A program made the position numbers and the translations under genes. Source: a virus. From it: a DNA stretch of 64,000 bases. Positions 1 to 64,000 of this stretch are shown here, piece by piece. The DNA lies in IMG/VR virus record IMGVR_UViG_3300001282_000007, positions 1-64,000 of that record; one strand, given 5' to 3'. Within the stretch, counting starts at the first letter, position 1. Every line of letters starts with the position of its first letter. The notes under the pieces are model-generated. The model did not search any database and was not told where the DNA came from. It saw only the letters and a program-made list of their open reading frames with translations.

Positions 1-150
1 GCCCTTGGCTAGATGCCCGTAGTGATAGTTGATGCTGTCTGCACTCAGTACCGGCATCAGATCTTTTTCACCATAGGGCAAAGGAGTGGTTTCCAGCTTG
101 GCTGGTCGTGTGCTGGCTTCAACAAGATCAATTGTATTTCTGATGTCCAT
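1..150 (-). CDS. Fe/Mn superoxide dismutase-like protein, N-terminal part (runs off the window)
   Basis: Only the first 50 codons are in the window. After a leader MDIRNTIDLVEASTRPAK the protein reads LPYGEKDLMPVLSADSINYH..GYV, which follows the start of bacterial Fe/Mn SODs (LPY..D.L.P.IS..TI.YHYGKHH..YV). The first metal-ligand His of the family is present, but the following KHH is replaced by HLA. The hydrophobic-acidic leader resembles the capsid-targeting leaders of other proteins in this window, so a virion-packaged protein is possible. A TAAATA box lies 5 nt before the ATG. Activity cannot be judged because the later His, Asp and His ligands lie outside the window. Confidence 0.5.
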   Translation of the reverse strand, partial: MDIRNTIDLVEASTRPAKLETTPLPYGEKDLMPVLSADSINYHYGHLAKG

Positions 151-155
151 AATGA

Positions 156-161
156 TATTTA
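156..161 (-). promoter_or_regulatory. TAAATA late-type box, SOD-like gene
   Basis: TAAATA on the minus strand ends 5 nt before the ATG at 150, so predicted +1 coincides with the start codon. No Shine-Dalgarno fits between them. Confidence 0.45.
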
Positions 162-374
162 TTTCCTTCTGGTGATTCGGCCACGGGCAAGATCATAAGG
201 GGTGAATTCCATTTCTACCCGATCTCCCAGCAAGACCTTGATGTTGTTTTTTCTCATGCGGCCCGACAAGTGTGCCAGCACCACAGTGTTTAGGTTGTCT
301 ATTTTTACACGGAACATGGCAGAGGGCAACACTTCCTCCACATACCCTTCCATGTTTATGGTGTCTTCTTTCAA
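159..374 (-). CDS. infA: Translation initiation factor IF-1
   Basis: This 71-aa protein matches bacterial IF-1 over its whole length, an OB-fold protein that binds the 30S A site with IF-2 and IF-3. Visible family features are KEDTINMEG at the N-terminus, [23 protein letters not shown] and [10 protein letters not shown]. The start appears to be TTG at 374, since that gives the standard N-terminus and an upstream in-frame stop blocks extension; the next ATG would remove the first strand. A phage-encoded IF-1 suggests adjustment of host initiation, perhaps towards phage messages. It lies just upstream of the SOD-like gene. Confidence 0.9.
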
Positions 375-400
375 CAGTATCTTTCGTTTTTCATAGACAA

Positions 401-805
401 TTACTTAGCAGCAAAATCCAACTCAGCTGTGATTTTTTGCAGGCGATCAAAACGGAAACTGCGCCATTCGTTCTTTTCTGTGTCAAATACTCGAACACTG
501 TGCGGGTCAGGTTGTTTGCGCGGCTTTCGACTTTCGGTCAAGCCATCTGGGTTGGTGACAGAGGATTTGAAGATTGCGCCCACAGGTGCCGGTGGAATTC
601 TGCTGCTGTCCAGAGTGCATCGCATGCTGCGTTCTGTGCCGTCAGCTTTGACAAAATCCACTGTGATTTCGCTGGTGATCAACAGGCCCCGGACCCAGGC
701 TCGTATTTCAGCTTGTCCTGCTTCGTCTGCTTCTTGATACTGTGTTCCGGGTGCGTTTTTCAGCAAGCGAAACACTTCTGCTTTTTCCCAATCTAGTGTT
801 GTCAT
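401..805 (-). CDS. Phage WYL_2/Sm-like SH3-barrel protein
   Basis: The C-terminal half (about residues 55-134) carries the motif [16 protein letters not shown] and the phrase [11 protein letters not shown], typical of the small SH3/Sm-like barrel proteins common in T4-like marine and freshwater phages. Function is unknown, with nucleic-acid binding suspected from the fold. I chose the ATG at 805 because AGGAG stands 5 nt upstream. An in-frame ATG at 841 overlaps the stop of the preceding gene as ATGA and would add 12 residues. Confidence 0.75.
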
Positions 806-837
806 ATGTTCTCCTAAATATTTATTAATCGGTGTTG

Positions 838-1011
838 TCATAATCCCCATCTCAATCGATACCATGCATAGTCAGTGCCCTTGCGAAAGTAGATAACATC
901 ATCCCGGTGATACCAACGAGTTTGATCACGATCGCCACCGGGTCCAAACGTGTCTATGATCCATATCAGCTGTTTTATGTCTACAGAGTTTGCGGGCAAG
1001 GACCATGTCAT
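838..1011 (-). CDS. Small KW-motif family protein (array member 6)
   Basis: A 57-aa protein starting MTWSLPANSVDIKQL and ending DYAWYRLRWGL. It is the last of six small genes whose starts overlap the preceding stop as ATGA. All end in a hydrophobic-x-(L)-(K/R)-W motif and carry Trp-rich middles. This member keeps the array overlaps on both sides (1008 and 838). No function is recognised. Confidence 0.7.
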   Translation of the reverse strand: MTWSLPANSVDIKQLIWIIDTFGPGGDRDQTRWYHRDDVIYFRKGTDYAWYRLRWGL

Positions 1012-1328
1012 GACCACTTCAACACAAACCAGTCCCGGTCCCGAGCGTCACGAAACCAGAACTTGCCACTGTCCGCATACCAACGGGCATTGGCCTCCCT
1101 TAGGTCAGGCGAAGGGCCAAAGGTGTTGTTCATCCAGACCACCATGTCATACCACTTGCCTTCTGCGTTCCCAGGAGTCACTGTTAGATACTCTTGTCCA
1201 TACACTCGACCTGTGCTGTGCTCTAGATAAAAATCAAATATCATGCCCATACTCTTCAAAACTTGTTTATCGATATCATCGCTCATGGCTTGAGCTGCTT
1301 TTTTTAATAGCGTTTGTTCCAGGTTCAT
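1008..1328 (-). CDS. KW-motif family protein (array member 5)
   Basis: A 106-aa protein starting MNLEQTLLKKAAQAMSDD and ending DRDWFVLKWS. The ATG overlaps the stop of the upstream gene (ATGA), indicating translational coupling. Like its neighbours it has a middle Trp-rich segment (WYDMVVWMNNTFG) and the C-terminal F-x-L-K-W-S signature. Function is unknown. Confidence 0.75.
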   Translation of the reverse strand: MNLEQTLLKKAAQAMSDDIDKQVLKSMGMIFDFYLEHSTGRVYGQEYLTVTPGNAEGKWYDMVVWMNNTFGPSPDLREANARWYADSGKFWFRDARDRDWFVLKWS

Positions 1329-1558
1329 GACCATTTCAGTGCAAACAGTGCAGCAGTCTTGCTATCAGTGAACTGCCAAACGGTGCCACCGTCTGCCTGG
1401 TGTTCTTCACGCCAGAGATCAGTGTGTATGCTATTGCCAAACGTATTGCAGCACCAGTCAAACATGTTGATATATCCATTTCGATCTGCTTGATCGTAAG
1501 TTAACCTGATTCGATATTTCCACTTTCGTGCATCTTGTCGTCGTTGTTTGGAGTTCAT
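1325..1558 (-). CDS. KW-motif family protein (array member 4)
   Basis: A 77-aa protein starting MNSKQRRQDARKWKYRI and ending LFALKWS. ATGA overlaps occur at both ends. The segment MFDWCCNTFGNSIHTD parallels MVVWMNNTFGPS of the next gene, which supports paralogy by tandem duplication. Function is unknown. Confidence 0.75.
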   Translation of the reverse strand: MNSKQRRQDARKWKYRIRLTYDQADRNGYINMFDWCCNTFGNSIHTDLWREEHQADGGTVWQFTDSKTAALFALKWS

Positions 1559-1758
1559 GACCACCTCAGTGTAAACCACATGTGGTATTTTTTGTTGTCA
1601 AACCAATAAATGTCCGGTCCCAGTGGGTACATCAGGTCCGCTGCTGGATCTCGACCCAGTCTGTACCACGCCTGATCAAACTTGCCCAGGTGTTGTTCAC
1701 ACCAAGGCACCACCTGATCCATTGAACTGGTGGTAGTGGCCCGGTACAAAAAATTCAT
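1555..1758 (-). CDS. KW-motif family protein (array member 3)
   Basis: A 67-aa protein starting MNFLYRATTTSSMDQVVPW and ending HMWFTLRWS. It starts at the ATG that overlaps the upstream stop. It shares the helix ...W(C)EQHLG... followed by a Trp/Tyr-rich strand and the terminal F-x-L-R-W-S. Function is unknown. Confidence 0.75.
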   Translation of the reverse strand: MNFLYRATTTSSMDQVVPWCEQHLGKFDQAWYRLGRDPAADLMYPLGPDIYWFDNKKYHMWFTLRWS

Positions 1759-2039
1759 GCCCATTTCAACAAGAACAAGGTTCTATCCGATTCTTCACGG
1801 AACCAGTATTTTCTATCACTGCCTACCCAGCGCCCTTTGTCTTGGTCTGCCCACACAGTGTCACCAAATGTTGCTCGCACCCATAACTCGATGTTGTACA
1901 TTTCTGTTACGTTGTAGTACCGAGGTTGCACCCAGTAGGGCCAATTGGGTTGTAATACTGCTTGACCAGTGTCAAGCCGTTTCTTATCGGTTACCAATTC
2001 GGTCCAGCGAGATTCTGCCATAGCACGTTTCTTTATCAT
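1755..2039 (-). CDS. KW-motif family protein (array member 2)
   Basis: A 94-aa protein starting MIKKRAMAESRWTELV and ending RTLFLLKWA. The chosen ATG at 2039 overlaps the stop of the 54-aa gene upstream. It contains LWVRATFGDTVWADQ, aligned with the NTFG segment of its neighbours. Function is unknown. Confidence 0.75.
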   Translation of the reverse strand: MIKKRAMAESRWTELVTDKKRLDTGQAVLQPNWPYWVQPRYYNVTEMYNIELWVRATFGDTVWADQDKGRWVGSDRKYWFREESDRTLFLLKWA

Positions 2040-2200
2040 GACCACTTGAGTAAAAACATCAAGGCTTCTTTTTCATTGCCAAAACAGTAATCAATTGTTG
2101 CGGTATTGTATGAGAAGTTGGTGATATAACTTGGACAATGCTGCTTGGCCCAGGCCAAAGGCTTCCAATCAAAAGGATCGTAGGGCAAAGTGACTGTCAT
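2036..2200 (-). CDS. Small KW-motif family protein (array member 1)
   Basis: A 54-aa protein starting MTVTLPYDPFDWKPLAW and ending EKEALMFLLKWS. It begins 5 nt after the stop of the gene at 2206-2604 and its own stop overlaps the next start. The WAKQHCPSY.TNF segment and terminal LLKWS place it in the array family. Function is unknown. Confidence 0.75.
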   Translation of the reverse strand: MTVTLPYDPFDWKPLAWAKQHCPSYITNFSYNTATIDYCFGNEKEALMFLLKWS

Positions 2201-2205
2201 GCTGC

Positions 2206-2604
2206 TTATCCACGGCGCATGGTTGCGATGTCATGTGCTTCTTGATCGCTGAACACCGGCACTGCATTTGATTTGTGCATGGTACCAATGCCAAGAATTT
2301 TTGTGCCTGTGTATTGCGGATTAGGTTTGCTGGATACTGCTCCTGAATGTCCGGTGTCACGGCTGGGAATGTGCGCGGTGCCTGCACGATCTGTCACACC
2401 GGTTAGATTGTACACCAAGGGCTCTGCTGCCAGGGCACGTCGACGCTTCTTTTCTTCTGCAGCCACGCCTTGACGTTTCAGCAGTTCTTTCCAGCTGGAA
2501 TCCAGCTCACGAGCCAGTCGTGCTTCCTCGGCATTGCGGTATTTGAACTTGCCCTTCTTTTTACCATTAAGACTAAGAGCAGGTCCAACTAGATGAAACG
2601 TCAT
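2206..2604 (-). CDS. Conserved phage protein with SSKPNPQYTGTKILGIGTMHKSN motif region
   Basis: A 132-aa basic protein of a family found widely in T4-like phages. It has MTFHLVGPALSLNGKKKGK at the N-terminus, a Lys/Arg-rich middle, and a conserved C-terminal half (about residues 88-118) running from GAVSSKPNPQYTGT to HKSNAVPVF. AAGGAT precedes the ATG. It heads the operon that continues into the KW-motif array and is driven by the sigma70 promoter at 2637-2665. Function is unknown. Confidence 0.75.
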   Translation of the reverse strand: MTFHLVGPALSLNGKKKGKFKYRNAEEARLARELDSSWKELLKRQGVAAEEKKRRRALAAEPLVYNLTGVTDRAGTAHIPSRDTGHSGAVSSKPNPQYTGTKILGIGTMHKSNAVPVFSDQEAHDIATMRRG

Positions 2605-2636
2605 TGAAATATCCTTTGTGGCTCAATCATGTGCTT

Positions 2637-2665
2637 ATTATAGCACAGAGTGAATTAATAGTCAA
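2637..2665 (-). promoter_or_regulatory. sigma70 promoter for 2206-2604 and the KW array
   Basis: TTGACT at -35, 17-bp spacer and TATAAT at -10 preceded by TGC (extended -10). It is a member of the repeated early-promoter cassette. Confidence 0.85.
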
Positions 2666-2666
2666 G

Positions 2667-3392
2667 TCACAATTGATCCGCGTTGATGATATTGATCTGA
2701 GATCGAATTTCTTTTGGAATGCACAACATATTTTGATAGTCTATTTTTAAAAACTCATAATCTGGCACCGCGGCCAATGTGTGTTTTATTGCGTCCGCTC
2801 CTGTGATAAAAAATTCCACCCAGATATATGGACGATATTTTTGTATGGTCTCAATGCCGCCTGCCAAGGCAGCACACTCATATCCTTCCACATCTAGTTT
2901 GATAAAATCCAATCGATCCAGGGCCAGGCCGTCAATGGTTTTTATTTCGATTGCTGTGCCCGGGCCAGTCTCTGTAATCTGCACACAACCAAAGTCTTGT
3001 GGCATACCGTAATCAATTGGAGGCACCCGGGCTGTGCCAGGGTGTTCACCAAGCCCGGCGTTGTGCAACTCACAAAAGTCAATGTCATTCAGAGCCAGGC
3101 TACCTGACAGCGCACGGTACAACTCGCGTTGTGGTTCAAAACTAATGATTCGTGGTTTCTTTGCTCGTATGTTGTTGGCCACAGGAATTGTAAAGAAACC
3201 TGCATTGGCACCACCGTCAATGATCACAGCCCCCTGTGGAACTGTGCCCAGTATGGCAAAGATGTTGCGCAGTTCATCTTCGATGTGTGTGGCACCTGTT
3301 TTGATCAAGGCTTCTGCTTGAAAACTACAGTGTCGATTTATGATAAACCGACCGTGTATGCTATCCAGCACCACAAAGTTTGGTACAGTCAT
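2667..3392 (-). CDS. FkbM-family methyltransferase
   Basis: A 241-aa class I SAM-dependent methyltransferase. The SAM-binding loop is DGGANAGFFT (about residues 59-68), followed by the acidic strand IISFEPQ and the family motif KLDVEGYE. FkbM enzymes O-methylate sugars or related small molecules, and phages often carry them with glycan-modifying genes. The ATG overlaps the stop of the upstream membrane-protein gene (ATGA). The substrate cannot be told from sequence. Confidence 0.85.
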   Translation of the reverse strand: MTVPNFVVLDSIHGRFIINRHCSFQAEALIKTGATHIEDELRNIFAILGTVPQGAVIIDGGANAGFFTIPVANNIRAKKPRIISFEPQRELYRALSGSLALNDIDFCELHNAGLGEHPGTARVPPIDYGMPQDFGCVQITETGPGTAIEIKTIDGLALDRLDFIKLDVEGYECAALAGGIETIQKYRPYIWVEFFITGADAIKHTLAAVPDYEFLKIDYQNMLCIPKEIRSQINIINADQL

Positions 3393-3691
3393 TTAAACAA
3401 CACAAGAGCCATCATCACAGCCTGCACAATAAAGCCCAGACCAATTGTGATAATGTTTAGATTGTCCTTGAGTACTATGGCCCGCAAAAACAACAAGACC
3501 AAGGCACTCCACATAAACAGCACCAGATCCAGACTGGGTGGGCGATCGCTGAGTCCTGTGATCAGAGCCAGCATTGTGGGCACAGTGGCAGCATGCAACA
3601 GGATAGCTGCCAACCAGCCCAGAGTATCTGCTGAAATTCGAGCCAGGGAATTTGCCACAAAATCACGTGCAATGTTGATGTCAAATTTCAT
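3389..3691 (-). CDS. Small membrane protein, three predicted TM segments
   Basis: A 100-aa protein with hydrophobic stretches near residues 23-45, 55-71 and 79-98. It is coupled to the SleB-type hydrolase upstream (stop/start overlap at 3688-3691) and to FkbM downstream. The position next to a cell-wall hydrolase makes a lysis role (holin-like) conceivable, but no holin family is recognised. Confidence 0.6.
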   Translation of the reverse strand: MKFDINIARDFVANSLARISADTLGWLAAILLHAATVPTMLALITGLSDRPPSLDLVLFMWSALVLLFLRAIVLKDNLNIITIGLGFIVQAVMMALVLFK

Positions 3692-4263
3692 GCTTTGTCT
3701 CCGTAAAAAATATGGTTACCAATTTTTTCAATTCGGGGCAGTTTCCAACCTGGGCTCACATAGTCCGCATGATAGAACAATGCGTTTTCAAGACTGGGCA
3801 ATCGGAATTTTTCCAACAGCACCTTCTTGGCCACTTCTTCACTTTCTTTCCAGAGTGCAGGATGCACTGGTCGAATCTTGTGATTGCTTTCGCAGTACCA
3901 GCTGAACTGACACACTACCTTTTGATAGAATGTGTTCTTCTGATATACCACTCCACACACGGTGGGGGCAAACTTGCCCGATTCTACTCGGTTCAGTGTG
4001 ACCTGAGCAACACCTACCTTGCCCTCAAAGGGTTCCGAGGCAGCTTCCCAGTAGATGTTTCTGGTGAGACAATCCAGTTGTTTGGTGTTTTCAGCAGCAC
4101 TTACATAGCCGGTGGGCAGGTTGCGATTGTCTTGGCGTAGTTGACTCAGCTTGGAATTGCAGGCTGCAAACACAGCCGCGAACACCAGCACAAGTCCGAT
4201 GGCGTTGAGAGCTCTAGAGCTCCATTTGGCCATTTTTAGATTTTGATAGATTTTTGTTTTCAT
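3688..4263 (-). CDS. SleB/CwlJ-type cell wall hydrolase with N-terminal membrane anchor
   Basis: A 191-aa protein. Residues 19-35 form a hydrophobic signal/anchor ending in AAC, and residues 63-190 are a Hydrolase_2 (SleB/CwlJ) domain with LTRNIYWEAASEPFEGK (catalytic Glu), GVAQVTLNRV and the C-terminal FYHADYVSPGW. These enzymes are muramidases or transglycosylases acting on peptidoglycan in the periplasm, so this is a plausible endolysin with a signal-anchor. It has a consensus promoter and a structured leader of about 90 nt (4264-4352). Confidence 0.85.
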   Translation of the reverse strand: MKTKIYQNLKMAKWSSRALNAIGLVLVFAAVFAACNSKLSQLRQDNRNLPTGYVSAAENTKQLDCLTRNIYWEAASEPFEGKVGVAQVTLNRVESGKFAPTVCGVVYQKNTFYQKVVCQFSWYCESNHKIRPVHPALWKESEEVAKKVLLEKFRLPSLENALFYHADYVSPGWKLPRIEKIGNHIFYGDKA

Positions 4264-4294
4264 GGTAGTTTTACTTACTCAGTTGGGTTGAAAT

Positions 4295-4308
4295 CCGGAC
4301 TAGTCCGG
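4295..4308. promoter_or_regulatory. Perfect 14-bp palindrome in the leader of the SleB-type gene
   Basis: CCGGACTAGTCCGG lies between the promoter at 4359-4387 and the hydrolase ATG at 4263. It could be an operator or, in RNA, a 5'-UTR hairpin delaying lysis-gene translation. There is no U-tract, so a terminator is unlikely. Confidence 0.5.
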
Positions 4309-4358
4309 GCCAAAATGGTAGCGTTTTGCCATTAACTAGGGAGTTAACCCCATCAACA

Positions 4359-4387
4359 ATTATAACATCAAGTTCAATTGTTGTCAA
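4359..4387 (-). promoter_or_regulatory. Perfect-consensus sigma70 promoter for the cell wall hydrolase
   Basis: TTGACA, 17-bp spacer, TATAAT. The -35 and part of the spacer lie inside the last codons of nadE (MIDNN-stop), so the promoter is embedded in the upstream coding region. Confidence 0.85.
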
Positions 4388-5168
4388 TCATGCACACCGG
4401 AATTGGCAACATCTTGTGCAGATTGGCCTCTCGGATTTTGCGATAGCGTTGAAGATTACGGGTTTGGTCTTTGCTGAGTTTTTCTGTCCAGACCATGGTG
4501 TCCAGGGCCATGGCCAGTTCCAGTTCTGGGTAGGTCATGCCTAACTGATCTTCGTCAGTTCTGCGATCATTCCAGAGTCCGTCAGTGGGGGCAGCGTCAA
4601 TGATTTCTTGCAGCAGGCCCATTTCACGTCCCATGTCCCAGACATCAGTTTTGAGGCAATCTCCAATGGGGCTGATGTCCACGCCACCGTCGCCGTACTT
4701 GGTGTAGAACCCCACACCAAAGTCTTCTACTCGATTGCCAGTGCCCACCACAATGCCACCGTTGCACTGAGCAATCTGATACAGGCTCATCATTCGCAGT
4801 CTTGCACGGCTGTTGGCAAAGGCCAATTGTTCTTGGGAATTGGATTCTTGATCTGTTGAGCACACAGGGCCAACCTTTTGTTCAAAGGCAGCAAACACCG
4901 GAGTAAGATCCAGGTTGATGTGAGTCACAGTGGCGTAGTTGTGTGTAAGCCAGGCCGCATGATCTTCACTGAGCTGTTTCTGTGCTGACACCTGATAGAT
5001 GGGCATGCTAACCACAATTGTTGGGAGTCCGGTCATGGCGCATAGTGTGCTCACAACAGAACTGTCAATACCGCCTGACACCCCAACCACCAGAGTTGAT
5101 ATCTTGGACTTGGTGGCATATTGTTTGATCCACTTCACAATATGACTGATTCGTTTTTTTGGTTTCAT
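4374..5168 (-). CDS. nadE: Ammonia-dependent NAD+ synthetase
   Basis: A 264-aa enzyme that amidates nicotinic acid adenine dinucleotide to NAD+ using ATP and NH3. The PP-loop SGGIDSS is at residues 31-37. The substrate-side motifs LRMMSLYQIA, GTGNRVEDFGVGFYTKYGDGGVDISPIGD and the C-terminal DEDQLGMTYPELE are all present, so it should be active. There is no glutaminase domain. The start overlaps the upstream stop as ATGA. A phage NadE could replenish NAD during infection or counter NAD-depleting defences. Confidence 0.93.
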   Translation of the reverse strand: MKPKKRISHIVKWIKQYATKSKISTLVVGVSGGIDSSVVSTLCAMTGLPTIVVSMPIYQVSAQKQLSEDHAAWLTHNYATVTHINLDLTPVFAAFEQKVGPVCSTDQESNSQEQLAFANSRARLRMMSLYQIAQCNGGIVVGTGNRVEDFGVGFYTKYGDGGVDISPIGDCLKTDVWDMGREMGLLQEIIDAAPTDGLWNDRRTDEDQLGMTYPELELAMALDTMVWTEKLSKDQTRNLQRYRKIREANLHKMLPIPVCMIDNN

Positions 5169-5650
5169 AGTTGATTCAACTTAGGTAATGTTTTGAGCTT
5201 TGCCCACATCTGGGATTTTTCTCGGCATTGTTGCTCTAACTCACGATAACGGTCGCCTAACTCACGCAATTGATCCCATTCTGCTTCAAGTTCAGTTGCG
5301 GGCTGCATCCAGTTCAGGCGCTCTTGTAGTGCTGCCAGAGTGGCCAGGAGGCTTGTGCCGTTGATTGTGATGTCTGCTGACTCGCCCTGGAGATCAATTT
5401 TGCCACTGGCGTTGACAGTGACCGGGGCCTGGCCAACACCAGTGGTGCCATTTGTCCAGGTTGGAGTCGCACCATAAGGGCCGGTGTTGCCAAAATAGGT
5501 ACCGCTGGTGCTGCTGCCAATTGCTGTGATTGGACCAAAAGGCATGCCCACGGTGTTGCCATGACTTGTGACGGTATTGCTGCCATTGATGTTCCAAACG
5601 CTTTTCAAAGCGTCAGGATCAATAGGATAGGATACTGTGCGGCTTTTCAT
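5165..5650 (-). CDS. Conserved T4-like phage protein with GKIDLQGESADI motif
   Basis: A 161-aa protein: MKSRTVSYPIDPDAL, then a Gly/Thr/Asn-rich low-complexity middle (residues about 20-85), then GKIDLQGESADITINGTSL and a helical tail rich in Glu and Arg (LREL..RYRELEQQC). This architecture is common in T4-like environmental phages and may be virion-associated. I start at the ATG overlapping the upstream stop rather than a GTG 8 codons upstream. Function is unknown. Confidence 0.7.
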   Translation of the reverse strand: MKSRTVSYPIDPDALKSVWNINGSNTVTSHGNTVGMPFGPITAIGSSTSGTYFGNTGPYGATPTWTNGTTGVGQAPVTVNASGKIDLQGESADITINGTSLLATLAALQERLNWMQPATELEAEWDQLRELGDRYRELEQQCREKSQMWAKLKTLPKLNQL

Positions 5651-5823
5651 TCTGGTGCTTTTTTCAGCTGCCACGAGCCGTCTTTGAGATCGGTCCAGGT
5701 CAAGGTGTCGCCCTCGTCCCAGCCCATTTGATCACATAATTCTTGTCCAAGATCCAGAATCAACTGTTCTGGATCTTCAGGATCTTCAACTATTTGCCGG
5801 ACTAGTATGTTTGGTTTTGTCAT
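5647..5823 (-). CDS. Small conserved phage protein (GWDEGDTLTW motif)
   Basis: A 58-aa acidic protein, MTKPNILVRQIVEDPEDPEQ at the N-terminus and MGWDEGDTLTWTDLKDGSW near the C-terminus. The stop overlaps the next start (ATGA) and the gene overlaps the end of the previous gene. The C-terminal pattern resembles AbrB/MazE-like beta strands, but this is only a resemblance. Confidence 0.65.
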   Translation of the reverse strand: MTKPNILVRQIVEDPEDPEQLILDLGQELCDQMGWDEGDTLTWTDLKDGSWQLKKAPE

Positions 5824-5959
5824 GACTTTTTGAGTGTTGATACCACACCGCCAGTCGAGTCAGTTTCTCTTGAAGCAGCTGATCTCGTTGCAGCGGTGTT
5901 AGTGTTGTGGGCCATTCAGTAGAAATCCTAACGGGCAATTGAAGATCCCGATGAATCAT
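5786..5959 (-). CDS. Small hypothetical protein
   Basis: A 57-aa protein starting MIHRDLQLPVRISTEW with a helical middle (LTPLQRDQLLQEKLTRLAVW). The start overlaps the upstream stop as ATGA and its last 12 codons overlap the next gene in another frame. No family is recognised. Confidence 0.55.
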   Translation of the reverse strand: MIHRDLQLPVRISTEWPTTLTPLQRDQLLQEKLTRLAVWYQHSKSHDKTKHTSPANS

Positions 5960-6147
5960 TTTGCCACAGTAGCCAAGGCTTCTTTTTCCGCTGTGATTTC
6001 TTTGCGGCGTTCTTTGATGCCCTTGCTCATTTCTTGCAGAGCTTTTCTAGCACGAGCCGCGGCTGCTTTCACACCCTTGGCTGTGAACTTTTCATTTTCT
6101 GCAATGTATGTGTCGTAGGCTGCTACAATTGATTCGTGTTGTGTCAT
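5956..6147 (-). CDS. Small histone H1/Hc1-like basic protein
   Basis: A 63-aa, highly helical Lys/Ala/Glu-rich protein: YDTYIAENEKFTAKGVKAAA, then ARARKALQEMSKGIKERRKEI. This matches the short Hc1/histone-H1-like proteins annotated in many phages. A DNA-binding role is inferred from charge and family. It is coupled by ATGA on both sides. Confidence 0.6.
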   Translation of the reverse strand: MTQHESIVAAYDTYIAENEKFTAKGVKAAAARARKALQEMSKGIKERRKEITAEKEALATVAK

Positions 6148-6386
6148 TTTGATTTCTCCTTGATGATGACTATATTCATGCCTTGAGCCACAGCCTGTTC
6201 CAGTTTGGCACTGTAGCTCTCAGCGTCGAATTCTATGATCTGATACTGTTGTCCTGATAGCCAGTCTTCCATGCACTGATCCTGAAGAAATATCGGATCA
6301 TGTTCTGAACTACCTGCTGCCACCAGCGCCTCGTGCCAAGTGTACTGTGTGAGTGTTCGACCCGGGGCTACAAAGTTCTGTATCAT
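6144..6386 (-). CDS. Hypothetical protein translated from a probable leaderless message
   Basis: An 80-aa protein (MIQNFVAPGRTLTQYTW...). The perfect sigma70 promoter at 6393-6421 ends 6 nt before the ATG at 6386, so predicted +1 is the A of the start codon and no ribosome-binding site can exist. A GTG 5 codons further up lies within the -10 region and cannot be used from this promoter. No function is recognised. Confidence 0.65.
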   Translation of the reverse strand: MIQNFVAPGRTLTQYTWHEALVAAGSSEHDPIFLQDQCMEDWLSGQQYQIIEFDAESYSAKLEQAVAQGMNIVIIKEKSK

Positions 6387-6392
6387 AGTGTA

Positions 6393-6421
6393 ATTATACA
6401 CTATGCGCGGTCACTTGTCAA
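6393..6421 (-). promoter_or_regulatory. Perfect-consensus sigma70 promoter giving a leaderless transcript
   Basis: TTGACA, 17-bp spacer, TATAAT, then TACACT and ATG. The +1 at 6386 equals the start codon of the downstream gene. Confidence 0.85.
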
Positions 6422-6423
6422 TA

Positions 6424-6639
6424 TTATTGGATGACAATATGACGACGTTGCCAAGAATCCCATATAACAGTAAGATCCCATTCTTCCACCCAACTCAGTT
6501 GAAACAGGCCCAGAGCCTGATAGTCAGGCAGGGTCAATCGATTGTCAACAATACGGGCTCGGGCGGCAGGATTGTTTTTTATCCAAGATTTGAATTTGGC
6601 ATCTGACGCATCGCCGCGATATAGGATAATGTATTGCAC
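6424..6639 (-). CDS. Small hypothetical protein, start uncertain
   Basis: A 71-aa reading frame from a GTG at 6639 (VQYIILYRGDASDAKFKSW... to ...WDSWQRRHIVIQ). No ribosome-binding site or ATG is present between the terminator at 6684-6705 and this point; a TTG at 6666 is an alternative. The middle is Trp-rich with a Leu-Phe-x-Leu-x-Trp segment (LFQLSW) reminiscent of the KW-motif family. Low certainty. Confidence 0.4.
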   Translation of the reverse strand: MQYIILYRGDASDAKFKSWIKNNPAARARIVDNRLTLPDYQALGLFQLSWVEEWDLTVIWDSWQRRHIVIQ

Positions 6640-6683
6640 AAGGTTGATGTGGAACAGTATCCACAAAATATTTAGCCAAAAGA

Positions 6684-6705
6684 AAAGGCTCCAGGGAGCC
6701 TCTGT
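6684..6705 (-). terminator. Rho-independent terminator after 6725-7060
   Basis: On the minus strand a GGCTCC/GGAGCC stem is followed by TTTTCTTTT. Confidence 0.8.
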
Positions 6706-6724
6706 CTTGCAGGATCTGCTGCTG

Positions 6725-7060
6725 TTAGGCAGGAATGTCTGCTGTGGCTGGAGCCTTGGCACTAGCAACACGAGTTGCCTTGACCTTGATCTCGCCCTTC
6801 TTGGCCACCTTGGATTTCTCGGCCAGTTTGTTTGCTACTGCAAAGCCAGCATCACCGATGGTGATACCCAAAGTCTGCAGGTGTTGCAGAGCTTCCAACT
6901 TGGTCATTGCCTTGGGCAATTCCATCAAGTTGATGTTGGTGCAGTTGTTCTTGTTAAGAATCTTGATACGTGCTACCAAGTCATTTGCAAAACGGACCTT
7001 GACGGTGCCATCTGCATTGGTTGCGGTGCCTGCTACGGTAAAAGTTTTTTCTGTTGCCAT
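6725..7060 (-). CDS. Conserved phage protein, paralogue of 51639-52022
   Basis: A 111-aa protein. The N-terminal half reads FTVAGTATNADGTVKVRFAND, then NINLMELPKAMTKLEALQHL; the C-terminus is Lys/Ala-rich and basic. The gene at 51639-52022 has the same order (FAGTS..KGAVKVRFAN, NIVPLPSAMDKAGAVCYL, basic tail), so the two are paralogues. It starts at the ATG with AAAGG upstream and has its own promoter and terminator. Function is unknown; a nucleic-acid-binding role would suit the tail. Confidence 0.7.
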   Translation of the reverse strand: MATEKTFTVAGTATNADGTVKVRFANDLVARIKILNKNNCTNINLMELPKAMTKLEALQHLQTLGITIGDAGFAVANKLAEKSKVAKKGEIKVKATRVASAKAPATADIPA

Positions 7061-7111
7061 TATAAAGTTGCCTTTCAAAGTTTAAAAATGCTGTTCTGCA
7101 CAGCTGACCTA

Positions 7112-7140
7112 ATTGTAACAAAAAGAGTGATCAGTGTCAA
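7112..7140 (-). promoter_or_regulatory. sigma70 promoter for 6725-7060
   Basis: TTGACA, 17-bp spacer, TACAAT, about 50 nt upstream of the start codon. Confidence 0.8.
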
Positions 7141-7193
7141 CCTTTTTGTTGCAATAGATTGGGTTGAGTTTACCGAATTGGTAAACTGTTTGT

Positions 7194-7322
7194 TCATTTT
7201 GCCATTTCCTGCGAAGTTTGTTTGATGGTGCTCACACCCTGATCTGCTAAACGAGCCAGACCACTGAAGCCAATTGTGCTGACCACAATGCCCAGTACAA
7301 ATCCAATTATGATTTTGGTCAT
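7194..7322 (-). CDS. Small single-pass membrane protein
   Basis: A 42-aa protein, MTKIIIGFVLGIVVSTIGFS followed by GLARLADQGVSTIKQTSQEMAK. It has one hydrophobic N-terminal segment and a short amphipathic tail. It starts one base after the upstream stop (TAA-C-ATG). Similar mini-proteins occur in T4-like marine phages; function is unknown. Confidence 0.65.
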   Translation of the reverse strand: MTKIIIGFVLGIVVSTIGFSGLARLADQGVSTIKQTSQEMAK

Positions 7323-7323
7323 G

Positions 7324-7611
7324 TTATGCGTACTCCCCAACCTTGGTCAACATGTTGGCAGGCACTTTCCACAAGCCACTGACTGAACGTACTGTGACAT
7401 ACTTGATAGCAATCTTCATGACCACACCGGTCACATTCTTTCCTAGCTTGGTGCTGTCAAAGTTCACGTTGTCGCCAACTGCAAGACTTCGCTTGGTTGA
7501 CTGGCCCAGTTGCGCACGAGCAAATTTCACAGCGTCAATCATTGAACTGAGTTCTGTGTTGGTCCAGGTGCCACTGATGATAGCTGAGTTGATGTCTTGA
7601 ATAGTCTTCAT
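7324..7611 (-). CDS. Conserved phage protein with small beta-barrel C-terminus
   Basis: A 95-aa protein. MKTIQDINSAIISGTWTN is a helical N-terminus. LAVGDNVNFDSTKLGKNVTG...VPANMLTKV resembles KOW/SH3-like segments seen in phage proteins of the L.VGD.V.F type. It starts at the ATG with GGAG upstream. Promoter at 7643-7671. Confidence 0.65.
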   Translation of the reverse strand: MKTIQDINSAIISGTWTNTELSSMIDAVKFARAQLGQSTKRSLAVGDNVNFDSTKLGKNVTGVVMKIAIKYVTVRSVSGLWKVPANMLTKVGEYA

Positions 7612-7642
7612 ATCTTGCTCCGGTTTGTTGCTGTATGTGTGT

Positions 7643-7671
7643 ATTATAGCATTTGGGTGAATATTGGGCAA
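7643..7671 (-). promoter_or_regulatory. Cassette sigma70 promoter for 7324-7611
   Basis: TTGCCC, 17-bp spacer, TGC-TATAAT, followed by the cassette leader ACACACATACAGCAA. Confidence 0.8.
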
Positions 7672-7672
7672 C

Positions 7673-8080
7673 CTATTTTGTCAACTCATATGGTTGGTTC
7701 CAGGCACCCACATTCACGTCAACATACCAGCCTACATCAAAGTAGTCGGATTGGATGTCGCTGCGGTCATGATTTCCAACGTTCATTGCAGCAAAGATTT
7801 CTTTGAAGAAGCTCAGTGCCCGACCGTCAAAGTGTTCCTGGTACCAGTAGGGATTCACATCCAGGGACTTCACAGCAGGGTTGCCGTTGCGGAATCCGCC
7901 GGGCTGTGCTGCCACGGTGCTGTTGTAGTTGCCAATGAAGTCAATGGCACCACTCTTGATATTCAGCACAAAACTAGAATGATTGCGTACTGCAAGCGAA
8001 CCCTTGACCTTGTACTTTTTCAGGATGGCCTTGATAGCCGGTGCTAGTTGTGCTTTGCGTTCTTGATTGAAGTATGCCAT
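7673..8080 (-). CDS. Conserved phage protein (GNHDRSDIQSDYFDVGWYVDVN motif region)
   Basis: A 135-aa protein of a family frequent in large marine and freshwater phages. Conserved blocks are MAYFNQERKAQLAPAIKAIL, GSLAVRNHSSFVLNIKSG, PGGFRNGNPAVKSLDVN and NHDRSDIQSDYFDVGW. AAGGAA precedes the start. Function is unknown. Promoter at 8111-8139. Confidence 0.75.
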   Translation of the reverse strand: MAYFNQERKAQLAPAIKAILKKYKVKGSLAVRNHSSFVLNIKSGAIDFIGNYNSTVAAQPGGFRNGNPAVKSLDVNPYWYQEHFDGRALSFFKEIFAAMNVGNHDRSDIQSDYFDVGWYVDVNVGAWNQPYELTK

Positions 8081-8110
8081 TTTGGGTTCCTTGTTGCTGT
8101 GTATGTGTGT

Positions 8111-8139
8111 ATTATAGCATTTCGGTGAATATTGGTCAA
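8111..8139 (-). promoter_or_regulatory. Cassette sigma70 promoter for 7673-8080
   Basis: TTGACC, 17-bp spacer, TGC-TATAAT, then ACACACATACACAGCAA and an SD. The spacer is identical to that at 8453-8481. Confidence 0.88.
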
Positions 8140-8143
8140 CCGA

Positions 8144-8422
8144 TCACATGCTCCAGTAAGTTTCTGAAGAAGGAGAGCAAAAGTAAGGTGTGTTCACGTC
8201 CTCTTGGAACTCTTGACCACTCATCAAGTTCTTGCGAGTGACCTGGCGTGGCTTGTAGGTCTGAGTGTTTACCACGTCCAGTTCATCAACTGTGTAACCT
8301 GCTTTGCGGCAAACACGAGTTCGGGTAGCACAGGCCGATCCAAACGTCTTGTAGGCACGGGTACGATTTGGGCCATCTGACACAATAAGTCCAGTAGCCT
8401 TGGCAATAATGTAGTAACTCAT
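8144..8422 (-). CDS. Hypothetical early protein
   Basis: A 92-aa protein starting MSYYIIAKATGLIVSDGPNR with a basic middle (RVCRKAGYTVDELDVV). It starts at the ATG with AAGGAA upstream, inside the standard cassette leader. No family is recognised. Confidence 0.65.
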   Translation of the reverse strand: MSYYIIAKATGLIVSDGPNRTRAYKTFGSACATRTRVCRKAGYTVDELDVVNTQTYKPRQVTRKNLMSGQEFQEDVNTPYFCSPSSETYWSM

Positions 8423-8452
8423 TTCGTATTCCTTTTTGCTGTGTATGTGTGT

Positions 8453-8481
8453 ATTATAGCATTTCGGTGAATATTGGTCAA
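8453..8481 (-). promoter_or_regulatory. Cassette sigma70 promoter for 8144-8422
   Basis: TTGACC, 17-bp spacer, TGC-TATAAT and the cassette leader. Confidence 0.88.
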
Positions 8482-8497
8482 CCGAAAAGTTCACAGT

Positions 8498-8761
8498 TTA
8501 TTCGTGCTTTACGCCCAGTGCCTGCACTGTTTTCACACCGTCTGCTGTGAGATAAAGTACACGATTGCGGGTAGCAGTGACAACAAATATTGCTCCTTCA
8601 GTGCCGTCGCCCCATGTGTCAAATCTCACAGCAGGGTCCTTGAGCAAGGTAGTTATGGCCATCTTGCGGGCACGTTCGCCTTCGTTGTAGGTGCCGTTGC
8701 ATCCGCACATGCAGCCTGGTCGGCCTGCGTAGGAACGAATAGTTTGATTGACTGTAAGCAT
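8498..8761 (-). CDS. Conserved phage protein with GCMCGCNG Cys cluster
   Basis: An 87-aa protein with IRSYAGRPGCMCGCNGTYNEG at residues 8-28, a signature of a widespread phage family. The three Cys suggest metal binding. The C-terminal half is beta-rich (AIFVVTATRNRVLYLTADG). AGGAGT precedes the start. Function is unknown. Confidence 0.7.
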   Translation of the reverse strand: MLTVNQTIRSYAGRPGCMCGCNGTYNEGERARKMAITTLLKDPAVRFDTWGDGTEGAIFVVTATRNRVLYLTADGVKTVQALGVKHE

Positions 8762-8790
8762 TGTGACTCCTATTTGCTGTGTATGTGTGT

Positions 8791-8819
8791 ATTATAGCAG
8801 TTCGGGCATTAATGGTCAA
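8791..8819 (-). promoter_or_regulatory. Cassette sigma70 promoter for 8498-8761
   Basis: TTGACC, 17-bp spacer, TGC-TATAAT and the cassette leader ACACACATACACAGCAA. Confidence 0.88.
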
Positions 8820-8824
8820 CCAAA

Positions 8825-9247
8825 TTATTCAATGGCTCGCCGCATGAGCATTTCCTGGCGTGCAAAGGCATCTTGTTCCCAGGGCTGGTCCAGATAGCTT
8901 GTTTTTTTGGTGTAACGGCGTCCCATCCAGAGCTTGGCCTCACGGGGCAGATATTTCAACTGACCCTTGGCCAACTGACGCACATGCACCATTTCATGAG
9001 CCAGAGTTGTGGCCATGTTTATTAGCGAGCTTTTGCTCAGTCTCCGGGGCTGCTTGATTAACACCAAGTAGCAGTCCGCCACGTCTATGTACATGGTTGC
9101 ACCTTCCATGCCGTCTGGAACATCAGGAGTGATTTTTACCAACAAAGCTCGACGGCTACGACCCAGGCCCAATTGGCCAATCATGGAAGGCATAAGGCTG
9201 CTCAAAAACTCACGAGCTTTTGCAGGGCCTTCGAAAGCATGTTCCAT
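8825..9247 (-). CDS. SprT-like zinc metallopeptidase domain protein
   Basis: A 140-aa protein. The active-site helix LAHEMVHVRQLAKG gives HExxH at residues 84-88, as in the SprT/zincin fold, followed by WMGRRY and a C-terminal PWEQDAFARQ helix that supplies the usual third ligand (Glu/His region). SprT-like domains cleave DNA-bound proteins (Spartan family) or act as small proteases. It is preceded by AAAGGA and promoter 9274-9302. Confidence 0.75.
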   Translation of the reverse strand: MEHAFEGPAKAREFLSSLMPSMIGQLGLGRSRRALLVKITPDVPDGMEGATMYIDVADCYLVLIKQPRRLSKSSLINMATTLAHEMVHVRQLAKGQLKYLPREAKLWMGRRYTKKTSYLDQPWEQDAFARQEMLMRRAIE

Positions 9248-9273
9248 TCTGTGTCCTTTGTTGCTGTGTGTGT

Positions 9274-9302
9274 ATTATAGCACTTCGGGCATTATTGGTC
9301 AA
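9274..9302 (-). promoter_or_regulatory. Cassette sigma70 promoter for 8825-9247
   Basis: TTGACC, 17-bp spacer, TGC-TATAAT. The -35 hexamer forms part of the last codons of the upstream gene (VDQ-stop at 9292). Confidence 0.88.
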
Positions 9303-9717
9303 CCAGCTCGACCGAATTCCACAACTGTTCAGTTGGCACATGGTGCTGAGCATATCCTTCCAGCACCATGTTCATGTAACCGGCACTGGGAGGGGAGTCA
9401 GATCGCCCGGGCTGCATACTGTAGCAAACGGCTTGAACAATTCTTGATTCTATACTCACTCTCAAACTATCCCGGCCATAGTAGGTGGGGTAACCTTCCA
9501 GTATGTCCAGGCTGTCGAGATCTCGGTCGGTGATTCTCCATAACACTCCATCCACATAACTGCCAGCACATGGCACTACATCCGCATGAACAGCAAATCT
9601 AAAAGCATGGTCAATCAGTCGAGCATGGCCCAGGGCAAAAGCATCCGGGCATCGAAAGGACATTTCAATATGATTGGTATTCATGCCGTAGGCAAAATAC
9701 AGTTGAGAATTGTTCAT
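9292..9717 (-). CDS. Gamma-glutamylcyclotransferase-like (AIG2/GGCT fold) protein
   Basis: A 141-aa protein with the nucleotide-like loop LYFAYGMN (residues 6-13), VDGVLWRITDRDLDSLDILEGYP and YYGRDSLRV. The Glu in LDILEGYP matches the catalytic Glu of gamma-glutamylcyclotransferases, which release 5-oxoproline from gamma-glutamyl amines. Phages and prokaryotes carry many homologues of unclear substrate. The start overlaps the upstream stop (ATGA). Confidence 0.78.
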   Translation of the reverse strand: MNNSQLYFAYGMNTNHIEMSFRCPDAFALGHARLIDHAFRFAVHADVVPCAGSYVDGVLWRITDRDLDSLDILEGYPTYYGRDSLRVSIESRIVQAVCYSMQPGRSDSPPSAGYMNMVLEGYAQHHVPTEQLWNSVELVDQ

Positions 9718-9941
9718 GCTCGTGATTTCTTTGCTAGGCCAAATTCCTTGGCAAGATAGTAGTCAATCAGTCTGCGTTGGATCATGGTCAGTAAATCGCC
9801 TTCACGGTCATCGGACATGAATCGCACAGGACAATGTCCCCAGGTACGGTCTCGTTGAAATTCTGCAAACCACTGACGGTGTAGTTTGTTGTGAGCGTCA
9901 AACACTGTCCAAGGACGACCGTTGAATATTAGTGTACTCAT
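9714..9941 (-). CDS. Conserved phage protein (RTWGHCPVRF motif)
   Basis: A 75-aa protein, MSTLIFNGRPWTVFDAHNKLH, then RDRTWGHCPVRF and a helical C-terminus. The motif recurs in T4-like environmental phages without assigned function. It is coupled to the GGCT-like gene downstream. Confidence 0.65.
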   Translation of the reverse strand: MSTLIFNGRPWTVFDAHNKLHRQWFAEFQRDRTWGHCPVRFMSDDREGDLLTMIQRRLIDYYLAKEFGLAKKSRA

Positions 9942-10013
9942 AATTATTTCTCTATGTTGATAATTAAATGTTTAAAATAATCAAAATGCTGTGTCAATGG
10001 CCAGGTAATTTGG

Positions 10014-11006
10014 TCAAGTAAATTCAAACAGAGACGGATTGCCCATTTGTATTGTTTTGGATTTTTTCTTAGTAGGTTCAATTATTTCTGGCACCGATAG
10101 TTGTTGGATAAAATCAGCAATTCGATCCTGTGCAAACTGTCGGTATTCTGTGTCGATGTCAAACCCAATATATTCTAAGCCACATTTAACTGCGGCAACG
10201 GCACTAGTTCCGGATCCCATAAACGGATCAACCAACACTCCGCTGCTAATCCCACTAAATTTGATACATTGTTCAATTAATGCCACTGGGTAAGTTGCAG
10301 GGTGACTTCCTCGATGTTTTTCTCTGTTGGCAATAGTATCATATGGAACAAACCAAGAATTACCCCGACATCTACTATCTGCTTTGGGCTTTTGATTTGC
10401 AATTTTGTTGGCAATTTCAATATCAAAATTTTCTTTTTGTCCAGTGGTGGCGTTTTTATTATAGTCTTTGATATCTTTGAACCCTAACTTTTTAGCCAAG
10501 CGGCCTTTGATACGTCCGGTGTTGTCAATATTACAGTCCCACATGTAAGGAACACCCACTGCTAATTTGTCACAAGGCACTGCTCCTGCCTTAGTAAAAT
10601 GAAACAGATGTTCCCATGTTGGATTAGCAAAACGATCACTATTGATGGGCTTGAAATGTCCGGTAGTAACATCGTTGATTGTAATGCTCTTGACCCAGGT
10701 AAAGTTATTTTGCAAAACAAAATGTTCCCGGGCAACCTGTGCTACATCCATACCGACCCAGGGATCAATATTACTGTAACCAACGTTGAGCCAAAAATGT
10801 CCATCGTCTTTGAGACAATGCTTTACTGCCTCAAATACTTTGCCCAACCAATCAAGATATTCCTGGCGCGGCTTATTGTCTTTGTAGGTTCCGTAAGCAA
10901 TACCTAAGTTATAAGGTGGCGACGTAGCAACAATGTCTACACTGTGCGGAGGCAATGCCAACATGCCCTCCACACAATCTTGTAAGTGAATTATATTTGT
11001 TTGCAT
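10014..11006 (-). CDS. Type II DNA methyltransferase, beta class (TSPPY)
   Basis: A 330-aa methyltransferase with motif IV TSPPYNLG at residues 28-35 and, after a central recognition region, motif I VDPFMGSGTSAVAAVKCG followed by EYIGFDID. The IV-before-I order defines the beta class. SPPY favours N4-cytosine, although N6-adenine cannot be excluded. It lies 4 nt after the stop of a PD-(D/E)XK gene, forming a restriction-modification pair. The region is noticeably more AT-rich than its surroundings. The upstream TATAAATA could drive it separately from the endonuclease. Confidence 0.9.
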   Translation of the reverse strand: MQTNIIHLQDCVEGMLALPPHSVDIVATSPPYNLGIAYGTYKDNKPRQEYLDWLGKVFEAVKHCLKDDGHFWLNVGYSNIDPWVGMDVAQVAREHFVLQNNFTWVKSITINDVTTGHFKPINSDRFANPTWEHLFHFTKAGAVPCDKLAVGVPYMWDCNIDNTGRIKGRLAKKLGFKDIKDYNKNATTGQKENFDIEIANKIANQKPKADSRCRGNSWFVPYDTIANREKHRGSHPATYPVALIEQCIKFSGISSGVLVDPFMGSGTSAVAAVKCGLEYIGFDIDTEYRQFAQDRIADFIQQLSVPEIIEPTKKKSKTIQMGNPSLFEFT

Positions 11007-11010
11007 AATT

Positions 11011-11586
11011 TTATTTATAGACAGCTTCCATCAATGCTGACACATATGTTGCATCTTTGCCTGTCTTTGTTTTATTACTTAATTTTCCAATAATTGGAAT
11101 AAGATTGTCCATGTCTTTGACTTTAAATTTTAATGTACTAAAGTTACTAGTTGTTCCCGGGGCAGTCCAATTACTTTCGCATTGAGAAAGATCAGTTATC
11201 ATAGCAAACTGGCTAACAATCTTTCCTTGTTCTGTTAATTCGAAACGCATAAGAAGATGCCACGGTGTCTTGCTATACCCGTTCCCGGTCCAACTATCTC
11301 CGCTACCAAATGTAATCTTACCTTCAAAAGGAATACTACCATATAGATAGTCTTGACCTTTACCTTCTGAGACAACAAATTCTGGAATGATTGCTTTTAC
11401 ATGTCTAGCAAAAATACTATCTAGTATAGGAGCTACCATTTTAGTTTTTTCTTGTGTTTGGCGACCTTCAAAATACTTGTTAAAAGTTTGTTCAACAAGT
11501 TGTTCAAACAACGGAAGTTTAATATCATTCCATTCTTGGACGACATTAGGGATAACCGTTTTAATAGCATCAGCGAGCTTGTTCAT
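11011..11586 (-). CDS. Putative type II restriction endonuclease, PD-(D/E)XK
   Basis: A 191-aa protein immediately upstream of the methyltransferase. QDYLYGSIPFEGK supplies Asp79, Glu88 and Lys90 in PD-(D/E)XK spacing, and GDSWTGNGYSKTPWHLL resembles the W.GN.YSKK..HLL stretch of several type II endonucleases. AT-rich codon use matches the methyltransferase, not the neighbouring genes. Specificity is not evident. Order is endonuclease first, methyltransferase second. Confidence 0.75.
   Translation of the reverse strand: MNKLADAIKTVIPNVVQEWNDIKLPLFEQLVEQTFNKYFEGRQTQEKTKMVAPILDSIFARHVKAIIPEFVVSEGKGQDYLYGSIPFEGKITFGSGDSWTGNGYSKTPWHLLMRFELTEQGKIVSQFAMITDLSQCESNWTAPGTTSNFSTLKFKVKDMDNLIPIIGKLSNKTKTGKDATYVSALMEAVYK
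11012..11019 (-). promoter_or_regulatory. TATAAATA box before the methyltransferase
   Basis: A full T4-late consensus octamer whose last A is 5 nt before the ATG at 11006. It also encodes the Tyr-Lys-stop end of the endonuclease, so chance is possible. Confidence 0.4.
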
Positions 11587-11597
11587 ATTATTATCTT

Positions 11598-11783
11598 TTA
11601 ATCTATGTAAACACTGAAACGAACGGCATCACGTTTCAAACAATACAAACGCATGGTATCACGACGTGGGCCGCGAAAACGAATTCGAAGTTGCTTGCTT
11701 TGTAGTTTGGCAAGAGTTCTAAAAATTGGGCGAAGTATTTCGAGTTGTTCAATAGGAAGATTGCTTTCAACTGCTTTAATCAT
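11598..11783 (-). CDS. Small basic phage protein (RFRGPRRDT motif)
   Basis: A 61-aa protein ending IRFRGPRRDTMRLYCLKRDAVRFSVYID. The Arg-rich RFRGPR segment followed by a beta strand is seen in small phage proteins. GGAG precedes the ATG; promoter at 11815-11843. Function is unknown. Confidence 0.65.
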   Translation of the reverse strand: MIKAVESNLPIEQLEILRPIFRTLAKLQSKQLRIRFRGPRRDTMRLYCLKRDAVRFSVYID

Positions 11784-11814
11784 ATCTTACTCCGGTTTGT
11801 TGCGGTATGTGTGC

Positions 11815-11843
11815 ATTATAGCACTCTGGGCAATAATGGTCAA
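11815..11843 (-). promoter_or_regulatory. Cassette sigma70 promoter for 11598-11783
   Basis: TTGACC, 17-bp spacer, TGC-TATAAT and a variant cassette leader GCACACATACCGCAA. Confidence 0.87.
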
Positions 11844-11846
11844 CCA

Positions 11847-12185
11847 CTAGGTGATTGCTATGCGACCAGGTCCCTGGCGATCACTGTAGTACTTTTGACC
11901 TATACGTCTTATGGTGTCTGCTGCTGTCTGCGGATCAGCGTCAAACATGTCTCGAACATCATCTTCTGTAATGCCGGGGGTGGCAGTGATTATGTAGATT
12001 TCGTAGTGGCGGTGGCTGTTGAAACGAGCCCGCAATGTCCAGTGCATGAGTTTGGGAAAGGCTGGCGGCTGGTCGCCTTTGAGCAAGGCAAAGGTAGTGT
12101 CTGCAGGGTACGGAACTGCCTGCACTGCTTCTAGACCATTGCAGTCCCACATCACAGCAAAGATGCCCTTACGGTCGTCGCTCAT
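11847..12185 (-). CDS. Conserved hypothetical protein (FAVMWDCNGLEAV)
   Basis: A 112-aa protein beginning MSDDRKGIFAVMWDCNGLEAV, with RHYEIYIITATPGITEDDV in the middle and a helical C-terminus. It starts at the ATG with GGAG upstream; an upstream in-frame extension would pass through the promoter. Function is unknown. Confidence 0.65.
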   Translation of the reverse strand: MSDDRKGIFAVMWDCNGLEAVQAVPYPADTTFALLKGDQPPAFPKLMHWTLRARFNSHRHYEIYIITATPGITEDDVRDMFDADPQTAADTIRRIGQKYYSDRQGPGRIAIT

Positions 12186-12215
12186 TGATCTGCTCCGGTG
12201 TTTGTCATATGCTCG

Positions 12216-12244
12216 ATTATAGCATACGGGCAAATAAAGGTCAA
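12216..12244 (-). promoter_or_regulatory. Cassette sigma70 promoter for 11847-12185
   Basis: TTGACC, 17-bp spacer, TGC-TATAAT. The -35 overlaps the stop codon of the upstream gene. Confidence 0.85.
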
Positions 12245-12513
12245 TCAGTTTCTGCGGGTGGTGTTCCGCGACTCTGGTCCAGGTCCTGGAACAGTCGCTT
12301 TTCTTGCTGGGTTAACTCTTTGAAAGTTTTACGGGGGTTGCCACACATCACACACTTTGGCTTGCCACAATCCATGGCATGACGTTTGGCAAACTTGTGT
12401 GGCTCGTCAACTGGTAGACCAAATCCTTTGGCAATTCGGGTCTGCTTTTTTACAGCATTGTCATCTTTGAGCCTTCTGCGGCTGTGGTCAAATTTGTCTT
12501 GTTCTGTGCTCAT
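12241..12513 (-). CDS. Small Cys-containing phage protein (CGKPKCVMCGNPRK)
   Basis: A 90-aa protein. HAMDCGKPKCVMCGNPRKTFKELT (about residues 51-74) gives C-x4-C-x2-C, a small metal-binding signature frequent in environmental phages. The remainder is basic. It starts one base after the upstream stop (TAA-C-ATG). Function is unknown. Confidence 0.7.
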   Translation of the reverse strand: MSTEQDKFDHSRRRLKDDNAVKKQTRIAKGFGLPVDEPHKFAKRHAMDCGKPKCVMCGNPRKTFKELTQQEKRLFQDLDQSRGTPPAETD

Positions 12514-12514
12514 G

Positions 12515-12751
12515 TTATTGCCATTGTAGAGTGAATGCAAACAGATCGCGTTCGGTGTCAAAATAGAAAATATAGTGCCACTGATCATCACCTGAACCCA
12601 CCAGTTCCCATCGCCAGTCGTGTAGTAGTTCAGTTCTGCACCAGTTCAGCATGCGATCCAGTGTGCCCAGCTTTTTGTTGATCTCACAGGAGTACTCAAA
12701 GCTCTTGCGCTCACGACTCTCTGTTACTGGTCCTGTTAGTTCAACTTGCAT
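12515..12751 (-). CDS. KW-motif-like small protein
   Basis: A 78-aa protein, MQVELTGPVTESRERK at the start and ERDLFAFTLQWQ at the end, with a helix LDRMLNWCRTELLHDW. The terminal F-x-L-x-W and the W(C) helix match the small-protein array at 838-2200, so it is probably a dispersed member. Confidence 0.65.
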   Translation of the reverse strand: MQVELTGPVTESRERKSFEYSCEINKKLGTLDRMLNWCRTELLHDWRWELVGSGDDQWHYIFYFDTERDLFAFTLQWQ

Positions 12752-12766
12752 TACAATTAATTATGT

Positions 12767-12994
12767 TCATGTCCACTTGAGCTGGTAAAATGTGGCCAAC
12801 ACAGGATTCACAAAATCAAAATACGCCACTCGTACCACAGGATACAAGTCGTTGGGATCCTGTAATCTCACCCAGGACCATTCAAAATCCTGCCCCGGAA
12901 TCAGCCCATCTTGCACCAGCTGATACTTGAGCCTGATTGCATCATCAGCTGTGGCATTTTTTATAGTGACCCTGTTTAGGGACGGCTCAGCCAT
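12767..12994 (-). CDS. KW-motif-like small protein
   Basis: A 75-aa protein ending VLATFYQLKWT, with ADDAIRLKYQLVQDG as the helix and FEWSWVRLQ as a strand. It belongs to the same small-protein family as 838-2200. It overlaps the end of the upstream gene by 19 nt. Its stop also overlaps an ATGA that opens only an 8-codon frame, possibly a decayed array member. Confidence 0.65.
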   Translation of the reverse strand: MAEPSLNRVTIKNATADDAIRLKYQLVQDGLIPGQDFEWSWVRLQDPNDLYPVVRVAYFDFVNPVLATFYQLKWT

Positions 12995-13218
12995 TCTTTT
13001 CGAATCAGTTTGTCACAGCGGGTCCAGTCACGTTCATAGAAAATACGATTGTCAGTGATGTCAAAGTGATTGCAAAAACTCTGTCCATAACGTATGTTTT
13101 GTAGGGCCTCAAATGTGTGATTGCGTTGCCAGTCTAGATAGCTGTCTAGATCAATCGAGTTGGGTTCTGCACTGGATTCGTGACGTTGTAACAGTTGCTG
13201 AGCCATTTGAGTGAACAT
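12976..13218 (-). CDS. Hypothetical protein
   Basis: An 80-aa protein starting MFTQMAQQLLQRHESSAEPN, rich in aromatic and charged residues, ending DKLIRKEWLSRP. AAAGGAAT precedes the ATG. No family is recognised. Confidence 0.6.
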   Translation of the reverse strand: MFTQMAQQLLQRHESSAEPNSIDLDSYLDWQRNHTFEALQNIRYGQSFCNHFDITDNRIFYERDWTRCDKLIRKEWLSRP

Positions 13219-13257
13219 TGATTCCTTTGAGTTGTTGAACGGTCGGCAGTGTCTGGA

Positions 13258-13965
13258 TCAGTCCCAGAGTGCCTGATAGTACTTGCCAAATAATCTAAAG
13301 CCATTTTGGATGCGCTTTTCTACCACTTGCATACCCTCATAGTCACACTGGTAGGTGTCCTTGGGGCCTTTGCCCATCTGGTAATACTTGTGTTCGCCCT
13401 TGGGCACTTGATTGCCGTCAGCATCTACGGGAATCCATGTTATATCATGATCTCCTGAACGGAAAGCCTCTTCCCAGGAGTCATCTACCTTGCACTCAAA
13501 TGCAAAGATCATTTCGTCCATGACCCAGTCCCACCGAGCAAAGTGATTGCCATCTGTGTCCCAGTCGTTTTCTTTGGCCGGTGCTGCGGTGCTGCGCAGG
13601 TTTTCAGGCACATCCTCATCGTCCACATGTGGACTACCATGCTTGACCGCCTTGAGTTGTTTGAGCATGGGCAAGATGACAGGGCTTAGAGTCGAATCCA
13701 TGCTCCAGGTGTCATAGTGATCAATCTTGATGTAGTTGATAGGCGGATGCACACGATCCAACACCCACATGATACCTTTACTGACAGGTTCTAGTCGATC
13801 ACTCCAGCGTTCCACCCAGTCGGGATGCTCAATATATTTTGTGTCAAGTCCAAGAATGCGTTTGTCCCGACTGCACTTTGACCAGTCAGTCCAAAAAAAC
13901 GCATAGTCCAAGATTGTGTAAGGTGAGATCCAGTGACTACGATATTTCGAAATATACACTTTCAT
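13258..13965 (-). CDS. Conserved phage protein (MKVYISKYRSHWISPYTIL family)
   Basis: A 235-aa protein of a family widespread in T4-like marine and freshwater phages. Conserved stretches are MKVYISKYRSHWISPYTIL, WVERWSDRLEPVSKGI, DTWSMDSTLSPVILPMLKQL, GSPHVDDEDVP and RWDWVMDEMIFAFE. The function has not been assigned. The start overlaps the upstream stop (ATGA). Confidence 0.8.
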   Translation of the reverse strand: MKVYISKYRSHWISPYTILDYAFFWTDWSKCSRDKRILGLDTKYIEHPDWVERWSDRLEPVSKGIMWVLDRVHPPINYIKIDHYDTWSMDSTLSPVILPMLKQLKAVKHGSPHVDDEDVPENLRSTAAPAKENDWDTDGNHFARWDWVMDEMIFAFECKVDDSWEEAFRSGDHDITWIPVDADGNQVPKGEHKYYQMGKGPKDTYQCDYEGMQVVEKRIQNGFRLFGKYYQALWD

Positions 13966-14141
13966 ATGTCGCTCCAAGCAATGTATCCGCCATTGGTCAT
14001 GCTCCAAGGACAGTATTTTTCCCACAGTGCAGCAGCTTCTGCACCGGCCGTGGCTCGCATGGCCTGATCCAGCGCAGGGCGAGCAACGTATCCTGCATGA
14101 CCCCAGTCATGTGTTTTCAACAAAGTTTCAAGTTCAGTCAT
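13962..14141 (-). CDS. Small hypothetical protein
   Basis: A 59-aa protein, MTELETLLKTHDWGHAGYV, ending MTNGGYIAWSDI. AAGGAA precedes the ATG. It is coupled to the MKVYISKYR gene. No family is recognised. Confidence 0.6.
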   Translation of the reverse strand: MTELETLLKTHDWGHAGYVARPALDQAMRATAGAEAAALWEKYCPWSMTNGGYIAWSDI

Positions 14142-14148
14142 AAGTTCC

Positions 14149-14343
14149 TTACCAGTTTGAGACATCAGTAATGTCTGCTTCAAAATCACGTGCCGCTTCA
14201 GTCTTGTGTAACGTGGCGCGATGGCTGGTTCCAATGCCGTTGTCGTGACTCTCACGTATGGTCACACCGTGAATACTCAAGTCCAGAGCAAAAAATGTTG
14301 CCAGCTGTTGCACTTGTTCTCGAGTCAGGGACAATTCTGTCAT
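14149..14343 (-). CDS. Small hypothetical protein
   Basis: A 64-aa protein, MTELSLTREQVQQLATFFAL, then a beta-rich Thr/His segment. Its start overlaps the stop of the phosphoesterase upstream (ATGA) and it sits 7 nt before the next gene. Function is unknown. Confidence 0.6.
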   Translation of the reverse strand: MTELSLTREQVQQLATFFALDLSIHGVTIRESHDNGIGTSHRATLHKTEAARDFEADITDVSNW

Positions 14344-15194
14344 ACCTCAACAGTCAGCAATCGCCAGTCAGTGGCCTGCTGCTCATAACCGACATAGCCA
14401 CGTGGGTTACAAACAATCCTGGTGGTACCAACCAGGTAATCAAACTCATGATGAGTGTGTCCATGTGTCCACAGTCGAATCTGCGGATGATCAAGAATAA
14501 ACTCACTTAGGTCACTGCTGTATGCACCATTCACCATTTGGTCATCCTCGTACTGTGGCTTGGTACTGAGCTTGCTGGGACTGTGATGACCCACAACCAC
14601 GTACTGCCGATCAGGTCGGGCTGTGATAGCAGTGTTCACAAACTCCAGCATGGCCTTGTGTTCTTCCACAGTGTCTTCAGGACTAAATCTGGACACACGA
14701 GTATGAAAGTTGCCATCTGTGTCACGAAAGTGGGTGTCTTTGGCGCTGTTGGTGATGCAACGAAAATCGTTCATGTAGCCGCGAATAGCATACAAGGTGT
14801 GCGGATCTTCGCGATTCATGTCTGTCCATAACGTGCCAGCCAGAAACGTGATGTCACCGATATCAAGCGAATCTTTTTCCATAATGTGCAGGTTAGGCAA
14901 ATAACTCAACACATCTCTAAGGCGTGGAATAGTTTTTGCAAAGTCATGATTGTAGTGCTCATGATTGCCCACAATGTACACCACATGCTCAAACCGTTCT
15001 GAACAGCGTTGGAAGAATTTGTGATAGCGACCGCTGCGGCCATCTATGCCCAGCACTTCAACGGTGTCATGTGCAACCATGTCTTTGGCCACACAGATAT
15101 CGCCTGAGAGAATCAGAACCTGTGCTGACTCTGTGTTGGCAAAGTCAAGGTCACCAAACTCCAGATGGAGGTCACTGCAAACTGAGATTTTCAT
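14340..15194 (-). CDS. Calcineurin-like metallophosphoesterase
   Basis: A 284-aa protein with the full metal-binding set: SDLHLEF (residues 6-12), LSGDICVA, IVGNHEHYNHDF, VVGHHSPS and WTHGHTHHEFDY. This family hydrolyses phosphomonoesters, phosphodiesters or cyclic nucleotides; the substrate here is unknown. Its start lies inside the preceding gene (23-nt overlap), and the promoter at 15343-15371 within that gene probably serves it. Confidence 0.88.
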   Translation of the reverse strand: MKISVCSDLHLEFGDLDFANTESAQVLILSGDICVAKDMVAHDTVEVLGIDGRSGRYHKFFQRCSERFEHVVYIVGNHEHYNHDFAKTIPRLRDVLSYLPNLHIMEKDSLDIGDITFLAGTLWTDMNREDPHTLYAIRGYMNDFRCITNSAKDTHFRDTDGNFHTRVSRFSPEDTVEEHKAMLEFVNTAITARPDRQYVVVGHHSPSKLSTKPQYEDDQMVNGAYSSDLSEFILDHPQIRLWTHGHTHHEFDYLVGTTRIVCNPRGYVGYEQQATDWRLLTVEV

Positions 15195-15567
15195 GTTGTG
15201 CTCTAGATTGTTGTTGTAGTGTTTCCACTGCTGTGTCATCACCATTGAATATTGTCAATGACTTGTCCGGAAATCTGGCTCTGAAACGTTGAACTATTTC
15301 GGTTACATCAACGCCTTGACACACAAATTCCTGAGTCAGTGCATTATAGCACAGATACTGATTGTGGTCAACTTCTACCGTGAGCAAGATTAGTTGGCCA
15401 GCAACAGCACGTTCCATCACGTCCAGGACTGGTTGCAGTTCAGTCTGATACTGTTTTATTTTTATCAGGAGATATGTTTTTAGCACCAGTTGTGCTAGCC
15501 AAGTGACCAAGATAATAGCACCGGCGATCCAGAGCACCCATTGGGCGAAATCAACAATAGTTTCCAT
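15172..15567 (-). CDS. N-terminally anchored membrane protein with an internal promoter
   Basis: A 131-aa protein with a hydrophobic segment at residues 7-27 and a cytoplasmic-type soluble domain ending ARFPDKSLTIFNGDD. The coding DNA for VDHNQYLCYN contains the complete sigma70 promoter at 15343-15371. Function is unknown. Confidence 0.6.
   Translation of the reverse strand: METIVDFAQWVLWIAGAIILVTWLAQLVLKTYLLIKIKQYQTELQPVLDVMERAVAGQLILLTVEVDHNQYLCYNALTQEFVCQGVDVTEIVQRFRARFPDKSLTIFNGDDTAVETLQQQSRAQHENLSLQ
15343..15371 (-). promoter_or_regulatory. sigma70 promoter embedded in a coding region
   Basis: TTGACC, 17-bp spacer, TGC-TATAAT inside 15172-15567. The next start downstream is the metallophosphoesterase (ATG at 15194). 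Confidence 0.75.
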
Positions 15568-15580
15568 AATGTATTTACTT

Positions 15581-15901
15581 TCAGCCTCGCATGCTTTCCA
15601 GCGTGATCATCTTGCCCAGTTCACGTTCAAAATCCAGTTCATCAGGCACAATGTATAATTTGTTGCTGCTGCGATCTGTTTTGGCATCATAGTGCCTGAA
15701 CGTTATGATTTTGCCACCAATTGCTTTGCGTACTGTGATATTGAGTCCGGCATCGCTTTCCACGTCGTCGCTGACCAGACCAATTAGATTCTTTCGACGA
15801 TTTCCTGTGGGCATTGGATACGTTGCTGAGTCCTCAGAAGTACCTGCTTTGTCCCAATCTTCTCGCACCCAACGAACGATCATGCGTTTGAACCATTTCA
15901 T
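15581..15901 (-). CDS. Conserved phage protein (MKWFKRMIVRWVREDWD family)
   Basis: A 106-aa protein. The basic amphipathic N-terminus MKWFKRMIVRWVREDWD and the C-terminus RHYDAKTDRSSNKLYIV...DFERELGKMITLESMR define a very common T4-like phage family of unknown function. AAGGAA precedes the ATG. Its start overlaps the stop of the cupin gene. Confidence 0.75.
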   Translation of the reverse strand: MKWFKRMIVRWVREDWDKAGTSEDSATYPMPTGNRRKNLIGLVSDDVESDAGLNITVRKAIGGKIITFRHYDAKTDRSSNKLYIVPDELDFERELGKMITLESMRG

Positions 15902-16350
15902 GTTGTTTTCCTTTGAATCAAATATTGTTCCCACTGCACCCACTTGTTTTTTACAAGAAATCCCCAGTCACGTTGTTTGGCACCGGGCATGAACAAGGTC
16001 CAGCAAGTGACATCAGGATCAAGCTCGATCCTGTGATAGGTGTTGGCCCGTGCTGTGCGAAAACTTCCTGCACCACACCAACGGGCTGTTTCACCTTGGC
16101 GACGACCTTGAGCGTCAAACAAGGGACGCCATTCCCAGTATCCACCTCGAAGAATCAGTGTGGCAAACGGCCACGGATGGTCATGCACATCATCCGGATC
16201 ACTTTTGAGAAACTTGTGAACAAAGATGTTGAATGGAAACCATGAGCGGTCCCGGAGAAACACATAGTAGCGTTCCAGGTAAGGTTCTCCATCCAGTCGA
16301 TCCATGATCACGCGGTATCGACCCAGGCGTTTGAATAAGTTTTTTAGCAT
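15898..16350 (-). CDS. Cupin-fold protein, probably from a leaderless message
   Basis: A 150-aa protein. SDPDDVHDHPWPFATLILRGGYWE is a cupin metal-binding motif 1, with a second motif region near ARANTYHRIEL. Substrate is unknown. The promoter cassette at 16357-16385 reads TATAATACACACATG, so predicted +1 is the A of this start codon and there is no SD. Confidence 0.75.
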   Translation of the reverse strand: MLKNLFKRLGRYRVIMDRLDGEPYLERYYVFLRDRSWFPFNIFVHKFLKSDPDDVHDHPWPFATLILRGGYWEWRPLFDAQGRRQGETARWCGAGSFRTARANTYHRIELDPDVTCWTLFMPGAKQRDWGFLVKNKWVQWEQYLIQRKTT

Positions 16351-16356
16351 GTGTGT

Positions 16357-16385
16357 ATTATACTACAAAAGTGAATATCAGTCAA
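16357..16385 (-). promoter_or_regulatory. Cassette sigma70 promoter, leaderless type
   Basis: TTGACT, 17-bp spacer, TATAAT, then ACACAC and the ATG of 15898-16350. Confidence 0.85.
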
Positions 16386-16388
16386 GAG

Positions 16389-16412
16389 AAAACCGGCATT
16401 GCACCGGTTTTG
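16389..16412 (-). terminator. Rho-independent terminator after 16454-16723
   Basis: On the minus strand AACCGG / CCGGTT arms around TGCAATG are flanked by A- and T-rich tracts (AAAACCGG...CCGGTTTTC). The stem is symmetric, so it could also act on the plus strand. Confidence 0.7.
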
Positions 16413-16453
16413 TTTGCCTAGTGTCCGGTTTGAATCAGACAGCGCGGAATCTC

Positions 16454-16723
16454 TTAGAGAGTGATTCCCATGGCCTGGGCTTTGTATCCCAATGCCACGA
16501 GTTTACGGCTTGGTTTGCCAATACGATATTCAGTTACCTTGACACCGTTGCCAGCCACACGAGAGTTGGCATACACTGCAAAACCAGCTTGACGAATACG
16601 TGATACGTCAGCGGAGATGTTCTTGATGCCAAAACGCTTGGAAGCGACACTGGCGGATACTTTCTCGCCTGCATTGAGAGCGGAGAAGAGTTTGTAGGTT
16701 TTAGTTTCTGGATTAAAGCGCAT
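16454..16723 (-). CDS. Winged helix-turn-helix phage protein
   Basis: An 89-aa protein. YKLFSALNAGEKVSASVASKRFGIKNISADVSRIRQAGFAVYANSR forms a compact HTH with wing, followed by TEYRIGKPSRKLVALGY. This HTH family recurs in T4-like phages and may regulate transcription. AAAGG precedes the ATG. It is transcribed from 16779-16807 and stopped by a terminator, so it is monocistronic. Confidence 0.72.
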   Translation of the reverse strand: MRFNPETKTYKLFSALNAGEKVSASVASKRFGIKNISADVSRIRQAGFAVYANSRVAGNGVKVTEYRIGKPSRKLVALGYKAQAMGITL

Positions 16724-16778
16724 AATTGTTACCTTTCAAAGTAAGTTAAATTAGCTGTTTGCGTCACAGCATGATCAT

Positions 16779-16807
16779 AGTATAACGCATGTGTGCGATA
16801 TAATCAA
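16779..16807 (-). promoter_or_regulatory. sigma70-like promoter for the HTH gene
   Basis: TTGATT, 17-bp spacer, TATACT, about 55 nt upstream of the ATG. Confidence 0.6.
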
Positions 16808-16875
16808 GCATGTTTGGACGATCATGTTGCCATAATCTAGTGTTCTGATAAAATTTCCTGATCTGATGCCAATGA

Positions 16876-16881
16876 TAAATA
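16876..16881 (+). promoter_or_regulatory. TAAATA late-type box before 16908-17339
   Basis: GATAAATAGC lies 26 nt before the plus-strand ATG at 16908. The distance allows a short leader. Confidence 0.35.
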
Positions 16882-16907
16882 GCTGCACATAACCAACGGC
16901 GTAGATT

Positions 16908-17339
16908 ATGTTATACACAATTACTACAATTACTGAAGACCTGAACCAACTGATCCTGGACGACCCTGTGCGACCAGAAATTCCGGTGACCGACCGAGTC
17001 AACGCCAACAGCAGAATCTACATGCTCAAAAGTGGTGATCAAACTCAAGCAGTGACCTGTGTGAAGTTCTTGTCTGTTATTCCTGCTGCGGTAGAGGACA
17101 TGGTCAACATTGTGGAGAGTGCTACCATTGCTGTGTTTTACACCATCTGGAGTTACACTGCTGGCGCTGGCCGTAGCCTGATTCAAGAAGCACAACAGTC
17201 TATCCGATCCGAGTTTCCTGAAATACAGACCTATGTGACCTTGAGTCCCAAGACCCCAATGGCTCGACGTTTCCATCTCAAGAACGGTGCTGTGGAATTG
17301 AGAGAAAATTCCAACACCATAAATTACATCTATAAGTAA
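16908..17339 (+). CDS. GNAT-like acyltransferase-type conserved protein
   Basis: A 143-aa protein. VFYTIWSYTAGAGRSLIQEAQQSI, IQTYVTLSPKTPMARRFHLKNGAVEL and the terminal NTINYIYK resemble the C-terminal fold of malonyl-CoA-decarboxylase/GNAT-type proteins found in phages. It is one of few plus-strand genes and is divergent from the HTH gene. The biochemical role is unknown. Confidence 0.55.
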   Translation: MLYTITTITEDLNQLILDDPVRPEIPVTDRVNANSRIYMLKSGDQTQAVTCVKFLSVIPAAVEDMVNIVESATIAVFYTIWSYTAGAGRSLIQEAQQSIRSEFPEIQTYVTLSPKTPMARRFHLKNGAVELRENSNTINYIYK

Positions 17340-17356
17340 TAGGCTCGTGTAGCATT

Positions 17357-17383
17357 CTGCCAAAAGCATAGGGCAGTTGGCAG
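17357..17383 (+). repeat. Inverted repeat in the intergenic region
   Basis: CTGCCAA and TTGGCAG are separated by 13 nt, between two plus-strand genes. There is no T-tract; RNA processing or regulation is possible. Confidence 0.4.
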
Positions 17384-17411
17384 ATTACACACACATACAC
17401 AGGAGAAAAAC

Positions 17412-17639
17412 ATGAGCAAAACACCTTACGAGATTCGTCTCGAACTCTTACACTTGGCTAGAGAAATCCTTCAGACGCCAATCATCCAATCTCGAGACGC
17501 AAAGATGCAGGAATACCATTCCAAGCTGACTGATGCCAATCGAGAGTCTCATCCGTTCCCAACCTTACCAGATTTTCCGTCCAGTACGGACATTGTGGTC
17601 AAGGCCGAAGAACTCAAGAAGTTTGTAGACGCTGCGTAA
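17412..17639 (+). CDS. Small conserved T4-like phage protein (KTPYEIRLELL)
   Basis: A 75-aa acidic helical protein, MSKTPYEIRLELLHLAREIL, ending VKAEELKKFVDAA. The KTPYEIRL start is shared by small proteins of T4-like cyanophages. AGGAG stands 7 nt upstream. A terminator follows the stop directly. Confidence 0.7.
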   Translation: MSKTPYEIRLELLHLAREILQTPIIQSRDAKMQEYHSKLTDANRESHPFPTLPDFPSSTDIVVKAEELKKFVDAA

Positions 17640-17643
17640 AAAT

Positions 17644-17665
17644 GAAAGCCCCGAAAGGGGCTTTC
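17644..17665. terminator. Bidirectional terminator between convergent genes
   Basis: A perfect 9-bp stem GAAAGCCCC/GGGGCTTTC with a GAAA tetraloop separates the plus gene ending at 17639 and the minus gene ending at 17669. Confidence 0.85.
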
Positions 17666-17668
17666 TGC

Positions 17669-17917
17669 TTATTCTGTAGTGGATTTTTCAAGTTGCACAC
17701 GGTATTCTTCCGCTGCTTCTTCATGCTTCAACTCCAGCAGCATCAACTCGTATATGATGGATCCGACCCAGATCACCACTATGACAGAACACAGGGTCAT
17801 CACTGCTCTGAAGCCATAAGTTTCCAGAGCCAGTACCATTGCAAAACCTGACACCGCAGCCATTACAAACACTGCCAGAGTCCTAAGAGCTGCACGAACA
17901 CGAATATCTTTGAACAT
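17669..17917 (-). CDS. Small membrane protein, two TM segments
   Basis: An 82-aa protein with hydrophobic segments near residues 11-32 and 34-56 and a Glu-rich soluble tail. AGGAAA precedes the ATG. Function is unknown. Confidence 0.6.
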   Translation of the reverse strand: MFKDIRVRAALRTLAVFVMAAVSGFAMVLALETYGFRAVMTLCSVIVVIWVGSIIYELMLLELKHEEAAEEYRVQLEKSTTE

Positions 17918-17968
17918 AATTTTTCCTAAGTTAAAATAAAATAATATTTGACTCTGTGTCAAATTCCC

Positions 17969-18208
17969 CTACCGATAAAGCTTCACATCCGCATGTTTCA
18001 CACGAATGTGATTGTAGATTCTGTCCTCATACTTGATGGGCAGGTCCAGTCGAACACTGATCATGGGACCTTCTAGTTCGTTTACTACACTGTCATTGCC
18101 CACTGTGCCCACAAACGGAATCTTGTTCCAGCGACCGAACAGTCGTGTACCAATTTCATACTGGCTCACGTAACGATTGGCAGCAAAATATTCAGCTAGT
18201 GTTCCCAT
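17969..18208 (-). CDS. Conserved phage protein (GTLAEYFAANRYVSQYEIGTR)
   Basis: A 79-aa protein. The MGTLAEYFAANRYV...RLFGRWNKIPFVGTVGNDSVV...GPMISVRLDLPI pattern is common in T4-like phages; it looks like a small beta-barrel. AGGAGT precedes the ATG. Function is unknown. Confidence 0.7.
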   Translation of the reverse strand: MGTLAEYFAANRYVSQYEIGTRLFGRWNKIPFVGTVGNDSVVNELEGPMISVRLDLPIKYEDRIYNHIRVKHADVKLYR

Positions 18209-18212
18209 TGTG

Positions 18213-18392
18213 TTACTCCTGTCGAGGCACAGAGATCTTGTGACGTATGCACAAGGTTCCGGTGTCATTGTTGAATACCCGTACTATTGCGGACAACTGC
18301 AGGCACTCGGGCTCAGTTTGCATGGGACGTGATTGCTGAATCAGGCCTTCGCTGTTCAAGGTCAGCAGGCTCCAGATCCATAGCACTGTCAT
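18213..18392 (-). CDS. Small hypothetical protein
   Basis: A 59-aa protein (MTVLWIWSLLTLNSEGLIQQ..., ending RHKISVPRQE), 3 nt after the upstream stop and 4 nt before the next gene. AGGAG, the SD of the following gene, overlaps its stop. The hydrophobic N-terminus could be a weak membrane anchor. Confidence 0.55.
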   Translation of the reverse strand: MTVLWIWSLLTLNSEGLIQQSRPMQTEPECLQLSAIVRVFNNDTGTLCIRHKISVPRQE

Positions 18393-18395
18393 GGC

Positions 18396-18626
18396 CTAGG
18401 GCTCAATCCAGGTGGTGCTCACAGCATTCACTGTGGGTCGACTGTTCAAGGCAGCAATGTTCAGGGTGTGTTCTTTCAACATGTGTTCAAATCTGGCCAT
18501 GTGTGCCAACTGAATGTTGTGGAGATACATGTACATCCTGGTCTCATCGGGCCAGTCACGAAATTTTTCCACCAAGTCCGGATCCACTTGAGATGCAAGT
18601 TCTCGCAGGTATTCATCTTGTGTCAT
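18396..18626 (-). CDS. Small hypothetical protein
   Basis: A 76-aa helical protein (MTQDEYLRELASQVDPDLVEKF...). I chose the ATG overlapping the upstream stop (TGATG) over an in-frame ATG 6 codons earlier, since the overlap mirrors the rest of the operon. No family is recognised. Confidence 0.6.
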   Translation of the reverse strand: MTQDEYLRELASQVDPDLVEKFRDWPDETRMYMYLHNIQLAHMARFEHMLKEHTLNIAALNSRPTVNAVSTTWIEP

Positions 18627-18712
18627 CACTTGGTCCCTAGCCATACAAAAGGCAACAGCATCAAAAACAAACCCACTGTGAACAACACCGCCATTAATAT
18701 TTTATATTTCAT
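18626..18712 (-). CDS. 28-residue membrane peptide
   Basis: MKYKILMAVLFTVGLFLMLL followed by PFVWLGTK: one transmembrane helix with a basic N-terminus. TTGGAG stands 7 nt upstream and a clear promoter precedes it. It is the first gene of the 18.7-17.7 kb operon. Similar mini-membrane peptides occur in T4-like phages. Confidence 0.6.
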   Translation of the reverse strand: MKYKILMAVLFTVGLFLMLLPFVWLGTK

Positions 18713-18730
18713 TCTTCAACTCCAAAATGT

Positions 18731-18759
18731 ATTATAACTGAATATTGATTTTTATGCAA
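18731..18759 (-). promoter_or_regulatory. sigma70 promoter for the 18.7-17.7 kb operon
   Basis: TTGCAT, 17-bp spacer, TATAAT. Confidence 0.75.
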
Positions 18760-18767
18760 CCTGTATT

Positions 18768-19994
18768 TCAAAGTTTTTGGGTGTAGTAGCCCCCGGTCAC
18801 ATGTTGCAGCATGTACATGCCTGAGGCGCCTCGATAAACAGTGGAAGACCACACACTCCAGTCTCTGACTCCGGGGTTGGCTCCCAAGGCACGTGCCATG
18901 GTCAAAAAGCTTTCTCGCAGGTACCCTAGAAATTGACCACCTTGGAGTCGGTACAAATTGCCATCTCCGTTGGCAGCATTGAAATGATAGTAACTGGACC
19001 CTTGATAGGCTAGGGCTTGAATGTCATAGCCGTTGCTGTAGCCACTGTCAATTGTGTATGCATATGAAAAGTTGTCTGCGCCGCGATTGAGCCAAACTTC
19101 TCTCCTGCCGCCTGCGCCTGCTAAAGGATTAAACACCAGCACAAAATCCATTAATCCATCTGCGTTGACATCAACACTGATGCTGTTGATCAAGTCATTG
19201 ACTGCAGGATCTTGACTGGCCACACCGATTTGCGTGATTAAATTTAGGTTGGCGTCAAAAATATTGATACTGTGACTAAATCCTGCTACTTGGTTGTTGT
19301 TGCCTTGAACCACTGCAATATGACCCGAGACTGGATCTTTGGCTACTGCACACGTTGCTGCACCATTTAATTGCGAGTTTGTTACAAAAGTAAACGCTCT
19401 ATTGCCATTGTTCAAATAATATCCGTAGTTGTTTGTGGTTCCGTCCCAGACCCCGCGAATAAGAAAATCCTTACGTCCATCGCCGTTGAGATCAGCAACA
19501 CCTGCTCCATGACTATCTATGGCAGTAGCAAAAGTTTGCCGTGTAAAGATACCATTCGCATTGCCCCAAAGCATGACACTTTGGGCAGAACAACCCGTGC
19601 AGTCATTGAATCCGGGCAGCCAAATATCCGCAAATCCATCGTTGTCCACGTCCAGTATGAACATGCGCTGGCTACCGGAGTACTGATTAGTTCCTGCCAG
19701 CTGAACAGTTCGATCAGTTAGTGAACCGTTGGCATTTTGAATCAGCACAGCAAGGTATGACGTGCCTGTGCCTGTCCACCCACCAACTACTACATCATCT
19801 AGTCCGTCGCCATTGAGATCACCTACAGCATAGGTTTCAACTCTGTTTCTCTCAGTAATTTGATTTAGCACTCTAGTAAATGCAACAGTCGGAGTTATCT
19901 GATTCTGATCTGAACTGGGCTGACCATTGTCTGAGCCGCCGCCGCAGGCTGTCAACACCAGGCTGATTGCTAGATATGCCCAAAGTTGGATCAT
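18768..19994 (-). CDS. FG-GAP/VCBS-repeat lipoprotein
   Basis: A 408-aa protein with a lipoprotein signal, IQLWAYLAISLVLTAC, then GGGSDNG. It contains repeated Ca-binding blades: DLNGDGLDDVVVG, DVDNDGFADIWLPG, DLNGDGRKDFLIRG and DVNADGLMDFVLVF, i.e. an integrin-like beta propeller. The LTACGGG leader is typical of betaproteobacterial lipoproteins. Such a surface propeller could bind carbohydrates or block adsorption of competing phage. It starts at the ATG with AAAGGA upstream; an in-frame extension would translate the promoter. Confidence 0.82.
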   Translation of the reverse strand: MIQLWAYLAISLVLTACGGGSDNGQPSSDQNQITPTVAFTRVLNQITERNRVETYAVGDLNGDGLDDVVVGGWTGTGTSYLAVLIQNANGSLTDRTVQLAGTNQYSGSQRMFILDVDNDGFADIWLPGFNDCTGCSAQSVMLWGNANGIFTRQTFATAIDSHGAGVADLNGDGRKDFLIRGVWDGTTNNYGYYLNNGNRAFTFVTNSQLNGAATCAVAKDPVSGHIAVVQGNNNQVAGFSHSINIFDANLNLITQIGVASQDPAVNDLINSISVDVNADGLMDFVLVFNPLAGAGGRREVWLNRGADNFSYAYTIDSGYSNGYDIQALAYQGSSYYHFNAANGDGNLYRLQGGQFLGYLRESFLTMARALGANPGVRDWSVWSSTVYRGASGMYMLQHVTGGYYTQKL

Positions 19995-20019
19995 GTTAGT
20001 CCTTTGTTGCTCTGTGTGT

Positions 20020-20048
20020 ATTATAGCACTTCGGGTAATATTGGTCAA
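20020..20048 (-). promoter_or_regulatory. Cassette sigma70 promoter for the FG-GAP lipoprotein
   Basis: TTGACC, 17-bp spacer, TGC-TATAAT, then ACACACAGAGCAACAAAGGA. Confidence 0.87.
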
Positions 20049-20104
20049 TCAAACTATCGAATAAATGTCAAGATTGTATTTTTATGCTGGCAAAAATGCG
20101 TTAC

Positions 20105-20110
20105 TAAATA
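20105..20110 (+). promoter_or_regulatory. TAAATA late-type box, radical SAM gene
   Basis: TAAATA ends 4 nt before the ATG at 20115 (TAAATA-TTCT-ATG), with no SD. Confidence 0.5.
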
Positions 20111-20114
20111 TTCT

Positions 20115-21239
20115 ATGCATTGCAAATTTCTAGACCACGGGGTTGCTATTTCTTATGACCAAGTGGTGAAACCATGTTGTGTTTGGAAATATGATTCTTC
20201 ATGGACAGCACAAAATCAACTTGGTTCGGTCAATCTTGACACATGGCACCAATCTGATCAGATTATCAGAATTAAAAATCAACTGGCACAAGATTCTTGG
20301 CCCAGCGGTTGTGAGCATTGCCATTCTATAGAAAAAACAGGCAGGGGTGATAGCACTCGTCTCAACGGTGCTCGGTCCTATGCAGAATACAGCGGCAACG
20401 ATATTACTTTGGAAATTCGTCCAGGGGCTGTGTGTAACTTTGCTTGTCAAACTTGTTGGCCTGAGGCCAGCACTCGAGTGGCGCAGTTTCATCATCAGGC
20501 TGGAATAATAGATATCAAAGATGTCAACAGTCAAAGCATCAGCAATTTTGATTTTTTGTTACCGTTCGCTGATCGAATCCGTAATGTGGTATTGCTAGGC
20601 GGTGAACCGTTTTATGACAAAAATTGTTTGAAATTTTTAGACTGGGCTGCTGAACATTTGTCCGCCAACATTACCATGTTCACAAATGGCAGCATGATTC
20701 GATGGGACTGGATCAAAAACTATCAACATCCTATCACTGTGGTGTTCAGCATTGACGCTGTGGGGAGACCTGCAGAGTACATACGCTATGGTACTGAATG
20801 GGATACAGTGCATCAGAACTTTCAAGAAATCCAAAAATACTCTCATGTGGACTTGCGAGTGAACATTACCTCCTCAGCATACAATTACATTTATATAGAA
20901 GAGGTGTTAGATATGCTGCTGGCCAAATGGCCCAGTGTGGTTTCTTTTGGTGTCCCGAGCGATGCTTACTTGGGAACCCTGGTAGTGCCAGATCAATATC
21001 GAGCAGAGATTGTTGCTAGTTTAACTCGATCTATTGAAAAAATTAAATCAACTGCTATTGAAATAGGACAACAACAAAATGCGGTGAATGCACTGCAATC
21101 AATAGTCGATGCATTGGCGACCAACAACTATGATCATGTGTTGCATCAAAAGTTTAAAAAGTTTGTGGAAGACATGGACCGTGTGAAGAAAATCAACATC
21201 CTGGACTATTGCAAATTTACAGCAGATATGTTAGCTTAA
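20115..21239 (+). CDS. Twitch-domain radical SAM protein
   Basis: A 374-aa protein. CNFACQTC gives the radical SAM CxxxCxxC cluster at residues 107-114, and LLGGEPF is the SAM-binding motif. Additional Cys pairs at 21-22 and 66/69 suit an auxiliary Fe-S cluster of the twitch type. These enzymes modify peptides or small molecules. I start at the ATG 4 nt after the TAAATA box; longer frames run into the opposite promoter. The 3' end overlaps the convergent asparagine-synthetase-like gene by 9 nt. Confidence 0.88.
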   Translation: MHCKFLDHGVAISYDQVVKPCCVWKYDSSWTAQNQLGSVNLDTWHQSDQIIRIKNQLAQDSWPSGCEHCHSIEKTGRGDSTRLNGARSYAEYSGNDITLEIRPGAVCNFACQTCWPEASTRVAQFHHQAGIIDIKDVNSQSISNFDFLLPFADRIRNVVLLGGEPFYDKNCLKFLDWAAEHLSANITMFTNGSMIRWDWIKNYQHPITVVFSIDAVGRPAEYIRYGTEWDTVHQNFQEIQKYSHVDLRVNITSSAYNYIYIEEVLDMLLAKWPSVVSFGVPSDAYLGTLVVPDQYRAEIVASLTRSIEKIKSTAIEIGQQQNAVNALQSIVDALATNNYDHVLHQKFKKFVEDMDRVKKINILDYCKFTADMLA

Positions 21240-22373
21240 TAACTGCTGTAGATTTCTCATCACATTCCCAGTATTTTTTTGATTGCTCAGTGCTGAGGTC
21301 AGTCCTGGAACATTTTGTTCGATTAGTGTGCGGCTAACACTGCTGTTCATGATTTGACCTTTTGCCAGTTCTAAAGGCAAGCGCAGGCACAACTTAAACA
21401 ATTCAAGATCTCTCAGAGGAGTCCAGGTCAGGGTGTTTCCAATATGCCAGTGTTGCCAATCATTCACAACGGTATTGCACACTGACCAATTAAAATCTTG
21501 ATCTGTGGCAGGTTGATAGTTACACATCTGATCAGAAAATACTTTCACATGCTTTTGTAACTTGAAATATTCTCGATGTAAGCAATCGGGATGTTCCATT
21601 AGCAATTGCAAAACACTAGAGCCATGATGCATCAGGTACTGATTGGCAGTGACAGGGCTGCGTAGCATAAATTCGTCGCCGGGTGCACCTGATGCCAACA
21701 CACACGGTTCTTGCCAGTGATGTATTTGTCGATATCCCCAATTTTTGCAAATATCAGCATGGTTTGCCAACCAAAATGCATCATGGTCACAGTGCTCTGC
21801 CCAGACCAATTCATGCGGAATCTGATATCGGCAAAGATAACTATACACCAGTAATGTATCTACGCCACCACTTAAAAACACACGTATTGGCTCTGTTACC
21901 TGTTGCGCATACTGTTGAATTTTTTTACACAGCAAGATATCAATATCATCAACAGTTGAATAACCAGTATCGATGCTGCCAATCACATCAAACTTGTGTT
22001 CGGTCACTGCAAGATCTGCATGTACTGTGATCAAGCTGTCAGTCCAGGCAGTGCGGTCAGTTGCAATCAAATTGTTTATGCCGGCGTCATTGATATAAAT
22101 TGGGAATCCGCGATAGCGATCAGACTGAATTGTTAGTGTGTCATTTACAACAACCAGCGCACAAAAATTGCCAGTCAGATGCGGCGTGCTCTGAAACATT
22201 ATCTGACCAAGTAGCGATTCTAAAGGTCCTGCGTCTGCGTAGCCTTTGTACAAAATTTGCACAGGACCAATAGCAAACTGTTTCCATCCGGGATCGGTAC
22301 TGATTGCAAAACTACTCAGTTGCCACTGGCATGGGTAATTTTCTTGTGGCTGCTGGCTGATATGGAAAAACAT
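21231..22373 (-). CDS. Asparagine synthetase-like amidotransferase, no N-terminal Cys
   Basis: A 380-aa protein. The PP-loop FLSGGVDTLLVYSYLC (residue about 165) and the fold order correspond to the asparagine synthase B domain. The N-terminal half resembles the Ntn region (RYRGFPIYIND) but position 2 is Phe, so glutaminase activity is unlikely. Such beta-lactam-synthetase/Asn-synthase relatives form amide bonds in peptide or sugar modification. It is convergent with the radical SAM gene, possibly a functional pair. Confidence 0.7.
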   Translation of the reverse strand: MFFHISQQPQENYPCQWQLSSFAISTDPGWKQFAIGPVQILYKGYADAGPLESLLGQIMFQSTPHLTGNFCALVVVNDTLTIQSDRYRGFPIYINDAGINNLIATDRTAWTDSLITVHADLAVTEHKFDVIGSIDTGYSTVDDIDILLCKKIQQYAQQVTEPIRVFLSGGVDTLLVYSYLCRYQIPHELVWAEHCDHDAFWLANHADICKNWGYRQIHHWQEPCVLASGAPGDEFMLRSPVTANQYLMHHGSSVLQLLMEHPDCLHREYFKLQKHVKVFSDQMCNYQPATDQDFNWSVCNTVVNDWQHWHIGNTLTWTPLRDLELFKLCLRLPLELAKGQIMNSSVSRTLIEQNVPGLTSALSNQKNTGNVMRNLQQLLS

Positions 22374-22963
22374 TATCTAGTGGTCAGTATCTTGTCAGCA
22401 AGTCCGTAGTCTACGGCTTCTTGCGCACTCATGAAATTGTCGCGCTCCATGTCTGCTGTGAATTCTTCAAATGTTTTGCCTGCTGAGTTATGTTTGACAT
22501 AGATCTCAGTCAGCACCTGTTTCATCTTGAGAATTTCTGTGACCTGGATCAGCATGTCTGTGGCCTGTCCACGTGAGCCGCCCGAAGGTTGATGAATCAT
22601 GTGACGAGCGTTGGGCAAGATAAATCGCTTGCCTTTAGCACCAGAACTAGCCAGCAATGATCCCATTGAGCAGGCCTGTCCCATCACAATGGTCTGCACA
22701 TCAGGCTTGATAAACTGCAGGGTATCATAGATGGCCATGCCTGCTGTGACGCTGCCGCCGGGTGAGTTGATATACAAACTGATATCTTTGTCAGGATTCT
22801 CACTTTCAAGAAACAACATTTGTGCCACAATCAAACTGGCACTATGTTCGTCTACATCTGAGTCCAGCATGATAATGCGTTCTCGAAGCAAGCGACTGTA
22901 GATGTCGTAGCTGCGTTCGCCTTTGCTTGTGGATTCAACAACAATTGGTACTAGATTTGGCAT
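22373..22963 (-). CDS. clpP: ATP-dependent Clp protease proteolytic subunit, paralogue 1
   Basis: A 196-aa serine protease with the ClpP fold. The nucleophile is Ser99 in GQACSMGS, catalytic His124 in [10 protein letters not shown], and the oxyanion region is SPGGSVTAG. It is close to bacterial ClpP in length and sequence and lacks a long propeptide. It would assemble into a tetradecamer with a Clp ATPase such as the ClpX encoded at 43298. AAGGAAT precedes the ATG. The gene overlaps the upstream GT-like gene by 13 nt. Confidence 0.93.
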
Positions 22964-23940
22964 GATATTCCTTTTTGGATTTTTTGTTTCTGACTATGAA
23001 CATAATCAGTGAAGTGATGTTTATTGTATAGTATTTTTTCACTAAGAGCAAGAAATTTGGCTTGCCAGTACTCAGGTGTCTGGTCACACAACACTCCAAG
23101 GAATCGGTGCATGGCCGCTGGCTCAGCAAGGTTCAAGTCGGTGATATCCGCAAAGTCTGCAACATACGGTTCAAACCCTCGATCTGTTAGCCAGCGGGTG
23201 CCGCCATCAGGATCATACACCAAAAACGGTCTACATCCTACTATGGGTTTGTAGATTTTTTCACTTACAAATCCAGTCTGATTGATATCGAAAAACGTTT
23301 CAGTCACAATGTTTACCAGGTGTCGTTGCCAATTTTGCATGTGGCCCAGACTCACTATATCATTGGGTACGCCGTAATGTGTGGCAGCAGCGTTGGGTGC
23401 AAGATTGTCCGGCTCGCAATCAGTTGGCAAAGATCTTACTGCTGAACCAGTGCCTCCCATGCTTACTATACCACGGTCCAACAAGTTACTGGCTTCAAGT
23501 CTTTGATACAGCTTTTGTCTATGCCAGTGTGGCTTGCGATTCAAACACATGTAGGCTGTATCAATCAGAGACGGATCCATTAGAATATCCAATGATGGTG
23601 GATTTAAAAATTCATCCACGAACACTGCACAAAAATCCACAGCATGTGGTCCTGCATAATATCCCACAGTCGATATTTCACATTCAAACTCACTATACCA
23701 ATCAGCAGCAGGAATAGCCGCATCTAACATGGCAATCAGCACAATACAATCAACTGGATTGTTACGCAACCATTCCAGTACTTGTTCATGATATTGTTTG
23801 GTATACCATACAGAATTGATAACAACAGTTCTAGAAGAGTCGGCAGATATGTGCGTGAGCATGCGATCAACTATGTGTGTTTCAAACTTCTTGAGTGGAA
23901 ACTGCAAGCCCCAGCCGTTGTCAAATCTTTGAATAATCAT
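22951..23940 (-). CDS. GT10-like (fucosyltransferase C-domain-like) protein A
   Basis: A 329-aa protein. The C-terminal block [20 protein letters not shown] followed by [17 protein letters not shown] and WLTDRGFE is shared with 23921-24946 and 39696-40988 and resembles the FENS..YVTEK..A...G..PV pattern of GT10 glycosyltransferases. The N-terminal half is divergent. A role in glycan modification is inferred. It overlaps the next GT-like gene by 20 nt. Confidence 0.6.
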
Positions 23941-24946
23941 GGTCTAGTATATTGGTTTGATTGTTACAAATGTCCGCAAGATGTTGCCGATTGTATTGAG
24001 CTATCTCATGTGCAAAACTTAATATTCGTTTTTGTTCTGCACGGCCGCACTCCAGCAAGGTGCGCATACTTTGTTGCATAAGTCGCCAACGATCGGCACC
24101 TTCATACAGGTCATAACTTTCATCCCAGATGCTGTGATATGTTTGGAACCCTATGCTGCGCAATCTTGCTAGATAGTAACGTGGTGCATATACCAACATG
24201 GGTTTGGCAGCCATGATAGGACGTATGGTTTTTTCAGTAGGAAAGAATGTATTTCCTAAGGTGTAAGTTTCACACACTATCTCCACAGCAAAATTGTGAT
24301 AGTGCTGCAACAAACTAGTATTGGTTTCTGCTGATGATGCAGGAGTAGCAAATTGATCTCTTACTGATTTGTTGTCCACACTGGTCACAATCCGTTGATC
24401 ATACCAAGCAAACATCCGGGCCTGATCATACAGTGATAACCAGTCTGATATGTTTTCTAAATCGTGAACATCACCTATCTCTCGTTTCCAAGGAAATGGT
24501 TGTATGTGATTCATCATGCTGGCAAAAAGACTAGTGCTATGTGCTTGATACAGAATAGCAGCTCTGCTGAGTGTAATTCTTCCAACAAACAATCCAAAAG
24601 GTTGTTGATATTCTAGTTGTTGTTCTAGTGTGGGTTCTGTGTGTTGCCAATAATCCTGAACCATGAAGAAAAAATGACTTATCTTGCTGCATTTCACACG
24701 CTGGTATGGCACAAATTCTACAGGATTGCTCCATCCTATTAACTGCACAGTATCAGGAGTTTGTTTCCTAGCCATGAGCCAGGCGTTGATTGATTTGGTT
24801 ATGCCCAGTGCCGACAAGCTAGGACCCTCTCCACGTAGGTCCAAGACCAGTGGTTCTCCAGGTGGGTGCTGATTAAGTTGTTGTTGAAATTGAGTAGGAT
24901 TATTCCAGCAATCGCCGCTGAATTCTATTGCTATAGGTTCTGTCAT
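23921..24946 (-). CDS. GT10-like protein B
   Basis: A 341-aa paralogue of 22951-23940. The conserved core is VEIVCETYTLGNTFFPTEKT followed by IRPIMAAKPMLVYAPR and LRSIGFQTYHSIWDESYD. The upstream region on this strand shows TAAGTA 5 nt before the ATG, a near-match to the late box. The gene is divergent from the 514-aa protein with only 30 bp between start codons. Confidence 0.6.
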   Translation of the reverse strand: MTEPIAIEFSGDCWNNPTQFQQQLNQHPPGEPLVLDLRGEGPSLSALGITKSINAWLMARKQTPDTVQLIGWSNPVEFVPYQRVKCSKISHFFFMVQDYWQHTEPTLEQQLEYQQPFGLFVGRITLSRAAILYQAHSTSLFASMMNHIQPFPWKREIGDVHDLENISDWLSLYDQARMFAWYDQRIVTSVDNKSVRDQFATPASSAETNTSLLQHYHNFAVEIVCETYTLGNTFFPTEKTIRPIMAAKPMLVYAPRYYLARLRSIGFQTYHSIWDESYDLYEGADRWRLMQQSMRTLLECGRAEQKRILSFAHEIAQYNRQHLADICNNQTNILDHDYSKI

Positions 24947-24966
24947 TCCAATACTTATGGTGTCAC

Positions 24967-24972
24967 TAAATA
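24967..24972 (+). promoter_or_regulatory. TAAATA late-type box, 514-aa protein
   Basis: CTAAATA-CACC-ATG: the box ends 4 nt before the start at 24977, with no SD. Confidence 0.5.
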
Positions 24973-24976
24973 CACC

Positions 24977-26521
24977 ATGAGAGATTTAATCAACGTACTT
25001 GACAGCATAATAACTGAGGTGACCATCAGTAAACCCAAATATGGACCTGGCACTCAATTTTCTGTTTCCACAGGGTCAGAAGCTGGAAAAAAGTTACTGA
25101 CATTGTTGCAGCAACAAGGATTTGATGCTACTCCGCCATTGACCAGGCAAGACGACACAGAATTGAGCGAAAAAGATATCTTAAATCTCCCCACAGTTAC
25201 ATATGGAAAAGGCGGCGACGGTTATATTTTTTCCAATAATGCTGGACAGTCTGTTTTGATTGTTGGCAGTTCTAGTACCATTGGGGCAGCGTTTAATGTG
25301 TATACTGGAGCCACTGCCGACGACGATGTTGGGAAAATTGCCAATCGCGGCGAAACAGCCGAAGGTATTCTGGGCGCTGCTATGTTTGCTAAATTCACCA
25401 AACGTGAATCTGACGAAGATATCGGCACAGTGACCGCTCAGGACATCGGCAATGTGCTTGACAGTTTAAAGCAAACCGGTGAGGATCAATATCAAGTGGA
25501 AGTGGAAGATTTTGATAATGAACATGCGGATGTGATTTCGTTTGTGCTGAGACTTAAATCCGGGCCGTATCAGGATCTCATGGATCCTGCCAAGCGACCG
25601 CTGTTGGCCAGTGAATTCTCCAGTGCCGCTGCTTATGTCAACAGTTCGGACGCTGAACGATACAGCAAGTATTTTTATATCAATGGCAGGTCAGATCAGA
25701 TCGTGATCATGGCCGATGGCGTCACAGGTGAAACAGAACAAAAGACCGATGTGTGGGTGTTTGTCACTGATGAAAATGGCCAGCCACGTAAACTTAGACT
25801 CAATACCAGTCTCAAGGTAGGTGGTATTAAACAGTTTGGACAAGTGGGTGGCGACAGTGCAGAAACCCAACAGATCTTGTGGAATTATTTTGGTGTTGAT
25901 GCAAGTTCTGCGTTGGCCAAATTTACCAAGGCAATGAAATCCAATTCACCAACAGCAACAAGAGATGCATTCAAACAAATATATCAATATGCTGCTACCG
26001 AACTAGACAACAAATTGAAAAACGCCAGACCTGAAGATGAAGCCAACATAATTGATGCCATTGCCACTGGTATCACACACTTTGCTACACTGGGCGATCC
26101 CAATGTTGAACTGGTGGACTTCAGCGATGGTGGATTCAAGATTTTGAGATTCAACAAGCTGGTTGAAAAATTAAAGAATACAGATCTTGAAGCCACTTAC
26201 GTTGATAAAAAAACTTGGCCAGAAGTGGTCATTCATGAACGCGATAACCCTAATAATAAACTGCTGACCATCAGGATGAAAGTAGAGAACAAACCCAAGG
26301 GCGGTATCTATGTTCGCACTTACATTGAAAAGGGTCCGCTGTTGGAAAAACTCACCGAATACCGAAAAGCCAGTTGGGACAATGCTCCAGCTGCTACTGG
26401 TGCCGAAGATCTAGATGCAGTTACCGGCACACCAAGACTATCGGGTCCTGGTGCACGAGCAGCAAAGACAAATCGCGAACCCAGAATGGATCGTGCCACC
26501 CTAGGGCGCGAGCGTCGTTAA
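24977..26521 (+). CDS. Large protein with capsid-targeting-like leader and PD-(D/E)XK-like core
   Basis: A 514-aa protein. The N-terminus MRDLINVLDSIITEV resembles T4 capsid-targeting leaders. A middle block, EQKTDVWVFVTDENGQPRKL then NTSLKVGGIKQFGQVGG, has the D...(S)xK spacing of a restriction-like nuclease core. The rest is mixed alpha/beta with an Arg-rich C-terminus. It is plausible as an injected nuclease or other virion protein, but neither is established. I start at the ATG behind the TAAATA box. Confidence 0.6.
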   Translation: MRDLINVLDSIITEVTISKPKYGPGTQFSVSTGSEAGKKLLTLLQQQGFDATPPLTRQDDTELSEKDILNLPTVTYGKGGDGYIFSNNAGQSVLIVGSSSTIGAAFNVYTGATADDDVGKIANRGETAEGILGAAMFAKFTKRESDEDIGTVTAQDIGNVLDSLKQTGEDQYQVEVEDFDNEHADVISFVLRLKSGPYQDLMDPAKRPLLASEFSSAAAYVNSSDAERYSKYFYINGRSDQIVIMADGVTGETEQKTDVWVFVTDENGQPRKLRLNTSLKVGGIKQFGQVGGDSAETQQILWNYFGVDASSALAKFTKAMKSNSPTATRDAFKQIYQYAATELDNKLKNARPEDEANIIDAIATGITHFATLGDPNVELVDFSDGGFKILRFNKLVEKLKNTDLEATYVDKKTWPEVVIHERDNPNNKLLTIRMKVENKPKGGIYVRTYIEKGPLLEKLTEYRKASWDNAPAATGAEDLDAVTGTPRLSGPGARAAKTNREPRMDRATLGRERR

Positions 26522-27090
26522 CGTCCCAGTGTGGATATTGCATCGCAGATGTGCAGTTCCAGAGCCTGAGTAGCATCAAGCCAAACATCATGTGGTGGCA
26601 ACAGCTTGGCCCGAACAGTTTCATCATCAAGCCCGGTACAGTCCCGGTAGTGCTGTATCATGCGCTTTTGTGTAAGCTCAAATTCACGCATGGTAGCAAA
26701 CAATTCATGCACCTTGCCATCGCTGCCCCAGCTGAACTGGTGACTCAGGATACTGGTGTTGGGAGTAAGGATTCTACGTCCCGGGGAACCTGCTAGAAAT
26801 ATCAAGAGTCCTGCACTGGCAATCTGTCCCAGTCCCACTGTTTTGACCGCAATAGCACTGCTGCGCATGACATCAATTAGTGCAAAGGCAGCACTCATGT
26901 CTCCACCTTCTGAGCAGATCATCAGCAGGAGTTCTTTGCGCTTTTTCTTGACCACATAGTTTTCATGCAGAATCCACTCTATCACTGGTTTGATACTGTC
27001 ATGGTCTATTTCACCCATGAGTACCAGCATGCCTGAGTCGGCCAGCCGTTGGGTGTGTGATTGATCTAGATTTTCAGTTTCTGTGGCCAT
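26518..27090 (-). CDS. ClpP-family protease, divergent paralogue 2
   Basis: A 190-aa protein with the ClpP fold. Nucleophile Ser92 is in GQIASAGLLIFLAGS and catalytic His117 in TSILSHQFS; CSEGGDMSAA matches the SPGG oxyanion strand. It is more diverged than the clpP at 22373 and resembles the phage-type ClpP of T4-like phages. It could form mixed ClpP1P2 rings. It overlaps the convergent 514-aa gene by 4 nt. Confidence 0.85.
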   Translation of the reverse strand: MATETENLDQSHTQRLADSGMLVLMGEIDHDSIKPVIEWILHENYVVKKKRKELLLMICSEGGDMSAAFALIDVMRSSAIAVKTVGLGQIASAGLLIFLAGSPGRRILTPNTSILSHQFSWGSDGKVHELFATMREFELTQKRMIQHYRDCTGLDDETVRAKLLPPHDVWLDATQALELHICDAISTLGR

Positions 27091-27102
27091 AAATTTGTAG
27101 TG

Positions 27103-27130
27103 GAAAAAGCAGCCCGAGTGGACTGCTTTT
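27103..27130. terminator. Rho-independent terminator, bidirectional
   Basis: AAAAGCAG / CTGCTTTT arms around CCCGAGTGGA lie between the LPP20-like gene (ending 27154) and clpP2. T-runs flank both sides. Confidence 0.8.
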
Positions 27131-27153
27131 ATTTATGCGTATATTATCGCAGA

Positions 27154-27726
27154 TTATTGCTTTTGTGTTACAGTGTCCAGTTCTTCAAACGCTTGTTGGC
27201 TACGACCCTGGGCTTGTGCTTGCAGTCGTATCTGATCCTGACGTTTTTTCAGCACATTGGCATCACCTGTTGGCAGGGCCACCAGCACATAGCTACGGAA
27301 TCTGGTGCCATCAGCAACTCGCTTGATTTCTTTGGTTTCGACCCCGGTAATATCCACGCCTGGGCACATGCCGCGAATGGCAATTTCACTGGTTTCGTGG
27401 CTGGCTTCAGATGTGTCCATCATAAAAATCTTGGATTGCTGACTGACTTTTCCGCCTGCTGCCATGCAAATCTTGCCATACGCAAACAGCTTGGCCTTGT
27501 AGTCTGCCATGCTCATGTCTGTGCTGACTGCACTGCCATTGGCATACACTGCACTGTTACTCACAGGCAGTTCAGTCATCCATTTAGGTGCTCGATCAAT
27601 AGCAGATGTCACTGCTTTTTCTTGTCGCTGACGTTCTTCATAGGCACGCCGTTCGTACTGTTCTTTGGGGGTTGAGCCACATGCGGCCAACAAGGCCACA
27701 GTAACCAATGCAATAAAATATTTCAT
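27154..27726 (-). CDS. LPP20-like lipoprotein
   Basis: A 190-aa lipoprotein with lipobox LLAAC followed by GSTPKEQYERR. The middle part, PKWMTELPVSNSAVYANGSA and ADYKAKLFAYGKIC, resembles LPP20-family outer-membrane lipoproteins. The C-terminus is Gln-rich. AAGGATC precedes the ATG. It is the last of a cluster of secreted and lipoproteins at 27-29 kb. Confidence 0.7.
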   Translation of the reverse strand: MKYFIALVTVALLAACGSTPKEQYERRAYEERQRQEKAVTSAIDRAPKWMTELPVSNSAVYANGSAVSTDMSMADYKAKLFAYGKICMAAGGKVSQQSKIFMMDTSEASHETSEIAIRGMCPGVDITGVETKEIKRVADGTRFRSYVLVALPTGDANVLKKRQDQIRLQAQAQGRSQQAFEELDTVTQKQ

Positions 27727-27734
27727 ATTGATCC

Positions 27735-27857
27735 TTATTTAGATTTAATCCACTCGCCGGCCTTGCCAAGATCAGCCCCAGCTCCACTTACTGCTCCACC
27801 CACTGTGCCGCAGGCACAAAGAACCAGAGCAACCATGCATGTCAAAATGTATTTCAT
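27735..27857 (-). CDS. Entericidin-like small lipoprotein
   Basis: A 40-aa protein, MKYILTCMVALVLCAC then GTVGGAVSGAGADLGKAGEW. The lipobox (LCAC) and the Gly/Ala-rich G.D..KAGE tail follow the EcnA/EcnB entericidin family, outer-membrane lipoproteins linked to programmed lysis and stress. AGGAT precedes the ATG and a promoter lies at 27887-27915. The small size means the family call rests on pattern. Confidence 0.7.
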   Translation of the reverse strand: MKYILTCMVALVLCACGTVGGAVSGAGADLGKAGEWIKSK

Positions 27858-27886
27858 ACAAAATCCTAAAAAGTTATTGATACGTA

Positions 27887-27915
27887 ACTATAACACAAGA
27901 TTGAATTTAGGTCAA
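27887..27915 (-). promoter_or_regulatory. sigma70 promoter for the entericidin-like gene
   Basis: TTGACC, 17-bp spacer, TATAGT, about 30 nt upstream of the ATG. Confidence 0.78.
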
Positions 27916-27923
27916 GTCTGATT

Positions 27924-28487
27924 CTAAAATTTGTCAATCACTACCCATTTTGAGTCATGGATTTTACAAATAATACCTTGCCATGTACGCACATCACGCA
28001 CGATATATCCTGTGTCCAGGAACCAACGACACTGGGTTCCGTTGTGCCAGAATTCAGTGGCATAGTCTGGGTGTGGTCTGAATTGTGCCAGTTCTCCGGT
28101 GACACCTGGATTCACTTGTCGCAGAGTATTTAGAGTAGGATCATCCCGGCAAATCAAAACCTTTTCCGAAATTACTCTGCTGGAACTCACTTGTTCTCTT
28201 ACTGAATCATCGGCTCGACGTGTGGCTGCTGCACAGGCTTGATCTCTTGGTGTGTCTCCAGACCAGGCATATTCACCAAATGCGGTGTACCAGATGGCAC
28301 CAACTCTGGCCTGAAAGTTTACCAGACATCTTTTGCCACCTGTGGGTTCGGGCACAACTGTGGCCGTGATCTTGGTGCGTTCTGCCACAGTCACGGCACT
28401 GTGTAAAACTGTTTTGTCTTGCAGCACACACTGGTCGGCTTGTGCTGCTGCTGTGACCAGCGCCAGGCCATATATTATGGTTTTCAT
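27924..28487 (-). CDS. Secreted Cys-containing protein
   Basis: A 187-aa protein with a signal peptide MKTIIYGLALVTAAAQA and several Cys (CVLQDK, KRCLVNF, DQACAAA, LICRDD, TQCRWF, IICKI), suggesting disulphides in the periplasm. The start overlaps the upstream stop (ATGA). No family is recognised. Confidence 0.65.
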   Translation of the reverse strand: MKTIIYGLALVTAAAQADQCVLQDKTVLHSAVTVAERTKITATVVPEPTGGKRCLVNFQARVGAIWYTAFGEYAWSGDTPRDQACAAATRRADDSVREQVSSSRVISEKVLICRDDPTLNTLRQVNPGVTGELAQFRPHPDYATEFWHNGTQCRWFLDTGYIVRDVRTWQGIICKIHDSKWVVIDKF

Positions 28488-28819
28488 GGACATTGTGCTA
28501 ACTCCATGAGTTTCTGATTCAGCAGCCAATCTGTACGACTTGACCCACGTGATATATTTTCATTGTACTGACCTGGGTTGGTAATTATCAACCAGGGTTG
28601 TAGTGCATTGCTGGCCCGTGCAAACAGTCTGTCATCTCTGGTGCTGCGCATACTTTGCAACATGGCAATCTGTTGTGCCTTTTGGGAACATGTGATCTGA
28701 AAATAATCCAGGTCATATGCGGCCATGGGCTGCTGTGAGTTTGAAGCACATCCGCTACACAGGATTGCAAGTGTAACGAAGATGCCAAATACGTGCTTTG
28801 ATTTGAGCGACTTGTTCAT
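28484..28819 (-). CDS. Lipoprotein
   Basis: A 111-aa protein with a signal sequence and lipobox (ILCSGC-ASNSQQ). The C-terminus is helical with Cys near the end (LAQCP). GAGGAGAATGG precedes the start, which supports a 65-nt overlap with the previous gene. Function is unknown. Confidence 0.65.
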   Translation of the reverse strand: MNKSLKSKHVFGIFVTLAILCSGCASNSQQPMAAYDLDYFQITCSQKAQQIAMLQSMRSTRDDRLFARASNALQPWLIITNPGQYNENISRGSSRTDWLLNQKLMELAQCP

Positions 28820-28979
28820 TCCATTCTCCTCGGCTTTGATTTTCTAACCAGCGCACAATACGCTGTTGATTGGCACAATCATTGGGTATCAGACTCACAT
28901 CCACAGGAGGTGATCTTTGCACAATGGACATGCAGCCACTTAGAACCAGAGCTGCTATGGGTATCAAGAGTTTTTTCAT
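28755..28979 (-). CDS. Small lipoprotein
   Basis: A 74-aa protein, MKKLLIPIAALVLSGC then MSIVQRSPPVD: clear lipobox. DCANQQRIVRWLENQSRGEW is a helical segment. The start overlaps the stop of the KW-like gene upstream (ATGA). The overlapping lipoprotein pair with 28484-28819 recalls the nested organisation of phage spanin genes, though the families do not match. Confidence 0.65.
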   Translation of the reverse strand: MKKLLIPIAALVLSGCMSIVQRSPPVDVSLIPNDCANQQRIVRWLENQSRGEWNEQVAQIKARIWHLRYTCNPV

Positions 28980-29314
28980 GGGCTCCACCGTAGTAAAAAC
29001 ATCACAAGGTCTTGGTCAGTTGCAAGTTCAACAGTGGCTCCTTCAAGGATAGCATTGTTGCGCTCACACCAGGCAACCAGTTCAGCATCATGCTCAACCC
29101 AGTACGCAAAGTCACTGAGTATGACCAGCCTGTGGCCAAAGCCCAGTTCTGACGGTGCCACAGCAAAGCGGCGCCCTGCACCTAGATCTTGATTGAGGTC
29201 TTGTTCAGCGATCAAGATCTTGTCCCGGATGTTTGGCACGGCGCTGATATTGCACACGGCTTTTTTCTGTTCGGCTACGAAACGGCGTGTCGCGACTATA
29301 CAGTTCCACAGCAC
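28976..29314 (-). CDS. KW-motif-like protein, start uncertain
   Basis: A 112-aa frame from a GTG at 29314, ending ATDQDLVMFLLRWSP, with WCERNNAI as the helix. The end matches the KW-motif family. No SD precedes the GTG and the real start may be internal. It is the first gene after the promoter at 29391-29419. Confidence 0.55.
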   Translation of the reverse strand: MLWNCIVATRRFVAEQKKAVCNISAVPNIRDKILIAEQDLNQDLGAGRRFAVAPSELGFGHRLVILSDFAYWVEHDAELVAWCERNNAILEGATVELATDQDLVMFLLRWSP

Positions 29315-29376
29315 GTCTGCGCTGTCTAGGCAACTGTATCACAAAAGATAAAGGTTTCATAAGTTCAAAAGAAATC

Positions 29377-29412
29377 CGGTTAGTGCTGTTATTATAACAC
29401 TAACCGGATTAT
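29377..29412. promoter_or_regulatory. Inverted repeat flanking a -10 box (operator candidate)
   Basis: Arms ATCCGGTTAGTG and CACTAACCGGAT surround TATAAT of the promoter at 29391-29419. One arm lies in the spacer and the other straddles +1. This is the layout of a repressor site. Confidence 0.55.
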
Positions 29413-29419
29413 TGGTCAA
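29391..29419 (-). promoter_or_regulatory. Cassette sigma70 promoter with embedded palindrome
   Basis: TTGACC, 17-bp spacer, TATAAT, upstream of the 29.3-27.9 kb secreted-protein operon. Confidence 0.82.
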
Positions 29420-29435
29420 CTCTGCTGTGACCTGT

Positions 29436-29627
29436 TTAGAGCATGCCTCTTTTCATGAGCACTTTTATTCTACGTTCAACGTCGGCATGATCAATTGATT
29501 GTGCCAGATACGTGTTGATTTCGTCCCGGTAAGGGTCAGTGAACGTGCGCTTTACCCAGATCCAAAACTCAGACAGCCCTGTAGGCTGCTGGTCTTGTGC
29601 AGTCGATACACTGGCGTCTAGCAGCAT
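29436..29627 (-). CDS. DUF3563-like small protein
   Basis: A 63-aa protein. DPYRDEINTYLAQSIDHADVERRIKVLMKRG matches the DUF3563 signature (E..YLA.S.D..DLE.R...L.RG), a family characteristic of Betaproteobacteria. Function is unknown; it serves as a host hint. The ATG immediately follows the upstream stop (TAAATG). Confidence 0.72.
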   Translation of the reverse strand: MLLDASVSTAQDQQPTGLSEFWIWVKRTFTDPYRDEINTYLAQSIDHADVERRIKVLMKRGML

Positions 29628-29912
29628 TTAGGCTCCTTTGGCAGGCTTTTGTGTGGTCTGGTAGGCCTTCATGATACCTTCACCAAACTTGCTGTAGTCA
29701 AATTTGGTAGCTTGTTGCATGGTCTTGACCATTTCGCTGGCCAACACTGCGGCAGTGTCTTGACCAACCTTGACTGCTTTTTTGGTGTATTCAGCTTGAG
29801 TGTCAACAAAGTTGACCATGGCTTCTTTCACAGCTTCGTTTGTGACGAATGTGTTGACGAAAGTTTTTTTACCGTTTTGTACGGCGTCGATGATTGCTTC
29901 TGATGTAAACAT
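29628..29912 (-). CDS. Phasin-like helical protein
   Basis: A 94-aa helical protein, MFTSEAIIDAVQNGKKTFVN..., with phasin-like amphipathic heptads and a KPAKGA tail. Phasins coat polyhydroxyalkanoate granules in Betaproteobacteria; a similar fold occurs in stress proteins. The assignment rests on composition only. AAAGGAA precedes the ATG. Confidence 0.5.
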   Translation of the reverse strand: MFTSEAIIDAVQNGKKTFVNTFVTNEAVKEAMVNFVDTQAEYTKKAVKVGQDTAAVLASEMVKTMQQATKFDYSKFGEGIMKAYQTTQKPAKGA

Positions 29913-29964
29913 AATTTTTCCTTTAGACAAAATTTACTAGCCGGACCCGCCCTATGCAGCATCC

Positions 29965-29974
29965 TAGCATGCTA
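29965..29974. promoter_or_regulatory. Palindrome overlapping -10/+1
   Basis: TAGCATGCTA overlaps the 3' end of the -10 box and the start site of the promoter at 29974-30002; a possible operator. Confidence 0.35.
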
Positions 29975-30002
29975 TTATATATGACAAATTGCTGCAGGGC
30001 AA
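29974..30002 (-). promoter_or_regulatory. sigma70 promoter for 29628-29912 and 29436-29627
   Basis: TTGCCC, 17-bp spacer, TATAAT. Confidence 0.75.
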
Positions 30003-30032
30003 CATTTTACGGCGGTATTATGCCAATTTGGG

Positions 30033-30038
30033 TAAATA
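30033..30038 (+). promoter_or_regulatory. TAAATA late-type box, HNH gene
   Basis: TAAATA-AAGT-ATG: the box ends 4 nt before the start at 30043. Confidence 0.45.
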
Positions 30039-30042
30039 AAGT

Positions 30043-30474
30043 ATGACATTAAACAATGCCCTTCCTGAAATTCAACACTGTGCATTGCCCGAATGTAATA
30101 AACCTTTTTCTAATTGGCGGCGTAACTGCTGCTGTACAAGTCATCAGGCTAGGTATTCTGCAAAAATGAGATGGGGGACACTTAATGAGCCCGACCGATC
30201 AAAAGAAGAAATTGTTGCATACCATCGCCAATGGTCAATTGAAAAACAAAAAAGAACTAAAAACGCTATGCCAGCTTGGGCAAATAAAACAGCAATTCGA
30301 TCAATATATGAAGAAGCGGCAGGATTAACTATTTCAACTGGTGTAAAACACGAAGTTGATCACATTGTGCCATTGACTAATAAATTAGTGTGCGGACTGC
30401 ATGTAGAACATAATTTACGAGTAACAACTTTTACTGAAAATCGACAAAAATCAAATAAGTTTGTTATACAATGA
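30043..30474 (+). CDS. HNH endonuclease
   Basis: A 143-aa protein with an N-terminal zinc-ribbon-like part (HCALPECNKPF...NCCCTSHQAR) and an HNH core HEVDHIVPLTNKLVCGLHVEHNLRV (about residues 107-131) ending in ENRQKSN. Free-standing HNH genes of this type are mobile in T4-like phages. The gene is AT-rich compared with its neighbours, which suits insertion. Confidence 0.85.
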   Translation: MTLNNALPEIQHCALPECNKPFSNWRRNCCCTSHQARYSAKMRWGTLNEPDRSKEEIVAYHRQWSIEKQKRTKNAMPAWANKTAIRSIYEEAAGLTISTGVKHEVDHIVPLTNKLVCGLHVEHNLRVTTFTENRQKSNKFVIQ

Positions 30475-30503
30475 ACGTTGGTAAATATTTCATAGGAGAA
30501 CTT

Positions 30504-30707
30504 ATGTTTACAAAAATCAAACAATTCTTTCTGGGCAAACCTGCTCCAGAAGCCCAGGCACCGTACAAGATAGAAGCACCATGGACACACGCCGAAGTTG
30601 CACCAGTCACTGCGCCAATAGTTGCTGAACCAGCGGCTGCAAAGAAAGCTGCTCCCAAGCCCAAAAAGCCAGCTGCAAAAAAGCCTGCTGCCAAAAAGCC
30701 AGTCTAA
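30504..30707 (+). CDS. Basic Lys/Ala/Pro-rich protein (histone-like tail)
   Basis: A 67-aa protein, MFTKIKQFFLGKPAPEAQAP, with a C-terminal AAKK-PKKPAAKK repeat. It is likely to bind nucleic acid non-specifically. AGGAG precedes the ATG at 30504; an in-frame ATG at 30471 lacks an SD. Confidence 0.65.
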   Translation: MFTKIKQFFLGKPAPEAQAPYKIEAPWTHAEVAPVTAPIVAEPAAAKKAAPKPKKPAAKKPAAKKPV

Positions 30708-30724
30708 TTATCAACTGAACTTTT

Positions 30725-30746
30725 GATAACCCCGCAAGGGGTTATC
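30725..30746. terminator. Hairpin between convergent genes
   Basis: GATAACCCC/GGGGTTATC, perfect 9-bp stem with a GCAA tetraloop. There is no long T-tract, so it is a weak terminator or mRNA 3'-end stabiliser. Confidence 0.65.
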
Positions 30747-31643
30747 TCACGATTGTACCGTGGGTGTGTTGATCTTGTCCCACTTGTCCACCATGGCATT
30801 TTTGAGTGCAACAGTGGTTGGGAATTTGTTCTTACGCATGTAGTTGTTGATCTTGACTGCTGTGGGATAGTCTGAACTGTTGGGCTTGCGAGCATTGCCC
30901 ATGTCCACTCCCAGTCCGCTATCCTCATCAGGATATCTTGATCCATAGTACACCAGATCATGTCGTAGTTTTTCTGCACGTGGAGACAATTCTGACTTGT
31001 TGTTTTTGTAGATCAGTTCCAGCCACGGTTCCAGATACATAGTTGGTGGCCTGCTGGGTGTAACACCCCTGGGTTGTGCGCCCTTGAGTACGGCCGCTGC
31101 TGAGGCTGGGCTCACCGTCTTGCGTGTGTCTTGCAGACGCCAGGCAGTTTCGTCTGTGTAAAAATACGCAGGGATACCACGCTTCTTTGCAGCAATCAAC
31201 ACTGTTCTGGCTTCAGGGCTGCGATATTCACTTTGTTCTTTCAGCAGCACATGTACCGCTGTCACACCTTCAATTGAGATTTCGGGCTCACGACTAAACA
31301 CACGGTCTTCGCTTTCGCGACTTCTAGCACCGTCGCTGTGCAACCACGCACGTTCCCAGTAGTCCATAGGTCGAGTCTTGTAGTTGCGATTCAACCAGGT
31401 GCCGTCGATCACAAACATCACACCGCCTGTGCCAACATATCTATGATAGTCGCCCACTCGACTGCGTGTGGTACTTAAAAAATAAAGATATCCCGGGGGA
31501 GCATACATTTCTTCACTCTTGTTGCCGGTCACGCTGCTGAGTTGAAATACACCGCTGGTGAGTATTTTGGCTGCTGCACCTATACCTGCATAATGGTACA
31601 CCACTGCGGTGGCTGCTTCTGCTAGGAATTCTTGTGCTCTCAT
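30747..31643 (-). CDS. ADP-ribosyltransferase-like protein with capsid-targeting-like leader
   Basis: A 298-aa protein. Leader MRAQEFLAEAA closely resembles the T4 capsid-targeting sequence MKTYQEFIAEA. Then VVYHYAGIGAAAKILTSGVFQLSS, GYLYFLSTTRSR, VMFVIDGTWLN and ESEDRVFS (Glu at 110-112) follow the H...ILxxG / STTR / E-x-E order of ART-like folds. By analogy with T4 Alt it may be packaged and injected. A catalytic role is inferred, not shown. It overlaps the isochorismatase-like gene by 4 nt. Confidence 0.55.
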   Translation of the reverse strand: MRAQEFLAEAATAVVYHYAGIGAAAKILTSGVFQLSSVTGNKSEEMYAPPGYLYFLSTTRSRVGDYHRYVGTGGVMFVIDGTWLNRNYKTRPMDYWERAWLHSDGARSRESEDRVFSREPEISIEGVTAVHVLLKEQSEYRSPEARTVLIAAKKRGIPAYFYTDETAWRLQDTRKTVSPASAAAVLKGAQPRGVTPSRPPTMYLEPWLELIYKNNKSELSPRAEKLRHDLVYYGSRYPDEDSGLGVDMGNARKPNSSDYPTAVKINNYMRKNKFPTTVALKNAMVDKWDKINTPTVQS

Positions 31644-32284
31644 GTGTACACCAAACTGTCTATGCGTTTGTAACGAATATTAAACGCATTCATCAACAAT
31701 TCAACTTCTCGTAAACATTGATCTCTAGCACCGCCTACCAGGTAAGCACCACTAAATCGTTTTAATTGTGCCACACTAGTCCAGTTTACTGTCAGAGGTT
31801 CATCATTTAATTCTTCCATAGCACCCTGGATCAAGGACTGCTGTGGCGTGCGTTTGTTGAATGGAGGAAACTGCAATTCTCTGCTGTCGCTTTTGTGTTG
31901 TTGATATAACTCACGTATGGTAGCAATAATAGTAGCCGGTTCTATACCAGCATCCATCCATCCACGGAAGTATCCATAGCCTTTGTCCACTATTTGAAAG
32001 CGGCTCCAGTTAATGGGATTAACATCAGGGTTGTTGTCGTACCAGTCTGGATCAATGGTATCTTCCCAGTATGTTTGAATCGCAGCCACAGTATCACCAC
32101 TGAGTCCTTGATCTTCTGCATTGACAAACATCAACACAGGGCCAGTTTGCTTGTTGACAAAGTTTATAATTTGCGGAAAAACAGCACTTTCATCCCCATC
32201 ATGCATGCCTGAATACTCGGGTTGCACATCCACTACAATAACTGGATGTGCGGTACCTTCATTAAGAAATTCGTTTGCTCTCAT
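31640..32284 (-). CDS. Isochorismatase-like cysteine hydrolase with capsid-targeting-like leader
   Basis: A 214-aa protein. Leader MRANEFLNEG is near-identical in form to that of the next gene. PVIVVDVQPEY (Asp19), VDKGYGYF (Lys101) and GGARDQC (Cys190) supply the Asp-Lys-Cys triad of isochorismatase/nicotinamidase-type hydrolases. The metal-binding His set of nicotinamidases is not obvious. The start is the ATG 5 nt after a TAAATA box; an upstream in-frame start would translate that box. Confidence 0.68.
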   Translation of the reverse strand: MRANEFLNEGTAHPVIVVDVQPEYSGMHDGDESAVFPQIINFVNKQTGPVLMFVNAEDQGLSGDTVAAIQTYWEDTIDPDWYDNNPDVNPINWSRFQIVDKGYGYFRGWMDAGIEPATIIATIRELYQQHKSDSRELQFPPFNKRTPQQSLIQGAMEELNDEPLTVNWTSVAQLKRFSGAYLVGGARDQCLREVELLMNAFNIRYKRIDSLVYT

Positions 32285-32289
32285 AGAGC

Positions 32290-32295
32290 TATTTA
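32290..32295 (-). promoter_or_regulatory. TAAATA late-type box for the ART/isochorismatase pair
   Basis: CTAAATA-GCTCT-ATG: the box ends 5 nt before the start at 32284. Confidence 0.5.
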
Positions 32296-32324
32296 GCTGC
32301 AAAATCGCTAAACAATACTCAATT

Positions 32325-33035
32325 TCAACTCCAGTACTTGCTGTTGTCTAGGCTGTCCCAGTATTGTTTGTTGTTGCGATTCACAAAGTTTTTCACAAGG
32401 TACTTGGCCATGCCCATGTAGCCCATCTTTTTGAATCTACGACTATCCTGTCCAAGGTGGTGTCGGATGATTCTAAACTTTCGAGGGCTGTATTTTCTGG
32501 ACAAAAAGTAATCTTCGCTGGTGGAAAAGTTTTCAGGGAAACCGCCATATTCTTCAAACCGATCTCTACGTGTGAGCATGAACGCTCCAACTGCAAAAGG
32601 AGAGAAATATTTCAGCGCATGATTTATGGTGTTGAACACAACAAATCCTGCTTTTGCTCTAAGGTCTTGATCATAACACTTGATGTTCAGACCCACAAGA
32701 TCCAGGTTCATAGATTCAATTTTATCCACAGCATCACGGATCACATCGTATTTGAAAAAACGCACATCAGCATCAATGAACAAGATGTATGGGGTAGTGG
32801 CTAGTCGTGCTCCGTTGTTCTTGGCCATAGACACAGGACCGCCGTCGATTATTTCAACATTCAATTCCCAACTGTTGTCCTGTATAACTTGTCTAGTTGT
32901 ATCAGTTGAACAGTCAGCAATGATAACTCTAGTATCACCTATGTTCTGTGCTCGCAAAGCATCTAGCAAATGATGAATATATGCCTCTTCATTCTTGCAA
33001 GGCACTACTATAGTGATTTTGTCACTGATTTTCAT
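32325..33035 (-). CDS. Family 2 glycosyltransferase, candidate glycolipid synthase partner of PlcP
   Basis: A 236-aa GT-A enzyme. ITIVVPCKNEEAYIHHLLDAL is the nucleotide-binding start, RVIIADCSTD the second strand, and FIDADVRF holds the DxD metal site (residues about 91-95). NGARLATTPYILF is typical of GT2. It overlaps the plcP-like gene by 14 nt in one operon. In bacteria, PlcP is paired with a glycosyltransferase (Agt) that glycosylates the released diacylglycerol; this is inferred for the phage pair from context. No TM helices are evident. Confidence 0.8.
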   Translation of the reverse strand: MKISDKITIVVPCKNEEAYIHHLLDALRAQNIGDTRVIIADCSTDTTRQVIQDNSWELNVEIIDGGPVSMAKNNGARLATTPYILFIDADVRFFKYDVIRDAVDKIESMNLDLVGLNIKCYDQDLRAKAGFVVFNTINHALKYFSPFAVGAFMLTRRDRFEEYGGFPENFSTSEDYFLSRKYSPRKFRIIRHHLGQDSRRFKKMGYMGMAKYLVKNFVNRNNKQYWDSLDNSKYWS

Positions 33036-33786
33036 GGTCTGTCTCCCGGGTCCAAGTAACTATTTCCCATGCACCATCATGATGTTCTACCAGGGCTGTG
33101 CATGATTCAACCCAGTCGCCATCATTCATGTATGTAACTCCGTTGATCTCTTTGATCTCTGCGTGGTGTATGTGTCCACAGATGACTCCATCAAAGCCAC
33201 GCTTCTTGCAGTAGCCTGCTAGATTTTCTTCAAACTTGAACATGAAGTCTACTGCTTTTTTGACCTTGTGCTTAAGAAACTTGCTAAGGCTAAAGTACCC
33301 AAAACCCATACGGCGACGTATCCAATTGAACTTGCTGTTGACAGAAAGAATGATATCATATGCTCGATCTCCAAGAAATGCTATCCAGGGCGCCAGTCTG
33401 GTGATGCCATCAAACAAGTCACCATGCACCACCAGATAATGATTGCCATCTGCACCTATGTGTTCTATCTGATTGTGTATTTCAACATGTCCGAAACTAA
33501 ATCCATATGGTATCATGGGCCTTAGAAATTCGTCATGGTTGCCGGCCACATACACAACTCTAGTACCACGCTTGGCATGACCTAGCACTCTGCGTACCAC
33601 GTTGGTATGGCTCTGTTTCCAACGCCACTTGTTTTGTTGTATGCGCCAGGCATCTATTATGTCTCCCACAAGATACAGGGTCTCGCAGGTGTTGTTTTTT
33701 AGAAAGTTGTTGAGTTTCTCTGCTTGGCAGTCTCTGGTACCAAGATGTACATCTGAGATAAAGATACTGCGATAAGTTTTCTGCAT
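33022..33786 (-). CDS. PlcP/LpxH-type metallophosphoesterase (putative phospholipase C of lipid remodelling)
   Basis: A 254-aa calcineurin-like enzyme with SDVHLGT (residues 11-17), GDIIDAWR (41-48), GNHDEFL (82-88), VVHGDLFD and GHIHHAE (204-210). The end NDGDWVESCTALVEHHDGAWEI is characteristic of PlcP-type proteins, often annotated as UDP-2,3-diacylglucosamine hydrolase. PlcP degrades phospholipids to diacylglycerol under phosphate starvation. Two Pho-box-type repeats lie 32 nt upstream and the next gene is a glycosyltransferase. LpxH activity is the alternative. Confidence 0.82.
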   Translation of the reverse strand: MQKTYRSIFISDVHLGTRDCQAEKLNNFLKNNTCETLYLVGDIIDAWRIQQNKWRWKQSHTNVVRRVLGHAKRGTRVVYVAGNHDEFLRPMIPYGFSFGHVEIHNQIEHIGADGNHYLVVHGDLFDGITRLAPWIAFLGDRAYDIILSVNSKFNWIRRRMGFGYFSLSKFLKHKVKKAVDFMFKFEENLAGYCKKRGFDGVICGHIHHAEIKEINGVTYMNDGDWVESCTALVEHHDGAWEIVTWTRETDHENQ

Positions 33787-33790
33787 GGGG

Positions 33791-33796
33791 TATTTA
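33791..33796 (-). promoter_or_regulatory. TAAATA late-type box, plcP-like gene
   Basis: TTAAATA-CCCC-ATG: the box ends 4 nt before the start at 33786. It may alternatively serve as the -10 of the Pho-controlled promoter. Confidence 0.45.
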
Positions 33797-33817
33797 AGCA
33801 GAAGTTCGCCCCAATAA

Positions 33818-33835
33818 TGTTACAGTTGTGTTACA
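33818..33835 (-). promoter_or_regulatory. Pho-box-like direct repeat upstream of plcP-like/GT2 operon
   Basis: TGTAACA-CAAC-TGTAACA on the minus strand: two identical heptamers with an 11-bp period, the PhoB-site architecture. The same heptamer pair occurs upstream of pstS. Confidence 0.65.
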
Positions 33836-33994
33836 CTATATCTGTACCAGAGTCCATCGGGCAGTAAATGCCTTGCCAGCAGCCTTGTGTTTCAGAATTT
33901 TTCGATATTCTTCTTGACGAAGTTGTTGAATCTTCTTGTCATCGTGGTCAACGCAGGCTCGGTATAATTTTGTGATCAATTTTGATTGTTTCAT
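33836..33994 (-). CDS. Small basic T4-like phage protein
   Basis: A 52-aa protein, [20 protein letters not shown], ending [14 protein letters not shown]. It is helical and Lys/Arg-rich, like small KLY.AC.DHD proteins of T4-like cyanophages. AAGGATG precedes the start. The TATAAATA at 34016 makes it a late gene candidate. Its 3' end abuts the Pho-box repeat. Confidence 0.65.
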
Positions 33995-34015
33995 AAGTTG
34001 CCCATCCTTGAAAAC

Positions 34016-34023
34016 TATTTATA
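34016..34023 (-). promoter_or_regulatory. TATAAATA late promoter (T4 consensus)
   Basis: The exact T4-late octamer lies 21 nt before the ATG at 33994 with an SD in between, so this copy gives a normal leader. Confidence 0.65.
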
Positions 34024-34045
34024 CCGTTAGTGAAATAATTGCCAA

Positions 34046-34069
34046 TAAAAAAGAGCCCTTGGGGCCCTT
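34046..34069 (-). terminator. Rho-independent terminator after pstS
   Basis: On the minus strand AAGGGCCC pairs with GGGCTCTT (one G-U) and is followed by six T. Confidence 0.82.
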
Positions 34070-34114
34070 AGTGCTGGTTACGAGTTCCAGCCTCCGCTCA
34101 ATCTTGCGGTCGGT

Positions 34115-35110
34115 TTAGTGTAGTGCCAACCGTTTCCAGTCTGCACGAATCTTGTTCTTCACTGCTAAAGGCAATGCCACATAGTCTAGGTCATCTGCTG
34201 CTCGATCTCCACTGGCAAATGCCCAGTCAAAGAAAGCAATAGCAGTTTTGGATTTAGCAGCATCTTCGGGTTTCAAATACACTAGGATAAATGTAGCACC
34301 TGAGATGGGCCATGCTTCTTTGCCTGCTTGATTGGTTAGAATCTGAAAGTATGTTCGGTTCCAGTCAGCATTTGCGGCAGCTGCCTTGAATGATTCTTCT
34401 GTGGGTGCCACCCAGGTGCCAGCAGCGTTCTGTACATTGACCCAGTTCATCTTGGTTTGTTTTACATAAGCAAATTCAACATAGCCCAGTGTTCCTGGAA
34501 GTTGTCTAACCATGGCAGCAACACCTTCGTTGCCTTTGCCGCCTGCTCCAACTTTCCAGTTGACTGCTGTGCCTTCACCAATGGTGTCTTTGAATTCTTT
34601 AGATACCTTGCTGAGATAGTTGGTCCAGATAAATGTAGTTCCTGATCCATCTGCTCTGCGAACCACAGTGATTGCTTGGTCAGGTAATGCTAATGAGGGG
34701 TTTAGTGCCCGGATAGCAGCGTCATCCCAGCGAGTAATTTTGCCTAGAAAGATATCAGCAAGCAATGTGCCTGTGAGTTTCATTTGTCCAGGTTCGATGC
34801 CCTTGACGTTGATCACAGGAACCACGCCGCCAATTGCTGTGGGGAACTGGAATAGTCCCAGATCTTTTAGTCGATCATCTGTGAGTGGCATATCACTTGC
34901 ACCAAACGTGACTGTCTTGGCTTCAATCTGTTTGATACCTGCACCTGAGCCAACTGACTGATAGTTGATTTTGATGTTGGTCACGCGGTTGTAGTCACTA
35001 GCCCACTTTGAATACAACGGAGCCGGAAATGTTGCACCGGCTCCTGTAACTTCTTGTGCTGTTGCAGAAACTGCAACAACTGATAATAGAATAGCTAATA
35101 ATTTTTTCAT
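34115..35110 (-). CDS. pstS: Periplasmic phosphate-binding protein PstS
   Basis: A 331-aa substrate-binding protein of the Pst ABC transporter. The signal peptide MKKLLAILLSVVAVSATAQ is followed by VTGAGATFPAPLYSKW. The phosphate-binding motifs SVGSGAGIKQI, TFGASDMPL and RADGSGTTFIWTNYLS are intact. Host PstABC would supply the permease, so extra PstS would raise uptake capacity during infection. Three 11-bp-period Pho-box repeats lie upstream and a terminator lies downstream, so it is a stand-alone unit. CAAGGAGTC precedes the ATG. Confidence 0.95.
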   Translation of the reverse strand: MKKLLAILLSVVAVSATAQEVTGAGATFPAPLYSKWASDYNRVTNIKINYQSVGSGAGIKQIEAKTVTFGASDMPLTDDRLKDLGLFQFPTAIGGVVPVINVKGIEPGQMKLTGTLLADIFLGKITRWDDAAIRALNPSLALPDQAITVVRRADGSGTTFIWTNYLSKVSKEFKDTIGEGTAVNWKVGAGGKGNEGVAAMVRQLPGTLGYVEFAYVKQTKMNWVNVQNAAGTWVAPTEESFKAAAANADWNRTYFQILTNQAGKEAWPISGATFILVYLKPEDAAKSKTAIAFFDWAFASGDRAADDLDYVALPLAVKNKIRADWKRLALH

Positions 35111-35137
35111 CTTGACTCCTTGTTAGTACATTTATTT

Positions 35138-35166
35138 AATGACTAAAATGTTACAATTTTGTTACA
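35138..35166 (-). promoter_or_regulatory. Pho-box-like repeats upstream of pstS
   Basis: TGTAACA-AAAT-TGTAACA and a weaker third unit AGTCATT, each 11 bp apart with AT-rich 4-bp linkers. This is the layout of PhoB boxes in host Pho genes. Confidence 0.75.
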
Positions 35167-35458
35167 CAATTTGCAGAATCATGCGAACCAGTCCCACCAT
35201 GTCTATGCTCACCAACAGGATGTAGTTAGCCAGCATACCAAAAGATTTCCTAGTATAACTAGCCCAAGCATACATGGCACAACCAGTGATCCAGATAGGA
35301 TACATGTACAACAACGGAGGGTTTGGGACGGTGATCGCCATTGTGATCGAGCAGCCAATAGACACTGCCCAAGCCACAATCTCAACTGCAAAACGCACAG
35401 GGTAAGTTTTATAGTCATCTCGTATCCAAGAAAAAATGTTGGGTAGTATATCGTTCAT
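35162..35458 (-). CDS. Conserved phage membrane protein (SFGMLANYILLVSID)
   Basis: A 98-aa protein with three or four hydrophobic segments. PNPPLLYMYPIWITGCAMYAW and SFGMLANYILLVSIDMVGL are conserved in T4-like cyanophage and freshwater-phage membrane proteins. Function is unknown. Its end overlaps the pstS Pho repeats by a few bases. Confidence 0.68.
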   Translation of the reverse strand: MNDILPNIFSWIRDDYKTYPVRFAVEIVAWAVSIGCSITMAITVPNPPLLYMYPIWITGCAMYAWASYTRKSFGMLANYILLVSIDMVGLVRMILQIV

Positions 35459-36483
35459 GTCTGGGCCAGTCGCTGATTGTACACCTGCTCACTGGCAAGA
35501 TTCTTGCCCTTGGCCTCACACTGAATATCCCACTGATCACCAAATGTCAGGGCCCATTCATTGCAGGCAGTGTTCCACATCATATCGCTGTGTGCCCGGA
35601 GCTTCTGCTTTTTAAAACCTGCTGCAAGTAGTCCAGCAAGATCGGGTCGAACTCGGTGATCGTGACCCACCAAAATATCTTCACGGCTAACACTGTAGTG
35701 AAGAGCAGGACGAACACCACGCCAAGACTCAACAACCCGTTGCGCACGAGGGTCCGCAGGCGTGATGTATTCTCCGGAGTTGATCCAGTGATGGTGTATG
35801 TCCAGCACAAGAGCCACATGCTCAGCCACAAGTAAAGTAGAATCGATGCCATTTGTCATTTCGTCATTTTCGATGGAGATAAGATTCCTGGCCTCGGAAC
35901 TGAGGCGACCCAAGGTCTTTAGGAATTTAGTGACACCACCTTTGCCACTTAAATGTACATTTATCTTGAATCCCGAGTCATGCCAACTTTTTCCATAGCC
36001 CATCCAGCGGGCCATGTCTGCATGATACTCAAATTCCAGGATACTGCGTTCCACAATCACGTCATGCTCGCTGGCCAGCACACAAAACTGTCCGGGATGG
36101 AAGCTGAGTCGCACACCCAGTCTGCGGGCAGTTTCGCCCACAGGAGCAAAGATCCGTTCACAGTGATCTTGTATCTCTTTGCGCTGCCACCAGTCGATCC
36201 ATGAAGGTTCAGTATAGCCTTGCAGCATTTCTGAACCCAGCCGTACCATTCTACGACCTTCAGGCAGGGTAGCCACTCGTTCAATCATGCGAACTGCTGC
36301 TGTGGCATTGTGATTCATTATGTCCCATTGCCGCTGTTCAGCTTCATCCTTGTGCTCTCGAAGCCAGCGCATGGTGGTTGATCGGCCGTTTAGTTCACGG
36401 TCCACAGCATTGACTTTCATGCCGCCGCATTCGGACGGATCATTGAGCCATTTGCAACAAAAACCAATTTGGGGTATAGTCAT
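35455..36483 (-). CDS. UV damage endonuclease (UvdE family)
   Basis: A 342-aa TIM-barrel endonuclease. GFCCKWLNDP, RLSFHPGQFCVLASE, FKINVHLSGKGG, ISIENDEM (metal ligands) and LDIHHHW match UVDE/UvsE enzymes, which nick 5' to UV photoproducts. The start ATG lies just after the upstream stop (TGATATG). Conserved His and Glu ligands are present, so it is likely active. UVDE genes are common in phages exposed to sunlight. Confidence 0.88.
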   Translation of the reverse strand: MTIPQIGFCCKWLNDPSECGGMKVNAVDRELNGRSTTMRWLREHKDEAEQRQWDIMNHNATAAVRMIERVATLPEGRRMVRLGSEMLQGYTEPSWIDWWQRKEIQDHCERIFAPVGETARRLGVRLSFHPGQFCVLASEHDVIVERSILEFEYHADMARWMGYGKSWHDSGFKINVHLSGKGGVTKFLKTLGRLSSEARNLISIENDEMTNGIDSTLLVAEHVALVLDIHHHWINSGEYITPADPRAQRVVESWRGVRPALHYSVSREDILVGHDHRVRPDLAGLLAAGFKKQKLRAHSDMMWNTACNEWALTFGDQWDIQCEAKGKNLASEQVYNQRLAQT

Positions 36484-36484
36484 A

Positions 36485-37033
36485 TCAATCACTGTTGTTG
36501 TTCAGTAATTGTAACACATTTGGTAATAAATCTCTAGTGATATTGGAGAGTTTTTGGATAGGCTCGTCAAGATTTTTTGGATGATCCACTATCACCCACT
36601 GTTTTCCGCTGTCACGAATCGACTGCGCTAACAATCCAATATAGTTGTTTCGGCTGACCTTTGCGTTGGGTTTGGATTCCAGGTCAAACCCCACCATGAT
36701 TATGACATCTGCCACACTGGCCGATAAATGAGCAGCCACAATGTCATCCACAGAATCCACAACAAAATCAAATGCTCCGCCAAACACATTAACACGCGGC
36801 GGTTTGTGCAGAGTTTCATAAACAGTTTCTGGAATGTAAAGATTGCATACATCAGCGTAGCCTTGCTCGATCAACACCGCTGCTTGGTCGGCATCCCAGC
36901 ACACCACATTGTCAGTTTGATATGCTCGTTGAGTGCGCCAGCTGCCCCAGATGGGTGCAATGTCACGCATGGGTTGTGTGTCCTGACCCGGCGGCAACAG
37001 AGTATTTTCAGCCAACAGCCAGGCTATATTCAT
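36485..37033 (-). CDS. Conserved T4-like phage protein paired with amidinotransferase
   Basis: A 182-aa protein. MNIAWLLAENTLLPPGQDT and a Rossmann-like core (DVIIMVGFDLESKPN, WVIVDHPKN) are shared by proteins next to phage amidinotransferases. Function is unknown. The start overlaps the amidinotransferase stop as ATGA. Confidence 0.65.
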   Translation of the reverse strand: MNIAWLLAENTLLPPGQDTQPMRDIAPIWGSWRTQRAYQTDNVVCWDADQAAVLIEQGYADVCNLYIPETVYETLHKPPRVNVFGGAFDFVVDSVDDIVAAHLSASVADVIIMVGFDLESKPNAKVSRNNYIGLLAQSIRDSGKQWVIVDHPKNLDEPIQKLSNITRDLLPNVLQLLNNNSD

Positions 37034-37959
37034 GGCTCTCTATGCAGATCTAGAGTCACACAATGAAAACCGCCGCCCAGCGTTCTGCTGTGACGCAGTT
37101 CTAGCGGAATAACTGTCATGCCCATGCCCTGTTCCAGAGCCTGTATCATGGCTTGTTGTTTGGCATCAACTATGACTGTATGAGGATCAATGCTCAACAT
37201 GTTGAGTCCAATCCATTTTGAAGCATACGGATATTGATAGAATCCTTGTGCCACCACTTCGTCAACAAAAAATATCTCTTTGCCCTTGAGATGTCGTGGT
37301 AGATCTTTTCTATTCCGATCTAGCCTGCTGCCATTCACAACAAATTGTTCTGCATTCAAGGCCACAATAGTCGAATCAATATGCACACCAGCATAGAAGT
37401 TGCACAGTTCAATATCCACATCAGGAAACTGATTGCACAACCATTCGTATGCTGCTCGATTGCCTGAGGCTGATTCAAGAAACAACCACTTGTGTTGTGT
37501 CACACGCAAAATATTAGCAGCGTCTAGAACCATGCCTGCAGCTCGTGGCATTGTGATAACTTGATCTGCTGCTTGTAAAATATCATGATAACACTGTAGT
37601 TCCATATCTCTACAAGGATACATCATGGCAGGATCGACCACAATTGACCCATGCACAATTAGTCTATCACGCGGACAGTAGTTGTAGAGGCCATCGTGGA
37701 CCTGAAAATTCAGTGGATCCGGACGTACTACTTCAACACCGTGTGCTGTCAACGTGTCTGCCAGCGTTTGCAGGTCTTGATTGGCTTCGTCTATGATCCA
37801 TTGTGGCACAGGACCAGCAGGTAGAGGTGTTTCTTTCCAGAGTGTACGCTCTGCTTCTGAGCTAAACACCGGATCGTTGACAGGCCAGTTTGCATGACTA
37901 GCGTCGCCGACCACTATGCTCTTGAGTGTACTGTATTCATCGTGACTGAAAATTTTCAT
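37030..37959 (-). CDS. Amidinotransferase-family enzyme
   Basis: A 309-aa protein of the glycine/inosamine amidinotransferase fold. It has the Asp and His regions NYCPRDRLIVHG and NFYAGVHIDSTIVA, and the catalytic Cys in TLGGGFHCVTLDL near the C-terminus. These enzymes move an amidino group from Arg to an amine. Together with the 2OG oxygenase, sugar dehydrogenase and GT-like genes upstream it suggests a modification pathway for a glycan or small molecule. Confidence 0.82.
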   Translation of the reverse strand: MKIFSHDEYSTLKSIVVGDASHANWPVNDPVFSSEAERTLWKETPLPAGPVPQWIIDEANQDLQTLADTLTAHGVEVVRPDPLNFQVHDGLYNYCPRDRLIVHGSIVVDPAMMYPCRDMELQCYHDILQAADQVITMPRAAGMVLDAANILRVTQHKWLFLESASGNRAAYEWLCNQFPDVDIELCNFYAGVHIDSTIVALNAEQFVVNGSRLDRNRKDLPRHLKGKEIFFVDEVVAQGFYQYPYASKWIGLNMLSIDPHTVIVDAKQQAMIQALEQGMGMTVIPLELRHSRTLGGGFHCVTLDLHREP

Positions 37960-38477
37960 GCGGTCCCGGTTAATTGTAGAGTATAGCGATCAGTTTTGCC
38001 AACGTTGGCGGCCAGGTGTAAGAAATCATCGCGCCAGCTGACCCAATCACCAGCACGCCAATTGGTAATAGGAGCACCGTTCATTTCCAGGTAATGCCCA
38101 CTGTCCCAGTCTTCTAAGAACACAATGGTACGAACCACTGACTGTGTTGATTCAAGCCCGTGTATGAGTTTGAATCTGTTGTAGCTGTCTCTGTGTGCTG
38201 GTAATACTGTACCTGGCGACATACAATACACACTCCATCCTAGCTTGGTCCAAGGAAACTTGTCACAGATAGATTGCATCCAGACAGGCTCAGGGAAACG
38301 CATGTCATACATGTCCCCGGTAAATTTACTTTGCGTATATCCCAGCTGACGCCATTCTGCTAGACTTTCTCGATCATTGAACTGTTCGTTTATATAGACA
38401 AGCTCACGATGTTGTAGACCCCAGGTAACATCTATATGCCCCTGGACCCAGATGTTATTTTGGTCGAGTGTTGCCAT
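37956..38477 (-). CDS. 2-oxoglutarate/Fe(II) oxygenase-like protein
   Basis: A 173-aa cupin-fold protein. The HxD facial triad start is HRDSYNRF (about residues 96-103), the distal His is in FLHLAANVG and a following Arg (DRYTLQL) suits 2OG binding. It resembles the aspartyl/asparaginyl hydroxylase group. It overlaps the amidinotransferase by 4 nt and the dehydrogenase by 23 nt. The substrate is unknown. Confidence 0.65.
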   Translation of the reverse strand: MATLDQNNIWVQGHIDVTWGLQHRELVYINEQFNDRESLAEWRQLGYTQSKFTGDMYDMRFPEPVWMQSICDKFPWTKLGWSVYCMSPGTVLPAHRDSYNRFKLIHGLESTQSVVRTIVFLEDWDSGHYLEMNGAPITNWRAGDWVSWRDDFLHLAANVGKTDRYTLQLTGTA

Positions 38478-39693
38478 AGTGAACGACTTCGTACTCCGCA
38501 GTTGAAGTCAGTTTGCGCCAAGGATCAACAATAATGCTGCCCGGTTTGATAGCACAGTAGGGTTGGGTATCCAATTGGTCGCCAGTGTATTCATACGTGA
38601 TTTTGCGATTGTGTGCCCAAAGAAACACCGCAGGGTAATCCACACTGTCAACCACGTGGGTTCGATCATCTGCAAGAGGATCAATATAGACCACTTGGTG
38701 CCCTGCTTGTTCTAGATAAAATCCAACCAGGGTACTGTAACTGCCAATGCAATAAGGAACGTCTGGCTTGTATGCTTTGCCATGAATCACCACAGGCAGA
38801 CTGTGCAATGCAGCTTGATCAATCAGGAACTGAGCCAAGTTTTTGGCTTGTATTTCTCTAGCATGCATCACAGTATCAAACAAATCGTAGCCAATGTTGT
38901 ATTCTTCTGCTAACCAACGCAGAGCAATGTTATCACGTGGATGACAAGCACCTGCATCGCCCATGCCCGCTGTCATGTACTTGGGTCCCATGATACGCAT
39001 GGTACTACGAGCCAAGGCATCTGTGACCACATCAACATTGATGTGTCCAATACGTAGAGCAAAGTCCTGAATCATGTTGACCAGACCAACTTTGGCACTG
39101 ATGAATGTGTTGTAGAAAATTTTAATGGCTTCGCATTCGTCCCAGGTGCCAATTTCGTAGCGTGGATTGTTTGCCATAATAGTCTTGTACAGATCAATCA
39201 GTTCGCCTGCTAGAGCATTGGGGTTGCCATCTTCGGTGCCAATCATGACCATTTCTGGGTTGACCATGTCCCATTTGACCGATCCCATGGCAATTAGATA
39301 AGGGTTATACAGGAACTGATGCTGTGGATCCAGCAGTGGGAAAAACTTGCGGCGTGTGGTCCCGGGCAATACTGTACTGATCAACACAATCTTTTTTGGA
39401 CTAGTTGCATATTTGTTTATGTTCTTGATAGCGTCAATCACAGCATCGTGACCAAAGTCTTTGGGTTTCATATGGCTGCTTGGAACAGATCCATCGTAAC
39501 CTTCCTGGTGTGGAGTTGGCACAGCAATAAAGATCCACTCGCTTTGATTCACAAGTTCGTCTATGTCACAAACTTTCACTGAGTCACTGATTCGCGGGTA
39601 AATATCATATCCCCGTACTGTGTGCTGTTCAGCAAAAACTTCTGCACAGTCCAGGCCCAATTTTCCAATTCCAATAAATCCAATATTCTTCAT
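38455..39693 (-). CDS. UDP-glucose/GDP-mannose dehydrogenase family protein
   Basis: A 412-aa nucleotide-sugar 6-dehydrogenase. The Rossmann GFIGIGKLGLDCAEVF is at residues 4-19. NTFISAKVGLVN carries the catalytic Lys, and GMGDAGACHPRDNIALR the catalytic Cys (usually GFGGSCFPKD). It would oxidise a nucleotide sugar to a uronic acid. The SD (AAGGAAC) lies within the coding region of the divergent gene, whose ATG is only 2 bp away. Confidence 0.82.
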   Translation of the reverse strand: MKNIGFIGIGKLGLDCAEVFAEQHTVRGYDIYPRISDSVKVCDIDELVNQSEWIFIAVPTPHQEGYDGSVPSSHMKPKDFGHDAVIDAIKNINKYATSPKKIVLISTVLPGTTRRKFFPLLDPQHQFLYNPYLIAMGSVKWDMVNPEMVMIGTEDGNPNALAGELIDLYKTIMANNPRYEIGTWDECEAIKIFYNTFISAKVGLVNMIQDFALRIGHINVDVVTDALARSTMRIMGPKYMTAGMGDAGACHPRDNIALRWLAEEYNIGYDLFDTVMHAREIQAKNLAQFLIDQAALHSLPVVIHGKAYKPDVPYCIGSYSTLVGFYLEQAGHQVVYIDPLADDRTHVVDSVDYPAVFLWAHNRKITYEYTGDQLDTQPYCAIKPGSIIVDPWRKLTSTAEYEVVHYGNTRPK

Positions 39694-39695
39694 AT

Positions 39696-40988
39696 ATGTC
39701 AGTTCCTTTAGATAGATTATACAACTTTTTGCATGACGTTGTCAATCATGATATAACAATTTATCGCTTTTGGCCACATGGCTCAAAAAAACTTGAAGAT
39801 CTAACGCCGTTATATTCATACGTAGATTGGTCTAAAATGATGACCAGGCCACCAACAATTTTTCATGACCAGGAGCCGCTGAATTTTTGTTATTGGAATC
39901 TAGATGATTTTGCTCGACTATGTGTGGACAAACACCAATCGAATTCTTTATATTTAGAAGACAAATATATTGAGTACCAAAAATCACGGCACCTTAAAGG
40001 ATCAATTCATACCAGTCTGTATGATTATGTTTTGCTTGTGCATTCGGAAAAAAATAGCTCAGAGGCAGATATCTACCTCCAACATGGATTCTTACCTGTG
40101 TACTACTGGAGTCATGCTGTGATTGCAGCTGATTGGTTTAGATATGCTGCGCATGATCCTGTGTTGCAATATAATACCGCCACGTTTATGCAAGATTTTT
40201 TAATATACAATCGTGCTTGGTCAGGTACTAGAGAATATAGACTAGCATTTGCTGATCAATTGATTAAAGCAGGTTTAGTGGAATATTGCCGCACCAGTTT
40301 TGCACCTGTGGATTCAGACATGCACTATAGTCAACACAAGTTTGAGAATTCCAATTTGGCAATCACTAATGCAAATCTAGAAACAGTATTGCCTGCAAAC
40401 ACACATAATTCTCATGCCAGTGCCGATTACAACAATCAGGATTATGCTCAAACAGGCATGGAAATTGTGCTGGAAACCTTGTTTGATGATTCACGATTGC
40501 ATCTCACAGAAAAGGCGCTGCGCCCTATTGCGTGTGGCAAACCCTTTATGCTGGTTGCCACTACCGGTAGCTTAGAATATTTGCGCAGTTACGGATTTGA
40601 GACCTTTGGAGATCTTATTGATGAGTCTTATGATCTTGAAACAGATCCGGTGGCTAGATTGGCCGCTGTGATTCAGGAAATCACCAGGATTGCTGCCATG
40701 TGTCCAGCGGATAAAATCATACTATGGAATCAACTGCACAAAATTGCTGAGAGAAACAAGCAGAGATTTTTTTCAGCTGCCTGGCAAGCCAGCATAGTAC
40801 AAGAATATGTTGACAATATGAATCAAGCCATAATTACTGTCAATCAACATTGTACCGGAAAACACTGGAAGAAATTTCAAGAACTAGATCGTATCTTGGG
40901 AATCAACGATACTCGTTCACAAAAAGAAATAGATCAGGTATTGAATTACCTAGCTCTTAAGAACAGTTCCGGACCAGTGGTCGGGTAA
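39696..40988 (+). CDS. GT10-like protein C
   Basis: A 430-aa protein. The core MEIVLETLFDDSRLHLTEKA followed by LRPIACGKPFMLVATTGS and YLRSYGFETFGDLIDESYD matches the two GT10-like genes at 23-25 kb. Start codons of this gene and 38455-39693 are separated by 2 bp (CATATATG), so the promoter must lie in the opposite gene. The 3' end overlaps the convergent gene by 39 nt. Confidence 0.62.
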   Translation: MSVPLDRLYNFLHDVVNHDITIYRFWPHGSKKLEDLTPLYSYVDWSKMMTRPPTIFHDQEPLNFCYWNLDDFARLCVDKHQSNSLYLEDKYIEYQKSRHLKGSIHTSLYDYVLLVHSEKNSSEADIYLQHGFLPVYYWSHAVIAADWFRYAAHDPVLQYNTATFMQDFLIYNRAWSGTREYRLAFADQLIKAGLVEYCRTSFAPVDSDMHYSQHKFENSNLAITNANLETVLPANTHNSHASADYNNQDYAQTGMEIVLETLFDDSRLHLTEKALRPIACGKPFMLVATTGSLEYLRSYGFETFGDLIDESYDLETDPVARLAAVIQEITRIAAMCPADKIILWNQLHKIAERNKQRFFSAAWQASIVQEYVDNMNQAIITVNQHCTGKHWKKFQELDRILGINDTRSQKEIDQVLNYLALKNSSGPVVG

Positions 40989-41306
40989 TGATTCGGTCTT
41001 TAGCCGTTGAATACGGGTGTTCAACTCGGTATAAAAAGTGTCCAAGTCTCCATTCCATTTGCCCTGTAAATGTTCCATGGCGTCTTCACAATACTTCCAG
41101 TTGCGTTTGCGGTATTCAACCATGAGATTGGTGTGCAGATCATGAAAGTGATTCATTGTGGGCATGTCCTGTAATGGCACATGCTCTACAAGAGCGTATG
41201 CAGTCATTGGAGATTCTTTTCCTTTGATCTCAAATGTATCCAGTTCCAGAACAATGTACTTTTCTGCGGCGGCTTGGCCAATCTCTTCTCCAAATATTAT
41301 GTGCAT
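40950..41306 (-). CDS. Conserved phage protein
   Basis: A 118-aa protein, MHIIFGEEIGQAAAEKYIVLELDTF, then MTAYALVEHVPLQDMPTM and a helical C-terminus. Comparable proteins occur in T4-like marine phages. Function is unknown. It is divergent from the phosphoesterase at 41331 with a 24-bp gap. Confidence 0.65.
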   Translation of the reverse strand: MHIIFGEEIGQAAAEKYIVLELDTFEIKGKESPMTAYALVEHVPLQDMPTMNHFHDLHTNLMVEYRKRNWKYCEDAMEHLQGKWNGDLDTFYTELNTRIQRLKTESLPDHWSGTVLKS

Positions 41307-41318
41307 GTCAATTCCTTT

Positions 41319-41324
41319 TAAATA
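41319..41324 (+). promoter_or_regulatory. TAAATA late-type box, metallophosphoesterase
   Basis: TAAATA-TGTATC-ATG: spacing 6 to the first ATG of 41331-42134. Confidence 0.4.
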
Positions 41325-41330
41325 TGTATC

Positions 41331-42134
41331 ATGAGCATGACCTTTGATTTAATTTCTGATCTACATTTGGACACCTGGTCTGAAGAATTCAACTGGAGTG
41401 GTCAGCCCACCAGTCCTGTTTGTGTGGTAGCAGGTGACATAAGTCCAGATCCCAAAATAGTAAGAAACACACTGAAACATCTGTCAAACTGTTATGCTGC
41501 TGTGTTTTATATCGACGGCAATGATGAACACCGATACAGATATCATGAGCTAGGAGAAAGCTATCGCGATCTGGCCAGAACAATAGGCAAATTGCAGAGA
41601 GTGACTTATCTCCAGGAAAACGTGATAATAATCGACGGTGTGGCTATTCTAGGAACCAATGGTTGGTGGGGCTACGATCTGGACACATCCATCAGTCGAG
41701 ACGAGGGCAAACAACGCATGGTAGATTGGTATGAACGATTCATGCCCGGACACTCAATTGACCCTGAAGAACTTAGCAATTGTGCCAGAGCTGACGCTGC
41801 TTATCTGATCAACAGTGTACAAAAATTACAAACGCACAACGATGTCAAAAAGATTGTGATTGTCACGCACACAGTACCGGGTGCAAATTTGATACAACAT
41901 GATATTGTACTAGCCGGTACTGTACAATTTAATCACATGGGCAATCGACTCATGAATCTAGTACGCACCAATGACACTGAGCACAAAATACATACCTGGT
42001 GTTTTGGTCACTATCACGGGGCCGTGGATCAAAATGTAAATGGGGTGAGATTTGTCAACAACTGTCGGGGCCGAGGCGACACCCCTTACAAACAGGCACC
42101 TTATTTTCCCAAAAGAATTGTTGTAGAAACGTGA
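41331..42134 (+). CDS. Calcineurin-like metallophosphoesterase
   Basis: A 267-aa enzyme with SDLHLDTW (residues 9-16), VVAGDISPD, YIDGNDEHRY, VTHTVPG and CFGHYHGAVD. The GNHE motif is GNDE, so one metal-site residue differs from the family norm. The substrate is unknown; it is different in sequence from the phosphoesterase at 14340-15194. Confidence 0.82.
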   Translation: MSMTFDLISDLHLDTWSEEFNWSGQPTSPVCVVAGDISPDPKIVRNTLKHLSNCYAAVFYIDGNDEHRYRYHELGESYRDLARTIGKLQRVTYLQENVIIIDGVAILGTNGWWGYDLDTSISRDEGKQRMVDWYERFMPGHSIDPEELSNCARADAAYLINSVQKLQTHNDVKKIVIVTHTVPGANLIQHDIVLAGTVQFNHMGNRLMNLVRTNDTEHKIHTWCFGHYHGAVDQNVNGVRFVNNCRGRGDTPYKQAPYFPKRIVVET

Positions 42135-42142
42135 TCCCGAAC

Positions 42143-42451
42143 TTATTCGGCGTCAGGCTCTAGTTTGATCTGTAATGGATACTGCTGCTTTCTTGCACTT
42201 TCAGTAACCTCTACGCCTTTTTGTTCGGCGATTTCATAAGGCAACACTGCAACAATAGCTGATCCGTGCTCATGTATGCTTACAGTGAGTTCTGTGGCAG
42301 TTTCTTCAGTATAACCAAAAAATTCCACTAGACTCTCTATCACAAATTCCATGGCAGTGGTGCTGTCATTGATATAGATCACACGGTAAAGAGACGGCTC
42401 CTTGATGGCTTTTTTTGTTTTTGAAATAGTTGCTGCTTCTGCGTTTGCCAT
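42143..42451 (-). CDS. clpS: ClpS-like adaptor protein
   Basis: A 102-aa protein. PSLYRVIYINDSTTAMEFVIESLVEFFGY...ATELTVSIHEHGSAIVAVLPYEIAEQK matches bacterial ClpS along its whole core. N-degron pocket residues Asn28, Asp29 and His60 are conserved. ClpS delivers N-end-rule substrates to ClpAP in bacteria; the phage pairs it with ClpX and two ClpPs. AAGGAAC precedes the ATG, with a strong hairpin just before it. Promoter at 42500-42528. Confidence 0.9.
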   Translation of the reverse strand: MANAEAATISKTKKAIKEPSLYRVIYINDSTTAMEFVIESLVEFFGYTEETATELTVSIHEHGSAIVAVLPYEIAEQKGVEVTESARKQQYPLQIKLEPDAE

Positions 42452-42466
42452 GTTGTTCCTTATGGA

Positions 42467-42487
42467 GTGGTGGAACAGTTCCACCAC
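42467..42487 (-). promoter_or_regulatory. Hairpin in the clpS leader
   Basis: 9-bp arms GTGGTGGAA/TTCCACCAC with a 3-nt loop lie directly upstream of the SD. It has no T-tract, so it is a leader structure and not a terminator. Confidence 0.55.
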
Positions 42488-42499
42488 TGTATTTACACA

Positions 42500-42528
42500 A
42501 TTATATTATACTGCGTATGTGATTGCAA
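42500..42528 (-). promoter_or_regulatory. sigma70-like promoter for clpS, inside the end of hsp20
   Basis: TTGCAA, 17-bp spacer, TATAAT. The -35 and spacer encode the last residues of Hsp20 (SIAITYAV-stop). Confidence 0.6.
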
Positions 42529-42952
42529 TACTTTTAGGCTTGGCTGACTCAGGAACTTTGCGTTCCAGATACACAGTCAAGATACCATTGCTGATGCTTG
42601 CGCCGTTTACTTCCACATGCTCACTGAGTGGGAATGTTTGTTTAAAGTCGCGTTGTGAAATACCACGATGTAGATATTCGTGAGCTTGATCTTGTTCTGT
42701 TGCTTTGGCACCAGAGATCACCAACTGACGTTTATCCAGACTGATATCAATTTCTCCTTCAGCAAATCCAGCCACAGCAACTTCAATGGTGACAGTGTCG
42801 TCGCCAGTTTTGATCACATTGTGGGGAGGATAGTTTGTAGTGGCTTGATGCTGTGTGACACGCATAAGGTCGTCAAATAGATTATCAAATCCAATTCCAA
42901 ACTTGTGAATTGCAGGAATATCGAAACTACGAAGGGTGAGAGTTTTTGTCAT
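42506..42952 (-). CDS. Small heat-shock protein Hsp20
   Basis: A 148-aa chaperone with an alpha-crystallin domain at about residues 38-135. Visible features are PPHNVIKTGDDTVTIEVAVAGF, LVISGAK, YLHRGISQRDFKQTFPLSEHVEV and the terminal ILTVYLERKVPE with the I/L-x-V type end. Hsp20s hold unfolded proteins; T4-like cyanophages carry related genes. The leader carries a ROSE-like hairpin over the SD. Confidence 0.92.
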   Translation of the reverse strand: MTKTLTLRSFDIPAIHKFGIGFDNLFDDLMRVTQHQATTNYPPHNVIKTGDDTVTIEVAVAGFAEGEIDISLDKRQLVISGAKATEQDQAHEYLHRGISQRDFKQTFPLSEHVEVNGASISNGILTVYLERKVPESAKPKSIAITYAV

Positions 42953-42958
42953 GTTTTT

Positions 42959-42973
42959 CTCCTATTAAGCAAG
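42959..42973 (-). promoter_or_regulatory. ROSE-like RNA thermometer hairpin over the hsp20 SD
   Basis: RNA CUUGCU-UAAU-AGGAG: C-G, U-A, U-G, bulged G, C-G, U-A pairs hide the SD with a 4-nt loop. This is the conserved core of ROSE elements in bacterial small heat-shock genes. Confidence 0.5.
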
Positions 42974-43035
42974 ATGACTAGTGTAGACCCCACCATGGGC
43001 ATCTACCGCAGTATTTATTATACTACAGATCAGAA

Positions 43036-43296
43036 TTATATTTTGTTATTTAGGTCAGATATCAGTCGGTAATTTGTCCAGCTTGGGTACTTTGGGTCCA
43101 AGACCCAGGTCAGCCCAAACAATGTGTAATACTCGTCCAAATCAAAAGTTACTCGTAACTTGCATTTGATTATTTTTGTCTTGTACTCGACGTTGTACTT
43201 GTTTGCCCAGGTGGCCAGTTTTTTAGAAACTGTGCCCACTGCATGTGCTGCTGTCTGACCGCCACCATCCTTTGACCATGCAAATTCAATGTACAT
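43036..43296 (-). CDS. Small hypothetical protein (possible KW-family relative)
   Basis: An 86-aa protein starting MYIEFAWSKDGGGQTAAHAV, with FDLDEYYTLFGLTWVLDPKY. The DEYYTLFGLTW stretch resembles the end motif of the KW family but is followed by 23 more residues. It begins one base after the ClpX stop. Function is unknown. Confidence 0.5.
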   Translation of the reverse strand: MYIEFAWSKDGGGQTAAHAVGTVSKKLATWANKYNVEYKTKIIKCKLRVTFDLDEYYTLFGLTWVLDPKYPSWTNYRLISDLNNKI

Positions 43297-43297
43297 T

Positions 43298-44509
43298 TTA
43301 GCTGTTTACAACCCGGAGTTCCTCGGGTTCTGCCACCTGATCCGTGTCAATTGACAGCACAGCAATGCCTTGCTGGCGGTATTGTGCAAGATGAAACATG
43401 TGCGGCAACAGCACACGTTCTAGTTCGCTGTGCAGACCACGTGCACCAGTTTGATTGACCAAGGTGCGCTCCGCAATCTCATCCAGTGCCGCCACAGTAA
43501 ACGTCAAGTCCACGCCATCTTCAGAAAATAGCCAACGATACTGATCCACATAGTTATTCTTGATCTCTGTGAGAATTCTAATCAGGTCCGCTTTGCTGAG
43601 TTGTTTCAAACTGACCCAGTTGGGAAAACGTCCAACAAATTCCGGAATCATGCCAAACTTCACCAGGTCATCTGGTGTGGTCATGTCCAGATCGGTATCA
43701 ATAGATGTTTTTGCAACCTTGGCGTTAAAGCCAATGGAGGTTCCTTGCACACGATTTTTCACTATGGTATCTAGCCCCACAAATGCGCCACCAGCAATAA
43801 ACAAAATGTTGCGAGTGTCAATTTCAATCATGTCACCACCAGGATGCTTTCTGCCACCACCTGCTGCTGGAATACGACACACAGTGCCTTCTACCATTTT
43901 TAACAGGGCCTGTTGTACACCTTCGCCTGACACATCTCTAGTGATCGACGAGCTTTCGCCCTTGCGAGCAATTTTGTCAATCTCATCCACAAACACAATA
44001 CCCTGCTGTGTCTTGGCCACATCGTTGCCTGATGCAGCATACAATCTAGTGATTAGACTTTCCACATCGTCACCCACATATCCTGCTTCAGTGATACTTG
44101 TGGCATCAGCAATGGCAAATGGCACATCAAGATAACGTGCCACTGACTTGGCCAACAAAGTTTTGCCTGAGCCAGTGGGTCCTAACATCAAGATGTTGGC
44201 TTTGTCCATTTCTGGATCAGTTGTGGTCTTGCTGATGCGTTTGTAATGATTCACAATGGCCACACTGATCATGATCTTGGCAGCGTCCTGACCAATCACA
44301 TACTGATCCAGATAGTTCTTCAGGATCATTGGATCTAGTTTGGCTGATGGTGGTTCGGGTGGCACAACTGGTTCGTCAGTTGACAACAGTCCCTGACAAA
44401 AATCCACGCACTCGTTGCAGATGCCTGCATACTCGCCAACAATAAGTTTACGCACGTCATCTTTATTTTTGCCACAGAAGCTGCATGAGGAATGGGTTTC
44501 TTTGATCAT
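43298..44509 (-). CDS. clpX: ClpX-type AAA+ unfoldase
   Basis: A 403-aa protein. Zinc-binding Cys are C9, C12, C31 and C34 (CSFC...CNEC), Walker A GPTGSGKT is at 110-117, GYVGDDVES and Walker B FVDEID follow, the RKH pore loop is in [10 protein letters not shown], the ClpP-docking loop reads SIGF, and sensor-2 is TGARGLHSE. All elements of a functional ClpX are present. No SD is seen before the ATG. It probably feeds phage ClpP1/ClpP2 or host ClpP. Confidence 0.95.
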
Positions 44510-44513
44510 TATT

Positions 44514-45926
44514 TTATTCTGGAAGTTGTTGTATGCGTTGTTCGATTTGATCACGTTCACTGTCACTCAAAAGCTCAGGATCATACAATCCTTTTTCAAT
44601 TTGAACAATCAAGTGATCTATGTATGCTATGTCGTAAGTATACTGGTCTTTTATAGAATTGTCAACTTTGATCCAGCCGGAGCCGTTGAATTTATACAAC
44701 ACATTGGGAATCGTTGTGGTCAACACATAGCTGTCACCTTTTACAGCAGTGTCGGGCAGGTGTGTTCCAAATCCAGATGTAGGTTCATGTGATGGCAAAA
44801 ACTTTAGCCAAGGCAGTTCTTCTATCTGCCCAGAGTCAAATAATTTTCGTTGATGTTTGAGTGTGTCTGTGGGATTCTCGGCCTTCCATTGTGTCATGGC
44901 TGCTTTGAGTTCAGGACTTTCTTCGTCGGAGTCATCATCGTCGGGCAGTGTTGTTTCTGCTGCTTGTGGCACTGGCTGTGGGTCGGGCTCAAACATCCAA
45001 CCGGCTGGATGCGGGTTCTCAGGAAATAGTTCTTGCCGGCTCACAAGTTCGCCAGTGGGCAAGTCTTGTTGTGCTCTAGCACGTAACTGTTCCAGTACTT
45101 CTGGATCAATGGGACCATCATCAGGTTCATATGCTGGTGGCTCAGGTTCAAGCACTCGACTGGTGCGACCTTCACGTGCCCACTTGAGACTTTCTGTAGA
45201 TGCCAACAGCATCATGATAGCTAGTGGATCAAATACACAAACCAACAACATGATCACCCAGCGTACTGCACGTTCCAGAACATTGGCATCAGGATTGTCA
45301 CCGTAGATCAAGGCTGCAATGTACTTGATTGGACCTACTTCAGCTTCGATCTTGCGAAATTCTGCTCGGAGTGGTGCTGCTTCTTCGTTCAGCTTGGCCA
45401 CGGTTTTCTGCTCAGTGTCAATTTCGGCTATGAGACGAGCACGTTCTTTATTTTGAGATCTGCGGATCTGAACAGCTTTCTCAGCACCTTTCTCATCGGC
45501 ACTGCGACCCATGACCTGGTCCACAGCTTCATCCATCTGTTTAAGTGCCCGACGGTTGGCGTCAATGTTGTCTTTGGATGTTCGAATTTTTTCATCAAAG
45601 ATCAAAACCTTGGCCTGACTGTCGCCACTCACAAGACTCTGATCACTGTGTGCTTTTGACAAGAAACCAAAGATGCCCATGCTGGTGATCAACATTAGCA
45701 TGATCACAGCAGACACCAGGTATATTTTCATCAACCATCTGGCTCGTGGCCAGTACTCGTGCAGCCATATGGTCACAACCACCTTGGCCAATTCCAGGAT
45801 GGATCCCATGATCATGATGGGTATCACTGCGGCTGCAAATATAGCTGCCAGGCCGGCAATGCTGTAGTAGGCAGCAATAACGCTGAGACTCAGAGCCACG
45901 GCTAGAGTTATAAGACTAAGAAACAT
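44514..45926 (-). CDS. Membrane protein with N-terminal TM bundle and coiled coil
   Basis: A 470-aa protein. TM segments are at about residues 3-25, 28-52 and 66-90, plus one near 225-245. [12 protein letters not shown] after the third helix is a hallmark of a large family in marine T4-like phages. A long coiled coil (residues 110-205) and a Pro/Asp-rich linker follow. Function is unknown; it may be an inner-membrane or virion-associated factor. Confidence 0.7.
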
Positions 45927-45930
45927 AAGA

Positions 45931-46242
45931 CTATTTACCGGATTTTATCTTGGCACTCACAGCGTACTTTACCGAGATCCAGGATGCAAAAGACTGTTCA
46001 GGCACATCGAACCAAACTGGATAGGATGTTTGATTGCCCCAGATGTTGTCTAGTTTGCGCTTGACTCGTGACTGGCTTTTCCAACCTGTGCCATAGAGTG
46101 TTTTTGCTTCACGCTGGATTGAGTACCAGACGTCGGTGCTTGAGATATCAAACCAAATACGGTGCATGACCAAGGGCGTTGATTCAAGAGAGCTGAGTGA
46201 CTCGGACATGCTCAACGCAGCGGCCCCAATTTCAACAGACAT
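45931..46242 (-). CDS. Hypothetical protein
   Basis: A 103-aa protein, MSVEIGAAALSMSESLSSLE, with a basic aromatic-rich C-terminal half. The second ATG is chosen because AAGGA is 7 nt upstream; the first ATG is only 1 nt from it. No family is recognised. It follows a 175-nt leader. Confidence 0.55.
   Translation of the reverse strand: MSVEIGAAALSMSESLSSLESTPLVMHRIWFDISSTDVWYSIQREAKTLYGTGWKSQSRVKRKLDNIWGNQTSYPVWFDVPEQSFASWISVKYAVSAKIKSGK
45932..45937 (-). promoter_or_regulatory. TAAATA late-type box, membrane coiled-coil gene
   Basis: GGTAAATA-GTCTT-ATG: the box ends 5 nt before the start at 45926. It sits in the 3' end of the preceding gene. Confidence 0.45.
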
Positions 46243-46423
46243 ATACATATCCTTTCACTGTGTTAGTCCTTATTGGCATACCCCCAGGTACCAGCCGGGT
46301 TTTGATTTTATTCAAGGACAGTGTCTCAACCTACGTGACTTATGTTCACATGCCACAGTAGCAGTGGGCCTAGGAATTCCACCGCACTATCGAACAGCAC
46401 CATCTCCTTGGTCATGCACAGTA

Positions 46424-46452
46424 ATTATACAGGCACTGTGGCCTGTTGTCAA
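46424..46452 (-). promoter_or_regulatory. Perfect-consensus sigma70 promoter
   Basis: TTGACA, 17-bp spacer, TATAAT. The downstream leader of about 175 nt (46243-46417) to 45931-46242 holds no convincing gene, only a 29-codon frame at about 46410-46321. Confidence 0.8.
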
Positions 46453-46453
46453 A

Positions 46454-47137
46454 TTATTTGGCAGGATCCTCGGCCAGTCCACGCCAGGCCGAGGGGTTGA
46501 TTGCAAAGCCTTCTCGTTGCCAGGCACGTCCATTCCAGTCAGCAAACATCACAAACGGCCAGGTCATTGTGATAACTTCGTAGCTGCCTGTTCGCGCAGG
46601 AAGAGTATCACTGTCATACCACTCAGTCATCGCAGGTGTTTTCACAGCATAGTCTGGAATGCCTGGCATTTCAGCAATCAATTCGTCAAGTTCGGCTGCC
46701 AACTGTTGAGCAGTTTTTTCTTGTGATTCTTCTGCCAGGCCTGAAAACTCTTCACCAGTGGTTTCATTGGTCATAAGCAAGGGACCATGAAACCAGTATT
46801 CAGTATCATTGTGACTCCAGCCCAGTGCTTCAAGTCCGTCTGAGAAATCCTGGTCCCAGGCAGCTTCAATCTGCTCACGTTCTGCTGCGCTCATATCCTC
46901 AGGAAATGTCCAGTCACTCCAGCAACCATCATCCAGGCTGTCCAGTTCCCAGTCATAGCCGTAGAGTTCGTAGCCGTCTGGGTTGGCAAGATCAACATCA
47001 GGCATTTCATCACTTTCGCAATAGAACGTGCCCCAACGATAGCCTTCTTCCTTGCTGATTGTCACACCATCCTTGTACCAGAGCTGTTTTTCAACTGCTG
47101 ACTTTTTGTAATGTGTTGATAATCTCCAGACTGCCAT
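46454..47137 (-). CDS. Conserved hypothetical protein
   Basis: A 227-aa acidic, Trp-rich protein: MAVWRLSTHYKKSAVEKQLWYKDG, YGYDWELDSLDDGCWSDW, and WHNDTEYWFHGPLL-like segments. AAAGGAAC precedes the ATG. Similar proteins appear in T4-like phages without function. Confidence 0.65.
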   Translation of the reverse strand: MAVWRLSTHYKKSAVEKQLWYKDGVTISKEEGYRWGTFYCESDEMPDVDLANPDGYELYGYDWELDSLDDGCWSDWTFPEDMSAAEREQIEAAWDQDFSDGLEALGWSHNDTEYWFHGPLLMTNETTGEEFSGLAEESQEKTAQQLAAELDELIAEMPGIPDYAVKTPAMTEWYDSDTLPARTGSYEVITMTWPFVMFADWNGRAWQREGFAINPSAWRGLAEDPAK

Positions 47138-47152
47138 GATAGTTCCTTTGGG

Positions 47153-47956
47153 TTATTTTGCGCTGTTGGTCTGTACTGTGGGAGTCACAACACCGTTGAT
47201 GACCAAGGTTTGACCTTTGAAGTTGGCAATAGCATCTGGCAACTTACGCATGGCATCTGCTTGTGCTTCGGCCATCAGCAAGGGAATTGCCATTGGGTTG
47301 GCCTGCATTGACTCATTACGCTTGCGAGCAGTGGCCACTTTGACTTCTTCGGTCTTGAACTCGTTCTTGGCCTTGACCAATTCGTTAGCACTGGCCACAA
47401 CTGAGTCAGCTGGTACAATATTACGGATTAGCACTTGACTAATACTGATACTACCGTCCAGTTTTTCTTCGGCAAGATTGCGAACAATTTCTTCCTTGAT
47501 AAAGGTTTCCATGTCGCTACGGGCATCTGCCATGTCCAGGGCCTCATACTTACGAGCGGCCTTGTAGATAGCGTTACGAGCATTCTGCACAATGTAATTG
47601 TACATCACATAGGTATCACCTTTGAACTCGGTATGGAAGCTCTTGTTCTTGGTTGCATACAATTCACTTACTTGCTGGGGGTTGATGTTGTAAACAACCA
47701 CTGCATCAAAGTCTTTCATGGTGCTGTTGTCTCGGGCAACAGGAGTCATATTCTCCAGCACCACGTTTACGTCCTTGATGGGGAACGTAAGAACCTCACC
47801 AATGATTGATTGATTGAAAGACCCAGGAAGTAGTTCACCACTCTGGACCTGTTTATCAAAACCCACTCGCACACCAACTTCACCAGTTTCAATACGAGTA
47901 CAACCTGTTGCCAGTACAGCAGCAGCCAAGATAGAGAGAGTTAAAATACGCTTCAT
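47153..47956 (-). CDS. SPFH/Band 7 (prohibitin-like) lipoprotein
   Basis: A 267-aa protein with a signal peptide and lipobox LATGC, then TRIETGEVGVRVGFDKQVQSGEL. The SPFH domain is at about residues 21-190, followed by the EELVKAKNEFKTEEVKVATARKR coiled coil. SPFH proteins scaffold membrane microdomains and regulate proteases such as FtsH, so the phage copy could protect or reorganise the membrane. It is transcribed from the promoter at 48018-48046 inside the upstream gene. Confidence 0.85.
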   Translation of the reverse strand: MKRILTLSILAAAVLATGCTRIETGEVGVRVGFDKQVQSGELLPGSFNQSIIGEVLTFPIKDVNVVLENMTPVARDNSTMKDFDAVVVYNINPQQVSELYATKNKSFHTEFKGDTYVMYNYIVQNARNAIYKAARKYEALDMADARSDMETFIKEEIVRNLAEEKLDGSISISQVLIRNIVPADSVVASANELVKAKNEFKTEEVKVATARKRNESMQANPMAIPLLMAEAQADAMRKLPDAIANFKGQTLVINGVVTPTVQTNSAK

Positions 47957-47965
47957 TGTGTTTCC

Positions 47966-48142
47966 TTAAAATAAAATTACAATCACTGTCATTACCATTA
48001 CCACTGCCAGTGACACAATTATACTGTAACCTATACTTTTTGTCAAGGCTAATTGTTCCTTGCCGTCCATCTTTCTAACAGCAGTGATGCCAAAGTGTAT
48101 GAGAACAGCAATAATAGCAAACGCTAACCAAAGTTTAATCAT
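47966..48142 (-). CDS. Small membrane protein with an internal promoter
   Basis: A 58-aa protein, MIKLWLAFAIIAVLIHFGIT, then a hydrophilic loop KMDGKEQ and a second helix SIIVSLAVVMVMTVIVILF. The codons for LTKSIGYSII contain a perfect sigma70 promoter for the SPFH gene. Its function is unknown. Confidence 0.65.
   Translation of the reverse strand: MIKLWLAFAIIAVLIHFGITAVRKMDGKEQLALTKSIGYSIIVSLAVVMVMTVIVILF
48018..48046 (-). promoter_or_regulatory. Perfect-consensus sigma70 promoter within a coding region
   Basis: TTGACA, 17-bp spacer, TATAAT inside 47966-48142. It drives the SPFH lipoprotein. Confidence 0.8.
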
Positions 48143-48146
48143 GATA

Positions 48147-48359
48147 TTAAACGTCCAGGTCCATCTCGCAGGCTTCTTTCACAAGAGCCAGCACTTCATC
48201 CAGTGTGTTGCACAAGATCTTGGCAGTGACATAGTCACCTTTTTTGTTGCGTCCACTTGCCTCTACCATGAAACCGTTGTCATAACGATTCACAGTGTAT
48301 GATTCATTTACCTTGGTCAGCTTATCGCTGAGTCGATTTACTGTTTTTGCTGTTGCCAT
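48147..48359 (-). CDS. Small hypothetical protein
   Basis: A 70-aa protein, MATAKTVNRLSDKLTKVNES, then a beta-rich DNGFMVEASGRNKKGDY and a helical acidic end. AGGAG precedes the ATG. Common in T4-like phages; function is unknown. Confidence 0.65.
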   Translation of the reverse strand: MATAKTVNRLSDKLTKVNESYTVNRYDNGFMVEASGRNKKGDYVTAKILCNTLDEVLALVKEACEMDLDV

Positions 48360-48394
48360 TTGATTTCTCCTAAAAAATTACTATTCATGATTGA

Positions 48395-48622
48395 TTAAAT
48401 GATGCGTCCAGTCACAGCATACACCAACTGATCCAATGGTGCATCATAGTTTTTACCGTTGCGTCGAAGCATCCAGATTTGTTCCACTAGCTCTTTAGCA
48501 TCATATGGGCCATGACTCGAGGGTAATTCGTCACGACTTTCTAGTTCTTCGATCAGGTCCTCTGTTTCAAAATCTCCAAGATTAACATCAACTTCAACTT
48601 CTGTGTAAACTGTTTTGTGCAT
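48395..48622 (-). CDS. Small acidic hypothetical protein
   Basis: A 75-aa protein, MHKTVYTEVEVDVNLGDFET, then LIEELESRDELP and helical YDAKELVEQIWMLRRNGKNY. AGGAAA precedes the ATG. Function is unknown. Confidence 0.62.
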   Translation of the reverse strand: MHKTVYTEVEVDVNLGDFETEDLIEELESRDELPSSHGPYDAKELVEQIWMLRRNGKNYDAPLDQLVYAVTGRII

Positions 48623-48659
48623 GATTTTTCCTAAAAATTACTGTTCATGGTTGACCCGG

Positions 48660-48860
48660 CTAGGCCATTCTATCTATGTTTTGTCCCGCACGGTTCATTC
48701 TACGATTCATTTCAATTCTTGCTTGTTCATCAACTTTGGCATCGGCCTGTACACGTCGTTCTTCTAGTCTAAGTTCTTCGTGACGCTTGTCCACCTTTTT
48801 GATTTCCATCTGTCGATACACTTCTGCATTTTGTGCAGATATTCTGCTGACTTCTGTCAT
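48660..48860 (-). CDS. Small coiled-coil protein
   Basis: A 66-aa highly charged helix (RISAQNAEVYRQMEIKKVDK...MNRRMNRAGQNIDRMA). The start overlaps the DNA ligase stop (ATGA). Function is unknown. Confidence 0.62.
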   Translation of the reverse strand: MTEVSRISAQNAEVYRQMEIKKVDKRHEELRLEERRVQADAKVDEQARIEMNRRMNRAGQNIDRMA

Positions 48861-50224
48861 AGTTTTTCTCCTGCTTCAAATCCACGAAAGCGTACAAAGC
48901 GCGGAAATCTCAATGAGTATGATCCGTCTTGGTTTTGTGTGACTGCGTCCGCTTCGACTTCAACCACGTCACCAAGTAGCTCATTCCGACTGGCCCAATA
49001 CTCATCACGAAGAGTATCGCTAAACCCACTGCCAACATTAACGCAAATTCTACGGTCATCATCAACTCCTTCACAAATTATAGCACCCAACCGGCCCTGA
49101 TTGCGACCGGTACCTTCTTCAAAACCCACAATATTAAGATCAACTGTGATTGTGGGTTTCCATTTCATCCAAAAACTAGATCGCTTGCACTCATATGGTG
49201 CGCCAAGATCCTTGATCATGATACCTTCAAATCCGTTGGCCACAGCATCCTGTGCATATCGATTCATGATGTCATGCCCTTCGGCTGTGTCCAGATCCAC
49301 AGTGATACCGTCCATGAGACGCAGACAATCTGTAGCATCAAACCGTGCTCGAGATCCTGTTAAAATATCAAGTCGCTTGCTCTGTTGTGCATTATAGTGT
49401 CCTTCTTGAAAACTGTCAAGTGGAATGATATCAAACACATGATACACCATGTCCGTGGTTTCGGCATTTGTTTTGCGTTGTGCCTGCCGCATGAGTTGTT
49501 GAAAGCTGGCACCTACAATCTCGCCGTCCAGCACATATCGTCCGCCAAACGCACCAATCAGTTTGCGGTTGGCAGCAATGGCTTCGGCCACGTGCGGAAA
49601 GTTTTCAAACGGCTTGCCATTGCGGCTGTACAGTGTAACACTGGCACCTTGTACCACTGCCAGAACTCGCACACCATCCAGTTTGACCTCCAGGCGTTTG
49701 ATGCCTTTCATCTTGGCCGGACGATCAGTTGAATCTTGCGCCAGCTGGCAGGTAAAGGTAGGTATCTTCCAGGATGTTTTGCCCAGAACCTTGTTGAGTG
49801 TTTTCTCACTGATGCCGCAGCGCAGGTCCTTGATCAAGACTCGTCTACACATGCCATTCCACTGCTCCGAATCAAACAGTTCACTCACTTGTTCAATGCG
49901 ATCTCTAGCAGCATGCCCGGTTACTCCGCGAGTTCTCAAGTCCTCACACAAGCCCCAGAATATAGGCCACGGGTTGGGCTGTCCGGTTAGACCCTCAGTC
50001 TCCGGCACCTGGCGAACATTGTACACATAGAAAGGATTGTATGCCAGGTAACAGTTGAACAAAAAACCCTGTGCGCCGGCACTGCCCAATTTTGAAGCCA
50101 TCAAGGCTTTTTCAATCACTCGTTCTTTGTGCAAGCGGCTGTCGCTGGATTCAAGGTCGCGAATCCAGTCAGCTACCACTACGTGTTTCCAAAACTCATT
50201 GTTGTCAAAGTCAATGTCATGCAT
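48857..50224 (-). CDS. ATP-dependent DNA ligase (T4 gp30-like)
   Basis: A 455-aa ligase. The adenylated Lys181 lies in LEVKLDGVRV (motif I), and further nucleotidyltransferase motifs are YSRNGKPFENFPH (III), LDGEIVG, FEGIMIKD (IV) and FWMKWKP (V). An OB fold follows. It seals nicks in phage replication and repair. AGGAG of the coiled-coil gene lies in its 3' end. Confidence 0.93.
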   Translation of the reverse strand: MHDIDFDNNEFWKHVVVADWIRDLESSDSRLHKERVIEKALMASKLGSAGAQGFLFNCYLAYNPFYVYNVRQVPETEGLTGQPNPWPIFWGLCEDLRTRGVTGHAARDRIEQVSELFDSEQWNGMCRRVLIKDLRCGISEKTLNKVLGKTSWKIPTFTCQLAQDSTDRPAKMKGIKRLEVKLDGVRVLAVVQGASVTLYSRNGKPFENFPHVAEAIAANRKLIGAFGGRYVLDGEIVGASFQQLMRQAQRKTNAETTDMVYHVFDIIPLDSFQEGHYNAQQSKRLDILTGSRARFDATDCLRLMDGITVDLDTAEGHDIMNRYAQDAVANGFEGIMIKDLGAPYECKRSSFWMKWKPTITVDLNIVGFEEGTGRNQGRLGAIICEGVDDDRRICVNVGSGFSDTLRDEYWASRNELLGDVVEVEADAVTQNQDGSYSLRFPRFVRFRGFEAGEKL

Positions 50225-50227
50225 TAT

Positions 50228-50686
50228 TTAATTCTCCTGCGGGCGGGCCAAAGCACATACTAATAGAAATTGTTCATAGGCTGCACGAACACTGGCATGT
50301 GTCATGAGTTTGTCTGCTTCCGTCTGCAGGGCACGAATACCTGCTTCGGCAATATCGTGTGAACTGGCTCCGCTCAACGTACAAAGTTCATCACCAAACT
50401 CTTTAGCCAATTTCTTCCATGCCTTTTGTTGTGCAGGTGTGATAGGAGTGCGAACAGGCCGCATTTCACTGGCTTTATGCATTGCCCGAATCATAGCCTC
50501 TTCGGCTACTCGGCTGGCCGCCATCATGGCCGCATAGTTAGGGTCAATGTTGTATCGGCGACTAGCACCCCCTGGGTAAACCATCACAAGATGAGTACCT
50601 TTAGAAAAACTATCCGCAAGATCGTTGTCATACTCAGACACAGGAACATATCTGCGGCCACGTTTTTCGTAGTAGATTTTTTTCAT
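50228..50686 (-). CDS. Conserved phage protein (MKKIYYEKRGRRYVPVSEYD family)
   Basis: A 152-aa protein typical of T4-like phages: MKKIYYEKRGRRYVPVSEYD, FSKGTHLVMVYPGGASRRYNIDP, VAEEAMIRAMHKASEMRP. Its function is unknown. The start overlaps the upstream stop (ATGA) and the next gene is the ligase. Confidence 0.75.
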   Translation of the reverse strand: MKKIYYEKRGRRYVPVSEYDNDLADSFSKGTHLVMVYPGGASRRYNIDPNYAAMMAASRVAEEAMIRAMHKASEMRPVRTPITPAQQKAWKKLAKEFGDELCTLSGASSHDIAEAGIRALQTEADKLMTHASVRAAYEQFLLVCALARPQEN

Positions 50687-51036
50687 TCTTTTAACTTCTT
50701 CCAAACAAATCTTTTTTCAGCATCAATAGCAAACTCAGTGCGCGACCCATTAACATCATTGCACCAGTTACTGACTATATCATAACTACCCCAACTTCCT
50801 TCGGGTGCATTTTCCCTAATCCAAGTTGCTATAGCCCAAAACATTTGACGATTGGCAGTATCAGCAACAGCCAATGCACGGTCGTAATCTTTTGCTAACA
50901 TTGATTCGCAAAACCCACATGGCGTAAACCCCTTAATCAAATAGTTTTGAAGTGTTTCGCGGGTATGCAATGGGATTTCCATACCCATGTATCTCAAATC
51001 ATCCTCGGCTTCACTAAAATCAATCAATGTATTCAT
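50683..51036 (-). CDS. Hypothetical protein
   Basis: A 117-aa protein, MNTLIDFSEAEDDLRYMGME, with PLHTRETLQNYLIKGFTPCGFCESML, a motif found in phage and bacterial small proteins of unknown function. Start and stop overlap the neighbours (TAATG and ATGA). Confidence 0.65.
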   Translation of the reverse strand: MNTLIDFSEAEDDLRYMGMEIPLHTRETLQNYLIKGFTPCGFCESMLAKDYDRALAVADTANRQMFWAIATWIRENAPEGSWGSYDIVSNWCNDVNGSRTEFAIDAEKRFVWKKLKE

Positions 51037-51392
51037 TACCAGCTACTGTTATAAAAAACTTTTAGTCCCAAAAACACTTCTGCTTTGGCTGCTCGGACAA
51101 ACGCAAGATCACTGTCTCGATATTCGTCGTCGCTGTCCTGCCCAAAAAAGAATCCGCTAGTGGCAGGCAATTGTTTGTGAGTAACTGCCTGTTCCAGAGC
51201 TTCAAGATCTTCCCAGGCGAGTTCTAGTTCAACGCCGTTGAATGAGTCGTACTCTAAATCTTTTGATTCAGCAAGTCGCTCCATCCAGCCATGCAGGTTA
51301 GGATGTTTACGCCAGTAGGCAATTTCACGCTGTCCAGTTTCGTCATTTGTTGCTGCCTTGGCGGCAGCATAAGCATACATGTCCAGTCCCAT
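51036..51392 (-). CDS. Conserved phage protein (MGLDMYAYA...YWRKHPNLHGWM)
   Basis: A 118-aa protein. MGLDMYAYA, REIAYWRKHPNLHGWMERL and the C-terminal AEVFLGLKVFYNSSW define a family found across phages, sometimes misannotated as phosphoglycerate kinase. Function is unknown. The start overlaps the preceding stop by one base. Confidence 0.75.
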   Translation of the reverse strand: MGLDMYAYAAAKAATNDETGQREIAYWRKHPNLHGWMERLAESKDLEYDSFNGVELELAWEDLEALEQAVTHKQLPATSGFFFGQDSDDEYRDSDLAFVRAAKAEVFLGLKVFYNSSW

Positions 51393-51637
51393 TACATTAC
51401 CTTTCTAATTGCAGCCATTGCTTCGGGAAAACGTTTCATGGTGTCAGTTGCACTGTCCAGCTCAAGCAAGGCAGCTTGTTCCAGCAAACTGATGGCATAG
51501 GCCACATCCGCTGCACCCACTGCCACCATCCAGTCCTGAATTTCTTCTGGAGTCTTCAGGTTCATCACAATGTTCATGTCTGACACTTGGTATCGATTAA
51601 AACCCAATTGAGCAAAGTCAATTTTGCGATTGGTCAT
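51392..51637 (-). CDS. Small hypothetical protein
   Basis: An 81-aa helical protein starting MTNRKIDFAQLGFNRYQVSD. The ATG at 51637 is preferred over one 5 codons upstream because the latter lies inside the preceding gene. TAATG overlap with the next gene. Function is unknown. Confidence 0.6.
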   Translation of the reverse strand: MTNRKIDFAQLGFNRYQVSDMNIVMNLKTPEEIQDWMVAVGAADVAYAISLLEQAALLELDSATDTMKRFPEAMAAIRKVM

Positions 51638-51638
51638 G

Positions 51639-52022
51639 TTACCTAACTCCAAATACTGCTGCCATCAAGGCGTCAACTTCTGCTTGAGTAACAACCACTG
51701 GCTCAGTGCGGCGAACACGAGCAGGCTTTGCAGTCTTGACACGAACAGTTTTGGTGAGATGTTTTTTTGCAGTTTTAGCAGGGCGGAGTTTGACTGCCAC
51801 TTCGCCTGCCAGTGCTTCACGCACCGCATCAGTGTCAGCAAAGCCTGCTAGATTCTGCAGATAACACACAGCACCGGCCTTGTCCATTGCACTTGGCAAC
51901 GGCACAATATTCACATCAGTGTCGCCCAGCTTGGCCAATTGCTTGCCCCGAGCTTCTGAGTTGGCAAAACGAACTTTGACAGCGCCTTTGAGAACGGAAG
52001 TACCAGCGAAAGTATAAAGCAT
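51639..52022 (-). CDS. Conserved phage protein, paralogue of 6725-7060
   Basis: A 127-aa protein. FAGTSVLKGAVKVRFANSEARG, NIVPLPSAMDKAGAVCYLQN and a Lys/Arg-rich tail (VRVKTAKPARVRRTE) follow the order seen in 6725-7060. AAAGGAG precedes the ATG. It has a cassette promoter at 52051-52079. Confidence 0.7.
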   Translation of the reverse strand: MLYTFAGTSVLKGAVKVRFANSEARGKQLAKLGDTDVNIVPLPSAMDKAGAVCYLQNLAGFADTDAVREALAGEVAVKLRPAKTAKKHLTKTVRVKTAKPARVRRTEPVVVTQAEVDALMAAVFGVR

Positions 52023-52050
52023 CTAAAACTCCTTTTGTGTTTAAGCGTTA

Positions 52051-52079
52051 ATTATAACAGATTGGCGAATATTGGTCAA
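52051..52079 (-). promoter_or_regulatory. Cassette sigma70 promoter for 51639-52022
   Basis: TTGACC, 17-bp spacer, TATAAT; variant leader. Confidence 0.85.
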
Positions 52080-52426
52080 CCGTTTTGTTTTGTGTGCTTG
52101 CACTGGCCGCGGAATCGAAATCCCGAGCAAGTGCAGCTCAAGTTGCCGTTTAACCGAGTCACGGTATAAACCTCACCCTTGCTGCCGGCCACGGTCCAGG
52201 TCTCACCTGCAGGTGGTGCCACGTCAACAGAAACATTCCATTGATCAGGCACAATTTTGAATTTGCGTCCACGGATGTCAATCCGCATGGGCGTACGAAA
52301 TTTGTGTGCTGCTCCTGTGCCAAACTTCACATAGGCATACATCTTGCTCTTGCCATCGTCCATCAGGTACACATGATTGGGTGCCGTGTCACCGGACCAT
52401 TCAGTTGTTTCAGCAAACCATTTCAT
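52076..52426 (-). CDS. SWIM-type zinc finger protein
   Basis: A 116-aa protein. The C-terminus SCTCSGFRFRGQCKHTKQNG gives the CxC...CxH SWIM zinc signature. The N-terminal part is beta-rich (YAYVKFGTGAAHKF). SWIM domains bind DNA or protein. The start overlaps the next upstream gene's stop (ATGA). Confidence 0.72.
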   Translation of the reverse strand: MKWFAETTEWSGDTAPNHVYLMDDGKSKMYAYVKFGTGAAHKFRTPMRIDIRGRKFKIVPDQWNVSVDVAPPAGETWTVAGSKGEVYTVTRLNGNLSCTCSGFRFRGQCKHTKQNG

Positions 52427-52614
52427 TTTTCAGCCTTTGCAATCAGGCTCATACCTTTGTTCATGACTGTTTGCAGGGCCACTCGCTGTTCAGCAGTGAG
52501 TTCGTTGCGTTGTTTTGCAGCCAGCATGGATTCCAGAGTTTCTAACAAAAACCCGCTGACGCTGTGATCAATGCGATACTGTTCACAGATTGAGATAGCT
52601 TGAGTAATGTCCAT
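52423..52614 (-). CDS. Small helical hypothetical protein
   Basis: A 63-aa protein (MDITQAISICEQYRIDHSVS..., AEQRVALQTVMNKGMSLIAKAEK). AGGAGC precedes the ATG. Its cassette promoter lies in the 3' end of the gene upstream. Function is unknown. Confidence 0.62.
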   Translation of the reverse strand: MDITQAISICEQYRIDHSVSGFLLETLESMLAAKQRNELTAEQRVALQTVMNKGMSLIAKAEK

Positions 52615-52633
52615 TCTCTGCTCCTGTTTTGCT

Positions 52634-52786
52634 CTATGTGTGTATTATAGCATTTCGAGCAATATTGGTCAACCAACCCAAAATAGCCAACCACACAATC
52701 CATTCTACCACTGTAAATTCGCTGCGATGATAGTACAACAACATCTTTCGTTTGAACTTTTCATAACGGGCAGCAGCTGGTTGCAT
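52634..52786 (-). CDS. 50-aa membrane protein from a leaderless message
   Basis: MQPAAARYEKFKRKMLLYYH, then a hydrophobic segment VVEWIVWLAILGWLTNIA. The promoter at 52793-52821 places +1 at the ATG (TATAAT-ACACAC-ATG). The last 14 codons contain the complete promoter of the next gene, so the cassette is itself translated (WLTNIARNAIIHT). Function is unknown. Confidence 0.6.
   Translation of the reverse strand: MQPAAARYEKFKRKMLLYYHRSEFTVVEWIVWLAILGWLTNIARNAIIHT
52644..52672 (-). promoter_or_regulatory. Cassette sigma70 promoter inside a coding region
   Basis: TTGACC, 17-bp spacer, TGC-TATAAT within 52634-52786. It drives 52423-52614. Confidence 0.85.
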
Positions 52787-52792
52787 GTGTGT

Positions 52793-52821
52793 ATTATAGC
52801 ATCATGGGTATTATTGGTCAA
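52793..52821 (-). promoter_or_regulatory. Cassette sigma70 promoter, leaderless type
   Basis: TTGACC, 17-bp spacer, TGA-TGC-TATAAT, then ACACAC and ATG. Confidence 0.85.
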
Positions 52822-52826
52822 CCAAA

Positions 52827-52852
52827 AGAAAACCCGCCTCAGCGGGTTTTTG
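52827..52852 (-). terminator. Rho-independent terminator after the porin gene
   Basis: AACCCGC/GCGGGTT stem with TGAG loop and flanking T/A tracts (TTTTCTTTT on the minus strand). Confidence 0.85.
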
Positions 52853-52878
52853 TTGTACTGCGTTATACAGTGCAGGAT

Positions 52879-53760
52879 TTAGAAGTTGACTTCTAGACCA
52901 GCACCAAATTTCTGTACATTGGTTGCAGAATCTTCTTTGACATAACGTGCATGAACCAAAGTGTTCTTGCTCAGTGCATAAGATGCGCCAACATTGTAGG
53001 CCTTGACAGTGTCATTCTCACCGTAGCCAGCAAGCAAAGTCACTGCACCAACAGCCTGGTTAACACCAACTGATTTACCAGTGGTTGATGCACCAGATAC
53101 TTTGTCTTCAGAATACATCGCAAATACTTTTGTGCCAGATGCCAGAGCTAGTCTAGCACCAACGATGCCTGAATAGCTGTTGGTACCAGTGGTCAAACGA
53201 GCAGCAGTTGCGCTCACAGCACCTACAGTGTACTCAACACTGCTGGCTTGTGATTCTGTAGTGCCACCAGCAACTTCACTGTTGGCAATTGCATACGTAG
53301 CAGAAAGTCCAGCAACAGGCTTGGCAGTCAAGAACACTGCATTTTGCAAACGTGAACCTTGTGCAGCATGAATAACTGCGGTGCTGGAACCAAAAGCATT
53401 GCCCATGGCGTCATAGTTGTCAAGTGTGCGAGCAATGGTGTGTTTGTCACGACCCATGGCCACGGAACCCAACTTGTGAGACAAGCCAACAACAGCAGTG
53501 CGGTCACCCAGTGTGGTTGCTGCAGGAGCGTCGCCACCGTAGCCAGTTTCAAGCACAACGCCAGCAGTGATGCCGCCAGCAAGTGCTTCTGTGGCTTTGA
53601 TACCGAAACGGCTGGAATCGTTTGTCAACGCGGTTACACCTTCGGCGGTGCCGGTCTTGGTGTTTTCTTGGTACACACGAGCTTTACCGTAAACGGTGGC
53701 GTCAGCTTGTGCTAGGGAGGCGGCCAATGCTAGGGCCATTACTAAAGCATATTTCTTCAT
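52879..53760 (-). CDS. Gram-negative (betaproteobacterial-type) outer membrane porin
   Basis: A 293-aa protein. Signal peptide MKKYALVMALALAASLAQA, mature start DATVYGKARVY, repeated amphipathic strands, LGDRTAVVGLSHKLGSVAMGRD (the porin FVGL..FG....GR pattern) and a C-terminal Phe (GLEVNF), the BAM recognition signal. It is shorter than cellular porins (350-380 aa) and loops are reduced. It could replace or supplement host porins. AAGGAAA precedes the ATG. Confidence 0.88.
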   Translation of the reverse strand: MKKYALVMALALAASLAQADATVYGKARVYQENTKTGTAEGVTALTNDSSRFGIKATEALAGGITAGVVLETGYGGDAPAATTLGDRTAVVGLSHKLGSVAMGRDKHTIARTLDNYDAMGNAFGSSTAVIHAAQGSRLQNAVFLTAKPVAGLSATYAIANSEVAGGTTESQASSVEYTVGAVSATAARLTTGTNSYSGIVGARLALASGTKVFAMYSEDKVSGASTTGKSVGVNQAVGAVTLLAGYGENDTVKAYNVGASYALSKNTLVHARYVKEDSATNVQKFGAGLEVNF

Positions 53761-53831
53761 GAGGTTTTTCCTTAAAATTAATTTTTGTGCTATTCACACT
53801 AGTTACTTAGCGGATTGTGATGCATCCAGGG

Positions 53832-55760
53832 TTATTTTACCACTAGATTGGCTGCTTCTGCGTCTGAATAGGTGGATGGTATGAGATTGGCCTGCGGAAC
53901 TACGCCTGCATACTCGCTGGGTATGGCAGTATCTTGCCCAATGCCCACGCCGTTTAGCACCAAGAGATTACGTCCTTCTCTCAGGCAGGCCACAATAGCT
54001 TGTCCGCCTTGGGTGGTAAGATCAGCCACTGTTTCGATAAACTGTGCTGGACCATTGGCTTCTGTATTGATTCCGTAGTCAGGCAGATTTTGCACAAAAC
54101 TCATGACTGGTCCGCGACCCGATGCGTCAAGATTGGCAATGTCTATGCTGGCCAGTGCAAGATTGGTATTTTCAGAAATCAATTTTGCTGCCATCGAGTT
54201 GAAGTCAGAATTTAAAACGCCTGATTGGGTAGGGTATGTTGCGGATATGTTAGAAACCTGCACTGTGGCATTGGCTATTAGTTGTTGTAATGCTGCATCA
54301 GCATTGGCATACACTCCAACACCTGTGCCTGCAGGAATCGTAACTGGTCCGGCAACAGCATTGCCGTACACTCCGTTGACAGTATTTTGCATTCTGCCAT
54401 AGGTGTCGGTCAACCCGGCCAGGATACCTGCACTGGTCATACTGTTGATTGTGACTGTGGTGTTGCTCAGCACACTTGTATAGTCAACTCCGACTGCTGC
54501 GCCAAGAAGATCAGTAATTACCAGTGTTCCGTCTGGTCCTGAGCCGGTAGCATATGAATTAGAATAGTATGCAGCCACGCTAGCAGGCACAGCCTGTTCT
54601 AGTGCAGATATAGATGGCAGATCTCTCGTGGTCTGCATGAAAGCAAATGCTACTGCCAGTTGAGATAAATTGAGATTGCTTATATTTTTTATTTGTTGTA
54701 GACTAACTTGTATGGCCTTGCAGGCCAGAGCCTGGTCTGCTGGTATGATTCTGGCAAGTCTTTCGTAGCTGATTATATTCAGAGTACCCAAGGTCAACAC
54801 ATATCTTGGCAAGTAAATCAACAATTTTGAATTCACTGTGCCTTGTGTGTTGTCGTAGATGGCCCGTAGCACTGACGTGGTATCTTGATTGTAGGTGCGT
54901 ACTGTGAGACTGGCAATGCTGTTGGGGAATATTTTTGCAGGATTCAACAGGTCTGCCATGGTGTTTATGTTCTTGGTAGTCACACCAAAAATAGCCAACA
55001 CCTGTTCTAGGTCAGTACCTGTGACATTCAGCAGGCCCAGGTATGCCAGATGTTGTACACTATCACTTACATTGACATTGGGAGTGGTTAGATTACCAAT
55101 GCTGGCTTCGTCAAGTCCTGCTTGAATCAAGATAGCTTGAATGTTTGGTGTGAGATTGGTCAGTGTAACCAATTGTCGTAGCAGTGCTGCTGGAGAACCA
55201 AAATTACCAAGATTGTCAAGATCAATCAATTGTCCCAGTGCTTCTAGGTCTAGTCCAAATGTTGTCATGGCCAAGGTGGTGTCACTGAGATTGCCAGTGA
55301 CAAGACTGTTCATGGTGGTAAACGTTGACCCAAGATAGGTCTGACTGTTTACGCTGGTGTTGATAAATTGATTGACCGAAGTTATGTAACCTTGTGCTGC
55401 ACCAAACACCTGCGCAAAAACTGCAACATTGCCATTGCCAAGATAGCTAGAGCCCTGGGCAGTAATTATGCCAGTAAATCCAGATGTGGTGTTTGTGCCT
55501 AGAGACGCATACGCAGCAGGTGTGTTGTCAGCTAGTGCAGGCACAGTGTTTGCACAAAATGTAAACATGCTGGTCAGTGTGTTTCCACTGATGTTGGCAG
55601 CAGCACTATTACCCACAGTATTAAAAAATGGCGTCAATAGTGATGTGCTGGTGTAGGCTGTTACTGCTGCTGTCCAGGTGTTGGCAATGGCCACTCCACC
55701 GTTGTTGCTTAACGTGGCGCCGGCAATCATTTGTAATGGAGTCAACACACTTATGGCCAT
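53832..55760 (-). CDS. Large putative virion protein downstream of PAAR
   Basis: A 642-aa protein with low Cys/Trp and abundant Thr, Asn, Ala and Leu, rich in helices and turns, without signal peptide or TM. It sits 4 nt after the PAAR gene and starts at ATG with AGGAT upstream. Composition and position suggest a structural or tail-tip cargo protein. No homologous domain is recognised. Confidence 0.55.
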   Translation of the reverse strand: MAISVLTPLQMIAGATLSNNGGVAIANTWTAAVTAYTSTSLLTPFFNTVGNSAAANISGNTLTSMFTFCANTVPALADNTPAAYASLGTNTTSGFTGIITAQGSSYLGNGNVAVFAQVFGAAQGYITSVNQFINTSVNSQTYLGSTFTTMNSLVTGNLSDTTLAMTTFGLDLEALGQLIDLDNLGNFGSPAALLRQLVTLTNLTPNIQAILIQAGLDEASIGNLTTPNVNVSDSVQHLAYLGLLNVTGTDLEQVLAIFGVTTKNINTMADLLNPAKIFPNSIASLTVRTYNQDTTSVLRAIYDNTQGTVNSKLLIYLPRYVLTLGTLNIISYERLARIIPADQALACKAIQVSLQQIKNISNLNLSQLAVAFAFMQTTRDLPSISALEQAVPASVAAYYSNSYATGSGPDGTLVITDLLGAAVGVDYTSVLSNTTVTINSMTSAGILAGLTDTYGRMQNTVNGVYGNAVAGPVTIPAGTGVGVYANADAALQQLIANATVQVSNISATYPTQSGVLNSDFNSMAAKLISENTNLALASIDIANLDASGRGPVMSFVQNLPDYGINTEANGPAQFIETVADLTTQGGQAIVACLREGRNLLVLNGVGIGQDTAIPSEYAGVVPQANLIPSTYSDAEAANLVVK

Positions 55761-55763
55761 GTG

Positions 55764-56051
55764 TTATCCTGCAAAAACGGTTGGACTTCCGGAAGCTATA
55801 AAAGTACATGCGGCCAAGGGATCGCCCAGTCGTGCCAAAGGTCTAAGATTAACAAACACAGTTGGACTTCCTGAAGAAATTGGCGCCACATGCCCTCGAC
55901 ACGGATTACCGGGTCGTAAATGCGCTGTGCTAATATCACCTAATCTTGCAGCAGGTTTTAAATTGACAAATACCGTGGGACTGCCGTTGGCAATAACGTA
56001 GGGAGAACAATGTGGAACTCCGGGATCACCTAATCTTGCTACTGGTCGCAT
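55764..56051 (-). CDS. PAAR-domain tail spike tip protein
   Basis: A 95-aa protein with three PAAR-like GSPTVFVN repeats (GSPTVFVNLKPAARLGD...). His and Cys residues (VPHCSPY, AHLRPG..CRGH) would bind the metal at the tip. PAAR proteins cap the gp5 spike of contractile tails (T4 gp5.4). It overlaps the preceding gene by 26 nt. Confidence 0.85.
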   Translation of the reverse strand: MRPVARLGDPGVPHCSPYVIANGSPTVFVNLKPAARLGDISTAHLRPGNPCRGHVAPISSGSPTVFVNLRPLARLGDPLAACTFIASGSPTVFAG

Positions 56052-56241
56052 ATGCCTTTTCCATAAGTTTTAAAAAAAGACCACACCAGGCATCTATCTC
56101 TTCGTGCTGCTGTTGAGTGTGTGGTTCAGGTGGAATTTCGGGCAGAAATTCTATCACATGATCTAGATCGTCAGGAATATCTTTGTATTGATCATACACA
56201 AAAAGCTCAGTGCCTTTCATGATTACAAATCTATGCCCCAT
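56026..56241 (-). CDS. Small acidic hypothetical protein
   Basis: A 71-aa protein, MGHRFVIMKGTELFVYDQYKDI, acidic Pro-rich middle. It starts right behind a TAAATA box and overlaps PAAR. It probably belongs to the late tail operon. Confidence 0.55.
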   Translation of the reverse strand: MGHRFVIMKGTELFVYDQYKDIPDDLDHVIEFLPEIPPEPHTQQQHEEIDAWCGLFLKLMEKAYATSSKIR

Positions 56242-56245
56242 GCTG

Positions 56246-56251
56246 TATTTA
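56246..56251 (-). promoter_or_regulatory. TAAATA late-type box before the PAAR operon
   Basis: CATAAATA-CAGC-ATG: the box ends 4 nt before the start at 56241. Confidence 0.55.
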
Positions 56252-56272
56252 TGGATGTGAAATACTGGGCTG

Positions 56273-56572
56273 TTAACCCATTATCAATTTCTTTTCCGGC
56301 ACTCGGATTCCAGTCAATGCTTCGATGTACTTCATCTTGACTGCATCATCTGTCAATGCGTAAATTGCCACGTTGTTGATGTTTAGTTTGACTGGCTCAT
56401 CTGCATCAGCAGTAAACATGCTGGGCACTAGTCCCAGGCCCTGCGGTCCAGGTGCTACACTAACTGGTGCACTGATTTCCAGCCAATCTCCGTCGGCCCG
56501 TGTTAGTTTGGCAATGAGTTCTTCGCCAGAGTTCAATTTAAAAGTTACTGTGCTGCCTTCGAGATGTTTCAT
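56273..56572 (-). CDS. Sm/SH3-like phage protein (VSVAPGPQGLGLVPSMFTAD)
   Basis: A 99-aa beta-barrel protein. VTFKLNSGEELIAKL, ISAPVSVAPGPQGLGLVPSMF and VKMKYIEALTGIRVPEKKLI match a very common T4-like phage family of the Sm-like fold. Function is unknown. Its start overlaps the glutaredoxin stop (ATGA). Confidence 0.78.
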   Translation of the reverse strand: MKHLEGSTVTFKLNSGEELIAKLTRADGDWLEISAPVSVAPGPQGLGLVPSMFTADADEPVKLNINNVAIYALTDDAVKMKYIEALTGIRVPEKKLIMG

Positions 56573-56796
56573 TCTGTTAATTTCTTTCTAAGTTCTGTAA
56601 ATCCGCCCACAAGTTCTTCATCCAGGAAGATCTGTGGTAATGTTCGAGCATTTGGTACTGCTTCTAGTAGTTGTTCACGTGTCCAGTCCTGGCTCACGTT
56701 GCGTTCTTCATATTCAATGCCTCGAGATTCCAGTAGCGTTTTGGCCTGGTCGCAATAGGGGCATTGGTCTTTTGACCATACAATTGCGGTTGTCAT
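56569..56796 (-). CDS. Glutaredoxin
   Basis: A 75-aa thioredoxin-fold protein with the active site CPYC at residues 12-15 and the cis-Pro region ARTLPQIFLD, GGFTEL for glutathione binding. It would reduce the class Ia ribonucleotide reductase encoded just upstream. The start overlaps the upstream stop (ATGA). Confidence 0.92.
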   Translation of the reverse strand: MTTAIVWSKDQCPYCDQAKTLLESRGIEYEERNVSQDWTREQLLEAVPNARTLPQIFLDEELVGGFTELRKKLTE

Positions 56797-56963
56797 GCTT
56801 TTTCTAATTCCTTTTGTAGTTCTATTGACTCTCTAATTTGTGAACATTCAGTTTGATATTGACATTCATGCACTGTATTTGCTAACTGATATACAGGAAG
56901 CAGTGAGCAAAATTGTGTGTAATGTGAGCCCTCTAGTGGGCAGATCGTGCATTGAGTTTTCAT
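56793..56963 (-). CDS. Small Cys-rich protein
   Basis: A 56-aa protein with MKTQCTICPLEGSHYTQFCSLLP (C-x2-C) and further Cys at HECQYQTECS. Metal binding is likely. It lies between nrdB and glutaredoxin. Function is unknown. Confidence 0.6.
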   Translation of the reverse strand: MKTQCTICPLEGSHYTQFCSLLPVYQLANTVHECQYQTECSQIRESIELQKELEKA

Positions 56964-56964
56964 T

Positions 56965-58065
56965 TTATAACTCCGGTAGTGCATCGTAGTCCAGCTGATC
57001 GCTCATGACTCCAATAACATAGTTAGTGCTTTCAGACTCTTGCAGTGCAGTTTGTTTGTTTGATGTGTTCACATGCTTGTTGAACCAAGGAATAGGTGTC
57101 GAGCGAGGTGCAGGTTCCTGATACTTGATACCAATTTCCTTGAGTGCGCCCACGGCTGTGTAGTCCACAAAGTCTTTGAGAATGTTGGCATTGAGTCCAA
57201 TCACAGGTCCCTTGTTGAACAGGTAGTCTGCCCAGCCCTTTTCTTCACGGATCACATCCAGATACAACTCATACACTTCAGCTTCGCACTCAACCTTGGC
57301 TGCGGCAAAGCGTGGATCTTCTTTGATGACCTGATTGATCATATAAGCAGTCCACTCCTTGTGCAAGATCTCGTCTTGCAGGATCAAACTAATGATATTG
57401 CCATTGCCCATGAAGATCTTGTTCTCTACCATGGCCAGGCTTGTGGCAAAGCTGACCATAAAGCGGAACGCTTCCAGTGCATAGCTGGCATGCAATGCCA
57501 TCCAGATTGCTCTCACATGTTCTACTTCTTCCACAGGTTGGCCTAGTTCTTTGGCACAGTTGATTCTGTGTAGGTCATCATAGTATTTGCCAACACTTGA
57601 TGCCATGTCGATGATCTGTTGCGTGTCGTGAATGGTGTTAAACACATCCTTGGGCACGTTGTAGATGTTGCGAATGATGTGACTGTAGCTCTTTGAATGA
57701 ATGTTGGTTTCAAAGAATGTCCAGTTGTAGATTAGAGCTTCTAGTTCTGGCAATGATACCACAGGCATAAAGATCTGACTGGGTCCACGACCTTGCAAAC
57801 TGTCTAGAGCTGTTTGTCTCAACAAGTTGCTGGTAAAGATATGCTTAACTGTTTCGCTGGCATCCTTGAAGTCATTTGAATCTTTGGTAAGACTGACTTC
57901 TTCGGGTTGCCAAAAGAAGCCACGTGCTGTGGCTTCATAGTCTGCAATCTTTTTGTATTTGACTTCTTCAAAGCGTTGAATAGTTACAGGACCTGCAGGG
58001 TCCAGGAACATCTTGCGATTGAGGTAATCGGTTCGTGTTGCCAAGTTATATTGTTGTTTTGACAT
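56965..58065 (-). CDS. nrdB: Ribonucleotide reductase class Ia small subunit
   Basis: A 366-aa diiron protein. Glu119, His123 and the radical Tyr127 are in FFETNIHSKSYSHI; the second iron-ligand helix is in LILQDEILHKEW. The C-terminal DYDALPEL supplies the peptide that docks on NrdA. It makes the tyrosyl radical for NrdA. It lies directly downstream of nrdA. No SD is seen. Confidence 0.95.
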   Translation of the reverse strand: MSKQQYNLATRTDYLNRKMFLDPAGPVTIQRFEEVKYKKIADYEATARGFFWQPEEVSLTKDSNDFKDASETVKHIFTSNLLRQTALDSLQGRGPSQIFMPVVSLPELEALIYNWTFFETNIHSKSYSHIIRNIYNVPKDVFNTIHDTQQIIDMASSVGKYYDDLHRINCAKELGQPVEEVEHVRAIWMALHASYALEAFRFMVSFATSLAMVENKIFMGNGNIISLILQDEILHKEWTAYMINQVIKEDPRFAAAKVECEAEVYELYLDVIREEKGWADYLFNKGPVIGLNANILKDFVDYTAVGALKEIGIKYQEPAPRSTPIPWFNKHVNTSNKQTALQESESTNYVIGVMSDQLDYDALPEL

Positions 58066-58086
58066 TTGTTTTATATTTCTATTTTG

Positions 58087-60402
58087 TTAAAGTTTGCACG
58101 ACTCACAGTCGTCTTGATCGTCAAAGTCAATCACTTCAAGCGGGGCATCTTCTGTGACATTCTTGCTGCCTGTTTTGTTGATCAGGCTGTAGTAAAAAGT
58201 TTTCAGGCCCCAGTGGTGTGACTGCATCAAGTTTCGTGCAATCAGGGTGGTCGGAACCTTACGGTCTGCAAAGTGTGCAGGATTGTAGAATGTGTTGGTG
58301 CTGATACTCTGATCAACATAAGCAGCAATAACAGCCGCAGTCTTCAAGTAACCATCACAATCTTTCTGTTCCCACATCAGTTGATATTTGTTCTTGAGTT
58401 TGTGGTACTCTGGAACCACCTGTGTCAGGCTTCCGGCTTTGGATTCTTTAACACTGATCAAGCTCATAGGCATTTCAATACCGTTGGTTGAGTTGATTAC
58501 AACTGAACTGGATTCCACAGGAGCCACTGCCATTTGTGTGGCATTGCGTACCCCATGCGTTTTCATTTCTGTACGCAGGGCTTCCCATGGCAGCTCTGGA
58601 GCAAAGTCTGCAAGTTCATTCACACCCTGAGCTCGTAGTTCCCAGGGGAATGTTCCTTGACCGTAGCGTGTGTGATCGCTGCCTAGACACTTGCCGCGTT
58701 CCTTGGCCAGTTCTACACTGGCTTCGGTCAAGTAAAATGCCAGGTGTTCCATCCAAGTTTTGACTTCACCTAGTGCATCCTTTTCACCATATTGCAAGCC
58801 ACGCTTGGCGTGCCAGTATGCCAGGTTGGTAATACCAATACCTAGCGGACGAATCTCGTCATTGCTTAGTTTGGATTGAATTGATAAGAAATCTTGATAG
58901 TCCAATATATTATTGAGGCTTCTATGTAAAATGCGACAAGCCCTGCGCATATCTTCAGGATTACGGAAGGCACCCCAATTAATGGAACCAAGAGTGCATA
59001 AAGCGATGCGGCCATCAGCATCATCGAGGCGCTTAAAAGACTTAGTAGGTAAAAGTATTTCACAACATAGATTACTCTGATAGATTGTATGATACTCAGG
59101 ATCAAATGGACCCTGCTTCATCACATTGTCAATGAACACTAGATAGATACGGCCAGTGTCTGTGCGTTCTTTCAAGATGCCACCCTTGAATACTTCTTCT
59201 GCACTCATGGTCTTCTTGCGAAGGTCCTTGCGCTTTTCGTATTTGACATAGAGTTCTTCAAACAGTTCTGTATTGCTGTAGAATGCCTGATACAGATCTG
59301 GCACTTCATTAGGATCAAAGAATGTGATCATCTCTTTATTCTTAAATCGTCTCCAGAAGAAGGCGGAGAGGACCACTCCATAATCCATGTGTCTGACTCT
59401 AGTTTCTTCTGTGCCTTGGTTGTTCTTGAGTACAATAAGGTCATCAAACTGATGATGCCAGATGGGATAGAACACTGTGGCTGAGGCATTGCGAATGCCA
59501 CCTTGTGAGCATGAGCGCAGGTCACCAAACCATTTTTTTAAGAATGGTATCATACCTGTGTGCATGATTTCGCCACCGCGAATGGGTGAACCCAACGGAC
59601 GTAGTCTACCAATCTCTAAGCCAATGCCAGCACGTTTGCTGGCATACTTGGCCATCATTTCGCCCGAAGCAAATATACTATCGAGGTCGTCATCGCTGCG
59701 TATAAGGACGCAACTCGAAAATTGTTTAGTAGGAGTCCCCAGGCCAGCCAGAACAGGAGTAGCAAGAGTAAAAAGACCATCACTCGCTGCATTGTAATAT
59801 TCTTTGATATAGCGCATTCTCGCTGTGTTCGGTTCTTCTGAGTGAAATACAGTAGCGGCCGCGACCATGTATCTAATTTGTGGAGTTTCATAAGTTTGTC
59901 CTGTTGAACGATTTTTTACCAGGTACTTTTCAATCAGCTGCTCAATAGCTGCATAACTGTATTGTTCGTCCTTGGCATGATCCAGCATGTCATTCATGCG
60001 GTTCCAGTCATCTTCGGTGTACCACTCTAACAACTCAGGAGTGTACAAGCCTGTGGCCACATTGGTCTTCACAATGTCATACAGGTGAGGAGGTGTGTAG
60101 GTACCATAAACGTCTTTTCTCAACATTGATAGTCGTTGCTTGCCGGCCACAAACTGATAGTTGGTGTGCCCAACTCCGGGATTTGATTCCACGTCAATCA
60201 AGTCAACAATGGCTCTAAGCGTGATACCGTCTATTTCTCTAGTGGTGATGCCATCATAAAAATGCAATTGTGCCTTGATTTCTACCATGCTTTGACTAAC
60301 ATCTGCAATGCCTGCGCATACTTTTGCAATCTGTGTCTGCCATTTTTCCAACGCCAACGGCTCACGAAGGCCATTGCGCTTTTGTACTGTGATTGTTTTC
60401 AT
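58087..60402 (-). CDS. nrdA: Ribonucleotide reductase class Ia large subunit
   Basis: A 771-aa protein with an N-terminal ATP-cone (residues about 1-90), the active-site region FSSCVLIRSDDDLDSIF and C-terminal redox Cys pair ESCKL. The core follows the class Ia NrdA order and appears intact. Some stretches (about 58860-59110 and 59640-59890) use different synonymous codons from the rest of the gene. No SD; TAAATA 3 nt before ATG coincides with the upstream stop. Confidence 0.95.
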   Translation of the reverse strand: MKTITVQKRNGLREPLALEKWQTQIAKVCAGIADVSQSMVEIKAQLHFYDGITTREIDGITLRAIVDLIDVESNPGVGHTNYQFVAGKQRLSMLRKDVYGTYTPPHLYDIVKTNVATGLYTPELLEWYTEDDWNRMNDMLDHAKDEQYSYAAIEQLIEKYLVKNRSTGQTYETPQIRYMVAAATVFHSEEPNTARMRYIKEYYNAASDGLFTLATPVLAGLGTPTKQFSSCVLIRSDDDLDSIFASGEMMAKYASKRAGIGLEIGRLRPLGSPIRGGEIMHTGMIPFLKKWFGDLRSCSQGGIRNASATVFYPIWHHQFDDLIVLKNNQGTEETRVRHMDYGVVLSAFFWRRFKNKEMITFFDPNEVPDLYQAFYSNTELFEELYVKYEKRKDLRKKTMSAEEVFKGGILKERTDTGRIYLVFIDNVMKQGPFDPEYHTIYQSNLCCEILLPTKSFKRLDDADGRIALCTLGSINWGAFRNPEDMRRACRILHRSLNNILDYQDFLSIQSKLSNDEIRPLGIGITNLAYWHAKRGLQYGEKDALGEVKTWMEHLAFYLTEASVELAKERGKCLGSDHTRYGQGTFPWELRAQGVNELADFAPELPWEALRTEMKTHGVRNATQMAVAPVESSSVVINSTNGIEMPMSLISVKESKAGSLTQVVPEYHKLKNKYQLMWEQKDCDGYLKTAAVIAAYVDQSISTNTFYNPAHFADRKVPTTLIARNLMQSHHWGLKTFYYSLINKTGSKNVTEDAPLEVIDFDDQDDCESCKL

Positions 60403-60404
60403 TA

Positions 60405-60830
60405 TTATTTAATTTGTTGTTTTATTTCTTGTAGCGAAACACTATGATGAACTTTATAAGGTCCTGGGTTGATATTTAACACTTGTTCCGGCCCCCAATT
60501 CAATATATATTTCTTTTGGGTAACTAGGACTAAATTGTCACTTCCAGTGTCTACTAGATGGGAATCCTGCATTTCCGAGTGGTCCAGCATAGCTATAGTA
60601 TACATGATTCCCAGTCCGCGAGCAAGGCCGCAGTACATGTTGTCGCTCAATAGTTGCCAGGGATCTGGCCAAGTGGGCCGATCATCCCAGTGCAAATGGT
60701 AAGCACGCCACGGAGCGCAAAACCACCAGGCATTAATCAGGTGCAGTGCAGATTCTGAATCGACCTGTGCGGCTTGGGCCCGGAGTTGTGACCAACTGTC
60801 GAGCCGTTGAGCAAAAGTGGGGAGCCACAT
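60405..60830 (-). CDS. Conserved phage protein of the tail-fibre region
   Basis: A 141-aa protein. INAWWFCAPWRAYHLHWDD and a terminal region TQKKYILNWGPEQVLNINPGPYK are conserved in T4-like cyanophage proteins. It sits 6 nt after the tail fibre, so a virion or fibre-assembly role is possible. Confidence 0.65.
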   Translation of the reverse strand: MWLPTFAQRLDSWSQLRAQAAQVDSESALHLINAWWFCAPWRAYHLHWDDRPTWPDPWQLLSDNMYCGLARGLGIMYTIAMLDHSEMQDSHLVDTGSDNLVLVTQKKYILNWGPEQVLNINPGPYKVHHSVSLQEIKQQIK

Positions 60831-60836
60831 CGCTTT

Positions 60837-62438
60837 TTATGCTAGGTGGGTTATTGAATATTGAATAGTACCAGCATTACCGGTACTGGAAGTGGTTGCA
60901 GTCCAGGATACCACACTGGCTGTTTCGCTCACAGCAAATGTCACACCCGGACCTGTGCCATTATTTACACTGGTATCTTGTCCAGTTAATCCTGTGCCCG
61001 AGCTAGTTGTGCCTGCCACAATAAAATACACTCCGGTTTGAATGTCAACTGTTCTCACAATAGTGTAATTGATTTGTACTGCACGAATTTTGGTCGCATC
61101 AAATGTGGTTATAACTTGACCGGCAGTGTTGTCCACCAAGGTCAGTGCCTGACCCGTTTCTCTTACATAGGTGCCTTGTTTGATTTGGTCAGCACTTTCA
61201 TACGCAAGATTAACTCCATCATTTATGTTGATTCGTGGATAGGTGGTAGCATAAACAGCAGTACGTTCAAACATGTCACCTATGCTGACATTTTGTTCAC
61301 CCAGGAAGTTGATTACTGATGTGGCTGGACTTGTGGTTCCATTAAAGTGGTTGCCAACGTCATAGAACACATTGTAGCCCGAAGCATTGAGTCCGGTGTT
61401 GGCAGCAATTTTGATACCTTCAGCATAGATGTTATCAAAGCTGTTGCCCAGGATTCGGAATCCAGTTGGTCCACCATTCACAGGCGTCGGGTCACCCAAC
61501 AGCACACCTTGGAACAATGTGTCAAATTGGCTTTCAGTTACCACACACCCTTGCGTTTCGTTGGCAGTGTTGAATGCCCAGGTGGCGCCTGTAAAACTGC
61601 ATCTACGGAAGGTGATGTTGTTGCAGATCAAACTCAGAGTTGAGTCAAACCGCACACATGCCATATTGTCAGCATCTGTCACAAGATCGGCCTGAACCAA
61701 CGGTCCGTTAAAACCAACATCGGTAAATGTGCAAAAACTAGCATCCTGTACCAGCATGATGTCTGTGATTGCCAATGACTGGAATCCTAGGAAAGCAATT
61801 TCAATATTGGTAGGTGCAATAGCACCGTTATTTCCAATGTTTACACCTGTCTGTTGTAGACTGTCGCCAAATCTGGCCACGTATTCACTCAAGGTACTTG
61901 TAGGGCTTGAAGTGTCCAGCGTAATAACACTAGAGTTTGCACCTTCGCCGTAGAGTCTGGCATAAGGCGGAATTATGATTGATTCAGTAACCAAGTAAAC
62001 GCCGGCCGGGAAGAACAACGACCGGCGAATTTGTGGATTGATTTCTCTACAGAACAACTGGTACAATGCGCGATTGATAGCAGCCGTATCGTCTGTGACA
62101 CCATCGCCTACTGCACCAAAGTCCAGGACGCTGGCAAATTGATCCAACCAGTTTTGTAAACTCAAACTAACTGGACTGCCTGACGTGGCACCAGTTTGCA
62201 CAGTGTATCCAGCAGCAGCACCTTGGTAGGTGTATGCTCCATTTACCAACAGCAAATCTGAGAACTCTGTGAGAACTTCAGTATTGCCAACAACCGGTGC
62301 GCCATCCTGAAGGGTGCCATTGCCGATGTATAATTTGCGTTCGTCAATAGCCCAGCCCAATTCTGCACCGGCCAATTGCGGCAGATTTTCTGCTAGACCT
62401 TTACGGTTTGTGATGCGACTAACTTGTACAATTGCCAT
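60837..62438 (-). CDS. Tail fibre with Mtd-like N-terminus and pectate-lyase-fold domain
   Basis: A 533-aa protein. Residues 1-60 (VSRITNRKGLAENLPQLAGAELGWAIDERKLYIGNG) are the major-tropism-determinant N-terminal domain of phage fibres. LDFGAVGDGVTDDTAAINRAL begins a parallel beta-helix (pectate lyase 3). The C-terminus is beta-rich. It probably binds host glycans and may depolymerise them. AGGAT precedes the ATG, and a TAAATA box lies upstream. Confidence 0.9.
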   Translation of the reverse strand: MAIVQVSRITNRKGLAENLPQLAGAELGWAIDERKLYIGNGTLQDGAPVVGNTEVLTEFSDLLLVNGAYTYQGAAAGYTVQTGATSGSPVSLSLQNWLDQFASVLDFGAVGDGVTDDTAAINRALYQLFCREINPQIRRSLFFPAGVYLVTESIIIPPYARLYGEGANSSVITLDTSSPTSTLSEYVARFGDSLQQTGVNIGNNGAIAPTNIEIAFLGFQSLAITDIMLVQDASFCTFTDVGFNGPLVQADLVTDADNMACVRFDSTLSLICNNITFRRCSFTGATWAFNTANETQGCVVTESQFDTLFQGVLLGDPTPVNGGPTGFRILGNSFDNIYAEGIKIAANTGLNASGYNVFYDVGNHFNGTTSPATSVINFLGEQNVSIGDMFERTAVYATTYPRININDGVNLAYESADQIKQGTYVRETGQALTLVDNTAGQVITTFDATKIRAVQINYTIVRTVDIQTGVYFIVAGTTSSGTGLTGQDTSVNNGTGPGVTFAVSETASVVSWTATTSSTGNAGTIQYSITHLA

Positions 62439-62459
62439 ATGAATCCTGATTCTGTGCTG

Positions 62460-62465
62460 TATTTA
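62460..62465 (-). promoter_or_regulatory. TAAATA late box of the tail fibre operon
   Basis: GCTAAATACAGC lies 21 nt before the ATG at 62438; the leader contains an SD. Confidence 0.6.
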
Positions 62466-63173
62466 GCGTGTGGCGTAATACAGCTCAACTCGTTTCATCC
62501 ACTCATTGGTCCAGTGTGCAAACTCGTCTCCCTCAATCACGTACTCGGTGTATATGGGCTTGCCCAGGCTACCGTCTGCTAGTACATCGGGCTGTTGAGC
62601 CATCAAAATAACGCCGCAGTCAATGGCAGTACCGTGGGTTTCGTTGTGTGCTGCTGCATACGCTGCCAACTGCACAAAATAATCATCAATCCATTCACGT
62701 TTTTTGGGTTTGTTGGTCTGTTTGAAATCCATGATAGCAGGCTTGTTTTTCCATACGCCCAAACAGTCTGTGGTTCCGGCATATAACCCACTATAATACA
62801 CAGGAACTTCTGCACCCCAAAATTCATTCACATGGCACAGTCCTTGTAGAATAACTTCTGCTGCCATGAACCATGAAGGATGTGCAAAAGGATTGCCGGG
62901 CAAGGGTTTCATGTCATCATTCAACATGTAGTGCTCAAGATACGCATGCATGCGTGTGCCACGGTTGGCTGCTTCTGTGGTAATTTCTTGTGCTTTTTGT
63001 TCGCCCACCCGCCGGCGCCAGTTGGCCAGGACCTGACGTTTTTCTTCTGACTTGGTTCGGTCCAGTATTGTGGTTACACTGGGTACCTTGCTGCCGTCGG
63101 GCAAACAGTAGTGTCGTTTGCCGTCTATGGTTTCTCTATTGATGGGCGTGTAGTTGTATCGGTTGACTATCAT
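62463..63173 (-). CDS. PD-(D/E)XK (MGME1-like) exonuclease
   Basis: A 236-aa nuclease with the N-terminal PSVTTILDRT motif, GTRMHAYLEHY, and core GTTDCLGVWKNKPAIMDFKQTNKPKK. The D...D-x-K residues of the PD-(D/E)XK fold are in TTDC and MDFKQ. QLAAYAAAHN completes the fold. T4-like cyanophages carry the same exonuclease in recombination/replication modules. Confidence 0.86.
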   Translation of the reverse strand: MIVNRYNYTPINRETIDGKRHYCLPDGSKVPSVTTILDRTKSEEKRQVLANWRRRVGEQKAQEITTEAANRGTRMHAYLEHYMLNDDMKPLPGNPFAHPSWFMAAEVILQGLCHVNEFWGAEVPVYYSGLYAGTTDCLGVWKNKPAIMDFKQTNKPKKREWIDDYFVQLAAYAAAHNETHGTAIDCGVILMAQQPDVLADGSLGKPIYTEYVIEGDEFAHWTNEWMKRVELYYATR

Positions 63174-63494
63174 TTAAACTCTAAAACTTTCTCCACAACC
63201 ACAGCGGTCGCGTTCGTTGGGATTTGAAAATTCAAATCCTTCATTGAGACCTTGTCTTGTGTAGTCTACTTCAAGTCCTTGAAGATAGGCACAACTTTTG
63301 GGATCAACAAACAATTTGCAGTTGGCACAGTCAATGCAGATATCTTCAGGTTGTGCTGTATCTACATATTCCAACACATAAGCAAGTCCTGAGCAACCTG
63401 TGGTTCTTACACCAACACGAATACCAATACCATGGCCGCGACGTTGAATGGTTTGAGTTATTTTTCTAGCAGCATCATCAGTTAAGGAGATCAT
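63174..63494 (-). CDS. iscA: IscA/HesB-type Fe-S assembly protein
   Basis: A 106-aa protein with Cys34 in TTGCSGLAY and Cys98/Cys100 in RCGCGESF, the three conserved Cys of A-type carriers. It overlaps iscU by 17 nt. It would transfer Fe-S or iron to targets such as the radical SAM protein, or help RNR metallation. Confidence 0.93.
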   Translation of the reverse strand: MISLTDDAARKITQTIQRRGHGIGIRVGVRTTGCSGLAYVLEYVDTAQPEDICIDCANCKLFVDPKSCAYLQGLEVDYTRQGLNEGFEFSNPNERDRCGCGESFRV

Positions 63495-63870
63495 GCTTGC
63501 TTTTGTAATCTGCTACTGCGGCCTTGATGGCATCTTCAGCCAGGATGCTACAGTGGATCTTGACCGGAGGTAATGCTAGTTCTTCGGCAATGTCGGAGTT
63601 TTTGATTGTTCCTGCTTTGTCGATGTGCATTCCTTTGACCCATTCGGTAATGAGGCTCGAACTCGCAATAGCCGATCCGCAGCCATACGTTTTAAATTTT
63701 GCATCTGTAATAATACCTGTATCATTGTCAACCTTTATTTGTAACTTCATTACGTCACCGCAGGCAGGTGCTCCTACCATGCCTGTGCCAACGTCTACAT
63801 CGCCTTTTTCAAAGCTGCCCACATTGCGTGGATTTTCGTAGTGATCGATTACTTGATTTGAATAAGCCAT
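63478..63870 (-). CDS. iscU: IscU-type Fe-S scaffold
   Basis: A 130-aa scaffold, MAYSNQVIDHYENPRNVGSF, with ligands Cys37/Asp39 (PACGD), Cys64 (YGCGSA) and Cys107 (KIHCSIL). It builds [2Fe-2S] clusters from sulphur given by a cysteine desulphurase, which is not in the window. AAAAGGAAC precedes the ATG. The LPPVK motif is present (ALPPVKIHC), so chaperone interaction with HscA is possible. Confidence 0.95.
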   Translation of the reverse strand: MAYSNQVIDHYENPRNVGSFEKGDVDVGTGMVGAPACGDVMKLQIKVDNDTGIITDAKFKTYGCGSAIASSSLITEWVKGMHIDKAGTIKNSDIAEELALPPVKIHCSILAEDAIKAAVADYKSKHDLLN

Positions 63871-63887
63871 ACAGGTTCCTTTTGTTG

Positions 63888-63916
63888 AGTATACTACCAA
63901 CAGGCTGACTAGTCAA
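63888..63916 (-). promoter_or_regulatory. sigma70 promoter for iscU-iscA
   Basis: TTGACT, 17-bp spacer, TATACT, about 20 nt upstream of the ATG. Confidence 0.78.
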
Positions 63917-63926
63917 CCAGTTTGAA

Positions 63927-64000
63927 TCAACCGAGATTACGGTCTTTGTTCATGGCCGATTTTGCAGCCTGTGCCACAATATTTTGTGCTTGATTTACCG
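63927..64000 (-). CDS. C-terminal fragment of a gene continuing beyond the window
   Basis: The last 24 codons read VNQAQNIVAQAAKSAMNKDRNLG and stop at 63927, in a frame open to the window edge. Too short to assign. Confidence 0.35.
   Translation of the reverse strand, partial: VNQAQNIVAQAAKSAMNKDRNLG

What the first reader, a model, noticed from the sequence alone, without database searches (positions are those of the whole stretch)
30747..32295. ART-like and isochorismatase-like pair with T4-type capsid-targeting leaders
Two overlapping genes start MRAQEFLAEAA and MRANEFLNEG, close to the T4 leader MKTYQEFIAEA that directs internal proteins such as the ARTs into the head. One encodes an ART-like fold, the other an Asp-Lys-Cys hydrolase of the nicotinamidase/isochorismatase fold. 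ADP-ribosylation releases nicotinamide, which such a hydrolase could remove. An injected two-enzyme NAD-consuming kit would be new.
Basis: inference. Interest (0 to 1): 0.78.

Follow-up and report, generated by a model that had tools for sequence, protein, structure and literature searches.

The report
Phage head cargo with cleavable tags
Two neighbouring genes of an uncultured T4-like giant phage each begin with the same short tag, which in related freshwater phages sits on dozens of unrelated enzymes and ends in a phage head-protease cutting site, so both proteins are probably packed into the virus head, trimmed and injected into the host, although the proposed dedicated two-enzyme NAD kit is not supported.

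Summary
In detail: overlapping genes ORF2 (31640-32284, MRANEFLNE|G) and ORF1 (30747-31643, MRAQEFLAE|A) are real. Their leader is far beyond chance: 249 of 1,865 ORFs in related loci carry it near the start, against 0 in a reversed-motif control. It ends in the L/I-x-E motif cut by T4 gp21.

In 59 of 60 distinct ORF1 relatives an L/I/V/M-x-E (57 are L/I) lies exactly 8 residues before the ART histidine. This holds even where the ART is a module inside proteins of up to 2,851 aa. All six ART-bearing contigs of at least 180 kb tested outside the window phage encode a gp21-type S77 protease.

ORF1 is ART-like: AlphaFold2 plus Foldseek give DarT as the seven best PDB matches. ORF2 keeps an invariant Asp-Lys-Cys triad in an isochorismatase-like order, but fold and profile tests are inconclusive and the nicotinamidase metal site is absent. 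ART lies within 4 kb of ORF2 in only 5 of 24 lineages; a GNAT family (8) and an ASCH-like family (9) do so more often. So these are two members of a large head-cargo repertoire, not an NAD kit.

Unexpected: all seven Tat signals found follow such a cut site or a near variant. Virion packaging and cleavage are inferred, not shown.

The parts
32290..32295 (-). TAAATA, T4-type late-promoter core, just upstream of ORF2
   Evidence: TAAATA occurs 60 times within 100 nt upstream of G001 gene calls against 7.6 expected and 4 in a control stretch inside the genes. Presence is direct from sequence; function is inferred.
31640..32284 (-). ORF2, 214 aa, isochorismatase-like Cys-hydrolase candidate with leader
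   Evidence: AF2 pLDDT 85.9, pTM 0.83. 35 related viral loci.
32258..32284 (-). ORF2 leader MRANEFLNE, predicted cut E9|G10
   Evidence: (E9 invariant, G10 at least 90% in 21 homologues). AF2 residues 2-6 below pLDDT 50.
32228..32230 (-). ORF2 Asp19, candidate catalytic, end of strand 1
   Evidence: Invariant, also in bacterial relatives of about 28-30% identity; strand E15-18.
31982..31984 (-). ORF2 Lys101, candidate catalytic, end of strand 3
   Evidence: Invariant; strand E96-100.
31715..31717 (-). ORF2 Cys190, candidate nucleophile, start of the helix after strand 4
   Evidence: Invariant; E180-184 then H190-200.
30747..31643 (-). ORF1, 298 aa, DarT-like ADP-ribosyltransferase with leader
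   Evidence: AF2 pLDDT 88.3, pTM 0.83. PDB Foldseek ranks 1-7 all DarT, rank 8 Tpt1/KptA.
31617..31643 (-). ORF1 leader MRAQEFLAE, predicted cut E9|A10
   Evidence: E9 invariant in 45; [LIVM]xE exactly 8 aa before the ART His in 59 of 60. AF2 residues 1-7 below pLDDT 50.
31593..31595 (-). ORF1 His17 of the YHY motif in strand 1, candidate NAD-binding His
   Evidence: Invariant in 18 diverse and 45 closer relatives.
31473..31475 (-). ORF1 Ser57 of the FLSTTR motif; Arg60 in the same motif is also invariant
   Evidence: Invariant.
31308..31316 (-). ORF1 E110-S-E112, candidate catalytic Glu motif (ESEDR)
   Evidence: E110, E112 and R114 invariant.

Best explanation
ORF1 and ORF2 are two cargo proteins of a T4-like giant phage head. 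Each is made with a 9-residue leader (MRAxEFLxE). The leader takes the protein into the prohead core. A gp21-type prohead protease then cuts after the Glu of L/I-x-E, and the freed enzyme is carried in the head and ejected with the DNA. ORF1 is a DarT-like ADP-ribosyltransferase that would modify a host target, DNA base or protein, early in infection. ORF2 is probably an isochorismatase-superfamily (Asp-Lys-Cys) amide hydrolase of unknown substrate, probably not a metal-dependent nicotinamidase. The two share a delivery tag and an operon behind a T4-type late promoter core. They belong to a large repertoire of tagged enzymes that shuffle between freshwater phages, sometimes fused into polyproteins with the same cut sites between modules. 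Shown: leader, its statistics, the junction motif, protease genes in relatives, ART fold match, conserved residues. Inferred: packaging, cleavage, ejection, both catalytic activities.
For: Leader on 249 of 1,865 ORFs against 0 reversed and 2 internal, on 79 unrelated first-domain clusters. P1' mostly A/G/S/T (152 of 249). [LIVM]-x-E (57 of 59 L or I) exactly 8 residues before the ART His in 59 of 60 distinct homologues, 16 of them internal in longer ORFs, against 7.1% in random windows. ORF2 homologues have E9 invariant in 21, and internal copies follow LNE|G (L015), LDE|G (L033) and LLE|Q (L161). T4 gp21 cuts after L/I-x-E, and T4 internal-protein propeptides are capsid-targeting sequences (PMC9026906). 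S77 protease in G002 and in all five contigs of at least 190 kb among ten searched. The G002 scaffold has 9 L/I-x-E|[AGST] sites against 1.7 shuffled, top of its genome. Seven Tat signals, all next to a cut site or near variant. DarT is the best structural match for ORF1. The ORF2-ORF1 order recurs with 4-nt overlap in G002 at 61% and 47% identity. TAAATA late-promoter core before ORF2.
Against: No virion proteomics. The head genes of this very phage lie outside the contigs held, and no S77 protease was found in G000 or G001. Some relatives (Dickeya JA13, Salmonella Sen-NF) have the ART with no leader, and Lu11/HRDY3 leaders (MKIQLAVA, MEMMLALA) lack the Glu. Pfam DarT does not match and profile similarity to DarT is weak (11% probability). 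ORF2 has no significant fold match.
Confidence: 0.77

Rival explanations
1. The two genes are a dedicated injected NAD-consuming kit: the ART releases nicotinamide and ORF2, a nicotinamidase, removes it.
For: Adjacent, 4-nt overlap, same order in G002; ART within 4 kb of ORF2 in 5 of 24 lineages. D-K-C triad invariant. NMNAT/cytidylyltransferase-like modules occur in some related polyproteins.
Against: 19 of 24 ORF2 lineages lack a nearby ART. ASCH-like (9) and GNAT (8) cargo are nearer more often. No invariant His and no D-x-H after strand 2, so no nicotinamidase metal site. Profile comparison with nicotinamidase/RutB is weak.
Confidence: 0.08
2. The leader is a sorting tag for another place, such as a phage nucleus or membrane, and not for the capsid; L/I-x-E is coincidental.
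For: No proteomics. Different phages use different leaders.
Against: Same motif at internal module junctions at a fixed distance, match to gp21 specificity, scaffold enrichment, and Tat signals that need a free N-terminus placed after the site.
Confidence: 0.12
3. ORF2 is an unrelated Rossmann-like protein and not an isochorismatase-superfamily enzyme.
For: No PDB or BFVD match at E <= 0.001 and best TM below 0.5; no Pfam or NCBIfam match.
Against: Asp, Lys and Cys sit at strand 1 end, strand 3 end and the helix after strand 4, as in cysteine hydrolases. Among the 50 PDB matches listed, the two with the highest probability are cysteine hydrolases (8rkz 0.60, 3eef 0.54). The Asp strand aligns with PncA/RutB.
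Confidence: 0.4

Closest known systems
T4 internal proteins (IPI-III, Alt) with capsid-targeting sequences cut by gp21 (PMC9026906)
   Same: Short N-terminal leader with F-(L/I)-x-E, shared by unrelated proteins; L/I-x-E cut motif; gp21-type S77 protease in relatives; one cargo is an ART.
   Different: Leader is MRAxEFLxE (9 aa, no clear equivalent of position 4 of the IPIII leader). Far larger repertoire (79 first-domain clusters in the loci sampled). The same sites also separate modules inside long polyproteins. The ART is DarT-like in fold. Packaging not shown.
Polyvalent proteins (PMC5512222)
   Same: Multi-domain phage proteins with ART, ParB-like and other modules, thought to be injected.
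   Different: Here modules are separated by L/I-x-E-type or GVAE|G linkers, probably cut by the head protease; in that paper a built-in MPTase domain is proposed to process them.
DarT DNA ADP-ribosyltransferases (DarTG)
   Same: Fold: seven best PDB matches of ORF1; His, Ser and Glu motif in the order of DarT1.
   Different: Pfam DarT not met; shorter region between His and Ser; extra C-terminal helical region; no relative found in bacterial genomes.
Isochorismatase/nicotinamidase superfamily (RutB, PncA, N-carbamoylsarcosine amidase)
   Same: Asp-Lys-Cys order and placement.
   Different: No profile match, no metal site, no significant fold match.

Membership tests
T4-type capsid-targeting sequence (CTS) | Short N-terminal propeptide shared by otherwise unrelated proteins of one phage | tested here: met
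   Eight leader genes in G001; 249 ORFs and 79 first-domain clusters across loci.
T4-type capsid-targeting sequence (CTS) | Ends in L/I-x-E, the gp21 cut motif | tested here: met
   specificity from PMC9026906.
T4-type capsid-targeting sequence (CTS) | gp21-type (S77) protease encoded by the same phage | tested here: inconclusive
   Found in G002, which has both genes, and five other large relatives. Not found in G000/G001, whose contigs end before the head genes.
T4-type capsid-targeting sequence (CTS) | Residues at positions 4 and 7 direct targeting in T4 IPIII | tested here: inconclusive
   The leader is 9 residues long, one shorter than the 10-residue IPIII targeting sequence; Phe6, Leu7 and Glu9 are present, and no equivalent of position 4 can be assigned.
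T4-type capsid-targeting sequence (CTS) | Protein found trimmed inside virions | not testable with these tools
   No proteomics available.
ART superfamily, DarT-like | ART fold | tested here: met
   AF2 pLDDT 88.3; PDB ranks 1-7 DarT (probability 1.00 down to 0.82), rank 8 Tpt1 0.91. TM about 0.3 by query, 0.36-0.45 by target.
ART superfamily, DarT-like | Conserved His, Tyr/Ser and Glu | tested here: met
   H17, S57, E110 and E112 invariant. Assignment to the H-S-E arrangement of DarT1 is by inference from PMC11543638.
DarT (PF14487) | Match to the family profile | tested here: not met
   No match at E <= 1; hhalign 11% probability, only the YHxT helix region aligned.
Isochorismatase superfamily (PF00857) | Match to the family profile | tested here: not met
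   hhalign 1-20%.
Isochorismatase superfamily (PF00857) | Asp-Lys-Cys triad at the canonical secondary-structure positions | tested here: met
   D19, K101 and C190 invariant including distant bacterial relatives; positions. Three-dimensional clustering not checked.
Isochorismatase superfamily (PF00857) | Isochorismatase fold | tested here: inconclusive
   Cysteine hydrolases have the highest probability (0.60, 0.54) among the 50 PDB matches listed, but none is significant; a baculovirus glycosyltransferase scores higher in BFVD.
Nicotinamidase | Metal site (Asp and His residues after strand 2) | tested here: not met
   No invariant His in 21 homologues; strand 2 is followed by N55-A56 and not by D-x-H.
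Polyvalent proteins | Several enzyme modules in one polypeptide | tested here: inconclusive
   Not ORF1/ORF2 here, which are separate genes; but both occur as modules of long ORFs in relatives.

The most novel reading that the evidence does not exclude
In this phage group the head protease works as a polyprotein processor and an unmasking device. Cargo enzymes are made with the leader or fused in long chains, cut at L/I-x-E only inside the prohead, and so delivered as separate enzymes. In some, the cut frees a Tat signal (for example MRAVEFIAE|IDRRGFLGALG... before a GH19-like lysozyme), so the enzyme would be exported to the periplasm only after injection into the next host and stay masked in the cell that makes it.
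Probability: 0.35. Interest if true: 0.88.

Novelty: new variant of a known kind. Interest (0 to 1): 0.7.

Why it matters
It gives a sequence rule (M-R-x-x-E-F-[LI]-x-E| and internal L/I-x-E|) by which injected early effectors of uncultured giant phages can be read from DNA alone. It turns scores of unknown genes into testable head cargo: DarT-like ARTs, GNATs, Nudix, amidoligases, ParB-like proteins and lysozymes. It also suggests that polyvalent effectors are separated by the head protease. If the Tat observation holds, it would be a two-step address label with one address hidden until capsid maturation.

Tried and rejected
Pfam, PHROGs, NCBIfam and PADLOC on both proteins: nothing. PDB sequence search with profiles: nothing credible. 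tblastn of ORF2 against isolated phages: nothing. Relatives of ORF1 in bacterial genomes: none. Idea that the leader is a DNA repeat: rejected, codons differ. Idea that QGVAEG linkers occur in this window: no, only in relatives. Nicotinamidase: rejected on the metal site. ART-ORF2 coupling: rejected as a rule by neighbour counts. The first alignment search for ART relatives failed because the alignment was too diverse. A first profile test with truncated reference domains was replaced.

Full report
What is there. Two minus-strand genes overlap by 4 nt: ORF2 (31640-32284, 214 aa, MRANEFLNEG...) and ORF1 (30747-31643, 298 aa, MRAQEFLAEAA...). The window belongs to a 99.5-kb IMG/VR virus record. 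It is contained without rearrangement at the sampled points in a 261-kb contig, G001, with 100% identical ORF1 and ORF2 proteins. Best matches between the record and a relative (G002) include a RecA/UvsX-like and an ssDNA-binding-like protein, which I read as T4-like from the sequences. None of the family libraries recognises either protein.

The leader is real. Only these two ORFs in the window match the leader; G001 adds six or more: MRSSEFLNE|A, MRASEFIHE|T, MRVHEILTE|S, MNINDIITE|S, MRATEFVTE|K and MRASEFVSE|V. Over 1,865 ORFs from related loci a strict leader pattern occurs in 249, against 0 for the reversed pattern and 2 in 317,104 aa of ORF interiors; the residue after the Glu is A, G, S or T in 152 of 249. 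The 249 proteins fall into 79 first-domain clusters, including GNAT, Nudix and amidoligase. Codons differ between leaders that share residues, so selection is on the peptide.

The leader ends in a cut site. T4 gp21 cuts after L/I-x-E, and the short propeptides of T4 internal proteins are capsid-targeting sequences (PMC9026906). In 59 of 60 distinct ORF1 relatives an [LIVM]-x-E (L 41, I 16, M 1, V 1) sits exactly 8 residues before the ART histidine. Sixteen of the 60 are internal modules of longer ORFs. Random windows give 7.1%. ORF2 behaves likewise: E9 is invariant in 21 homologues, and where ORF2 is an internal module it follows SLNE|G, SLDE|G or TLLE|Q. Long ORFs of the relatives reach 2,851 aa, and many modules are joined by a QGVAE|G linker. 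An S77 protease is present in G002, which carries both genes adjacent with the same overlap, and in all five contigs of at least 190 kb among ten others searched. In G002 the putative scaffold is the protein with the strongest excess of L/I-x-E|[AGST] sites in the genome, 9 against 1.7 in shuffles. The head genes of the window phage itself are not in the contigs held.

Tat signals. A scan for RRxFL followed by a hydrophobic stretch found seven distinct Tat-like signals. In five the predicted cut E lies two or three residues upstream; L100 (VLED|LT) and L097 (IDE|DLS) are near variants. L120 has MRAVEFIAE|IDRRGFLGALGAGAMAAAGVPAQA directly before a GH19-like lysozyme, which I identified by eye. 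Pfam or NCBIfam call a Tat signal in L015, L043 and L018. A Tat signal works at a free N-terminus, so this is separate support for cutting at the Glu.

Late expression. TAAATA, the T4 late-promoter core, occurs 60 times within 100 nt upstream of G001 gene calls against 7.6 expected and 4 in an in-gene control; one lies 6-11 nt upstream of the ORF2 ATG.

ORF1. AlphaFold2 with 45 relatives gives pLDDT 88.3 and pTM 0.83, with the leader disordered. Foldseek against the PDB returns DarT chains at ranks 1-7 and the ART Tpt1 at rank 8. H17, S57, R60, E110, E112 and R114 are invariant across 18 diverse relatives. The ART class is therefore well supported. Membership of Pfam DarT is not: no profile match and only weak profile similarity, confined to the His strand and next helix. 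TM-scores of 0.3-0.45 make this a distant relative. Whether it modifies DNA or protein is open.

ORF2. The model is confident (pLDDT 85.9, pTM 0.83) but has no significant match. Among the 50 PDB matches listed the two with the highest probability are isochorismatase-superfamily cysteine hydrolases. D19, K101 and C190 are invariant even in chromosomal relatives of Novimethylophilus and Achromobacter at 28-30% identity, and lie at the ends of strand 1, strand 3 and the start of the helix after strand 4. Profile comparisons with known members are weak. No histidine is invariant and N55-A56 follows strand 2, so the nicotinamidase metal site is missing. I put isochorismatase-like at about 0.6 and nicotinamidase below 0.1.

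Is it a kit? The adjacency recurs in divergent phages, but ART lies within 4 kb of ORF2 in only 5 of 24 lineages, and other cargo families do so as often or more: ASCH-like 9, GNAT 8, amidoligase 4, ParB-like 4. Both sit in clusters of tagged genes with changing neighbours. The pair is a sample of a repertoire.

What is known. Iyer and co-workers report that ARTs and other NAD/ADP-ribose enzymes are often packed into myovirus heads and are common in jumbo phages (PMC9503650); 'isochorismatase' and 'nicotinamidase' do not occur in that text. Polyvalent proteins were proposed to be split by a built-in MPTase (PMC5512222). Giant phage SPN3US removes head propeptides after A-x-E (PMC10052503). Literature searches here found no description of cargo polyproteins cut by the head protease, nor of Tat signals behind such sites, but subscription journals are mostly missing from that library.

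Exceptions. Lu11 and HRDY3 share leaders among neighbours (MKIQLAVA, MEMMLALA) that lack the Glu, and Dickeya JA13 and Sen-NF carry the ART with no leader. A Halobacteriovorax MAG contig, probably viral, uses a different leader type ending in Glu, MxLLREYIRELLxE, on a run of neighbouring genes.

Noticed in passing
L120:6080-6700, L100:12124-12996, L018:10639-12768, L015:8549-11509, L043:10646-13312, L085:5135-6349, L097:12058-13596: Tat-like signal peptides placed right after a predicted head-protease site or near variant, before lysozyme-like (GH19, LysM) or other modules; suggests export in the next host after unmasking.
   Followed up: partly
L140:6405-14957, L146:2-6859, L151:3065-8710, L043:10646-13312, L025:11125-13920: Very long ORFs (up to 2,851 aa), several with QGVAE|G linkers between modules (amidoligase, ParB-like, ART and others): candidate head-protease polyproteins.
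   Followed up: partly
L162 (Halobacteriovorax MAG contig, probably a phage), 985-9838: A different leader type, MxLLREYIRELLxE, on a run of neighbouring genes, one holding an ORF2-like module internally.
   Followed up: no
L004 (Lu11) and L008 (HRDY3): Neighbouring unrelated genes share MKIQLAVA or MEMxLALA leaders without Glu; a tag with another cutting rule, or none.
   Followed up: no
L159:4860-5540, L160:4767-5528: Chromosomal relatives of ORF2 with the Asp-Lys-Cys residues in Novimethylophilus and Achromobacter, unknown to Pfam and (as scanned) NCBIfam.
   Followed up: partly
window 34115-35110, 35455-36492, 26518-27090, 43298-44566: Host-like genes: PstS-like phosphate-binding protein, UvdE-type UV endonuclease, ClpP and ClpX (Pfam).
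   Followed up: no
G001 and G002 genome-wide: TAAATA is about 8 times enriched upstream of genes in G001, peaking 10-30 nt before the start: a T4-type late promoter core unusually close to start codons.
   Followed up: partly
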